Source of the DNA: Candidatus Zixiibacteriota bacterium
GTDB taxonomy: Bacteria; Zixibacteria; MSB-5A5; GN15; FEB-12
Length of the DNA: 40,495 nucleotides
Assembly: GCA_040753875.1 (NCBI GenBank)
Contig: JBFMDV010000021.1
Location: 1 to 40,495 of the forward strand
Direction of reading: 5' to 3'
The notes under the pieces were generated by a model. The model had not been told where the DNA came from, made no database searches, and was given only the letters and a program-made list of their open reading frames with translations. The position numbers and the translations under genes are program-made. Shown piece by piece: positions 1 through 40,495 of this stretch (positions within the stretch are counted from its first letter, which is position 1; every line of letters starts with the position of its first letter).

Positions 1-33
1 CGGGCGTCCCCGCCCGACACTTTTCGCGAGCTC

Positions 34-216
34 GTGTAGGTCAAGACCCCACCAGAGGCCAAACAGGGGGGGGTCTTGACATCAACCGCCACCGATGCTC
101 CCCCGAATCGTCAAAACCCCTCTCCAAAAATCCTCCGTTGGGTTTTGACCTACAAGAACTGAGTTTTGTGTAGGTCAAGACCCTATCAGAGGCTCAACGT
201 GGGCAGGGGTCTTGAC
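34..216. repeat. three-copy hairpin repeat with compensatory stems
   Basis: Three copies of one hairpin lie within 185 bases. Copy 1 has arms at 40-50 and 70-80 (GTCAAGACCCC and its complement). Copy 3 has arms at 174-183 and 207-216 (GTCAAGACCC). Copy 2 lies in the opposite orientation with arms at 110-119 and 140-149 (GTCAAAACCC with GGGTTTTGAC). All copies have GTAGGTCAA on the 5' side in their own orientation. Loops are 19 to 23 bases and differ. The G to A change in one arm of copy 2 is matched by C to T in the other arm, so pairing is kept. This looks like a REP-type extragenic palindrome. No terminator-like T run follows. Confidence 0.75.
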
Positions 217-278
217 ACCCCTTGGCGGATAATCCAACCGTTTTCTGTCGTTTTTGGGAAAAAGGTTCCAAATATTTC

Positions 279-306
279 TTGACAACATGTGGAAAAGTTT
301 TACCTT
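279..306 (+). promoter_or_regulatory. sigma-70-like promoter candidate
   Basis: TTGACA at 279-284 is a perfect -35 box. After a 16-base spacer comes TACCTT (301-306), a weak -10. It lies about 560 bases upstream of the large secreted protein gene, so use of this promoter would give a long leader. Only the motif is seen. Confidence 0.35.
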
Positions 307-707
307 AGGGTCGAGCGTGTGTGACGCATTATAGGCGGATCCGAGAGCCAAATTAGATTCGGCTATAACAAGTATTCCTCTTTTAAGAACAGTCGATTGG
401 TAAAGTGAACGGACCCACCCGAACGGTGAGTTCTGTCTGCTGTTCTCACATACTGCACTGACAGAACGTTCGTTCGGACGTCTTACCCTTCACCGTATCC
501 CTGTTCATCCTCCCACTCATTCCACTATCGATGCGTAACCGTGAACCGTGAACCTTTTAGTGGAATCATTTCAGGAGGTGACTCAGTTAGTTCACCTGAT
601 ATAAGCGTCCAGAAGCGACTAAGTAATTTACTGCACGACTATACTTGGACCGCGAAGCCATGTGATGAGGTGGCTCCGACGATCCAGACTCCAAGATAGG
701 AATCATA
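307..707 (+). other. long non-coding leader with nested inverted repeat
   Basis: No convincing gene is seen here. A nested inverted repeat spans 419-477: outer arms CCGAACG (419-425) and CGTTCGG (471-477), inner arms GTTCTGTC (430-437) and GACAGAAC (460-467). A short direct repeat (GTGAACC twice) sits near 541-553. A second small stem lies near 655-674 (AGCCAT with GTGGCT). None of this matches a riboswitch consensus I can name. It may be a structured 5' untranslated region of the downstream secreted-protein gene. Confidence 0.35.
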
Positions 708-863
708 ATGAATTCGTTAACGGTGGTTAGAATCTCTCCCTTCCCTAGACATCATGAGATTATGGACATATCCCGCATGGTTGCCGATAACCTCGGTATA
801 TCTGGTATATGCTCCGGACCACAGAAGGCGGATTTACTCGTTCCTTATTTAAGGAGGAATTAA
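708..863 (+). CDS. possible 51-codon leader ORF coupled to the next gene
   Basis: An ATG at 708, preceded by ATAGGA at suitable spacing, opens a 51-codon frame ending in TAA at 861-863, directly abutting the ATG at 864 in the same frame. The shine-dalgarno AAGGAGG of the next gene lies inside its last codons, so ribosomes finishing it would stop exactly on the next start. The peptide (begins MNSLTVVRIS, ends LVPYLRRN) matches no family I know, and 51 open codons can arise by chance at this base composition. It could be a translated leader that couples or attenuates expression of the secreted protein, or noise. Confidence 0.3.
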   Translation: MNSLTVVRISPFPRHHEIMDISRMVADNLGISGICSGPQKADLLVPYLRRN

Positions 864-3800
864 ATGTTAAAAAGACTGTTAACCGCGGTACTCGTTTTGG
901 GCGTCCTTTTTGCCTTTAACGGTACAGCATTTTCCAACCCATCGGACATACCACGGGATCTTGATCCTAAGGATCGTGACCTACCCACTGTAACGGGTAC
1001 CACGTCCAAGGCTCAACTCCAGCCCGGTCAAGTCAACACGCCGAACAAGTCCTGGCCTCGCGTTCAGGCCTTGCCGACGGCGGCTGACATGACCCCGGGT
1101 GCGCCGGCTCCGGATACCACGCAGTGCTTCTTCCAGGACTACTACTCTGCGTACTTTACTGGTATCCCGTGCTACGCGTATCTGTGGGGCATGGAGGACG
1201 GAACAGGCACACCGGTCACCGACCAGATTGCCGTCCGTTACGACAACTACAACTACCCCTTGTATGTGGCCGATGTTTATCAAGTCGCGGTTCGAGTTTC
1301 CGAAGCCAGCCATCTCGGTGGCGCCGGAGTGCCGATCCGCGTTTCGGTCTATGACGATGCCGGCGGCCTGCCGAATGCTCTGATGGGCTTTGCCGACTTC
1401 GCTCTGCCGTATCTGGCGGTGGGCGGCTCCGGAGCCTTCGTAACTCTGGTCCTGCCGACACCGATAACGGTAGCTGGTGGGGCGTACCATGTTAGCGTTG
1501 GCTACGGTCCGACCGCTGCTTTCGGCGACACACTGACTCTGCGGTCAACCTCCGGTAATGATTTTGGCTGCACCAATGCCGTCTCTGGGCGGAGCACCTA
1601 TTATTATGCCGGCACATGGTATGATCTGCCGACTCTGTTTGGCGACGATACCGGTTATGACTGGGGTCTTCGCGTATGGTCCTGCGAGCACTATACTCAG
1701 TGCTTCACGCAGATGTCTTTCGGCGGTTATGTGTGGCTCTGGGCTGTCCCGGATCCTGCCTGGTCGACCGGGAGCACTCTGAACGGTATGGCTCAGCGCT
1801 TCGTGGCGACTGGTCCCGATACGCTGAAGACTGTGCGGTGGCGTCACTATTACCTGAACGATGGCGCCTACACCGGTGCCAGCACCAACGGCGTTGAAAT
1901 CTCTGTCTGGGGTGACAATGCCGGCATGGTTGACTATGCCTCCGGGCCTCTGGCCACGGTGACGCTGCCAGGCGGTGTGGGTCTGTTCCCGAACACCGGA
2001 CTTGGCGCAACCACCGGCTGGAATACTCTGGATATCGATTTCAGTTCGTTCAACCTCGTTCTTCTTGGCGCCTTCCATCTGTCCGCCAAGATGACCAGCG
2101 ATGTCGGTGCTACTGGCGTGTTGTATTTCGCTACCTCGTTTGAAGGCGGCGGTCCGAACAACAATGACCAGACCGGCATGTCGTCTAATTTCACCGGCGA
2201 CACCTGCCCGTGGCAGCTCACTACTGGCGCGGCCGTGGGTTGCACGACTGTTGCTACGTGGGATACCGACCTGGGTCTCGATCTGGGCTTCCTGATCGGC
2301 TCCGTTCGCTGCAAGGACGAGTTCTATACCTGTCAGCATCAGGCTACACACGACGGCTACTTCAATACTGCCTGGGGCCTGGGATACGCCGCTATCGGCT
2401 TCTCGCGCCGCGCGGTCTCCCAGATGATCCAGGGTGGTGTTGGCGGAGCGCCGAACCGCGTCGAAAAGATCGGCTTCGTCGTTGCTGATGACGCCCTCTT
2501 TGGCGACCCGTGCTGCACCAACGGTACCCCGAGCCTGAAAGTCAGCATCGATGCTGACAACGGTGCGATGGGTCCCGGTGCGACACTGTGGTCAACGACG
2601 CTGACCTATGCTCAACTCTCGCCTACCATTAATGGGTGGACGGAAGTGGTAATCCCCGGTGGGTTTGTAGTTCCCGGCAACTTCTATGTCACTGCGGAAA
2701 TCGCTCCCACCGATTCGACTGCTGAATACTGGTACTTTGGCGGCGACCGCATGGTCGGTTCCCACACTTCACCGCCGCACATCATGTTCAACGGCGGTAT
2801 GTGGCAGTTACGGAACGATCCTATAGCCAACTACTGGCAGAATCGTCATGCCGCAGCCGGTGACCTGGCCAACGCCATCTTCGAGGTGGATTTCTGCTCA
2901 ATTCCACCGAACGAAGCCACCTGTGCGACTCCTGATGTCTGGCCGACTGCCGGTCATGACTATCAGCGCACCAACCATTCGAACGTGGCACTTTCCGATG
3001 CCTATTGCGATCTGACTCTGAACTGGCTCTATCAGCATCCGACCCAGCTCGCAACGTTCGTTGGTCCTATTATCGACGGTAACGAAGTTGTCATGTCATT
3101 CACCGCCGAGTACAAGATCCTCGATCTTGCCACGGGCGCTGTCCTCTCCACCCTGAACGACCCGGGCATCATGGGTTCCACCAACATCCGCTGCATTCCG
3201 ACGATTGCAACGGTGGGCGGCATCCGGACCCTGTTCGTGGCGGGCGGCAGCCAGAACGCCGTCGCGGCGTATGACATCACCAACCCGGCTCTCCCCGTGG
3301 AGCGCTGGCGGATTGGCCCGACCAACGGGTGGGCCGGTCTTGGCAACATTGGTGTTGCCCGGTACACGAACTTCACCGTCCAGACCGTGGCCGGTACCGA
3401 AATCGTAATCTTTGGTACGGACGGCGGTAAGGTGTTTGCGGTCGATGCGAACCTCGGTACTGCCTATGCTCCGTGGGGTGTCGGCCTGGCCAACGCCACC
3501 AACGTGGGCGGTTCGACCCTGGCGTCAGGCGCTACCGACGGCGTGCGTTATTACTGCGGCACCAAGATCGACGGCTTGAACGCCGATCTGTTCGCTCTCA
3601 GTCTCGTCGATGGCAGCATCGTATGGCAGCTTTCCACCTCCGCCGGCCTTCAGGGTACTGTCGTGTACCCAGGTCTCGGTGCTGGTGCGGAAGGCTTCGA
3701 TGCGACCGTGGCGGTCACACCGGACGATGGCACGGTTTGGGCCAACGCCACCATGGGGATCGGTAATCACCCGACCGATGGTGTGTTCTATCGCCTGAAC

Positions 3801-6056
3801 TCGGCCTCCGGCGCGCTGAAGAGCGCGGTTGCTTCCAACTCCTCCTTTGGCGGTGTAAGCAATCCGATTATTGACCAGAATCGCGTTTATATTCCGACTC
3901 GCAGCCGCTGGGTCACCCCTCCGTCGGGTGGCTTCCTGCTGGCCTTCAGTCGGTACACTGGTACTCTCTCCTATGCTACGTATCTCGGCGCGGACGACAA
4001 CGCTGGTCCGTTCCGTACCAACGGTGTCCTGACCTGCGAGACCGGTGCTCCGGATCAGTTGTTCGTATTCTCTGATAACGGCTACCTGAGCTGTGTCAAT
4101 GCCGACAATGGTGACGAAATCTACCATCGTCGCATCGACCACCTCAGCGCCTCTCTGAACATTGGTGGCGCGGGTGCGGCTGCTCCGGGTCATTTGGTCT
4201 TTGGCGATCGCTACGGCGACGTCATCGACATGTCCAAGCAGACCGACCGGGCCCGTTTGGAGATTCTCCACTACGCGATAGCGCTGCCGGTTCCGTTCGG
4301 TTCACCGAATCCGACTATGGTGACGGTACCGAACGTGTACACCAACACCGGTTGCGTTGCGTTGAACGTTGCCTCCATCGCTTTCTCGGATGTGACCAAC
4401 GGTCAGACCCCGGGCGCGGCGATGTTCTCGGGCGTCAGCGACGACGCTATGGCGAACGCCTCGTCGATAGCCAACAACCTGGCTGCCAACGCCGCGTCGT
4501 TTGCCAAGTGGCATCCTGCTGCCAAGGGCGACGAGATGCTCGTGGAGAATCGTGAGATTGCCGTCAAGCCGGCTCTTAACAAGGCCGCTGCGGCTGTCCC
4601 GCCGTTCATCAACGTCGGCGTCATTGGCCCGTTTGTGATCCCTGCGGGTGACACCGCCGACATCATTCTCAACGTCAATGGCCCGCTGGTGAACCGTGGT
4701 CCGAACGTCGCTTACGCGCAGTTCACGACCGATGATCCCGACTTCTGGCTGGGCACTTCAGCCCTGTTGCCGGAAGTGAAGATCACGCTGGTTGGTGGCT
4801 GCTTGATTGACACCACCGCGCTGAATTTCGGCGCTGCCAGTGCCAACATGCAGTGGGTAACCAACACCGGCCGTTTGGGTACCGGTGACTGGACCCCGCA
4901 CGCGTTTGACATCGACGGCGAAGATGCGATCTTCTATCAGGGCACGTATCTCTTCGGCGTGGATTCCTTCCGCCTTGCCATGAACACGCAGGATTGGTCC
5001 TCGGGTGGTGGCGAGAACGATGCATGGATTTCCATGCAGCCGGATCCGAACTTCTGCGACGGCGATTGCAAGCCCGCGCTGACGACGGGTGCCACCCTTG
5101 GCGCCGTGTCGCTCACCGGTGTGGGTCTCTATACCCCGCTGGTTGGCAACATCATCTGCAAGAGCTACATCGATTCCGTCCAGAACTTCGACGACGGTAC
5201 CGGCTGGTACTGGAGATGGTACGGCGCTCCGTTCGACGACACGCTGACCATGGGTCTGTACTGCAACAGCAAGACCTTTGCGGTTGAAGACGCTCCTGTC
5301 GGTTTCGAGCTGCTGAACAACGTGACGGTTGAAGTCATGAAGTTCTTCCCGCGGTTCGGACAGGCTGTTCCGGGCTGGAAGTTCGCTTCCGACATCGACT
5401 ATGATGTTGGCACCGATACGGCCGCTATGGACCAGAGCATTTCGACCGTCTGGTCGTTTAACGCCAACAAGCCGGCTACCGGCGATGCGTATGGTATGGT
5501 GAAGCTGCCGTTCGGCGGCTGCGGCATTGCACCCATGAAGAACGTGCGTGCGCTGCAGTCTCTGCAGGGTCAGTTTGAAGACACCGATGGTCGTGGCAAC
5601 CCGTACTGGGATTCTGCCTATTACTACATGAGTCTGCCGTCCGGTTCTATGACTTCACAGAACATCCGGCAGTCCGGTGGTGATCAGCAGATGCATGCCA
5701 CCTTCATCGAGCACGACTTCACCGGAAACGATACGCTCGTGTTTGGCGTGGCTCACTTTGGATTCCTCGGGCTGACTAATCCGCACGATGGTTCCAATTA
5801 TGCGGCCCTGGCTCGCTTGGTTAACAAGTGGGTCGGCTATGGTCGCGGCGACGTAAACAATGACAACACCATTAACCTGGCTGACATTGTTTACCTGACC
5901 CAGACCGTTGCCGGTGGCCCGGGTGCGATTCCGTTCGCTCATTTGTCGGACGTGAACGCTGACGGCGCTACCGACGCTGCCGACGTCACCTTCCTGGTGA
6001 ACTACTACTTCAACTATGGCGATTGCCCGAGTGGCGCGTTCATAGTGGGGTTGTAA
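864..6056 (+). CDS. giant secreted protein with PQQ-type propeller and C-terminal dockerin
   Basis: 1730 residues, with an ideal AAGGAGG ahead of the ATG. Residues 1-24 form a Sec signal peptide (MLKRLL start, cleavage after TAFS). About 85-680 holds three cysteine-bearing beta-sandwich-like modules, each starting near an aromatic-rich segment (TQCFFQDYYSAYF, TQCFTQMSF, FYTCQHQATHDGYF). From about 692 (VWPTAGHDYQRT) to about 1120 the pattern fits a PQQ-like beta-propeller, as in quinoprotein or outer-membrane assembly proteins, but no cofactor residues are identified. About 1120-1650 is further beta-rich sequence. Residues 1660-1725 are two dockerin-type EF-hand loops (GDVNNDNTINLADIVYL and DVNADGATDAADVTFLVNYY). 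It is probably a cell-surface or released protein needing calcium. Codon use is strongly biased and there are long antisense open frames, which suggests high expression. The function is unknown. Confidence 0.9.
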   Translation: MLKRLLTAVLVLGVLFAFNGTAFSNPSDIPRDLDPKDRDLPTVTGTTSKAQLQPGQVNTPNKSWPRVQALPTAADMTPGAPAPDTTQCFFQDYYSAYFTGIPCYAYLWGMEDGTGTPVTDQIAVRYDNYNYPLYVADVYQVAVRVSEASHLGGAGVPIRVSVYDDAGGLPNALMGFADFALPYLAVGGSGAFVTLVLPTPITVAGGAYHVSVGYGPTAAFGDTLTLRSTSGNDFGCTNAVSGRSTYYYAGTWYDLPTLFGDDTGYDWGLRVWSCEHYTQCFTQMSFGGYVWLWAVPDPAWSTGSTLNGMAQRFVATGPDTLKTVRWRHYYLNDGAYTGASTNGVEISVWGDNAGMVDYASGPLATVTLPGGVGLFPNTGLGATTGWNTLDIDFSSFNLVLLGAFHLSAKMTSDVGATGVLYFATSFEGGGPNNNDQTGMSSNFTGDTCPWQLTTGAAVGCTTVATWDTDLGLDLGFLIGSVRCKDEFYTCQHQATHDGYFNTAWGLGYAAIGFSRRAVSQMIQGGVGGAPNRVEKIGFVVADDALFGDPCCTNGTPSLKVSIDADNGAMGPGATLWSTTLTYAQLSPTINGWTEVVIPGGFVVPGNFYVTAEIAPTDSTAEYWYFGGDRMVGSHTSPPHIMFNGGMWQLRNDPIANYWQNRHAAAGDLANAIFEVDFCSIPPNEATCATPDVWPTAGHDYQRTNHSNVALSDAYCDLTLNWLYQHPTQLATFVGPIIDGNEVVMSFTAEYKILDLATGAVLSTLNDPGIMGSTNIRCIPTIATVGGIRTLFVAGGSQNAVAAYDITNPALPVERWRIGPTNGWAGLGNIGVARYTNFTVQTVAGTEIVIFGTDGGKVFAVDANLGTAYAPWGVGLANATNVGGSTLASGATDGVRYYCGTKIDGLNADLFALSLVDGSIVWQLSTSAGLQGTVVYPGLGAGAEGFDATVAVTPDDGTVWANATMGIGNHPTDGVFYRLNSASGALKSAVASNSSFGGVSNPIIDQNRVYIPTRSRWVTPPSGGFLLAFSRYTGTLSYATYLGADDNAGPFRTNGVLTCETGAPDQLFVFSDNGYLSCVNADNGDEIYHRRIDHLSASLNIGGAGAAAPGHLVFGDRYGDVIDMSKQTDRARLEILHYAIALPVPFGSPNPTMVTVPNVYTNTGCVALNVASIAFSDVTNGQTPGAAMFSGVSDDAMANASSIANNLAANAASFAKWHPAAKGDEMLVENREIAVKPALNKAAAAVPPFINVGVIGPFVIPAGDTADIILNVNGPLVNRGPNVAYAQFTTDDPDFWLGTSALLPEVKITLVGGCLIDTTALNFGAASANMQWVTNTGRLGTGDWTPHAFDIDGEDAIFYQGTYLFGVDSFRLAMNTQDWSSGGGENDAWISMQPDPNFCDGDCKPALTTGATLGAVSLTGVGLYTPLVGNIICKSYIDSVQNFDDGTGWYWRWYGAPFDDTLTMGLYCNSKTFAVEDAPVGFELLNNVTVEVMKFFPRFGQAVPGWKFASDIDYDVGTDTAAMDQSISTVWSFNANKPATGDAYGMVKLPFGGCGIAPMKNVRALQSLQGQFEDTDGRGNPYWDSAYYYMSLPSGSMTSQNIRQSGGDQQMHATFIEHDFTGNDTLVFGVAHFGFLGLTNPHDGSNYAALARLVNKWVGYGRGDVNNDNTINLADIVYLTQTVAGGPGAIPFAHLSDVNADGATDAADVTFLVNYYFNYGDCPSGAFIVGL

Positions 6057-6095
6057 TTTCTCAGGTCGTTGACCAAAGCTGGTCATTAGACTAAA

Positions 6096-6128
6096 GAAGC
6101 GAGGGCACTTGCCCTCGCTTCTTTTTTT
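6096..6128 (+). terminator. rho-independent terminator of the giant secreted protein gene
   Basis: An 11-12 bp stem (GAAGCGAGGGC with GCCCTCGCTTC) and a tiny loop are followed by seven T, 40 bases after the stop codon. Confidence 0.9.
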
Positions 6129-6424
6129 GTCATGCTTGTGCTTGGCACCCGTCCTCGTGTGCCAGCTCCGGCAGACGGGGACGTCTGCCGTTCACATACC
6201 AACGTTTGCGGCGTGACGCGCTGAGCGGAGTCGAAGCGCGAACCATGCCTTCGTTGACGCTTGTGCCACACCTATCAGGTGTGCCGATGCCAAGATGCGT
6301 ATCGCAACAATTCGCACCTGTTAGGTGCGGCACAAAATCGCAAGCTGGCTAAGTGTGACCTGACGCCACCGCCCGCCCTCTTTTTTTCTGGCCCGCAAAT
6401 CGAAAGGACGCGTATACTTGTCTC
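6129..6424. repeat. intergenic cluster of palindromic repeats, no gene
   Basis: This spacer holds several short palindromes and no credible gene. 6169-6190 is CGGCAGAC - GGGGAC - GTCTGCCG, related to the unit at 38419-38440. 6221-6236 carries CTGAGCGGAGTCGAAG, a motif common in dispersed bacterial repeats. 6267-6283 pairs CACACCT with AGGTGTG, and 6313-6329 pairs CGCACCT with AGGTGCG; the two hairpins differ by compensating bases. 6352-6367 is identical over 16 bases to 25220-25235, the 3' arm of another repeat type. The M50 protease gene starts right after. Confidence 0.65.
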
Positions 6425-7483
6425 ATGTCCAAGGAAGAACGCGAACTTCACAACATCTCGCGGCTGCTCGCCGACCTGTACGCGGTCGACGCCATGTACC
6501 GGCAGGGGCCGGAGTTTGTCTTCTCCATGACCAGCCGCGCCGACCCCGAGCGAACCGCATATCTGTTGAACGAGCGACTCCGGACCAGCGGCTATCATTT
6601 CGACCTCAAAGCCCGACCGGGGGAATCGGCGCTGCTGACCATCGACCCGAAACGACATGTCCGAATCCCTCTTGTCAACATCGTCTTGTTTGTCGCCACA
6701 CTTCTGACAACCTACCTGGTGCCAGTGTATATGACGAGTCCGCAGGGGGAGTTCTGGTCGCGGTTGCAGCAGGGTGCCGGACTCGAATTCATGGCGGCGA
6801 TGATGTCCATTCTGTTCGTGCATGAGATGGGGCACTATGTCGCCGGACGGCGACGGGGGATCGTGACGTCGTGGCCGTATTTTCTTCCGGCGCCCAATCT
6901 GATCGGGACATTCGGGGCGATCATCAAATCAAAGTCACCGTTTTGGAATCGAAGAGACCTCATTGAAGTTGGCGCGTGGGGCCCGGTAGCCGGGTGGATT
7001 GTGGCACTGGGGTGGTTGATATACGGGCTGCCCAAATCTACGCTGGTGGCCATGACCGGCGAGAATGCGCTCCGGTTGGGAGATTCGGTGATTATGAAAG
7101 CGCTCAGCTCGGCCCTGATGGCCTCGCCGCCCGCAGGGTACGACTATATGCTGAGCGAAGCGGCATTCGCCGGATGGGTGGGACTGCTGGTGACGGCCAT
7201 CAATCTTTTGCCGGTCGGGCAGCTCGACGGCGGGCATATCCTCTACGGATTGGCGCCAAAACGGCAACGACTGCTCGGCTGGGCAGCATGGATTGGTCTT
7301 GCGCTATTGGGGTTGAAATGGGAGGGCTGGTGGCTGTTCGCGGCGTTCGGACTGATCTTCGGCGTGTCTCATCCCCCCACACTCGACGATCACCACCCGA
7401 TCGGACGTTCCGCCCTGGCGCTGGGGGTTGTGGCGCTGATAATATTCGCGCTCTCTCTTACACCGGCACCGTTTCAGTTTTAG
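6425..7483 (+). CDS. site-2-protease-type membrane metalloprotease (M50)
   Basis: 352 residues. The zinc-binding motif is HEMGH at residues 133-137 in a hydrophobic helix, and the third ligand motif is NLLPVGQLDGGH starting at residue 260 (Asp268). The two together define the M50 / site-2 protease fold, which cleaves substrates inside the membrane. Several hydrophobic segments flank the motifs. There is no PDZ insertion like that of RseP, so it resembles the short plant-EGY or archaeal-type S2P. The substrate is unknown. The start is not fixed well: AAAGGA lies about 16 bases upstream, rather far. The 3' end overlaps the convergent HD-GYP gene by 26 bases. Confidence 0.88.
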   Translation: MSKEERELHNISRLLADLYAVDAMYRQGPEFVFSMTSRADPERTAYLLNERLRTSGYHFDLKARPGESALLTIDPKRHVRIPLVNIVLFVATLLTTYLVPVYMTSPQGEFWSRLQQGAGLEFMAAMMSILFVHEMGHYVAGRRRGIVTSWPYFLPAPNLIGTFGAIIKSKSPFWNRRDLIEVGAWGPVAGWIVALGWLIYGLPKSTLVAMTGENALRLGDSVIMKALSSALMASPPAGYDYMLSEAAFAGWVGLLVTAINLLPVGQLDGGHILYGLAPKRQRLLGWAAWIGLALLGLKWEGWWLFAAFGLIFGVSHPPTLDDHHPIGRSALALGVVALIIFALSLTPAPFQF

Positions 7484-8975
7484 ACGGTATTGTCTCAAGG
7501 CAGCTCAGATCGAAAGAGCGCCCGTACAATTCTTCGAGATTGATTTTCTTCTCGCGCAACACCTGGAGAAACACTTCGACTATTGCCGGGTCAAACTGTT
7601 TCCCCTTATTGGTGACCAGCTCCCTGAGAGCGATCTCGATTGACGCGCCGTTGCGGTATGGCCGATCCGACAGGATGGCATCAAACGTATCGACCACTGC
7701 CAGCAGGCGTCCTTCCACCGGGATCTCATCTCCGCGCAGCCCCTTGGGGTACCCCTTGCCGTCGTACCGTTCATGATGGGAGATGATGTACGGTACGGCC
7801 GCTTTGAACAGGTCGATACCGCTCACGATCTTGAGCCCGACCAGCGGGTGATTGATCATGCGCTGGCGCTCATCGTCGGTGAGCCGGTCCGGCTTGTTGA
7901 GGATAGAATCCGGCACGCCGATCTTGCCGATATCGTGCAGCGTACAGCCCATGACGAGGCTGTTCAGGCGGGCACCGGTCCAGCCCATTTCGCGGGCCAC
8001 CGGCTCGGCCAGACGAATCACCCGGTCGGTATGACCGGCCGTGTGCGAGTCGCGTGCTTCAATGGCGTTGGCCAGCGCACGAATCGCCTGCAGATACGAG
8101 GTCTGCAAGTCCTCGTATAGTTTCTGGTTAGAAATGGCCGAAGCCGCTGCATTGGTCAGGATATTCAGCGCGTTCAACTGCGCCGGGTAGACCCGTTGGA
8201 AGCGATCCAGCACCAATAGATTGATGACGCCGTGCAGCGTCCGCCGTACGAAGATGGGTGACGAGATGAACGTCCGCACCATCATCTGATCTTCGATCTT
8301 GATCGGCGAGCTGGTGATATGAGGCTGTGGACTCTTCGTATACGTGAACTTGAGCAGATGTGCGTCTTCGAGCACGGCCGCCGTGTGGGCTTCGTCATCA
8401 GATTCATGAACGGTCCGGATAATTCTCCCCTGGACCGGATCGATTTCGATAATGCCGGCCGCCGCCGCACCCAACTCGGTCTTGCAGGAGCTGAGGACCA
8501 TACGAAGGTACTGATCGATATCGATACCCATAGTGAATGCGCCGGCAGCCTTCAAGAATTCGACCTGCCCTTTCAGCGTCAGGTTCTCGCGCACCACTTT
8601 CTGATGCGCAACCCCCCGGCGGATCACCGCCTTGAGCACTTCGAGCTTGAACGGCTTCACTAGAAAATCGTAGGCCCCTTTTTTGAGAACAGAGATGGCC
8701 GTCTGGACAGTCGGGTGGGCCGTCATAATGATCACGATCGCGTCCTGGTGTTCCTTGAGCGCAACTTCGAGGACCTCCACGCCCGATGATTCCCCCATCA
8801 CCAGGTCGGTCAACACGAGGTCGACCGGGTTTTCGTGCAAATGTTCGATCGCCTTGACCGGGTCGGTAAACGAGATGATGTCGTACTTCTCGGCCGTCAA
8901 TGATTCGACAATGATGTCGCAAATATACTTTTCATCGTCGACCACTACGAGTCGGAGATTGCCTGGGTTGGTCAT
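7458..8975 (-). CDS. response regulator with GAF-like and HD-GYP domains
   Basis: 505 residues from the ATG at 8975, which has GAGAAAG upstream; a frame opening at 9032 adds 19 unconvincing residues. Residues 8-125 are a CheY-like receiver with Asp57 (LVLTDLVM) and the LVKPF lysine near 107. About 140-300 resembles a GAF sensor domain. About 315-490 is an HD-GYP domain with LHDIGKIGVPD and HHERYDGKGYP, the residues needed for metal binding and cyclic-di-GMP hydrolysis. It is probably a phosphorylation-controlled c-di-GMP phosphodiesterase. No partner kinase is nearby. It lies 109 bases downstream of lipA on the same strand and overlaps the end of the M50 gene. Confidence 0.93.
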   Translation of the reverse strand: MTNPGNLRLVVVDDEKYICDIIVESLTAEKYDIISFTDPVKAIEHLHENPVDLVLTDLVMGESSGVEVLEVALKEHQDAIVIIMTAHPTVQTAISVLKKGAYDFLVKPFKLEVLKAVIRRGVAHQKVVRENLTLKGQVEFLKAAGAFTMGIDIDQYLRMVLSSCKTELGAAAAGIIEIDPVQGRIIRTVHESDDEAHTAAVLEDAHLLKFTYTKSPQPHITSSPIKIEDQMMVRTFISSPIFVRRTLHGVINLLVLDRFQRVYPAQLNALNILTNAAASAISNQKLYEDLQTSYLQAIRALANAIEARDSHTAGHTDRVIRLAEPVAREMGWTGARLNSLVMGCTLHDIGKIGVPDSILNKPDRLTDDERQRMINHPLVGLKIVSGIDLFKAAVPYIISHHERYDGKGYPKGLRGDEIPVEGRLLAVVDTFDAILSDRPYRNGASIEIALRELVTNKGKQFDPAIVEVFLQVLREKKINLEELYGRSFDLSCLETIPSKTETVPV

Positions 8976-9084
8976 ACTTTCTCGCGCTTTCCCACGTCGA
9001 TTTACCCTATACTTTCGGACGTCGCCGGACAAACATAACGGCGCTTTCCGTATCTGTCTGATAATTGCGCTTGGGGATTTTCGA

Positions 9085-9981
9085 CTATAGCCGTTCGGCT
9101 ATGACGTCGGCAAAATACGATGAGCGAACCAGCGGACCCGAAACCACTGTTCCGATGCCTGATTCGCGCGCCCACGTCTCGAGCTGTACGAATTCATCCG
9201 GGTGATAGTAGCGAGCGATAGGATAATGTTCACGCGAGGGTGCAAGATACTGTCCGATGGTGAGGATTGAAACGCCGGTATCGGCGAGTTCCTTGAACAC
9301 CTGTTTCAATTCTTCAGCCGTTTCACCAAGGCCCACCATCAGACCCGATTTCGTACAGGCATTATGCGAATGACGGGCGCGGTGCAATAGCTCCAAGGAC
9401 TGGTGGTAGTTGGCGGCGGGCCGAATGCTCGCGTAAAGTCGCGGCACGGTCTCAATGTTATGATTGAAAATGTCGGGCGACGATTGCATCACAGTCGCAA
9501 GCGCCGTGTCGCTGCCGCGAAAATCCGGAGTGAGAACCTCGATAGTACACGCAGGAAGTTTTGAGCGGACCTCGCGAACGGTACTTGCAAAATGCGCAGC
9601 GCCGCCATCGGCCAGATCATCACGGGTGACGGACGTGATCACAACGTGTCGCAAGGCAAGGGCGGACGCCGCTGCGGCAACTCGAGCCGGCTCATTGGGA
9701 TCAAGCGGCTTTGGCATGCCCGGTCGAACATCACAGAACCGACAGTTGCGCGTACAGGTGGGACCCATCAGGAGAAAAACGGCGGTACCACGATTGAAAC
9801 ACTCGCCGCGGTTTGGACAATTGGCCTCCTGACAAACCGTGTGCAAGCCAAGATTTCCGAGGAGCGCTGTCACACGACGATACTCCTCGCCGCCGAACGG
9901 CTTCACCGTCAGCCACGATGGCTTACGAGCCGGAGTCGTCGTCACTTTGCCGCTGTTCAATTGTTGCACATCCTCGACCAT
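9085..9981 (-). CDS. lipA: lipoyl synthase
   Basis: 298 residues from the ATG at 9981, giving the usual family length; the frame is open 25 codons further. It is a radical SAM enzyme that inserts two sulfurs into octanoyl groups on lipoyl domains. The auxiliary iron-sulfur cluster ligands are Cys50, Cys55 and Cys61 (CQEANCPNRGEC). The SAM cluster ligands are Cys76, Cys80 and Cys83 (CTRNCRFC). The C-terminal RSSY serine, which ligates the auxiliary cluster, is present. LipB and lipoylated E2 subunits are not in the window, but a dihydrolipoyl dehydrogenase is at 38548-39945. Confidence 0.96.
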   Translation of the reverse strand: MVEDVQQLNSGKVTTTPARKPSWLTVKPFGGEEYRRVTALLGNLGLHTVCQEANCPNRGECFNRGTAVFLLMGPTCTRNCRFCDVRPGMPKPLDPNEPARVAAAASALALRHVVITSVTRDDLADGGAAHFASTVREVRSKLPACTIEVLTPDFRGSDTALATVMQSSPDIFNHNIETVPRLYASIRPAANYHQSLELLHRARHSHNACTKSGLMVGLGETAEELKQVFKELADTGVSILTIGQYLAPSREHYPIARYYHPDEFVQLETWARESGIGTVVSGPLVRSSYFADVIAERL

Positions 9982-10094
9982 CGCGTTCCCGTCAAAACGT
10001 GTCGACTGGGAAAATCGACAGCGGGTCAAGTATATGGAAATTCGCTCGATAATCAAGGGAAAGGGTATGAACCGACGACTAAGGAGCTTCCCTC

Positions 10095-12542
10095 ATGTCT
10101 TTGCGCATAGCTGCGAGCGGCCTGCTGATTCTGCTGGGGCTGTCGACCTCCCTATCAGCCGCCGATAAGCGTCAGGCCCGCGTCGAGCGCATCATCGACC
10201 TGCCGTCCCAGAGTCTGGGGAGCATCGGTTCCTTTGCCGCTGCCGAAGCCTGCACCGCCGGCAACGACTCGGCCATCGCCTACTGGATCGAAGGCTGGGT
10301 GCTTGGCAATGAATTGTACAAAGCCTACATCGACCCGGCTACCCAGTGTCCGTCACCGTACCCTTTCACCGTCCGCGAGATCAATATGCCGATGAAATTT
10401 GACGCGGCGGTGAGTTTCACGGTGTCGGTCGATGTCGAGTCTCCCGACAATAGTATCCCCTTATGCCTGTACCCCGGCAACACGCTGGCGATTTCATCAG
10501 ACTGGCAGATCGATGTTCCAGGGCCGGGTGGCTATATGATCTGGATTCCTCTCGATACACCAATCGTTGTCAACGGCCCGTTCTTTGCGGGATTCTTTCT
10601 TGGTTCAGCTATCGATATAGCGTCCAATCCTTCCGTGTATTGTGACAACGACCCACGGGAATGCTTCACCTACAACATCTGGGACACCACCATTGGCTTT
10701 GTCGATCTCGTGAACAACTCCATGTTCAATTTCCCGGGTCGTCTGGCCATGTACGTCAACGGCACCACCGGCGGTGCCGGCGGTACGGACTGCTGCGACA
10801 TTACGCCCGGCACGCTACTCGATTTCGTCACAGTACCAATCGGCCAGTTCAAGGACCTGATGTTCACTCTGAACAACTGCGGTGGCACGACGCTTAACGG
10901 CACCATCAGCGAGACAAGCCCGCAGTATAGTCTTGCCTCTGGCGGCGGCTCGTTTTCACTCGCTCCCGGCCAGAGTCGGACCGTCACTGTCCGTTTCGAG
11001 CCAACAATTGTGGGAGTCTATTCCTGCACAATCTGGACAGGTCTTCCCCAGTGCTCCACTGTCATTGCCACCGGCGTGTACGGAAGCAGCGAACCGGCGC
11101 CACAAATTGTGCTGGTCAATCCGAATGACGGCGATCTCCTCATGGGCTCGGTCGACCTCTGGGCGGCGGAGATCTTGGGATCGACGATCATCGATTATGT
11201 TTCTTTCGAGTATTCCGGCGGCGGTACGTTCGTTGAAATCGGGCGGGATTTCGACGGCACGAGGCCGCTTCGCGACGGCGTCACAGCCGCCATGGCCGGC
11301 AGCGGATACAACTGGGACTGGAACTTCGCGTCATTGGCAGAGGGGACCTATACGCTTCGTGCCACCGTCTACGACACGCTCGGGCGAAGCGCGTACGCCA
11401 CGACGACCGTCTATCTTGAGCCAACGCCCCCCATTCCCCGCATCGTCAGTCCCGCCAACGGCGATACTCTCTGTTTGGCCGAGACATTCGTCTTACAGTG
11501 TTCCGATGAAGACATGTCGAACATTCAATTGTACCGCTCCAATGCGCTTGCGAATTACAGCATTGGGCTGGCAGCTTTTGATGAGCACTCGGTCGGCGAT
11601 GCCAACGGGAACCCGTCTGACGGCAACCCGGCCGCAGCCGGCGAATTCGGAGACTATTACAGCGCCCCGGTCGCAGCCGCAGTGGCAGTCAAGGTCTGGT
11701 TTGACCGGAACTTCACACTAACAATGAGAGAGGGAGCCGTACAGCTTTCTCTCGTCGACGTGGCCGAACGACTGGCCACGGCCTTCAAGACACGGACGAA
11801 TAAGGGAACTTATGACGAAGACCTGCTGACCGGCTTGACCTCATATTCCCTGGCGCATGGTGACCAACTCGATTTCGTCTACCGGAGAACTCCGGACTAC
11901 TTCGAACTCCGCACCTGGGCCGAGGAAGAACAGAGATCGGTGATATTGGGACTCGGCGGAGCGCCCGGCCTCTGGGTGGCAGTCGATGGCTTCACTGGCT
12001 GGATAAATCCCGACAGCAGCTACTCAGTTTCCATCATGAACCCCATATCCGGAGCCATTGAGACTGCGTCGATGCGGTTGAGTCTTGGTGCGAGCGAGTT
12101 GTATGTGAACGGTTCCTGGCATCGCGTCGATATTATGGTCTCGATGTTGGCCAAAGCCTGGACCGTGAATCGAACGCTCGTCGCAGCCGATTTGAGCGGC
12201 GCCGACGGCTGGTCCATCAACTGGCCCCCCACCGGTTTGATCGAAGGGAGTCGGTACTTCTTCACAGCGATCGGACGCGACGCCACCTCATATCGCGGTA
12301 GTTCCACCGTCCTGCTCGAATATTCCTGCCTGAGTCAGTTTGCAAAGGGGGACTATAATGGCGACGGAGCATCGGATATCCTCGACCTGTACGTGCTGAT
12401 CGATGTCATTCGCCACAATGGAGTTGCTCCGGTGGGAGGTCTTGGCCGAGCCGACTGCAACTGCGACGGCTATATAAACATCGCCGATATGGTTTACTAC
12501 ATAAACTACCTCTTTGGCACGTCCTCATCACCGTGCTATTGA
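10095..12542 (+). CDS. secreted protein with Ig-like and ASPM/Hydin-like domains and dockerin
   Basis: 815 residues, with AAGGAG ahead of the ATG. Residues 1-23 are a Sec signal peptide ending near SLSA. About 25-225 is beta-rich with paired cysteines. About 228-325 resembles an ASPM-SPD2-Hydin / choice-of-anchor-D immunoglobulin-type domain (the LNNCGGTTLNGTIS and LAPGQSRTVTVRFEP stretches). About 330-445 and 448-745 look like further Ig-like modules. Residues about 750-810 form a dockerin pair (KGDYNGDGASDILDLYVLI and DCNCDGYINIADMVYYINYL). It is probably a surface or secreted protein; no catalytic motif is seen. The gene stands alone, with a strong terminator after it and divergent lipA before it. 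Confidence 0.88.
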   Translation: MSLRIAASGLLILLGLSTSLSAADKRQARVERIIDLPSQSLGSIGSFAAAEACTAGNDSAIAYWIEGWVLGNELYKAYIDPATQCPSPYPFTVREINMPMKFDAAVSFTVSVDVESPDNSIPLCLYPGNTLAISSDWQIDVPGPGGYMIWIPLDTPIVVNGPFFAGFFLGSAIDIASNPSVYCDNDPRECFTYNIWDTTIGFVDLVNNSMFNFPGRLAMYVNGTTGGAGGTDCCDITPGTLLDFVTVPIGQFKDLMFTLNNCGGTTLNGTISETSPQYSLASGGGSFSLAPGQSRTVTVRFEPTIVGVYSCTIWTGLPQCSTVIATGVYGSSEPAPQIVLVNPNDGDLLMGSVDLWAAEILGSTIIDYVSFEYSGGGTFVEIGRDFDGTRPLRDGVTAAMAGSGYNWDWNFASLAEGTYTLRATVYDTLGRSAYATTTVYLEPTPPIPRIVSPANGDTLCLAETFVLQCSDEDMSNIQLYRSNALANYSIGLAAFDEHSVGDANGNPSDGNPAAAGEFGDYYSAPVAAAVAVKVWFDRNFTLTMREGAVQLSLVDVAERLATAFKTRTNKGTYDEDLLTGLTSYSLAHGDQLDFVYRRTPDYFELRTWAEEEQRSVILGLGGAPGLWVAVDGFTGWINPDSSYSVSIMNPISGAIETASMRLSLGASELYVNGSWHRVDIMVSMLAKAWTVNRTLVAADLSGADGWSINWPPTGLIEGSRYFFTAIGRDATSYRGSSTVLLEYSCLSQFAKGDYNGDGASDILDLYVLIDVIRHNGVAPVGGLGRADCNCDGYINIADMVYYINYLFGTSSSPCY

Positions 12543-12572
12543 GCTATTGAAGAGAGAGAGCCAATAGGACCC

Positions 12573-12599
12573 AGGCCCCGCCCATCGGCGGGGCCTTTG
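12573..12599 (+). terminator. rho-independent terminator
   Basis: A perfect 10-bp stem (AGGCCCCGCC with GGCGGGGCCT) and a CATC loop are followed by a short TTTGT, just downstream of the dockerin gene. Confidence 0.8.
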
Positions 12600-12910
12600 T
12601 ATGTGAAGCTTACGACTACCACATCAGTTGTAGGTCGCGGTTTCATGCTGCAACATTCAGAGAGCCGTGCAAGTTAATCATCACATTCACCACAAGGACA
12701 GGTCAGACCAGCAATACACATTCAGCATGAAACCCGACACCCAAAGGAGCTACAACAGTAATGTCGGGTTTCTCGCTGGGTTCCTCTTGAGAAATAGCTG
12801 TAAGACTGTATTTCCTTACGATGCGTGTGGCGATTCCAGCTGTTCGATCGCTCGGAACGCCGACCTGGAGACCACAAAATACTTGATATCAAGACAGTCG
12901 CTACAATCCC
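12600..12910. other. gene-free spacer with an 11-bp inverted repeat
   Basis: No gene is supported. Arms GAAACCCGACA (12729-12739) and TGTCGGGTTTC (12762-12772) pair perfectly around a 22-base loop. They lie beyond the 3' end of the minus-strand phage-derived operon, where they could stabilise or end the transcript, although no T run follows on either strand. CGAGAAACCCGACA recurs near 32583-32596. Confidence 0.45.
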
Positions 12911-14014
12911 TCACCACGTCAGCCGCCAGGAGGTCGTCGACGGCACTTTGACCCTTTGCCGAAGAATCGTCCCGTTCTGTCGCGCTATCGTGAACTCATA
13001 CTTGGTGCCGCCGGCAGTGAGCGAATCGGAGGGAATTACATCCAGAAAGAAATAGCCCGCGCTGTCGGTGACTGTGGTCACAGCAAACGGTGATACCACC
13101 AGTTCCCCTGACCGCACCACTCCACCCGGCAGATAAGCCCCAACCGCAGCGCCTGCTTCGGGAGTTCCGCTTAGGCCATATAAATAACCGTACACCCGAC
13201 AGAGCGTTGGCGAGGAGGGTGTCCCGGGGTCGAATCGGTATCCGAACACCGTGTCGATCCCAGTACCGGTGATGGTAACAGTATCAAAGGCGCTGAAGAT
13301 ATATCCCGGCGCACCAGAGATCGCCAGATACGATGCAGTGTCGAGATTAAGATTCACCCGGCCGGATGAGTTCGACATGCCGACGGCAATGAGCGCGCTC
13401 TGGTCCAGATTCCTGATCGCAAGCTCGGCTTCTGGAACCACCTGATTTGTCGACGAATCATAGACAATCACCGTGACGGCATATGCGCCGGAACCGTTGC
13501 AGCCACCCGTTTCGAGCGTCCCCAAAGTCGTGATTATCTTGCCCAGACTGTCGAGCGCTTTGGCCGAATTGCCCGCTCCCATGCCCACCGAATCAAGGGC
13601 ATCGGACAACTCCCGATCGACTATCTGAAAGCTGAATCGGTTTGGCGTCAGGAGTGCGCCACTGTTTTTCTTGGCGGTAATGACCCCGGAATACCAGCCG
13701 GCCGCACCCGCGCTGTCAATATCGGCGATGGGGCGGTGATAGTAGTAGTACCGCTGTCCCGCGATAGTCAGTGTATCCAATCCGGACATGGCGGCATTAC
13801 CTGAGTCACGGAAGATCGCTCCGTTGGCGTCTGATTTGCAGATGACCACATAGAAGCTGTCAGACGTCGTCGGGCGGCCGAGCGAATCCAAGCTCAGCAC
13901 CAGCACCGACAATGAGTCCTCACCGGAGGAACCCACATTGTTGACAAGCCCCTGCGCCGACACCGCCGTGACCAGAAACGGCGCGAGCACGAACATCACG
14001 AACAGATATCTCAT
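12911..14014 (-). CDS. Sec-exported Ig/carboxypeptidase-like beta protein at the end of the phage-derived operon
   Basis: 367 residues, with AAAGG ahead of the ATG. Residues 1-20 are a clear signal peptide (MRYLFVMFVLAPFLVTAVSA). The rest is beta-rich. About 178-255 (VIVYDSSTNQVVPEAELAIR then SGRVNLNLDTASYLAISGAP) and about 275-345 (VYGYLYGLSGTPEAGAAVGA then TDSAGYFFLDVIPSD) resemble carboxypeptidase-regulatory or transthyretin-like repeats. The N-terminal half, with YYYYHRP and SGVITAK near 95-115, resembles segments seen in structural proteins of related MAG phage clusters, but I cannot name the family. It follows the preceding exported protein gene by only 22 bases and is the last gene of the cluster. 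A phage virion protein would not normally carry a signal peptide. Confidence 0.75.
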   Translation of the reverse strand: MRYLFVMFVLAPFLVTAVSAQGLVNNVGSSGEDSLSVLVLSLDSLGRPTTSDSFYVVICKSDANGAIFRDSGNAAMSGLDTLTIAGQRYYYYHRPIADIDSAGAAGWYSGVITAKKNSGALLTPNRFSFQIVDRELSDALDSVGMGAGNSAKALDSLGKIITTLGTLETGGCNGSGAYAVTVIVYDSSTNQVVPEAELAIRNLDQSALIAVGMSNSSGRVNLNLDTASYLAISGAPGYIFSAFDTVTITGTGIDTVFGYRFDPGTPSSPTLCRVYGYLYGLSGTPEAGAAVGAYLPGGVVRSGELVVSPFAVTTVTDSAGYFFLDVIPSDSLTAGGTKYEFTIARQNGTILRQRVKVPSTTSWRLTW

Positions 14015-14036
14015 GGTAGACCTTTCTCAAAATTGA

Positions 14037-14801
14037 TCATAGCCGAACGAGCACGTGGCGTCGCCGCGAATTGGCCGTTTCAGATGTGGCGGTCGAATAC
14101 ACGAACTTCACCCACGGTCGAAGTGCACTGTTGCTGTTTTCTGTGCTGGCCCCTTCGGTGCGGGTCGACAGGGTGCTGAAGGCACGCCCCTTGATGAATA
14201 CGCCGTAATTGGCGCGCGTCCCTTTCAGCAGTGAATCGACCTGAACCGAATCCAGCACCCAGTAGTACCAACCGGCAGATGATCCCCCCGGAATGATCCG
14301 GTGCGCCAGTGTATCGGCCGTGGTGAAATCGCCACCTGCTGTTGTCCAAAAGGTATCCGGCGGCGTGGCGCTGACGCCGTTGTTGAACAAACGGTCCCAG
14401 TCCATTTCCGACGAGTCGGCCGTAATACCAAGGTTGTTGCCGACAAAATACCGGGCGTTGGGGCGGGTGCACCAGAAGATGTCGAACGTATCCGGGTTTA
14501 TGGAAAGCGTGGTTAAGTACACTGCGAGCGAACAAACCACGTTCGTGTTGGTACCAGTCGGTGTATTGAACCAGAGATACTGGCGGAAAGCCACGGCAGT
14601 ACCTGATCCCTTACCGATGATGACCCTGGTATCGCCACCATAATTATTGGCCGGATACGGCTGATAGATAAATCCGTCTTTGAAATCGGCTGCACCGGTG
14701 GCCGTGTAGCTGTCGGCGAAAACCGAACCACTTATCGACAAGACCAATACCGTGACGAGCCACAGAATAATCGACTTGTCGTGCGTCGCCGGTCGCCTCA
14801 T
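14037..14801 (-). CDS. Sec-exported DNRLRE-like beta-sandwich protein coupled to phage-derived genes
   Basis: 254 residues. Its ATG overlaps the stop of the upstream 104-residue gene in an ATGA junction, so the two are translationally coupled. Residues 1-29 are a signal peptide (hydrophobic core ILWLVTVLVLSISGSVF, cleavage near FADS). The mature part starts with a pattern typical of DNRLRE / carbohydrate-binding-like domains of secreted proteins: a disordered acidic strand, NNYGGDTRVIIG, then a strand ending RQYLWFNTP. These domains often occur in surface or filamentous proteins. No catalytic residues are seen. Its place inside a capsid-type operon, with an export signal, is the odd point. 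Confidence 0.75.
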   Translation of the reverse strand: MRRPATHDKSIILWLVTVLVLSISGSVFADSYTATGAADFKDGFIYQPYPANNYGGDTRVIIGKGSGTAVAFRQYLWFNTPTGTNTNVVCSLAVYLTTLSINPDTFDIFWCTRPNARYFVGNNLGITADSSEMDWDRLFNNGVSATPPDTFWTTAGGDFTTADTLAHRIIPGGSSAGWYYWVLDSVQVDSLLKGTRANYGVFIKGRAFSTLSTRTEGASTENSNSALRPWVKFVYSTATSETANSRRRHVLVRL

Positions 14802-15112
14802 TTCGGACTCCGCGGCCGCACCCTGGGTCGGGGCGACTTCACCGACTCAACGTGAGCTGTGCTGATGTCGACCGCGGCTCCGTCATTCGCAAGCGCTTCA
14901 CGACGGATTCTATCCATCATGTTCCAGAACTCGCGCTGCGCGCTGTTCTGGGGTGCCAGTTTCTTTCGCATTTCAATCATTTTGAGCAAATCTCCCAGCT
15001 TTGGTTTCTCTTTGAGGGTTTTCGCAATCTCCATGTAGCACTTCTCGATGAGACCATCCAGTACGTCCAGTCCGACCGGCACGGTCTCCTTTGATGCTGC
15101 TTTCGATGCCAC
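14798..15112 (-). CDS. small basic helical protein of the phage-derived cluster
   Basis: 104 residues with a GTG start directly abutting the upstream stop (TGA then GTG). It is predicted helical in the middle (EKCYMEIAKTLKEKPKLGDL, QREFWNMMDRIRREAL) with a basic proline-rich tail (SPRPRVRPRSPK). Not recognised. By position it could be a small head-completion or assembly protein. Its stop overlaps the start of the exported DNRLRE-like protein. Confidence 0.7.
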   Translation of the reverse strand: MASKAASKETVPVGLDVLDGLIEKCYMEIAKTLKEKPKLGDLLKMIEMRKKLAPQNSAQREFWNMMDRIRREALANDGAAVDISTAHVESVKSPRPRVRPRSPK

Positions 15113-15484
15113 TCAGTCCCCCATTTCAATTATCATCAGATCAGTCATCACCGGGCCGGCAGCATTCGGGTCGCGGGCGATCACAAACTGTTCCGGCGAT
15201 TCAGCCGCCACCACGTATACCGCGTTCTGTGTTCGCGCTCGCGGAATGACGCGCGGCGATTTGATGGTTTGCGGCAGGCTGTTGCCTCGGTGATCAACCA
15301 GATCCGCAAACGCCACCGTCTGCGCGCCGCCGCCGACATCGGCCGCTCCATAAAGAACGCTGGAGGTCGAATCGATCTGTTCGAGGGCCAGAAATTCGAT
15401 AGCCCCCAGCCCCTGCACACCCCACACCACGAAGTCCTGCACAAACCAGGCGCGGCGCGAGGTAATCTTCTCTAATGCCGTCAT
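15113..15484 (-). CDS. small beta-rich structural protein of the phage-derived cluster
   Basis: 123 residues from the ATG at 15484, with AAGGAG nine bases upstream; the frame is open 30 codons further but overlaps the previous gene. It is beta-rich with a central DHRGNSLPQTI segment and VIPRARTQNAVYVV, a style common in small head or neck proteins of tailed-phage modules. The exact family is not recognised. It lies 13 bases after the connector-like gene and abuts the next gene, so it is part of one operon. Confidence 0.7.
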   Translation of the reverse strand: MTALEKITSRRAWFVQDFVVWGVQGLGAIEFLALEQIDSTSSVLYGAADVGGGAQTVAFADLVDHRGNSLPQTIKSPRVIPRARTQNAVYVVAAESPEQFVIARDPNAAGPVMTDLMIIEMGD

Positions 15485-15497
15485 CACGGTTACTCCT

Positions 15498-16310
15498 TCA
15501 ACACAAGGTGGGTCCGGAAGGCCCTGCCACCGGTGGATGGAACGATTGCAGCAGGCGGTCGGCCCGGGTGGCAAACTCCTCGGCGAGTTTCAACCAGGCT
15601 TGGGCTGCGCCTGCTTGATTGGGGCCGGTCGACAGATCGCGCATTGCCGCGGCGCGGCACAGAATCTCGAGAGCACGCGAGGCCGCTGCGGCCCCGAGCA
15701 TCGGATCGGCACCAAACAAACCGTCGGGATCGACCTCGCGTTCCACCAGCCCATTTGCCTCATCGACCGCCCCGGCCAGCAGTTCTTCTTCGAATCCCTG
15801 GCATTGCGGAGAATAGTCCAGAAAGACCGTCTCTCCCGATTCGATCACACCTCCCGCCAGCCGTTTGATTTCCCCTGTATCTGCCTTGATCTGATAGTCC
15901 TGACCGACGACGCCGAGGGTGTACGGCAGAAACCAGGCGGTAACGGTTTGCCCGGAACTCAGTGCTCCGGCTGCTGTCGGGGCGACCGTGGCGGCACCAT
16001 AGTCCACGATGAAGTCTGAGTTTTCTTTGAAGACCGTCCCAAGCGAGCTGTCCGATGCGAGCAACACCGAGCCGCGAACTAGCGGCGTGCCGGCCAGCAC
16101 GGTCGGCGAATCCCCAAGTGTAACCGACACACGGGTCGGTTCGTCGGCGCGAAGCAGTTTGGCGCGCACCGAATCTGCCTGCACCAAACCTCCGAAAAAG
16201 CGCACGAACTCCGTGTCGCGGAGTGTCACGACCTGATCCGTAACCCGGTCGCCGATCGGAGTCCGGGATCGCAGGTACGGACGGATCTGGTCAACCGATG
16301 TGTATCCCAT
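15498..16310 (-). CDS. connector / head-completion-like protein
   Basis: 270 residues from the ATG at 16310, with AGGAGG six bases upstream; a GTG two codons earlier sits inside the ribosome-binding site and is unlikely. Residues 1-30 (YTSVDQIRPYL) and the C-terminal 80 residues are helical, as in head-tail connector (adaptor) proteins that dock under a portal. The middle, about 45-175, is a beta-rich insertion (VSVTLGDSPTVLAGTPLVRG, DYQIKADTGEIKRLAGG) resembling baseplate or tail-associated strands. The assignment is by position and general look. The start codon overlaps the end of the propeller gene's reading frame region by a few bases. Confidence 0.6.
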   Translation of the reverse strand: MGYTSVDQIRPYLRSRTPIGDRVTDQVVTLRDTEFVRFFGGLVQADSVRAKLLRADEPTRVSVTLGDSPTVLAGTPLVRGSVLLASDSSLGTVFKENSDFIVDYGAATVAPTAAGALSSGQTVTAWFLPYTLGVVGQDYQIKADTGEIKRLAGGVIESGETVFLDYSPQCQGFEEELLAGAVDEANGLVEREVDPDGLFGADPMLGAAAASRALEILCRAAAMRDLSTGPNQAGAAQAWLKLAEEFATRADRLLQSFHPPVAGPSGPTLC

Positions 16311-16312
16311 GA

Positions 16313-17734
16313 TCACCTCCTGACAATCATCCGTTGAACGGTTGAGATGGCGCTTATTTGCGAGCCTATGGGAGCTGTTGTGAACGCCGCTGTCACTTCA
16401 ATCTTAATCCAGAACCTGGTGTGGCCGGACAGAAGATTCTGCTGCCAGTCGGCCGGGATCGACGCGTAATCGCTGAAGAACAGTATACGAACGTCGGAGC
16501 TGTTCAGGTACGACAAGCCGTTGGCCGGCGTGAATGTCACCCAGTGGTTGCCGTCCCAGTAACTGAAACTGAGCGTGCCCCCGGCGCCCGAGGTCGACAG
16601 CAGAAATTCCGCATAGCGGAACGGCCGCGTCATCCCCAGATACAGACAATCACCGACTGCCGATACGAGGCTGCCGGTCGCCGGATGAAAAACGTCGCCG
16701 GAGGTCCCATTGGCCGCAGCCGCCGTCACATCGACATAGCTGCCGGCGCTCTGTGAAAACAGCAGCATGCTGTCGAGTGTCTTTGCCCGTGTATCCAGAA
16801 TTGCGGGCGCCGAGAATTCACCGCTTCGCCGCTCGACATATTTCATGTACGCCTGCGTGCCGACAAACCCGCACAGATAAAAAATCACCGGCACGCTCTC
16901 GCGAAACAGCAGTTGTGGCGAGTATCCCGGTCCACTGTCAAGTGTGACCAGTGCTCCCCAGTTGCGGCTGTCGAATTCACGATACCGGAGCTGTGAGTCG
17001 TTGAACACGAGGCCGAGACCGCCGTCCGGCCCGATCGCGGCATCGAAATGTTCACTGAATCCGCTCGTGCCGGTGGCGACCAGGTACTCATCTGACCAAG
17101 CGCCTCCGGCCAACGGCACCGAACGAATGGCGATACCGCTGCCGCCGTACGTATAGATCACATGCAGGTCGTTGGTCGCGACCAGTACCTTGGAAAACGC
17201 CTGAACCGCGCCCGTGCTCAGCGCCTGCCCGGAATCGGTCGGGCCGGTTCCCCAGCTTGCCCCGCTGTCGCTCGATGATTTGACATGCACATATCGATTG
17301 GGTGAGGCAAAACGAGACCAGTTCACCCAGAGCTTGCCTCCGGGCTCGATCGCGATCGACGGATCAAAGCACTGATTGCCATTGAATATGACAACCTTCG
17401 CGCCGACCGTCCAGGCGCCGGAGCCAAACGCGAGCTTGCGCGTCACCAGGTAATTGGTACCGGACTCCGGATAGACAACGTGCAGATTCCCGGCGCTATC
17501 CATGACAACATCGATGCTGCCGTCGGCTGCATCCGATGCGATCATCTGCAGCGATGACCAGGACGAATAGGGTGCGTCCGCGAACGCCAGCGCTATGTCA
17601 CTGGCGGAAGTCCGAAAGACTGCCACCTGACGACCGGCGTACGCACCCGACACGATCCGGAACAGCTTCCGCCCCGGCGGTGCACCCACCCCTAACGCCG
17701 GATAAGCGGTGGTGTCAGAGAGTTTCTTCAGCAT
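16313..17734 (-). CDS. sialidase-like propeller protein in the capsid operon
   Basis: 473 residues. Residues about 20-330 show repeated blade-like strands and an Asp-box (SSDSGASWGTG), as in sialidase or BNR-repeat propellers. The C-terminal 110 residues carry LSFSYWDGNHWVTFTPANG and DWQQNLLSGHTRFWIKIEV, a pattern often seen in phage tail or baseplate proteins. The catalytic arginine triad of true sialidases is not evident. There is no signal peptide. Lying directly after the major capsid gene, it could be a capsid spike, a receptor-binding protein or a glycan-binding decoration. Confidence 0.7.
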   Translation of the reverse strand: MLKKLSDTTAYPALGVGAPPGRKLFRIVSGAYAGRQVAVFRTSASDIALAFADAPYSSWSSLQMIASDAADGSIDVVMDSAGNLHVVYPESGTNYLVTRKLAFGSGAWTVGAKVVIFNGNQCFDPSIAIEPGGKLWVNWSRFASPNRYVHVKSSSDSGASWGTGPTDSGQALSTGAVQAFSKVLVATNDLHVIYTYGGSGIAIRSVPLAGGAWSDEYLVATGTSGFSEHFDAAIGPDGGLGLVFNDSQLRYREFDSRNWGALVTLDSGPGYSPQLLFRESVPVIFYLCGFVGTQAYMKYVERRSGEFSAPAILDTRAKTLDSMLLFSQSAGSYVDVTAAAANGTSGDVFHPATGSLVSAVGDCLYLGMTRPFRYAEFLLSTSGAGGTLSFSYWDGNHWVTFTPANGLSYLNSSDVRILFFSDYASIPADWQQNLLSGHTRFWIKIEVTAAFTTAPIGSQISAISTVQRMIVRR

Positions 17735-17788
17735 GAGTCCTCATTTCAAAGCTGCGCCCAGGTCCACTGACCCGGGCGCTCCTGCCGA

Positions 17789-18889
17789 TTAGAACACGGT
17801 ATCGAGAATTACCGCTGCCTCTTTGATGACCTTGGCGTACGCCACCGATTCGGTGATCACCGCTTCCTCGAAGCGCTGATCGATGATCTTGTCGTACTCC
17901 ACGATCAGTGGCTGTGTCACCACTTCCTCGATAGCGAAGCGGCTGTCCAGACCGATCACATAGTCGGTCGGGACTTCGTCGGAGCGAACCAGGGTCGCCC
18001 CCAGCGGACTGAACAGCTCGCCGCTCTGCTGGAAGCGGTATCCCGCCAGCGGGTCTTTGAACTCGTTCAGCGTGAGTATGGTCTTGAGCTTGTCGATATG
18101 ACACACCAGCGTCGTCATCTCGAACGGCGAGAACTCCGACCACAGCGTAATGAGATCGTTGTATGTCAGGGCGCCGGTGGCCGCCGCATTGACAACGGTC
18201 GCGGCGTTGTTGTTGCCGTCGCCGTTGATCAAGCAGTTCACGACCATGCCGATCTTGTCCGTCTGCATCCGGAACCCGATGTACCACAAGAGCACGCGAA
18301 ACTGTGCGGTGGAGCGGTACCGAAGCGCCTTATAGCTCGCTTTGAGCGCCAGGCCGTAATCGGTCACTGTGATGGCGTGAGTCTGCTCGGTGACGAGCAG
18401 CTGCGGTATCTCTGTTCCGTCCCCCACCGGCCGCAACGAGAATTTTGTGTCGTTGGACGTGTCGATGAAAATCGGCGTGTACCGATTTGACGCGATCGTG
18501 CTGCTGCCGGCGATCAGCTTCGCGAGTTCCGGACGCATACCCTGGCCACGCTTGATCTCGCGCAGGATGAACTCGGGCATCAGCGAAGGGGCTTTCTGGT
18601 AGAACTGCTCGACAGTCGTGGGGTTCTTCCCGCCAAGGCGAATGCCCGCAATGGCGAGCTGTCGCTCGAACGCGTCGAGCGCACAGCCGTTCGGCGTTGG
18701 ATCGTATTCATCACATTCAAGCAGTTCTGTCAGCGTCATGCCGCGGCTTTCCGCCTCCTGATACAGGTCGCGATTCACCTCGACTCCGGCGGCGCGAGTG
18801 AAGTCCACCGGTCCGGTAAGGCGCGAACTGTCGTCGTCATGCGACAATCGCTTGAGCATATCCATTTGAAGAAACGTATTGAAATCCAT
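17789..18889 (-). CDS. HK97-fold-like major capsid protein
   Basis: 366 residues, with AGGGA upstream. Position (after a protease and a small decoration-like gene) and features fit a phage major capsid protein. An N-terminal helical arm of about 110 residues, which may be the scaffold-like delta domain, is followed by a mature domain. Motifs include FSLRPVGDGTEIPQ, ITVTDYGLALKASYKALR (E-loop/spine-like region), LINGDGNNN, then a typical C-terminal P-domain strand (TDYVIGLDSRFAIEEV). It forms the shell of capsids. Cleavage by the protease encoded four genes upstream (20212-21747) is possible. The call rests on synteny and sequence style and needs a profile search for proof. Confidence 0.8.
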   Translation of the reverse strand: MDFNTFLQMDMLKRLSHDDDSSRLTGPVDFTRAAGVEVNRDLYQEAESRGMTLTELLECDEYDPTPNGCALDAFERQLAIAGIRLGGKNPTTVEQFYQKAPSLMPEFILREIKRGQGMRPELAKLIAGSSTIASNRYTPIFIDTSNDTKFSLRPVGDGTEIPQLLVTEQTHAITVTDYGLALKASYKALRYRSTAQFRVLLWYIGFRMQTDKIGMVVNCLINGDGNNNAATVVNAAATGALTYNDLITLWSEFSPFEMTTLVCHIDKLKTILTLNEFKDPLAGYRFQQSGELFSPLGATLVRSDEVPTDYVIGLDSRFAIEEVVTQPLIVEYDKIIDQRFEEAVITESVAYAKVIKEAAVILDTVF

Positions 18890-18901
18890 GGAGTCCCTTT
18901 C

Positions 18902-19324
18902 TCAGTTTAGCAGAAGCAGACAATTAGTCGTGCCGTTGATTTCGAGCACCGTCCCGCGAGCGATATTCCCGCCCGCAGGGTCATAGCCGGTCAGCAACGG
19001 CGCCTGTTTCACCGTGCCGGTCGTGCCGCCGACTACCCGGTTGCCGATTGTCGGATAGGTTGTCGAAATGGGCAGACGGCAGATGCCGCCAATTTGCACC
19101 GCCGCCAGACGGCTGCCGTTGTCCTTGTCTGTCAGCGTCAGGCCGATCAGCTTACCAAGCAGCTGGCCGCCGTTGCTGATCGGTCCCACTTCATTGCCGG
19201 CTGTCAACATCACCGGCTGGCCGATATTGGCGTCTTTGAGGTCATCGATACCGGTCGTCTGTTTGATCTTGAATGTCGCGATGACCGGCGCGATCGCCTC
19301 GAGATTCTGGTCTCGAATGGTCAT
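18902..19324 (-). CDS. capsid decoration/stabilisation-like small protein
   Basis: 140 residues from the ATG at 19324, with AAGGAG seven bases upstream; the open frame extends 36 codons further without support. It is beta-rich and glycine-rich, with a barrel-like pattern (FKIKQTTGIDDLKDANIGQP, TDKDNGSRLAAVQIGGICRL, ARGTVLEI). Small beta-barrel proteins directly ahead of the capsid gene are usually head-decoration proteins (DUF2190 or gpD style). It lies 12 bases ahead of the major capsid gene. Confidence 0.7.
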   Translation of the reverse strand: MTIRDQNLEAIAPVIATFKIKQTTGIDDLKDANIGQPVMLTAGNEVGPISNGGQLLGKLIGLTLTDKDNGSRLAAVQIGGICRLPISTTYPTIGNRVVGGTTGTVKQAPLLTGYDPAGGNIARGTVLEINGTTNCLLLLN

Positions 19325-19403
19325 ATCATTCTCCTTGTTTCTGTTATCCGTTTGAGTTGTCCGGGAGATACTCCCACAGAATGGGGACGATTTGTCCCAC
19401 AAG

Positions 19404-19814
19404 TCACTTGTACTCTGCGTACCTTTTCTCACGGCCAGTCGGCGTTGCCGATGCGATCAGCAAACCGAAGCTGGTCGGGAAACAATCGCGGAACCGGGCG
19501 GATGTCCGCCGATAGCACTCGATCAATTGCGCCGAGGTCAGATCGGCCAGCGTCTCCGCCTCTCGCAACACCGACTGAAGGCCGCTCTGCTTGCGGTCGG
19601 CTGCGGCGATCGCTTTGAGCATGCCGGCGATCCGGCCCTGGTAATCCTGACGAAGCAGCCGCAGTTCCTCATCGCTTGCCATGATCCGGTCGAGCACCGG
19701 CCCAAGCTGCTCCAGCCAGGACCGCAGTTGGTCGAAATCGATGTAAGACAACCTATCCTCGGTCAACGCCTCGCGCAGTTCCGCGATGTATGCGGTGTGA
19801 TCACTTATCTCCAT
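19404..19814 (-). CDS. helical protein between protease and capsid genes, scaffold-like by position
   Basis: 136 residues from the ATG at 19814; an adjacent ATG at 19817 is possible, but AGGAGG lies only two bases from it and five from the second. It is almost wholly helical, with heptad-like stretches (DFDQLRSWLEQLGPVLDRI, EELRLLRQDYQGRIAGMLKA). Not recognised. Genes in this place often encode scaffolding or assembly factors, but that is inference. It overlaps the upstream membrane protein gene by 14 bases. Confidence 0.65.
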   Translation of the reverse strand: MEISDHTAYIAELREALTEDRLSYIDFDQLRSWLEQLGPVLDRIMASDEELRLLRQDYQGRIAGMLKAIAAADRKQSGLQSVLREAETLADLTSAQLIECYRRTSARFRDCFPTSFGLLIASATPTGREKRYAEYK

Positions 19815-20157
19815 CATGGCCTCCTGCTTGATTGCTCAGATGAAACTCGATTTGCGCCAGGCGGCGATCGACCTCCTGCGAGAAGCGGTAAAACTGTTCC
19901 TTACTGACCACCCCCTCGCGCAGGATCACCTCGATATTGCCGAGTTTTTTGTCGAGTGTCTCCACCACCGCGCTTTCGGCCTTGGCGGCAAGCTCGATCT
20001 TGAGCGATTGAATCGTCATGAAGTATGCTGCCGCGATGCTCAGTGCCACCATGAGCAGGTTGAGAAGCTGTCCGCTTAGGCGCAGACCTGCACCATGCGG
20101 TTCGAGTTTCTCAATATTCCCTCCCGACATCTTTGTTGACCCGATCAGCCATTTCAT
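19801..20157 (-). CDS. single-pass membrane protein with coiled-coil tail
   Basis: 118 residues from the ATG at 20157, with GGAGG nine bases upstream. One transmembrane segment (LLNLLMVALSIAAAYFMTI, about residues 32-50) is followed by a charged helical domain (KEQFYRFSQEVDRRLAQIEF) likely to form a coiled coil. It resembles XhlA- or holin-accessory-type proteins in size only, with the order reversed. No muramidase or other lysis gene accompanies it. A membrane protein inside a capsid operon could anchor assembly or release. Function uncertain. Confidence 0.65.
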   Translation of the reverse strand: MKWLIGSTKMSGGNIEKLEPHGAGLRLSGQLLNLLMVALSIAAAYFMTIQSLKIELAAKAESAVVETLDKKLGNIEVILREGVVSKEQFYRFSQEVDRRLAQIEFHLSNQAGGHDGDK

Positions 20158-20211
20158 CTCCGATTGCCTCCGGTGTATAGGTTGAATATCACGCACGTTT
20201 CGTCGGACCGC

Positions 20212-21747
20212 TTACCGACAGTCTCGCGTGGTCTCATGTGCTGCCTCCAAATAGAACAGGTACCGCTTCCTTCCGGCCAGGCTGACCGGACGAAGCGCTA
20301 TTCTCTCCTTTGAGGGAGTGTTGATCGTCAACCGGATCCCACTCGATTCACCTACGGGATCGATTACCGCACGGCTCCGAAAGACCAGCGCCTGTCCCTC
20401 CGGTTGTCGATTCCGCAGTTCCGTCAGTCGGTCGGCGATGAACCGTCCCCCGTGACGCCACCGGGCCAGATTGAACTGACGGATCTCAAAGACCTGCCGC
20501 TCCGCGCCGAGACGGGCGACCAGGCGAGCGTGCGATGACGTTGCAGATGAAAGCAGTTCGATGACGTTGTCAGTTTCTGTAGGGATCTCTTTCAAATGAT
20601 AGGCACGTACCGACTGAACGGCCCCCGTGGGATCGACCGGCCGAATCAGCACACCGTGTTTTGTGGCCAACTGTTTGATGACATCGGCGAGTTGTTCGCG
20701 ATGTGCTATGCGGTGGCGGATCGTGCGGATGCTGAACCGGTCTTTCTCCCCGCCGCATTCGATACCGTCGGTCGACCCGTTCGGCTGCAATTGAAGTGAC
20801 AGGCGCGAGACGGGGCCCGACTGGTCAAGCAGGTACTGCTTCACAGCCTCAGCCGAGCAGCGCTCTTTCCCCCGAAAACCAACCAGGAGCGCAGGGGTAT
20901 TGTCGAGTTCCTGAAGGCCATCAAGCGGAAACTGAGCCGCCAGTCCAACCGGAACACTCAAACCATCCGGACCGCCGATCGACAACTCTCCGTCGTGAAG
21001 CGATGCTGTTACCGGAACCCCTTCATAGAACGGCACGACAACGAACGGACCCGTTTCCCTGATTGTCTCGATATCTGAAATCTCTACGGGACTCTCTTCG
21101 GCGCTTCTGTCCCGACCTGCCGTTTTCTGAAATAGCAGTTCTTTGCTCATGGAGGTATCCGGCGTAGCGCCGCGATAGACGAGTGATGTCTCCAGCACCC
21201 GTTCAATCTGGCGATAGTCAAAATGACAGACGGCCGAAACTCCGTCGGCGCGCCGATACTCCTGCATCGGCAGATGCTCGCAGGTGCGGATGTCCTGTCC
21301 ACAGATGGAGCACTGCGGCAGATGAAACGTGAACCCGATCGAGCACTCTTTGTAAATGCCCCCATCGATGTTATCACGAAGCGTCTCCGCGCCGTCGGCC
21401 CGACGCATCCAGAAGAAGTAGCTTCTTACCCAATGCCGCCCCTCCCTGACTGTTGCCACCGAGTGAAAATTGCGCGCGATTGGAAGCTGGTCTTTACGAT
21501 GTCCAATGAGAACAGGCGAGTCGATCAGCAAATGTGTCAGCCGCTCGTGTTCCTCGACCGGGAATCGCCCGCCGAAGCTGTTCACCTGGTCGGAGACGAT
21601 ATACATCGACCGGATGTAAACATCCCCTTCGGCGACGTGAGCCGGGGGCGAAATGTTCGTGTTGATAAGCTCGATCAATTCTGACGAGACCGTATTGTCG
21701 GCAGCGTCGGCAAGCTGCGCAGTGATTCGGCCAAGGCCGACATTCAT
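20212..21747 (-). CDS. prohead-protease-like protein with Cys-rich insert and long C-terminal extension
   Basis: 511 residues from the ATG at 21747, with GGAGG five bases upstream. About 40-215 resembles phage head-maturation serine proteases of the S78 type: DSPVLIGHRKD (candidate catalytic His), GGIYKECSIGF (candidate catalytic Ser in the SIGF motif) and RVLETSLVYRGATPDTS (the family's E-x-SLV-x-R-G-A-x-P strand). Between the Ser and the last strand lies a cysteine cluster (CSICGQDIRTCEH then a later CHFDY), which could bind zinc. Residues about 220-511 are an extra region with no recognised domain; HK97-type proteases are only about 200-250 residues long. The role is probably cleavage of the capsid protein N-terminus. 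It is the first gene of the second half of the phage-derived cluster. Confidence 0.7.
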   Translation of the reverse strand: MNVGLGRITAQLADAADNTVSSELIELINTNISPPAHVAEGDVYIRSMYIVSDQVNSFGGRFPVEEHERLTHLLIDSPVLIGHRKDQLPIARNFHSVATVREGRHWVRSYFFWMRRADGAETLRDNIDGGIYKECSIGFTFHLPQCSICGQDIRTCEHLPMQEYRRADGVSAVCHFDYRQIERVLETSLVYRGATPDTSMSKELLFQKTAGRDRSAEESPVEISDIETIRETGPFVVVPFYEGVPVTASLHDGELSIGGPDGLSVPVGLAAQFPLDGLQELDNTPALLVGFRGKERCSAEAVKQYLLDQSGPVSRLSLQLQPNGSTDGIECGGEKDRFSIRTIRHRIAHREQLADVIKQLATKHGVLIRPVDPTGAVQSVRAYHLKEIPTETDNVIELLSSATSSHARLVARLGAERQVFEIRQFNLARWRHGGRFIADRLTELRNRQPEGQALVFRSRAVIDPVGESSGIRLTINTPSKERIALRPVSLAGRKRYLFYLEAAHETTRDCR

Positions 21748-22004
21748 GGTTGCCTCCGTGGTTTGCATTCGCTAACCCGGGCGGATTCAGAATCAGAGGC
21801 ATTCTCACTCTATTTTTGCGCAAGCGGTTGCGGGGCAGAACAGAAACGAGCCGGTGGTCAAGCCCTTAAGGTCGCCCGCAAGCTGCTGGCCGGCAGCACC
21901 TTACTGCCAAACAGCGCCCTTGTGGTCGGGATTCGGGCATACCCTTTGCTCAATTGGCAGTTGACGTGAATTACAGGCTGTTCGCCTCGAAAGGATATAG
22001 GAAA

Positions 22005-22319
22005 ATGAAAGTCTATCAACGAAGAGAGCATCCGCCGTTCAAGTGGGTGCTGGCAGCGTTGCTGTTTCTGTTGGTGCTGACCTTCACGGTGGCCGAGGTG
22101 AACGGGATCAATCTCCCTCCGACCAACCCCGGCGCAACCAAACCGGCTCTCGCCGATCAGACACAGGATAACCCAGCCGACGAAATGTACGATCAGCAGC
22201 AAAACTGCGTACCGCCCGAACCGCCCATGAACCCGGTGCCGGAACCCACTACGATCATGTTACTGGCAGCCGGACTGGGGGGCGCTGCGATCAGCCAGTT
22301 GAAAGCGCGCAAGAAATAG
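22005..22319 (+). CDS. tiny PEP-CTERM protein
   Basis: 104 residues from the ATG at 22005, with AGGA four bases upstream and AAGGA further out. There is an N-terminal hydrophobic helix (WVLAALLFLLVLTFTV) and a C-terminal sorting signal: VPEPTTIMLLAAGLGGAA, then a basic tail KARKK. The roughly 50 residues in between are proline-, glutamine- and asparagine-rich, with no domain. Exosortase would cut at the PEP box and hand the protein to the cell surface. It is divergent from the protease gene of the phage-derived cluster. No exosortase gene is in the window. Confidence 0.8.
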   Translation: MKVYQRREHPPFKWVLAALLFLLVLTFTVAEVNGINLPPTNPGATKPALADQTQDNPADEMYDQQQNCVPPEPPMNPVPEPTTIMLLAAGLGGAAISQLKARKK

Positions 22320-22350
22320 ATAGTTCCCCCCAACCCTCCTCCTCCCTTCA

Positions 22351-22383
22351 ACGCCTTCTGAGCTACCTTCCCTCAGAAGGCGT
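22351..22383. terminator. 12-bp perfect stem-loop
   Basis: ACGCCTTCTGAG (22351-22362) pairs fully with CTCAGAAGGCGT (22372-22383) around a 9-base loop. It lies between the converging PEP-CTERM and DUF1697 genes and may end transcription from both sides. T runs are weak. Confidence 0.65.
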
Positions 22384-22401
22384 ACTTGTATCAGTTTCTA
22401 A

Positions 22402-22974
22402 TCAATGCCACTTTTGAGCCGATTTGTCAGTCGGCGGATACTTCGCCGCCAGCTTTTGAACCGTGCTCAACCCGTGAAACGTGCATCGTGTCTTCAACAC
22501 CCGCTCGAACGCAACATTGGAGAAGGTCGATTCACTCTGCTTCTTCTTGCAAAGCCAGTATACCTCTCGGCCATTGACGTGGAAGTCATCGATAGCCGTC
22601 TTGAACGTCATCAGCATTTTCTTCCCTTCGCGCCCCAATGGTTCTGCCAGAAAGCCCACATTAAACGCGACAGCAGTCTTGAAAGCGGAGTCCGCAAAGG
22701 GTTGATATCGCGAAATCTCTGCTACCTCGGCATCTGTCCTGACAAACGTCGCAACTTCATACCCAAGCGCCTTCATCAGACAACTCTCGATTTTCCTCTC
22801 CAGTGCCGCTGCCTTGGAGTCGCTAGTAAAAATCACGTTCCCGCTCGCAATCAACGTCTCCACGCCTGTGAACCCGAGCGATTCGAACAGTTCGCGAAGA
22901 CGCTCCATCTTGACGACATATCCTCCCACATTGATGGCGCGGAGGAAGGCGATGTAACGACTTGTGCACATCAT
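22402..22974 (-). CDS. DUF1697 family protein
   Basis: 190 residues. The N-terminus has the family signature YIAFLRAINVGG, then KMERLRELFESLGF and VETLIASGNVIF. DUF1697 proteins are about 180 residues and of unknown biochemical function. AGGAAA lies just upstream of two adjacent ATG codons, either of which may serve. It looks like an ordinary chromosomal gene placed inside the interruption of the phage-derived cluster. Confidence 0.92.
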   Translation of the reverse strand: MMCTSRYIAFLRAINVGGYVVKMERLRELFESLGFTGVETLIASGNVIFTSDSKAAALERKIESCLMKALGYEVATFVRTDAEVAEISRYQPFADSAFKTAVAFNVGFLAEPLGREGKKMLMTFKTAIDDFHVNGREVYWLCKKKQSESTFSNVAFERVLKTRCTFHGLSTVQKLAAKYPPTDKSAQKWH

Positions 22975-23004
22975 CAGATTTCCTCAGGACGCGGTTCTTT
23001 TCGA

Positions 23005-24378
23005 TTACATGCATGCAGGAAGGGATGCACCAAAGAACAAGAAGTCCACCAGCAGAGTTAAATCGGAAATGTCGATGGCGAGGGATTCGTCGACGTCACT
23101 TTCTTGGAAACAGCTTGAAATCGCACCTCCGAAAAATAAGAAATCCACCAGCGCTGATAGATCAGAAATATCGACAACATCTTCTGCGTCTGAGTCGACA
23201 TTCCCAGTGGTGCCCGCACAGCAGCCCCAGACTGCTATATGCTGAGCCGGAATTCCGCCCGCCTCCAAGAAAAAGCCTCCGGCAACCAGATAGCCTCGGT
23301 AGCTTAGAAGTGTAAACACGTACGCGATCCCGGCACCTCCGTAGATCCCAAGTCCCAAGCTATCCCACGTAGAACCATCCCATGATGCAATGTTGTTCAC
23401 GGCAAGCCCTCCCGCTTGCGTGAACGCCCCACCAGCAATAAGTCTCCCGTCGTGAACTACCAGCGAGTAAACGGCACCATTCATTCCTGCTCCAAGGGGA
23501 GACCATACGTTACCGTCCCACATAGCTATGTTGTTTGCTGGTATACCACCGGCTGTAGAAAAGTAACCACCTGCAACCAAGTGTCCGCCGAATTCTGCGA
23601 GGCAGTTGACTGACGGGTTGTCTCCCTGAATCTGCATTCCGGACCCGAGATTGGACCAAGAAACGCCGTCCCATGCTGCAATTGCGTTGGCTGAAACCCC
23701 GCCTGCTTGCGTAAAAACCCCGCCCACAATCAGCGTGTCATGATAAACGAGCAGAGCTCTGTTGTACCCATTCATTCCTGATGACAACGAATCCCATTGG
23801 CTGCCGTCCCATTCAGCTATGAAACGGCTTGGAACCCCGCCTGCATAATTGAACCTGCCTGCTACGATTAGTGCACCGTGGTATACCTTGAGGACCTCCG
23901 TAATGTCGTCCATGTCCGATCCAAGAGACAACCATGAACTGCCGTTCCATGCGGCGACATAGTTCACCGGCACACCACCGGCCGAGTCAAACATCCCGGC
24001 TGCATATAATGAATCATTGTAAACGGCAAGATCATTTACCTGCCCGCTCATACCCGAGGCCATCGGTCCCCACATGTTCCCATCCCACACAGCAATAAAT
24101 CTTGCACTTGTCCCACCTGCGATAGTGAATTGACCGCCTGCTATCAGGTTTCCGTTGAACTCCCCAAGAGCCCATACGTCTCTGTCCATGCCTCCACCCA
24201 AGGGTGACCAGAAGTAGCCAGCCTCCCACAGAGAGGAACTCGACGTAGTCCCCACACGAATTTGATCTTGATAACAATTCGCTTCAAGTGATTTGATGTC
24301 CTGGCTGGCGCCCTGTGACTGCAGCATCAACACTACTATCTCAATTACTAGTAGCGCATGTGTAGTTGTCGATCTCAT
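23005..24378 (-). CDS. secreted seven-repeat propeller protein with dockerin
   Basis: 457 residues from the ATG at 24378, which has AGGAGG upstream; the frame is open 23 codons further. An N-terminal hydrophobic stretch (HALLVIEIVVLMLQSQGASQ) is the signal peptide. There follow seven repeats of about 45 residues, each of the form W-x-x-LG-x-GM, then a strand ending LIAGG-x-F, then AGG, then IA-x-WDG. Seven such units could close a seven-bladed beta-propeller. The C-terminal 65 residues are a degenerate dockerin pair (VDSDAEDVVDISDLSALVDF and SDVDESLAIDISDLTLLVDF), lacking some acidic loop residues. It is probably surface-exposed; ligand unknown. Confidence 0.85.
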   Translation of the reverse strand: MRSTTTHALLVIEIVVLMLQSQGASQDIKSLEANCYQDQIRVGTTSSSSLWEAGYFWSPLGGGMDRDVWALGEFNGNLIAGGQFTIAGGTSARFIAVWDGNMWGPMASGMSGQVNDLAVYNDSLYAAGMFDSAGGVPVNYVAAWNGSSWLSLGSDMDDITEVLKVYHGALIVAGRFNYAGGVPSRFIAEWDGSQWDSLSSGMNGYNRALLVYHDTLIVGGVFTQAGGVSANAIAAWDGVSWSNLGSGMQIQGDNPSVNCLAEFGGHLVAGGYFSTAGGIPANNIAMWDGNVWSPLGAGMNGAVYSLVVHDGRLIAGGAFTQAGGLAVNNIASWDGSTWDSLGLGIYGGAGIAYVFTLLSYRGYLVAGGFFLEAGGIPAQHIAVWGCCAGTTGNVDSDAEDVVDISDLSALVDFLFFGGAISSCFQESDVDESLAIDISDLTLLVDFLFFGASLPACM

Positions 24379-24571
24379 ACCACCTCCTGACGTCAATTCG
24401 ACTGGCTGTAATGAACCGGCATAGTAACAATGCCGTTTGACATTCAAAATATGAAACTGAACGGTAGCCTAGTCAAGACCAATATCTGAAACAAGCAGAA
24501 TAGGAATGGAAAGAATGTGACGTACAATCTACCAAGTTCCCCGTATACATAGGCAAACAAAGGAGACCCGT

Positions 24572-25030
24572 ATGACCGAAGTCCAACGTATCACCGACCA
24601 ACTGCACCGCGCCTTCTATAGCGAGGCCTGGCACGGGCCGTCTGTCATGGAGTCGCTCGACAAACTGACTGCCGCACAAGCGGCCAAGCGACCAATCAAG
24701 TCAGCCCACAGTATCTGGGAGATTACCCTGCATATCGGCGCCTGGATCGATGCCGTCCGGCGGCGGGTGCTGGGAGAGAAGGTCGAACTCGACGACACAC
24801 AGGACTGGCCGCCGGTCAAGAACACCAGCGACGAGGCGTGGCAGGAAACTCTGGCCGAACTGAAACGCCGCCACGAAGCGCTTGAGAAAGTGGTTGCTGC
24901 ATTGAACGAAGCTCAACTCGAGCAATTGGCACCAAGCCGCACAACTACGATCTACTTCCTGATTCACGGCCTCGTTCAACATGACCTGTATCACGCTGGC
25001 CAGATCGCAATATTGAAGAGAGGGCTGTGA
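24572..25030 (+). CDS. DinB-like four-helix metal-binding protein
   Basis: 152 residues, with AAAGGAG upstream. It has the family layout of a four-helix bundle with three metal-binding histidines: His54 (in the WEITLHIGAW helix) and His137/His141 (VQHDLYHAGQI). DinB/YfiT-type proteins include thiol transferases and DNA-damage-induced proteins; the exact substrate cannot be told. It is a single gene divergent from the propeller-dockerin gene. Confidence 0.9.
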   Translation: MTEVQRITDQLHRAFYSEAWHGPSVMESLDKLTAAQAAKRPIKSAHSIWEITLHIGAWIDAVRRRVLGEKVELDDTQDWPPVKNTSDEAWQETLAELKRRHEALEKVVAALNEAQLEQLAPSRTTTIYFLIHGLVQHDLYHAGQIAILKRGL

Positions 25031-25083
25031 GGATTCCTCGCCGCTATGGCGTCGCGCTTAGCGGACGCCTGGACTTCGGAGTA

Positions 25084-25150
25084 TCGTCGCGTCGAGCGCA
25101 GACGAGACGCGATTTTGACCTACTTCGGTTCTCGACTCCGCTCGAACCGA
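25084..25150. repeat. inverted-repeat element related to the 40.1-kb tandem repeats
   Basis: 25084-25111 is the exact reverse complement of 40168-40195 (28 bases). 25128-25147 resembles the reverse complement of the second conserved block of that family (near 40221-40240). The two blocks can also pair imperfectly with each other. This is a dispersed copy of the family. The stretch 25031-25342 holds no gene and is filled by this element and the two nested hairpins after it. Confidence 0.7.
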
Positions 25151-25186
25151 CGGCAGACCATTGAACCGACGGCAAGGCTCCCCGTT

Positions 25187-25234
25187 GCGTCAGGTCCTGC
25201 TATCTGCCGACAGGCAGATAGTGTGACCTGACGC
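25187..25234. repeat. nested hairpin element, short form
   Basis: Outer arms GCGTCAGGTC (25187-25196) and GACCTGACGC (25225-25234) pair fully. Inner arms CTATCTGCC (25200-25208) and GGCAGATAG (25213-25221) pair fully. A CTG bulge on the 5' side and TGT on the 3' side separate the stems. The same architecture, with different arm sequences, occurs at 25246-25330 and 32639-32725. Confidence 0.75.
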
Positions 25235-25245
25235 CCTTTTCCGTT

Positions 25246-25330
25246 CGGGCAGGTCTTGCTTGCCCGAGACACAACGAGACTTCCCTGCTTTCTCCAATCT
25301 TCGGTGTTGAGGGCGAGTGTGACCTGCCCG
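25246..25330. repeat. nested hairpin element, 85 bp
   Basis: Outer arms CGGGCAGGTC (25246-25255) and GACCTGCCCG (25321-25330), inner arms CTTGCCC (25259-25265) and GGGCGAG (25311-25317, one G-T pair). TTGCT and GAGTGT flank the junctions. It lies just beyond the stop of the terminase gene and might also act as a transcript end for it. Confidence 0.75.
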
Positions 25331-25342
25331 TTTTATCGAAGC

Positions 25343-26635
25343 CTACAGCTTCCCCACCCTCGGCGGGATGACCACGCTATCTGACCGATGCAGCGGCCAC
25401 AATGCCAGAGCCAACGCCATCAGCGAATCACACTCGTTGTTGTCGCCCCACTGCGCACTACGAAGCTCATCCTCCAATGACCAGGTTCTCCCGGGACCGT
25501 CGGGCAACTCCCATCGCTCATACGACACCAGGCCTTTGGCGTGAATCAACTCGACATTGGTCAATAGCTCCGCCTTGACCGCCGGCGTGAAGATGACACT
25601 CATCGGATTAAACTCCGTCAACTGCGACACCACCACGTCCCCAAGGCCAGTAGCATCCACCACCAATTGACCCGGATAGTCACGTTGGCGGTGTTTGATT
25701 CTCTCGATAATGATGGGCCAGTCAAATTCCTTGTACCGTTCCAGTGCCACAACATGCGCTACGTCATCGATCAATTCGACCGTGATCCCCACGGTCGCGG
25801 TCCGTTTGCGCGCCAGGTCCCAGCCGGAAATGAAGCGACGCGACCGGGTGTTTTCGTCCGGTAGCGGCGAGTATTTTCGCGCAAGAGCGGCATCGATATA
25901 TGCACCGGCGAGTATCTCGCCGCCGGAGTCAACAAACTGCCCCATGATGTTCTGTTTCTGCCGTCCCTCCGAAAAATACCTGACCCGCTCATCCAGAAAC
26001 TCCGCCGATATGTGCGGGTTTTCGCGGCTGTCCCCATGTTGAACATACCCGGGACGTCGCTTCTCCAAAATCTCGCACGCACGACGGTAGAACCAGTTCT
26101 TACCGTTCGGTGTCGACACCAGGTCGAGTGTCCCTTCTCTGTCCGCCAGCCGCATCAGAATCACCTCTTCCACCACGTACTCCGGAAACGGCTCGAATGC
26201 AACTTCATCGAAAACCACCAGATCGAAATCATTCCCCAGCAGATACTCGCCGCGGTTCTGTGTCGAGCGGGCCTCAATCATGGCGCCGTTGCCGAACGTC
26301 AATCGCGGAAACGGCGTGTGCGTGTGCGAGTCGATCAGATCCGCCAGATGGGACGATCCGTGCACGAGCCGAAGCAGCTCGTTAAACACGATATTCGCCT
26401 GATCCTGGGTAATCGAGGCGACCACCGCTCGGTAACGGCCGGAACCGTCGAACCGCAGTGGCCGGACTCGATACAACGCATGATGCAGCAGCTTGACCGC
26501 CGAAACGAATGATTTCCCCCAGCGGTTGCCCGTCACCAGCAGGTTCTCTCGTTGCGTGGCGTTCTGCAGCCATTGGGACTGTCCGGCATGCAGTGTTACG
26601 CCGAGTACCGATGACGCAAAGTAGCTCGGATCAAT
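25343..26635 (-). CDS. phage terminase large subunit, no standard start codon
   Basis: The large terminase is the ATP-driven packaging motor and nuclease. The ATPase has Walker A TGNRWGKSF and Walker B LVVFDE. The RNase H-like nuclease has acidic sites in ISGWDLARKR, VVDATGLGD and CDSLMALALAL. All catalytic parts are present, so the protein looks intact. The only standard start (GTG at 26536) falls two residues before Walker A. The frame is open to 26695 and encodes typical terminase N-terminal sequence (DPSYFASSVLGVTL, then QSQWLQNATQRENLLV). In that stretch there is no ATG, GTG or TTG. The ATT at 26635 is used here as a provisional start; CTG at 26677, overlapping the portal stop, is an alternative. 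It lies downstream of the portal gene, the reverse of the usual order. Confidence 0.87.
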   Translation of the reverse strand: MDPSYFASSVLGVTLHAGQSQWLQNATQRENLLVTGNRWGKSFVSAVKLLHHALYRVRPLRFDGSGRYRAVVASITQDQANIVFNELLRLVHGSSHLADLIDSHTHTPFPRLTFGNGAMIEARSTQNRGEYLLGNDFDLVVFDEVAFEPFPEYVVEEVILMRLADREGTLDLVSTPNGKNWFYRRACEILEKRRPGYVQHGDSRENPHISAEFLDERVRYFSEGRQKQNIMGQFVDSGGEILAGAYIDAALARKYSPLPDENTRSRRFISGWDLARKRTATVGITVELIDDVAHVVALERYKEFDWPIIIERIKHRQRDYPGQLVVDATGLGDVVVSQLTEFNPMSVIFTPAVKAELLTNVELIHAKGLVSYERWELPDGPGRTWSLEDELRSAQWGDNNECDSLMALALALWPLHRSDSVVIPPRVGKL

Positions 26636-26673
26636 CAGGCCCTGCCGCCAGTCTATGGGAGCAACTTCCGTGT

Positions 26674-27942
26674 TCAGAACAACCCCGCCGCGCGTTCACG
26701 GGCCGTCTTCTCATCGATCAACCCTGCCTGATACAGTTTCAGCAGACTGTCCACGCGTTGTGACTGAATGGAGGCATGCTCGGTAGCCTGGTAGGCGAAC
26801 GTGTTGTCGAACACGAACTCCGCCCGTGCTTCAATTCCAGCCAACGCCAGATCGATGGCGGCGATCCAGTTGAGAAACCGGGCGACTTCCGCTTGCACCG
26901 ACCGCACCTGCCGCATGACCACATCGAATTTGAAATTCGACCAGGTAGTCGTAGCGCCATAGGAGTAACCGAGCAGGTACGGCGCGAGGTTTGTCCCGGC
27001 ACAGATGTCCTCGATCGTGGCGCGATGATTCACGAACCAGTTCGCCTGACTGCTCCGCGCGCTGTCCGGACCGATATACTCGATCGCCACGTTGTCCCAT
27101 GTGACCGGGTTGTCGTCGACCTCGCAGGAGCGGATCATCTCCACCGTGCTGTCGAAATACCCGTTGATGCGGTTGGTATAGGCGCTGTCCGATTCCCCCG
27201 CCATCCGCTCCGGCGGCGTGATCTTGATATGCAGCCGATGATACCCCGCGTTGTGGTTGCTTCGCTGCATATCCCGCACCAATTGCTGCTCGATATAGCT
27301 CACGAACGGGATTGGCTGCAAGATTGAGCGGCCGAACGGATCCGAGCTACTGCTGTTCAAACCGAGGTAATAGAAATCCGGCCGGTTCAGCTCGAGCGAA
27401 CGTTCGTCGAGTTCCAGAACCAACCGCGGTCCGGACCGTCCGGTTTCACGATGCATTCGCAGTGCATCCACGGGGATGATCCGATCCACACCGGTTCCAT
27501 CCGGCATGACAGTCAGAAAGGCGCCGAAAATACCGTCGCGAAATAGCGCCCCGAACAGCTCCGGCATCAAGGTCGCAAGACCGACTCGATTGTCGAGCAC
27601 GTTGGCAAACAGGTTCTCCGTGAGCCGCCCCAGTCGCTCCGCCGCCTTCGCTTCGACATGATTGTCAGCCGCGGCCGAGACCCTGAACGCTCCGGGCGCC
27701 GCGGACAAGCGGACCCAGGTCCAGACACAAGCGCTGATAATCGGAACATGGTCCACCAAAAAACGATACAACATCGTTCGGCACCGGCCGCTTTGGATAT
27801 CCCAAGGCGACCACTGCAACGAGGCGTGAAGCTGGTCAGCGGTTCGGAAATCACCCCGTGACCCGGTTGAAATTGAAGTGGCCAGGCGCGGCCGCAGGTC
27901 CTGTGTTACTCCCACAGGCCATCTGAACGGTACTGCAGACAT
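26674..27942 (-). CDS. phage portal protein
   Basis: 422 residues, with AAAGGAG seven bases upstream. Portal proteins form the dodecameric DNA entry ring of the capsid. Typical features are a helical wing (PFVSYIEQQLVRDMQRSNHN), a clip/stem region, and the C-terminal part with TNLAPYLLGYSYG, EHASIQSQRVDSLLKLYQAGLIDEKTARE (the YQAGLI-x-x-x-x-A-R pattern found in many portals). It appears full length. It is the first gene of the minus-strand cluster; the spacer before it holds a 27-bp palindrome. The terminase follows with overlapping or near-overlapping frames. Confidence 0.87.
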   Translation of the reverse strand: MSAVPFRWPVGVTQDLRPRLATSISTGSRGDFRTADQLHASLQWSPWDIQSGRCRTMLYRFLVDHVPIISACVWTWVRLSAAPGAFRVSAAADNHVEAKAAERLGRLTENLFANVLDNRVGLATLMPELFGALFRDGIFGAFLTVMPDGTGVDRIIPVDALRMHRETGRSGPRLVLELDERSLELNRPDFYYLGLNSSSSDPFGRSILQPIPFVSYIEQQLVRDMQRSNHNAGYHRLHIKITPPERMAGESDSAYTNRINGYFDSTVEMIRSCEVDDNPVTWDNVAIEYIGPDSARSSQANWFVNHRATIEDICAGTNLAPYLLGYSYGATTTWSNFKFDVVMRQVRSVQAEVARFLNWIAAIDLALAGIEARAEFVFDNTFAYQATEHASIQSQRVDSLLKLYQAGLIDEKTARERAAGLF

Positions 27943-28138
27943 GTTTTTTCTCCTTTACGCCGAGCCGGCTCTCTGGTGAAATTGCTGCGATTCAGTGGCG
28001 AATCCGCCTTGCTCCAGCGATCAGACTTTCTAACTTCCATTCTCATGTCAGCCAGCGAGATGCAACCAAATGTCAAGAAAGTGAACAGCAGGTTTCACAA
28101 TAGCGTTTGGGCAACCGGTCGGTACTGTGCGCCAATTC

Positions 28139-28165
28139 GTAACTGATAACGTGTCAATCAGTTAC
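28139..28165. promoter_or_regulatory. 27-bp palindrome in the divergent spacer (operator candidate)
   Basis: Perfect 9-base arms GTAACTGAT (28139-28147) and ATCAGTTAC (28157-28165) flank a 9-base spacer. On the minus strand the spacer reads into TTGACA, a -35-like hexamer, but no good -10 follows. The size and symmetry fit a dimeric repressor site. It lies between the portal gene and the PEP-CTERM gene, so it could control either. The remaining spacer 27943-28257 holds no gene. Confidence 0.5.
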
Positions 28166-28257
28166 ATATAGCCGGACATGCGCTACCGCGGGGGCATGGA
28201 GATTGCTCTGCAGAGGGTAGGTACGTGTATCTCTATGTTCAGCTTTGTGAGGATCTG

Positions 28258-29049
28258 ATGCGAAAATCTCTAATCGTCGCGGCCGCGTTGACCCTGCTTT
28301 GCGGACAAGCGTTTGCCTTCCCTTATTACTACACCGGGGCAGGGTTCAACGACAGTCCGTTTGACCACAACAACAACTGGGCTCCCATCAACTATCCGAA
28401 TGTCGGCAACCTGCCCTCGCCGGGGAATCATGGCGAAGGGGGCGAGAAGTTTGATCTGGAAGGACTTCAGGTTCGCGACAATGGTGGTTTCATCTATGTC
28501 GCCCTGGCCAATTCGTTTGGCTACTCTGCACATAGCACCTACTGGAACCAGAACTACTATCTGGGGGACCTGTTCATAAGAGCCGGTTCCCGGCAGTTTG
28601 CCGTCGACATGCGTGATGTCGGCTCCCTGGGCACTGAATACAACACGAGCCTGCTCGAAGTGACCAGCTGGTCCGGAATCGAAAATAAACCGGGCAGCTA
28701 CGGCTACACCGGTGGTGGAAATCCTGCTATCGCGGCCCTGGCCGGCGCCTGGCGGGCCAACGGCAATTCGGTGGGTAATGTCTCATTCGCCAAAAGCTAT
28801 GGCTACCATTACGAGACATTCCCCTCCGATTATGATCCCCGCGGCAACACCGGCAATACCTACGTGTGGGAATTCAAATTCGACAAGGCGCTTCTTGGGA
28901 ACGCCAGCTCGCTTGATTTCCACATCACGCTCGGTTGCGGCAACGATGTTATCAATGAATCAGTGAACATGGTGCCGGAACCGGCTTCCATCATGCTGCT
29001 CGGGCTTGGCCTGGCCGGCGCCGGATTGGTCCGTTTCCGCAAGAAATAA
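28258..29049 (+). CDS. PEP-CTERM secreted protein
   Basis: 263 residues from the ATG at 28258, giving a clean signal peptide (MRKSLIVAAALTLLCGQAFA). The frame is open 11 codons upstream, with no better start. The body, about 20-235, is tyrosine-, asparagine- and glycine-rich (PYYYTGAGFNDSPFDHNNNW, then TYVWEFKFDKALL), like PEP-CTERM proteins of biofilm-forming bacteria. The C-terminus has VPEPASIMLLGLGLAGAGLV and the basic tail RFRKK, the exosortase sorting signal. It is probably exported and surface-delivered together with exopolysaccharide. A terminator follows. Confidence 0.88.
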   Translation: MRKSLIVAAALTLLCGQAFAFPYYYTGAGFNDSPFDHNNNWAPINYPNVGNLPSPGNHGEGGEKFDLEGLQVRDNGGFIYVALANSFGYSAHSTYWNQNYYLGDLFIRAGSRQFAVDMRDVGSLGTEYNTSLLEVTSWSGIENKPGSYGYTGGGNPAIAALAGAWRANGNSVGNVSFAKSYGYHYETFPSDYDPRGNTGNTYVWEFKFDKALLGNASSLDFHITLGCGNDVINESVNMVPEPASIMLLGLGLAGAGLVRFRKK

Positions 29050-29075
29050 CGAACCTCCATTACTCACAAAGCTGC

Positions 29076-29111
29076 AAAGCCCGCGATGGCGATCACCGCG
29101 GGCTTTTCGTT
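29076..29111 (+). terminator. rho-independent terminator of the PEP-CTERM gene
   Basis: AAAGCCCGCG (29076-29085) pairs with CGCGGGCTTT (29097-29106), followed by TCGTTTG. It lies 26 bases after the stop. Confidence 0.75.
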
Positions 29112-29227
29112 TGGTCCTCGCGCCCGGATATTCACGGACCATTTCAGCAATTATATGCTTGAAGCCCGCCCTCCCCTCCGGTATCTTGGCGTTTCACATG
29201 ACTGACAATTCGCCGATACCAGTGCGT

Positions 29228-30715
29228 ATGAAACCCCTTTCGCGGATGCTGTCCGGCACAGTTCTTTTGGCTGGTCTGACTGTCCTGTCGTGCGCCGACA
29301 ACCACGCCGTTCGGATCCGCTATCAGGCTGAGAAGCTCTTTTTTGAGGCGGATCGCCTCATGCAGAACGCCCGGATAAGGCCGGAACTCAATGACCCCCG
29401 CGCTCTGGCTACGGTCCGCAACGCCTACGACGAATTGGTTCGTTTCTGCATGACCGCTATCGATTCGGTCAGTCCCTCCGCCAACCCGATTGAGTACCGT
29501 GAGATGGCATCCCTCACTCACCGCTCGTCGATTCGGCTCTGTCAGCTCTATTTTGCGACCCATCGCTACGACAGTTGCGCAGAGGTCATCGCACGATTGG
29601 TCGCCAAAGTGCCGCTCGAAACGCAGGAGGCAGCAGGGGCACAGGTGTTGATGGGTCAGGCTCTGCAAGCGAGCGGAACGCTCGACAGCGCTTTCGCCTG
29701 CTACCGCCGCGGCGTCGATCTTCTCAACCCGCCGCTGGACGGCAAGGGCGAGATCGTGTTCAACGTCTTCAACGTACCGGCACATCTGGTGAGCCTGTAC
29801 GCTCAACTCGGCGACAGCTTGAAAGCTGACGAGGCGTTTGCCCAGGCATCAGGCTACTATGGTGCTATAGCTTCAGGCAAATATGGTGCTCGACCAGCGC
29901 TGGCATCCAGCGCCATGCTTGCCCGTCTGAACACCGACCGCGGAAACTGGAACGCCGCCATTGCAGCGCTTGAGAAACTGGTGGATTCGAGCGGCGTTCT
30001 TAACCGCGACGCCAAACTCCGAATCGCCGACCTCCGTGCCGCTGAACTTGGGGATTTCGATATGGCGATCCGCTACTACGATGAACTGCTGGCCGACCTC
30101 AAAGGGCGAGACACCATGATGAAACCGGTCCTGTTCTTCAAGAAAAGCCTGGTACTGCTTGAGATGAAACAGTACGAAACAGCCCGACAATTGCTGGTGC
30201 AGATACAGACCTATTACCCGGGATATTTCGCCACCGACCCGCTACCGCAATACACCAAAGCACGTTCATTCGAAAGCGAGGGGAACTGGAATCGCGCCGA
30301 AACCGAATACAAGTACCTGATCGATAACTATCCGCCATCGGAGCAGACATTCTCTACATTGCTGTACCTGGCTGACCAATACACCAAAATGGGGAGGACG
30401 ATCGAATCCGACAAGTTGCTCGAACAGGCCAGACAGACCTACGATCAGGCCGCCGTACAGGGGGCCGGTACGCCGCTTGAAGCGCTCGCCCTGATGTACA
30501 AATCCGAGCTGCTTCGACGGCAGCAGCAGTGGCGACCGTCGGCTGAGGCGCTGGTAGCGGTGTCGGACAGATTCCCGGGGACCGAATTTGGGCGCAATGC
30601 GCTGATCACGGCGGTTAATGTTTATCGCCAGAAGCTCAACGATCCGGCCACCGCCGATTCGCTGGTCCGGGCATACGTGACGAAGATGACTCGACTCGAT
30701 GAGGATCGGATATAG
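29228..30715 (+). CDS. TPR-repeat lipoprotein
   Basis: 495 residues from the ATG at 29228. This start gives a lipoprotein signal (MLSGTVLLAGLTVLSC, lipidated Cys22). The frame stays open to 29006 and another ATG lies at 29198; neither has a ribosome-binding site. The mature part is made of tetratricopeptide-like helical pairs (for example ALASSAMLARLNTDRGNWNA, LFFKKSLVLLEMKQYETARQ and SFESEGNWNRAETEYKYL). It resembles the BamD / tol-pal system YbgF class of periplasmic assembly proteins, but is longer. It probably acts as a scaffold in the periplasm or at the outer membrane. No partner is obvious. Confidence 0.8.
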   Translation: MKPLSRMLSGTVLLAGLTVLSCADNHAVRIRYQAEKLFFEADRLMQNARIRPELNDPRALATVRNAYDELVRFCMTAIDSVSPSANPIEYREMASLTHRSSIRLCQLYFATHRYDSCAEVIARLVAKVPLETQEAAGAQVLMGQALQASGTLDSAFACYRRGVDLLNPPLDGKGEIVFNVFNVPAHLVSLYAQLGDSLKADEAFAQASGYYGAIASGKYGARPALASSAMLARLNTDRGNWNAAIAALEKLVDSSGVLNRDAKLRIADLRAAELGDFDMAIRYYDELLADLKGRDTMMKPVLFFKKSLVLLEMKQYETARQLLVQIQTYYPGYFATDPLPQYTKARSFESEGNWNRAETEYKYLIDNYPPSEQTFSTLLYLADQYTKMGRTIESDKLLEQARQTYDQAAVQGAGTPLEALALMYKSELLRRQQQWRPSAEALVAVSDRFPGTEFGRNALITAVNVYRQKLNDPATADSLVRAYVTKMTRLDEDRI

Positions 30716-30780
30716 GATCTTCACCGAGGGCGTGGGTGTACAAGCAGTAGTCTTGAGGAGTAATAATGACTGGAGGAAAC

Positions 30781-31350
30781 ATGAGAAGTTCTGTTAACGG
30801 AGCGCTGATACTTCTGGTGGTGCTGGCCGGTACTGCCATGGTGCAGGCCGGACCGGTAGACAAATTCGGCAAGGCCGACACGGTATACGCTGAAATCGCC
30901 AGTATCAATCCAACCAACTGGAGCATCACGATATCGTACAGCAACGACGAGTCGGTGCTGGCGCTCTCGGTGCCGCTCAAAATGACCGCCGGACTCAATC
31001 GGATCGTGGCGGACTCCGCGGTATACACGGGCGGGCGCTGCGATCATTTCGCCTACAAAGCGTTCCGCGCCGACACGGCCATCCAGTGCGTGCTGGTCGG
31101 TATGATCGCCAACATCGGCCCGACCAAAAACAAACTGAAACCGGGAACGGGACGGCTGGCGACTATCTATGTCTCCTCGCTGGAGGACAAACCGATCGAG
31201 AAGCTGGCGGTCGACACCACCACCATGCACCCGAATAACTCCCTGATGGCCGTCGCCGATGCCCTGCAGGGAGAGCCACCGGACACGACGCGCGTGGATC
31301 GGAAAGATATCGAGATCATCCCGGTGTTCGTCGCCAAACAATCCAAATGA
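30781..31350 (+). CDS. secreted cohesin-like beta protein
   Basis: 189 residues from the ATG at 30781, with GGAGG five bases upstream; an ATG at 30766 also has a ribosome-binding site but adds MTGGN before the signal peptide. The signal peptide ends near AMVQA. The mature part has a strand pattern similar to cohesin-type domains: VPLKMTAGLNRIVADSAVYT, then IQCVLVGMIANIG, then PGTGRLATIYVSSL. Cohesins bind dockerins, and three dockerin proteins lie in the window, so a link is possible. The similarity is by eye only. A strong terminator follows. It sits 65 bases after the TPR lipoprotein gene. Confidence 0.7.
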   Translation: MRSSVNGALILLVVLAGTAMVQAGPVDKFGKADTVYAEIASINPTNWSITISYSNDESVLALSVPLKMTAGLNRIVADSAVYTGGRCDHFAYKAFRADTAIQCVLVGMIANIGPTKNKLKPGTGRLATIYVSSLEDKPIEKLAVDTTTMHPNNSLMAVADALQGEPPDTTRVDRKDIEIIPVFVAKQSK

Positions 31351-31367
31351 CCTTCCGGCGAAGCTGC

Positions 31368-31398
31368 AAAAGCCCGATCAGCGCGGTCGGGCTTTTTT
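31368..31398 (+). terminator. rho-independent terminator
   Basis: AAAAGCCCGA (31368-31377) pairs with TCGGGCTTTT (31387-31396), followed by further T, 18 bases after the stop of the cohesin-like gene. Confidence 0.9.
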
Positions 31399-31439
31399 CA
31401 TAGACCGTAAAACACAGACCGAACTGGCGTGTATCGAAC

Positions 31440-31976
31440 ATGACACTCACCACGATCATTGAGAGCGAACGTCTGCTTTTGTTGACCGCGACACCTGACA
31501 TGCTGGCCGCCGAGCTTAGCGACAGGTCATTGTTGTCGAGACTGATCGGTGCCGCGGTACCCGACAACTGGCCACCGGAGACGCTTCGTGACGCGCTACC
31601 GTTCTTTCTGGACAAAGTTCGCGCCAAACCCGAACAGGCTGGCTGGTGGTTCTGGTACTGGTTACGAAAGAGTGTGAATGGCGAACCGAGTATCCTTATT
31701 GGTTCAGGCGGCTTCAAGGGACCGATGGACGACACCGGCACTGTCGAAATCGGCTACTCGGTCCTGCCACGGTTCTATCGCCAGGGGTTCGCAACCGAGG
31801 GGGCTCGGGCTTTGATAGAATGGGCGTTCGAACAAACGGCACTGCGTGGAGTCATTGCTCACGTCGAACCGGCGAATGACGCCTCTATCGGCACGCTCCG
31901 AAAACTTGGTTTCGAACTCGTCGGCGAAGGAACAGAACCCGGCACCATCAAATACCAGATTTCCCGAGGCAAGTAG
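31440..31976 (+). CDS. GNAT family N-acetyltransferase (RimJ-like)
   Basis: 178 residues. The N-terminal TIIESERLLLLTAT strand and the acetyl-CoA loop RQGFATEGARALIEWAF (R-x-G-x-A type) with the following HVEPANDASIGTLRKLGF are standard for the RimJ/RimL-like branch. It transfers an acetyl group to an amine; the substrate cannot be told. No ribosome-binding site is visible ahead of the ATG. Confidence 0.9.
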   Translation: MTLTTIIESERLLLLTATPDMLAAELSDRSLLSRLIGAAVPDNWPPETLRDALPFFLDKVRAKPEQAGWWFWYWLRKSVNGEPSILIGSGGFKGPMDDTGTVEIGYSVLPRFYRQGFATEGARALIEWAFEQTALRGVIAHVEPANDASIGTLRKLGFELVGEGTEPGTIKYQISRGK

Positions 31977-32159
31977 ATTCCGTTTCCTATTATCCCCTCG
32001 TCGATGAAACTTACAGATACGTCTTTGGGGAGACAAACGCTGCATCGCCATTCACTGTTGGCAATTTCCTACTATTTCGCAACGTCATGTCGCGCAAAGA
32101 GATAGGTATGTACGGATGACTTCGGGTACGGCGGCACAGGGATTGCCAATACTCCCCCC

Positions 32160-32540
32160 ATGGACTGCTATTTTGGTGCCTACCCCCTGCCTGAACACAA
32201 CGAGATCGGAAAATCCTCGCTGGTGCTGTTTTCGATACCGGAGATCGGCATTCGCTTCAAGGCGCCGTTTGCGGGCGAAGATATCAACCACAGCGACTTC
32301 GCCTCGCTGCTCGCGTTGTTGGAGTTTATTGATTCCAATCAAAAGTACTTCACCAACAAGACATTCCAAATCCACGGCAACAACCTGACACTCATCAACC
32401 AGCTTAACGGCCGTGAAGCTGTCCCGCATCGGTACACACCACTTATCGAAAAGGCGGTGGCATACCGAAAGAAATATCACTTCTCTCTCGACTGGGTTCC
32501 CGCCCGCGAAAACAGCGCCTACGATACGTTGATTGAGTAG
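32160..32540 (+). CDS. degenerate RNase H-like protein
   Basis: 126 residues. The pattern follows the reverse-transcriptase-like RNase H fold: ASLLALLEFIDSNQKYF (helix), FQIHGNNLTLINQLNG (strand and helix that normally hold G-D-S), then FHFSL-type strand SLDWVPARENSAYDTLI (normally R-x-x-N-x-x-A-D). The G-D-S aspartate is replaced (GNN), so the usual metal site is incomplete. It may bind nucleic acid without cutting it. No ribosome-binding site is visible. It may also be an unrelated small domain. Confidence 0.6.
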   Translation: MDCYFGAYPLPEHNEIGKSSLVLFSIPEIGIRFKAPFAGEDINHSDFASLLALLEFIDSNQKYFTNKTFQIHGNNLTLINQLNGREAVPHRYTPLIEKAVAYRKKYHFSLDWVPARENSAYDTLIE

Positions 32541-32638
32541 TCGTGTCGTGGTTGGTCGGTGTTTCGAGCAGTCGCTTCGACCGAGAAACCCGACACCGTG
32601 GGCTATTCCGCAGGGCTGAAGCAATCAATATTTCTGTT

Positions 32639-32725
32639 CCGGCGGTTCTTGCTCGCCCGAGACATTCATGTAACTCGTGATCTAATGCTCCCCGTCCATG
32701 GTCGAGGGCGAGTGTGAACCGCCGG
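32639..32725. repeat. nested hairpin element, 87 bp
   Basis: Outer arms CCGGCGGTTC (32639-32648) and GAACCGCCGG (32716-32725), inner arms CTCGCCC (32652-32658) and GGGCGAG (32705-32711). It shares TTGCT, GCCCGAGAC and GAGGGCGAGTGT with 25246-25330, while the outer arms differ in several positions on both sides with pairing kept. It lies in the gap between the RNase H-like gene and holA. Confidence 0.8.
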
Positions 32726-32808
32726 TGCCGCATCCTTGTACTGCCATCACAGTCATCTCCCCCTGTTTTCGATTGACCGGTCCAAGTCCCCGACCGTATG
32801 TTTCCCCC

Positions 32809-33822
32809 ATGACTCCCTCCGAACTGGTGACATCGGTAGGCGCGGGGAAATTCGCCCCGGCCTACTACTTTTGGGGAAGCGAGGACTACCGTATCATCGA
32901 AGCGGAAAAATATATCGCGCATCAGTTCCTCCCCGATGCCCTCTACGCCACCAACTTCCGCCGTCTCGACGGACGCAAGACCTCATGTGCCGATCTTCTG
33001 GCCGAACTGGCCGTCTACCCCATGCTGGGCGAACGACAAATGTTCGCCGTCAGCGATATCCAGCATTACAAGCCGACCGACCTGGAGCGCATCCTCAGAA
33101 TGATCGCGCCCGGCGATGTCAGCCGGATTATAGTGTTTAGCACACCTTCAGTTCGCAAACCCAAAAAGGACTCAGCCTTCCTCCGGAACATTACGAAAGT
33201 GGCGGTCGATATCGAGTTTCGCAAACTATCGCACGCCGAGACTGCCTCGCAAATCCAGCGAAAATTCGCCAGGCACAAGATCAAAATCGAACCGGAGGCG
33301 CTCAGACTTCTGTCCGAACTCGTGGCCGGCAACCGCGGCGCGGTCGAGACCGAGACCGACAAGCTGATCGATCTAAAAGAAAGCGGCGCTGTCATAACGG
33401 CCGATGATGTCCGCCTCACCGGTGTCGGTTACGCGGTCTTCAGCGTGTTCGACTTAGGGGAGCAGATCGTTACGCGTAACGTCGCGCTGGCTCTCAAGCA
33501 GGTTCAGGCGCTCATCGCCGACGGCAACACGCCGAGCGGCATCCTGACCATCTTGTTCGGGCATATCCTATCGCTATATCAGGTCAAGAATGGCCGACGG
33601 CTGGAGCCATTTCGCCGTTGGCTTGAAGGCAAGTTCAGAGCCCAGGCAGAACAGTTCGACAACCGGACGCTCGAGCAAATGATGATCGACATCACCGAGA
33701 CGATCGCCGAGACGCGAAAGACCGGCGCCAACGACGTGCTGCTTCTTGAGGCGTTGATCATCAAATTGCTGTCCGAAGAAAAAAAAGCGGGAGAAAAGAA
33801 ACATTTCCCTGGAAGAAAATAA
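32809..33822 (+). CDS. holA: DNA polymerase III subunit delta
   Basis: 337 residues from the ATG at 32809; the open frame goes back to 32698 but that part is a repeat element. The delta subunit opens the sliding clamp within the clamp loader. The N-terminal fold starts with APAYYFWGSEDYRIIEAEKYI, followed by PMLGERQMFAV, an ATPase-like domain II, and a C-terminal collar domain (SELVAGNRGAVETETDKLI, then GNTPSGILTILFGHILSLYQ). The 3' end has a run of eight A (33779-33786) and overlaps the ECF sigma factor gene by about 20 bases. Confidence 0.9.
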   Translation: MTPSELVTSVGAGKFAPAYYFWGSEDYRIIEAEKYIAHQFLPDALYATNFRRLDGRKTSCADLLAELAVYPMLGERQMFAVSDIQHYKPTDLERILRMIAPGDVSRIIVFSTPSVRKPKKDSAFLRNITKVAVDIEFRKLSHAETASQIQRKFARHKIKIEPEALRLLSELVAGNRGAVETETDKLIDLKESGAVITADDVRLTGVGYAVFSVFDLGEQIVTRNVALALKQVQALIADGNTPSGILTILFGHILSLYQVKNGRRLEPFRRWLEGKFRAQAEQFDNRTLEQMMIDITETIAETRKTGANDVLLLEALIIKLLSEEKKAGEKKHFPGRK

Positions 33823-34396
33823 AGACCCGCAAGTAAGTCTATCTGGTGACGAGTCGGCCGAGCGAAAGCTGGTCGAAGCTGCTCAGAATGGCGACAACCA
33901 GGCGTACGGTCAACTGGTCCGGCTCCACCAGAAACGTCTGTTCCGGTATATCTACGGGCTGGTGGGGTCGTTCGACCAAGCAGAAGATATTGTCCAGGAG
34001 GCGTTTGTGCGGGCCTGGGGAGCGCTGAAGAGCTTCCGGACCGAGTATACCTTCTACCCGTGGCTCTCGACCATCGCACGAAACCTGGCGTTTACGCAGG
34101 TGAACAGAGAGGAAAAGAAGGAATCGCTTGATAAGATATCTGAGAAGGGATTCGACCCGGTCTCGACCGACCTGGGACCGCTCGACAAACTACTGGACGA
34201 CGAGACCCAGGAGCGATTCTACAAGGCGTTGATGGCCATGCCGGTAACCTATCGGACGGTGTTTGTCCTCCGGCACTTTGAGGAGATGGACTATGCCGAT
34301 ATCGCCAGCTACCTCAAGATCCCTCCCGGGACGGTGGACTCACGCCTCTATCGGGCCCGGCAATATCTCCTGGAGGCACTGAAAGATTTGCTGTAG
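33803..34396 (+). CDS. ECF-type sigma factor, start at ATT
   Basis: 197 residues if it starts at ATT (33803), with GGGAG about ten bases upstream. Region 2 runs from about residue 20 (VEAAQNGDNQAYGQLVRLHQ) through the core promoter-binding helices (DQAEDIVQEAFVRAW, TFYPWLSTIARNLAF). Region 4 is at about 135-190 (VTYRTVFVLRHFEEMDYADI then PPGTVDSRLYRARQYLLEAL). The only standard start in the frame is GTG at 33962, which would remove the first half of region 2. No ATG, GTG or TTG occurs between the stop at 33757 and that GTG. The start overlaps the end of holA. It directs RNA polymerase to envelope-stress genes, with the next gene as its anti-sigma factor. Confidence 0.88.
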   Translation: MSLEENKDPQVSLSGDESAERKLVEAAQNGDNQAYGQLVRLHQKRLFRYIYGLVGSFDQAEDIVQEAFVRAWGALKSFRTEYTFYPWLSTIARNLAFTQVNREEKKESLDKISEKGFDPVSTDLGPLDKLLDDETQERFYKALMAMPVTYRTVFVLRHFEEMDYADIASYLKIPPGTVDSRLYRARQYLLEALKDLL

Positions 34397-34430
34397 GGGA
34401 CGGTATAGGCGATGAGAGCGTTGTAGAGTT

Positions 34431-35618
34431 ATGGATCACGGATATTTCCTCGATAGAGTATCGGCCTACTTCGACCGGGACCTTCCCCCGCAGGAATTGG
34501 CCCTGATGGAGACCCATCTACAATCATGCGACGAATGTCGGGCGCTACTGGCGCAATTCGAGAAGCTGGATCAACTCGTTAAGCAGAATTCCGAGCTTGG
34601 CAGCGATGACTACTGGGAGAAATCAGCTCGGCAAATCGAAGAACGATTGGGCCGTGCCGAGAAAACTGAAATAACGGACGTTCGACCGTCACGTCGCATC
34701 GCACAACTGGGATGGAAAGTCGTTGCCGTGGCGGCCTCGCTCGTTCTCCTCGGCTACATCGGGATGCACAAGGACGATATCTTTCCGGAGCGGAAGATGG
34801 AAACACCTTCAGTGCAACCACGAACCGACAAAAGGTCTCACGGAGCGATCGATGAGACCGGCAGAGCGCAATCGACAATCGAGGACACCTTGGCGTCGGA
34901 GGGAGCCGAAGTAGCTCTTTCGACAAATGAGCCGGAGTCTCGCGAGGCCCCGCCGCAGGACACATTACGCCGAAGATCAAATGACACCTCGATGCCGAAC
35001 AAACGAAAAACCGCAACGACGTCCGAGAAACCTTTGCAGCAGATTGACCGACAAACCGAAACATCTGTGATTCGCGAAAGCACATCACCAGCCAAACAGG
35101 CACCAGCTCCCGCAGCCGAAGCAGAACTTCGACCGCCTGTCGCCGAGAGTTCGCTTGTCGAAGAGGCGCCAGCGCTTCCCGAGGTTGTACCTCAGCAGCT
35201 CGTGCCAAAGGACACGGAAGTATTTGACAAAGCTGCCAAAGCGCTCGCCGGGCAGACGGCCGCCTTTGAAGCTTCTCCTTCAGTGTCGGCCGACTCAGCC
35301 ATCGGCAACCTCGCGTCACTGCGTCACCAGCGAGATTCCCTCTCCGCGTTGTTGGCTCAGATCAACCGATCGCAATCAAGAACCATGTTCCCAACCGACC
35401 TTTCGCAGGGACTCGTGAAGAAATCCAAGCGCGAGGAGTCTGGGCGAGACAGGATCGAGCGACAGCTCCTCGATATCTGTTATCAACTGGCCCTCAACTC
35501 ACCGGACTCTTCCGAGACTCACGCCGCCGAGACAGTCATTGAAAAAGCTGCATCGGATTCGATTTCTGTCAACCGGGACCTTGCGTCGCGCCTCTTGGAA
35601 CAACTCCGCAGACGCTAA
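34431..35618 (+). CDS. anti-sigma factor with zinc-finger domain
   Basis: 395 residues. The N-terminal zf-HC2 anti-sigma domain has the His29-x3-Cys33-x2-Cys36 motif (ETHLQSCDECRALL). One membrane segment lies at about residues 92-112 (WKVVAVAASLVLLGYIGM). The remaining 280 residues are low-complexity, Pro/Ala/Glu-rich, with a helical end (KAASDSISVNRDLASRLLEQ), and would be periplasmic. It holds the ECF sigma factor at the membrane until stress releases it, perhaps by regulated proteolysis; the M50 protease at 6425 is a possible but unlinked player. It sits 34 bases after the sigma gene. Confidence 0.88.
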   Translation: MDHGYFLDRVSAYFDRDLPPQELALMETHLQSCDECRALLAQFEKLDQLVKQNSELGSDDYWEKSARQIEERLGRAEKTEITDVRPSRRIAQLGWKVVAVAASLVLLGYIGMHKDDIFPERKMETPSVQPRTDKRSHGAIDETGRAQSTIEDTLASEGAEVALSTNEPESREAPPQDTLRRRSNDTSMPNKRKTATTSEKPLQQIDRQTETSVIRESTSPAKQAPAPAAEAELRPPVAESSLVEEAPALPEVVPQQLVPKDTEVFDKAAKALAGQTAAFEASPSVSADSAIGNLASLRHQRDSLSALLAQINRSQSRTMFPTDLSQGLVKKSKREESGRDRIERQLLDICYQLALNSPDSSETHAAETVIEKAASDSISVNRDLASRLLEQLRRR

Positions 35619-35685
35619 GGCGTTTTCAAGCCGTTCTACAACGCGGGCTCACCCCTCGGTGGACTTGCCCTGCCCAAAAACCCCC

Positions 35686-35712
35686 GAACCTTTTGGCCGG
35701 GTGGTTCGTAAA
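35686..35712 (+). promoter_or_regulatory. ECF-type promoter candidate for the PspC/LiaF operon
   Basis: GAACCT (35686-35691), then 15 bases, then CGTAAA (35707-35712), similar to the GAAC / CGTC-type -35 and -10 boxes of ECF sigma factors. It lies about 39 bases before the PspC gene. It overlaps an inverted repeat CGAACC / GGTTCG (35685-35690 and 35703-35708), so it may instead be a hairpin. Confidence 0.35.
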
Positions 35713-35750
35713 TACCCTTAGTAGGCTGGTAATCTCGGAAAGGAGAGGCT

Positions 35751-36212
35751 ATGGAACGACGTTTGTATCGCTCGACCACCGACAAGTATATCGGCGGGGT
35801 CTGTGGCGGCCTGGCTGAGTACTTTAACATAGACCCGTCGATCGTCCGCATCATTGCGGTCCTGCTCGTGTTTGCACACGGCATCGGCCTTCTGGCCTAT
35901 CTGATCAGCTGGATCGCCATTCGGAAACGTCCCGCCGGACTGCCCGCCGAACAGGTGGCCCCACCGAGCCGGACCTGGACACGATATGTCCCCGGCGCCA
36001 TTCTGATCGCCGTCGGCATTCTATTGCTCGTCGATATCAATTGGTACTGGTTCGATCTCGATGAGATCATCGAGCAATTCTGGCCGATTCTGTTGATCGC
36101 CGTCGGCCTCCTGCTGGTGCTCTATCGGGGAAGAGGACGCGAGGAACGTCCGGCCTCCGGAAGTATCAACCAGGGACATCTGGCCGAACACAACGGAGGA
36201 ACCCTGTCATGA
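35751..36212 (+). CDS. pspC: PspC-domain membrane protein
   Basis: 153 residues, with AAGGAG upstream. The PspC domain is at residues 3-60 (RRLYRSTTDKYIGGVCGGLA, then IDPSIVRIIAVLLV). A second part at 72-125 has two more membrane segments of the DUF5668/LiaF type (PGAILIAVGILLLVDINWYW, FWPILLIAVGLLLVLY). PspC proteins sense or signal envelope damage. It is the first of three coupled genes; the stop overlaps the next ATG (ATGA). Confidence 0.93.
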   Translation: MERRLYRSTTDKYIGGVCGGLAEYFNIDPSIVRIIAVLLVFAHGIGLLAYLISWIAIRKRPAGLPAEQVAPPSRTWTRYVPGAILIAVGILLLVDINWYWFDLDEIIEQFWPILLIAVGLLLVLYRGRGREERPASGSINQGHLAEHNGGTLS

Positions 36213-36583
36213 CACCGGCTCACGGCATGTGGGGAGACGGATGGTTCTTTCCGGCGCTGTTCGGTGTGTTGATGGGACTCGTGGGATATATCATCGGATG
36301 GCTGGCGGGCGGACGTGGCGCCGAAAACGGGAACATCGAGCGACGGTGGGACTGGTCCGGGTTGTTTCCCGGCCTCTTGCTGGTCGGGCTGGGGCTCTTC
36401 TTCCTGATCGACCGCAACTGGTACCCGCTTGACCTCGGTGATATCATCCGGAAATTCTGGCCCCTCATTCTGGTGATATTTGGTTTGGGGATGCTCGTTC
36501 GTCGCCGTCGTTTTCACCGACCGATCGGGACGCCTACCCAGTCCTGGCACGTACCCGGCCAGAAAGGAGAAACGACACCATGA
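36209..36583 (+). CDS. small membrane protein of the LiaF-type operon
   Basis: 124 residues with about three membrane segments (FFPALFGVLMGLVGYIIGWL, GLFPGLLLVGLGLFFLI, FWPLILVIFGLGMLV). The last pair resembles the DUF5668 repeat that also occurs in the two neighbours. It overlaps the genes on both sides by four bases, so translation is coupled. It probably works with PspC and the LiaF-like protein in an envelope-stress sensor. Confidence 0.87.
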   Translation: MTPAHGMWGDGWFFPALFGVLMGLVGYIIGWLAGGRGAENGNIERRWDWSGLFPGLLLVGLGLFFLIDRNWYPLDLGDIIRKFWPLILVIFGLGMLVRRRRFHRPIGTPTQSWHVPGQKGETTP

Positions 36584-37479
36584 CACCGGCACGATTTCGA
36601 TGGGGGATGCTTCTGGTCCTGCTTGGGGCGGTCTTGCTGCTTCGGAACCTGGATGTCATCAACAACAACTTCTGGGAGGATTTCCTTATCTACCTCCCGG
36701 TGTTGCTGATTGCGATCGGGATAGAGAAGATCTTCACCAAATCGAAATTTCAGATTCTGTCATATCTGACCTCCGTCGCCTTTTTCCTCGGCGGTCTGTA
36801 CCTCGTGTACGTGGGAAGTATGGGGGGCAGTGACCTCAGCTTTTTCTCCCAGACGAGTTACAAGGCGCCTGCTGATCCGACCGTGAAAGAACTGCATGCG
36901 TCACTTCACCTCACCGATGGCGACCTCACCGTTCGCGATGCTACCGATGATCTGGTCGACGGCCAGTTCCGGGAGTTCACGCATAAACCCGAGATCACCT
37001 ATGCCGTTCAGGACGGCTCTGCCAATGTTACTTTCGAGGGGGGGAAGCGACGATTGCTTGGCAACGCTATCCGGGTCGAGACGGATGCCCCCGACGATTG
37101 GTATCTGTCTTTTTCCAACCTGGTGCCGCTTACTCTGGAATGCCTCGGCAAGGGCTCGGACATGCACCTTAATCTCTCCACCACGCCTCTCAAGGACCTC
37201 AAGCTCGAAGCCGATGAGGGCTCGGTGTATGTCAAGTTGGGAACGCTGCTGCCGCAAGTGGAAGTATCGCTGCGCGGTGAGAATTCGGACATCCGGCTTC
37301 GGTTGCCGAGCGATGCCGGCATCAGGATCAACGGTGTCGATGACCGGGAATACCTGCAACAGGTCGGCCTGAAACCGCGCGACGGCGCCTTCGTCAACGA
37401 TGGCTACGATACACTGAACAACAAGATAAATGTCAATCTGGACGACCGTCTCAGCTCGCTCTCGATTGACTACTATTAA
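36580..37479 (+). CDS. LiaF-like membrane protein with toast-rack domain
   Basis: 299 residues. The N-terminal 90 residues have three to four membrane helices (FRWGMLLVLLGAVLLLRNLD, DFLIYLPVLLIAIGIEKIF). The C-terminal 190 residues are a beta-solenoid-like toast-rack domain (LEADEGSVYVKLGTLLPQVE, LRLPSDAGIRINGVD), as in LiaF, YvlB and DUF4097 proteins. LiaF restrains the LiaRS system in Firmicutes; in this group the role is unproven. It overlaps the preceding gene by four bases and is followed by a terminator. Confidence 0.88.
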   Translation: MTPARFRWGMLLVLLGAVLLLRNLDVINNNFWEDFLIYLPVLLIAIGIEKIFTKSKFQILSYLTSVAFFLGGLYLVYVGSMGGSDLSFFSQTSYKAPADPTVKELHASLHLTDGDLTVRDATDDLVDGQFREFTHKPEITYAVQDGSANVTFEGGKRRLLGNAIRVETDAPDDWYLSFSNLVPLTLECLGKGSDMHLNLSTTPLKDLKLEADEGSVYVKLGTLLPQVEVSLRGENSDIRLRLPSDAGIRINGVDDREYLQQVGLKPRDGAFVNDGYDTLNNKINVNLDDRLSSLSIDYY

Positions 37480-37500
37480 ACGCTCTCTCCCTCCAGTAAG

Positions 37501-37536
37501 GCCGGTCCCGGCGTTCGCGCCGGAGCCGGTCTTTTT
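37501..37536 (+). terminator. rho-independent terminator of the PspC/LiaF operon
   Basis: A 12-bp stem with one mismatch (arms 37502-37513 and 37518-37529) and a TTCG tetraloop are followed by CTTTTTG. Confidence 0.88.
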
Positions 37537-37593
37537 GTTTGCGGCGATCCCAAACCTGTTGCATGATGGGTCCCTCTGTGTATCTTAAGATCT

Positions 37594-38373
37594 ATGAGTC
37601 GTCCGTCGCATTTCATCGCAGTTATTCTGTCTCTCTTAAGTGCAACTCCAATCCTGACCGGCTGTGGCCAGAAGAGCGAGAGGGCACAGGAGACTTCAAC
37701 GCTCCGCATTGGCACCGATGCTACCTACCCCCCATTTGAAACCGTCAACACGAACACCGGCAAGCCGGACGGCTTCGACATCGATCTGATCAAAGAAATC
37801 TGCGCCCTCAACGGCTGGGCCCCTGAGTTCATCGTGACGCCGTTCGACGGCATGATTCCCGGCCTGAACGGCAAGAAGTACGATGTTGCCATTAGCGCCA
37901 TGACAATCACACCCGAACGGGCGGCGCAGATAGATTTCTCTGAGCCGTATTACCTGGCGGGACAGACAATCGCCGTGCCGGAGTCAGTCACCACTATTGG
38001 CGGCTTGCCGGATCTGTACGGCAAAAAAGTCGGCGTGCAACTGGGCACCACCGGCGAGATTATGGCGAAGAATACAACTGGACTCGAGGTGTTCTCATTT
38101 GACAACATCGGCTCAGCGTTTATCGACATGGCAAATGGTAACCTCGATGCGGTGTTGAACGACTACCCGACTACACAGGCGTATATCAAGAGCCACGGCG
38201 GATCCAAAATGGTGGGGCCTATCTTGAGCAAAGAGCAGTACGGTATCGCTGTGCGCAAAGGGGATGCGGAACTATTGCAAGAGATCAACCACGCCCTCAC
38301 CGAACTCAAGAACTCCGGCAAGTACTCGGAGTTACACCAAAAATGGTTCGGCTCCGAACCGGCCGAGGAATAG
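37594..38373 (+). CDS. family-3 solute-binding lipoprotein (amino-acid type)
   Basis: 259 residues. The lipoprotein signal ends LLSATPILTGC with lipidated Cys24. The mature part is a complete bacterial extracellular solute-binding domain of family 3: LRIGTDATYPPFETV, then KPDGFDIDLIKEI, YDVAISAMTITPERAAQIDF, SEPYYLAGQTIAV, VGVQLGTTGEIM and DAVLNDYPTTQAYI. These proteins deliver polar amino acids to ABC importers. No permease or ATPase gene is next to it. Confidence 0.93.
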   Translation: MSRPSHFIAVILSLLSATPILTGCGQKSERAQETSTLRIGTDATYPPFETVNTNTGKPDGFDIDLIKEICALNGWAPEFIVTPFDGMIPGLNGKKYDVAISAMTITPERAAQIDFSEPYYLAGQTIAVPESVTTIGGLPDLYGKKVGVQLGTTGEIMAKNTTGLEVFSFDNIGSAFIDMANGNLDAVLNDYPTTQAYIKSHGGSKMVGPILSKEQYGIAVRKGDAELLQEINHALTELKNSGKYSELHQKWFGSEPAEE

Positions 38374-38391
38374 ATGAACTAGACAAGTAAA

Positions 38392-38516
38392 CGGCAGACC
38401 TCCCGGTCTGCCGCCCGTCGGCACACGAGGACGTGTGCCGTTTATCACTGAATCAATTTCTCCCACAGCAAGCTGTGGGGCACCGGTTTCGGTCCTTCTC
38501 CCTCTCAGGGAGAAGG
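38392..38516. repeat. cluster of four short palindromes
   Basis: 38392-38413: CGGCAGACC / GGTCTGCCG with TCCC loop. 38419-38440: CGGCACAC - GAGGAC - GTGTGCCG. 38462-38478: CCCACAG / CTGTGGG with a short loop. 38494-38516: CCTTCTCCCT / AGGGAGAAGG. The second unit matches the one at 6169-6190 except that its stem pair G-C is switched to C-G. The cluster lies between the solute-binding gene and the converging dihydrolipoyl dehydrogenase gene and could stop transcripts from either side. Confidence 0.7.
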
Positions 38517-38547
38517 TGGCCGAAGGCCGGATGAGGGTCTTCTTCTC

Positions 38548-39945
38548 CTACACCCGCTTCTTCGCCAGATGCACCGACATCCCGTGCAGATCGTGCGCCG
38601 CTTCCATAATCGACTCCGATATTACCGGATGGCCGAATATCAGATTCCCAAGCTGAGTCACCGTCAGCCCCTGATTGATCGCCAGCGCCGCCACATGAAT
38701 GATCTCGGTCGCATGAATGCCGACTATATGCACACCGAGCAGCTTGTCCGTCTTCTTATCGCCGATAATCTTGACTTCGCCTGCGATTTCGTTCTCCGCC
38801 TGCGCTTTGCCCAGCGCGCGTAACGGGAACTTGCCAATTGAGACCGAGTGCTCCTTGGATGCCTTCTCCTCGGTCATCCCCACTGAAGCCACTTCCGGAT
38901 GCGTGAAGATCACCGATGGCACTCCCAAGTAGTTCTTCTGCGCTTTCCCGCCCAGGCAGTTGTCGACCGCAACCGAACCATCATGAACCGCCGTATAGGC
39001 TAAGAGTATCTCCCCGCGCACATCACCGATGGCATAAATGTTCTTCACGTTCGTCCGCATATCGGCGCCGGTTTTGACGGAGCCGTTCTTATTCCGCTCG
39101 ACGCCAACTTCATCGAGACCGATCTCTTCGGTGTTGTACGCCCGCCCCACTGCCACCAGAGCTTGGTTGGCGTCGATACTCTTGCCGCTGGAGAGCGCAG
39201 CATGGATACCTTCAGCACCGGGCGCAATTGACTCCACCCTGGTCTTGGTATGAAGATTCACCTTCAGCTTCTTCAATTCACGCTCGATCAATGTCGAGGT
39301 GTTGATATCCTCCATCGGCAACGCATGGTCCAGCATTTCCACCACGTGCACCTCGACATCGAGCATGGACAACATAAACGCCCATTCGCAGCCGATAACC
39401 CCCGCGCCGATTATTAACATCGACTTGGGAAGGTTGGGCAATTCGAGCAGATGGTCCGACGAGAGAATCCGTTTGCCGTCGATTGGAAATGCCGGCAGGT
39501 TCATGGCGCGCGAACCGGTGGCGATGATGATATTATCGGCTTTTAGCTTGCTTTCACCGCCATGTTCATCGACCACTGTCACGAAATTAGTGCCGGTGAT
39601 TTTGCCGAACCCCTGATAATGGGTCACTCCATGCGATTTGAACAATTGGCTTATCCCACCCACCAACGTACTTACGATTTTGTCCTTCCGTGCCCGCATG
39701 GCGAGCCAGTCGTATACGGGTGCACCGGGCAGGTGGATACCGAACACCTCAGCTTCCTTCATGTTTTTGTATTGTGCTGCCGCCGCGATAAGCGCCTTGG
39801 ACGGGATACATCCCCGGTTCAGACAGACGCCGCCCAGTTCGCGATCTTCCACCACCGCAACCTTGGCCCCCTTCATGGCTGCACGAATGCCGGCGGTGTA
39901 TCCGCCCGGCCCGCCCCCGATTATGACTATATTAAACTGTTCGAT
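38548..39945 (-). CDS. lpdA: dihydrolipoyl dehydrogenase, start at ATC
   Basis: 465 residues if it starts at ATC (39945), with AAGGAG eight bases upstream. It reoxidises dihydrolipoyl groups of 2-oxoacid dehydrogenases or the glycine cleavage system, using FAD and NAD. The FAD site is IIGGGPGGYTAG near residues 8-19, the redox cysteines are Cys41 and Cys46 (GGVCLNRGCIPSKAL), the NAD site is LIIGAGVIGCEWA, and the C-terminal active-site segment is HPVISESIMEAAHD. The first standard ATG (39876) lies inside the FAD-binding fold and would remove the dinucleotide motif. No ATG, GTG or TTG occurs in frame after the upstream stop. Confidence 0.92.
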   Translation of the reverse strand: MEQFNIVIIGGGPGGYTAGIRAAMKGAKVAVVEDRELGGVCLNRGCIPSKALIAAAAQYKNMKEAEVFGIHLPGAPVYDWLAMRARKDKIVSTLVGGISQLFKSHGVTHYQGFGKITGTNFVTVVDEHGGESKLKADNIIIATGSRAMNLPAFPIDGKRILSSDHLLELPNLPKSMLIIGAGVIGCEWAFMLSMLDVEVHVVEMLDHALPMEDINTSTLIERELKKLKVNLHTKTRVESIAPGAEGIHAALSSGKSIDANQALVAVGRAYNTEEIGLDEVGVERNKNGSVKTGADMRTNVKNIYAIGDVRGEILLAYTAVHDGSVAVDNCLGGKAQKNYLGVPSVIFTHPEVASVGMTEEKASKEHSVSIGKFPLRALGKAQAENEIAGEVKIIGDKKTDKLLGVHIVGIHATEIIHVAALAINQGLTVTQLGNLIFGHPVISESIMEAAHDLHGMSVHLAKKRV

Positions 39946-40130
39946 GACACTGGCTCCTTTTTGAATTCTCTGCTATAACAGCCGGAAAAGTACAAGGTTT
40001 GAACGATTTCGCAAGTGCTCAGAGAGGTGGATTGGGCGACGCAAAGTCTCAAACGAATACATAGCGTGAGGCCCGCACGAATGTCATTCCGGCCGTCGAG
40101 AGCCGGAATCCAGCCCCAGCACTTGTCGTC
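39946..40130. other. gene-free spacer with a short palindrome
   Basis: No gene is seen. 40086-40109 holds ATTCCGGC / GCCGGAAT-like arms around a short loop, a common extragenic palindrome. The rest is featureless up to the tandem repeats. Confidence 0.5.
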
Positions 40131-40400
40131 GGTTCGAGCGAAGACGAGAATCGACAGACCAGAGGTTCGCGTCTCGTCTGCGCTCGACGCGACGACAACA
40201 GAGGGGCTGTCCCGACGTCAGTTCGAGCGAAGACGAGAACCGGCGGCAAACCGGTAGGCCGAAGGTTCGCGTCTCGTCTGCGCTCGACGCGACGACAACA
40301 GAGGGGCTGTCCCATCGTCGGTTCGAGCGAAGACGAGAACCGGCGGCAAACCGATAGGCCGATAGCCCGCGTCCCGTCTGCGCTCGACGCGACGGAAAGG
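40131..40400. repeat. three imperfect tandem repeats of about 100 bp
   Basis: Block one (starting GTTCGAGCGAAGACGAGAA) occurs at 40132, 40221 and 40321. Block two (TTCGCGTCTCGTCTGCGCTC) occurs at 40166 and 40266, with a diverged third copy from about 40366. The last two units have a period of exactly 100 bases; the first is 11 bases shorter in its middle. Blocks one and two are nearly reverse complements of each other (CGAGCGAAGACGAGA versus TCTCGTCTGCGCTCG), so each unit can fold back. Related copies lie at 25084-25150. Open frames on the minus strand here are repeat-driven and not credible genes. Confidence 0.85.
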
Positions 40401-40495
40401 CTTGGCACGTCGCCTCCGCCTTCTGTGCCATCACCTCACCACGACGCTATCGGCAGAACCAGAAGCGGTTCTGCCCTACGGCTCCGTTGTCGGCG

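Follow-up and report, generated by a model that had tools for sequence, protein, structure and literature searches.

A phage-derived head and DNA-packaging module kept through the Zixibacteria, a candidate gene-transfer-agent-like system

Known gene transfer agents and related systems

Six features have been proposed for gene transfer agents (GTAs), namely proteins derived from caudoviricetes, endogenisation in the host genome, often at several loci, mostly vertical inheritance, packaging of mostly random host DNA, a head too small for the genes of the agent itself and delivery to other cells (PMC9662315). The described GTAs are few and belong to alphaproteobacteria, a deltaproteobacterium, a methanogen, Brachyspira and, in 2026, Faecalibacterium (PMC9662315, PMC12946183). 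The last of these, FpGTA I/II (Borodovich et al. 2026, PMC12946183), is the nearest experimentally known system to the locus considered here; FpGTA I particles are about 40 nm in size, contain about 8.5–9 kb of host DNA and have no visible tail.

The window, i.e., the whole stretch of DNA that was analysed, is one complete contig (C21, 40,495 bases) of a 3.29-Mb, 100%-complete MAG of Zixibacteria. Phage-head and DNA-packaging genes occupy its minus strand at 12.9–27.9 kb. Literature searches brought up neither a description of this kind of module in Zixibacteria nor any paper on Zixibacteria and gene transfer agents. Set beside FpGTA by description only, the module is likewise a compact operon with terminase large subunit (TerL), portal and capsid genes, near-ubiquitous in its group and devoid of replication genes. 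However, FpGTA is limited to one genus, whereas the Zixibacteria module spans a whole phylum, and FpGTA has a small terminase (TerS) as well as baseplate and lysis genes in a second operon, none of which was found in the module.

Other systems resemble the locus in part. RcGTA (Rhodogtaviriformidae) possesses a tail of siphovirus type and carries genes for its release; vertical inheritance, intact HK97-type head and packaging genes and more than one chromosomal locus are common to it and the module, but the major capsid protein (MCP) of the latter comes from another family (phrog_3922, not PF05065). The portal-tail machines of podophages (LME-1, P22 and T7) show an order of portal, adaptor and propeller-bearing nozzle resembling that of the module genes. 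The likeness is structural only, and no sequence similarity was found. Capsid-forming PICI satellites also carry genes for head and packaging but no tail; they are mobile and patchy, while the Zixibacteria module is fixed and inherited.

Gene content of the module

The minus strand encodes a portal, TerL, a prohead protease, a decoration protein, an HK97-type MCP, a propeller protein, an adaptor-like protein, small proteins and two secreted proteins. All reading frames of the module are open in the window, G+C content is much alike inside and outside it, and neither tRNA nor any Rfam family was detected in the window. The features are as follows.

26674..27942, minus: portal protein, 422 aa (phrog_3753, E=9e-17), kept through the phylum and relocating with TerL
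25343..26677, minus: terminase large subunit (Terminase_6N; phrog_2, E=1e-30; PDB TerL matches)
22402..25030, mixed strands: cellular insertion (Pfam), outside the module proper
24572-25030, plus: DinB_2, in the insertion (Pfam)
23005-24447, minus: Rax2/DUF5122 propeller with dockerin-like repeats, in the insertion (Pfam)
22402-22974, minus: DUF1697, in the insertion (Pfam)
20212..21768, minus: prohead protease (conserved GH, ecS and C-x2-CG...C.H motifs; homologue 5' of MCP in phage relatives)
19801..20196, minus: small protein, one predicted membrane helix, coiled-coil-like end (sequence, conservation)
19404..19817, minus: small helical protein g9, conserved chiefly in families f1, f3 and f4
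18902..19432, minus: capsid decoration protein, ~140 aa conserved (phrog_4588, E=1e-6; homologue 5' of MCP in all six phyla)
17789..18889, minus: HK97-type major capsid protein, 366 aa (phrog_3922, E=1e-65; Pfam Phage_capsid_4; tree)
16313..17734, minus: propeller and beta-sandwich protein, 473 aa (AlphaFold2 model; LME-1 structural match)
15498..16316, minus: adaptor-like protein with a tail-like beta domain and a three-helix C-terminal domain (AlphaFold2; homologue near MCP in other phyla)
15113..15574, minus: small beta protein g4, ~124 aa core, conserved across the phylum
14798..15112, minus: small conserved protein g3 (a g3-like gene lies between portal and TerL in families f15/f16)
14037..14801, minus: variable secreted protein, CBM96-like (signal peptide)
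12911..14014, minus: secreted protein with a carboxypeptidase-regulatory-like C-terminus, the 3' end of the module (38/41 loci; signal peptides)

A previous sequence-only reading of this DNA described a phage-derived head module with intact frames, and profile matches for MCP, portal, TerL and decoration protein agree with it. It also took 12911-27942 for a single module. This holds for the head and packaging genes but not for 22402-25030, where the DUF1697, Rax2 and DinB genes form a cellular insertion between TerL and protease that has no counterpart at that place in the 40 relatives examined.

The listed TerL gene encodes 397 aa from GTG 26536, its product beginning with the Walker A motif. 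The open frame spans 450 aa; upstream of the listed start it contains no ATG, GTG or TTG, and homologous sequence continues for about 50 codons upstream of the first such codon (window 26536-26677). TerL is probably 444 aa long and starts from CTG at 26677, overlapping the portal stop. Walker A, Walker B (DE), STP and the nuclease aspartates D240, D294 and D370 are conserved, as had been stated for all the catalytic residues, and the profile of the protein matches solved terminase nuclease and ATPase domains in the PDB. Additional 3' fragments of TerL occur near or apart from the full gene at G078, G080, G121 and L206, as if local insertions duplicate the end of the gene.

The prohead-protease-like protein noticed earlier is recognisable as such from its conserved GH, ecS and Cys4 motifs. 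Its N-terminal ~220 aa are conserved, and the variable C-terminal half is possibly a scaffold. The protein at 19801..20196, with a weak match to phrog_462 'lipoprotein' in four scanned members of a mixed set, is a possible holin- or spanin-like component, and g9 might conceivably be a scaffold or small terminase. The annotated upstream start of the decoration protein is probably too long. The block gave no recognisable lysis gene, small terminase gene or regulator.

On one side, the module is flanked by genes of an M50 peptidase, a response regulator-HD protein and a radical SAM protein, and on the other side by PEP-CTERM, TPR, DNA polymerase III delta, LiaF-like and SBP genes. Large dockerin-bearing proteins are encoded near the module (window 864-6056 and 10095-12542), and relatives of the second of them adjoin it in many genomes (cluster c8). 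The slot 14037-14801 is filled by differing secreted proteins, such as CBM96 and disaggregatase-repeat ones, among genomes. This slot before the last gene is a possible recognition cassette.

The absence of a recognisable tail, as claimed from the sequence, was confirmed in part. Tape measure (PF10145), baseplate J (PF04865) and the PF05065 capsid family gave no match in the whole 3.29-Mb genome, while control genomes were matched. The module has no long tail, but 'no tail' is too strong a statement, as the propeller and adaptor folds match tail proteins. The AlphaFold2 model of the 16313-17734 protein (pLDDT 90.7) consists of a propeller and a C-terminal beta-sandwich. In the PDB, it is most similar to chain M of the portal-tail complex of podophage LME-1 (E=3.6e-12), with PLL lectins and sialidases close behind, and the model makes it tail-nozzle- or receptor-binding-like. 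The adaptor-like protein (pLDDT 86.7) matches the phi812 baseplate and a YSD1 tail protein; its match to the RcGTA neck is weak. On the basis of these fold matches, a short nozzle at the portal is plausible. The role of a lectin or sialidase enzyme was also considered for the propeller protein and is not favoured, because its length and its position 3' of MCP are fixed throughout the phylum.

Distribution, inheritance and relatives

MCP was found in 111 of the 132 genomes of the phylum (73/78 among those of good quality) and TerL in 115, in nearly all GTDB families. One or both are present in about 124 genomes, two of which rest on weak TerL matches; both are missing in eight, one of them 98% complete. 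The module is single-copy, no genome contains two full MCP copies, and there are essentially no stops. As 20-kb neighbourhoods of about 40 relatives showed, the order of the block in 40 genomes is portal, TerL, an insert, protease, g10, g9, decoration, MCP, propeller, adaptor, g4, g3, a variable secreted protein and CarbReg. The portal-TerL pair has been relocated together in several distant families, yet it is retained; it lies 91 kb off in G114 and about 60 kb off in G128. In the single-contig genome G026, MCP is split between L202 (G026:C1, about 1.725 Mb), with residues 1-154 on the portal side, and L203 (about 2.32 Mb), with residues 106-366 on the propeller side, the overlap being about 48 residues; this is an inversion or a misassembly.

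Trees were scored for congruence against GTDB family labels rather than a marker-gene species tree. In the MCP tree (58 bacterial rows from 15 families, one partial row being left out), 14 family changes were counted, which is the minimum; each multi-member family is monophyletic with a bootstrap of 98-100, and the order of the window's genome forms one clade. The TerL tree requires 15 changes for 16 families, again the minimum, though TerL sits at another locus in several families. The MCP of the window is 62-81% identical to copies in genomes mostly titled candidate division GN15 or Zixibacteria.

Values of dN/dS, calculated by NG86 for congeneric or near pairs, range from 0.013 to 0.43 over the core genes and are mostly at or below 0.2. 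They amount to 0.013-0.115 for MCP, 0.09-0.10 for TerL, 0.09-0.17 for portal, 0.09-0.18 for adaptor, 0.09-0.24 for propeller, 0.11-0.30 for protease and 0.06-0.28 for g1, and reach 0.43 in small genes. In the sequence-only reading, patchy presence, neutral dN/dS and tail or integrase genes on adjoining contigs had been named as signs of an ordinary or decaying prophage. Presence is not patchy, and every core gene is under purifying selection. Since the window is one whole contig, the surroundings were checked through relatives; the 20-kb neighbourhoods of about 40 of them contain host genes, and their conserved block has neither a tail tube, a sheath or a tape measure nor an integrase module. 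Distribution, selection and trees thus support a retained cellular capsid system, not a dead prophage, with gene transfer as its presumed function. It is hardly to be doubted that the module as such is domesticated, i.e., owned by the host.

With the window MCP, IMG/VR yielded nothing in a scan for close relatives, and an alignment scan gave 370 distant ones. Among the 80 kept, the closest is 61% identical and the other 79 are 33-38% identical. The closest one belongs to a contig (L090 / L250, IMGVR_UViG_3300027896_005586) with a Zixibacteria-type module of the same gene order; filed as viral, it is probably chromosomal. Many others are 10-15 kb modules with portal, protease, decoration and MCP genes. 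In one contig read over its full length (L145), these four genes are preceded by TerS and TerL and followed by baseplate genes. The published FpGTA operon is broadly similar in its make-up. Another contig (L092), with sheath and Dit, belongs to a contractile phage. Phage record MT835508 carries no annotation. TerL relatives in IMG/VR are 29-35% identical, and the phage stretches that carry them lack the other core genes; the module may therefore be chimeric in origin, with TerL and head genes from different sources. The nearest viral TerL (about 35%) was observed on phage contigs L251-L255, where the other core genes are absent from the stretches read.

A profile search of 386 genomes, most of them outside the phylum, revealed MCP in only eight outsiders, from five phyla. 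In these five phyla, related MCPs are single-copy and common to near-universal (106/130 genomes; 34/39, 13/14, 4/6, 3/3 and 52/68 per phylum). The blocks are of the type decoration-MCP-small-adaptor-TerL-portal in the G286 phylum, portal-protease-...-decoration-MCP-adaptor, followed at some distance by weak endonuclease and endolysin matches, in the G270 phylum, and MCP-adaptor-Dit-like-protease in the G274 phylum. In a joint MCP tree, four phyla (Zixibacteria, G286, G274 and G185) come out as separate clades, and the two rows of the G306 phylum are placed within or next to the G270-phylum group. More than one domestication event may have occurred, since Zixibacteria and the G286 and G185 phyla make up one clade (100/100) with 0/25 viral rows inside, whereas the G274 phylum pairs with phage contigs L091/L092. 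Among three genera of a small phylum (L176, L177 and L243 in G306, G159 and G440), MCP is 94-96% identical, which is unusually high in comparison with other phyla.

Proposed particle and alternative readings

In our opinion, it is likely that this domesticated, vertically inherited head module makes a GTA-like, short-tailed or tail-less DNA-packaging particle. The prohead would be assembled on the portal by MCP, protease and decoration protein, and TerL, with its ATPase and nuclease residues intact, would load it with cell DNA by the headful mechanism; a small terminase to choose a pac site was not recognised in the block. The adaptor-like and propeller proteins would seal the portal as a short, podovirus-like nozzle. 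Surfaces would perhaps be recognised by the secreted carbohydrate-binding proteins encoded at the module end, and release would presumably depend on lysis functions encoded elsewhere. Gene content, catalytic residues, purifying selection and co-inheritance with the host are observed and the folds are predicted; we infer particle formation, packaging of host DNA, a short tail and delivery to kin cells. As a long tail is absent, DNA delivery is left unexplained unless the propeller and adaptor proteins form a nozzle or tail parts are encoded elsewhere.

The missing long tail, together with the lack of tape measure and baseplate J in the genome and the intact residues of the packaging motor, would also suit a head that packages host DNA without delivering it to living recipients, as in PBSX-like killing, release of DNA to serve a biofilm or as a nutrient, or its disposal at cell death. 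This is unlikely, however, in view of the purifying selection on portal, adaptor and propeller genes and of the secreted carbohydrate-binding genes at the module end, which would suit recognition; killing of the PBSX type requires a long tail, which is missing here. That the phage head has become an encapsulin-like or other cargo compartment is quite improbable. MCP is indeed the most conserved part, with dN/dS down to 0.013, and the HK97 fold is common to encapsulins, but to our knowledge encapsulins have neither portal nor TerL. Here, the portal and a TerL with intact catalytic residues are kept, the latter in 115/132 genomes even when unlinked, and no cargo enzyme is fixed beside MCP, so that the encapsulin arrangement of a shell gene with a cargo enzyme and no portal or terminase is not observed.

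The known layout of satellites has head and packaging genes but no tail, and a capsid-forming PICI-like tail-stealing satellite or a tail-less integrated element borrowing helper tails might look similar. We regard this as very improbable, given the single-copy, family-congruent inheritance through the phylum and the split loci; integrase, primase and repressor were not found in the block or the window, and no integrase or replication genes were found by Pfam and PHROGs in the window or in the conserved block. An ordinary or decaying prophage has the least to recommend it and is scarcely credible. The core proteins are phage-derived and IMG/VR MCP relatives at 34-38% include the contractile phage L092, but the module is present in nearly all genomes in single copy, is under purifying selection, has hardly any stops and gives congruent trees, all of which speaks against it, and the only close IMG/VR contig (L090, 61%) is itself such a module.

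The GTA-like head module shows three of the six published features. Its proteins are caudoviricete-derived according to Pfam and PHROGs profiles, PDB matches and viral relatives; it is endogenised, with host genes on both sides and portal-TerL elsewhere in several families; and it was mostly inherited vertically, co-diversifying with the host as measured against GTDB family labels. Because the other three features concern particles and need experiments, the module is a GTA-like candidate rather than a proven GTA.

Summarizing these data, one intact, vertically inherited phage-head set is present in almost every sequenced Zixibacteria genome and in the majority of genomes from five other bacterial phyla. 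It points to a gene-transfer particle of great age in bacteria not known to possess one and provides a concrete, testable set of genes, raising the question of how a particle lacking a long tail would deliver DNA. The occurrence of an intact module in several phyla of uncultured bacteria suggests a much greater age and a much wider spread of phage-derived DNA exchange than has been documented. It is a tentative and rather doubtful idea that a single lineage of tail-less or short-tailed gene-transfer particles predates the separation of several bacterial phyla and has been inherited ever since; if true, this lineage would rank with the most ancient and widespread domesticated viruses known, and transfer of DNA by heads alone would be commonplace among bacteria.
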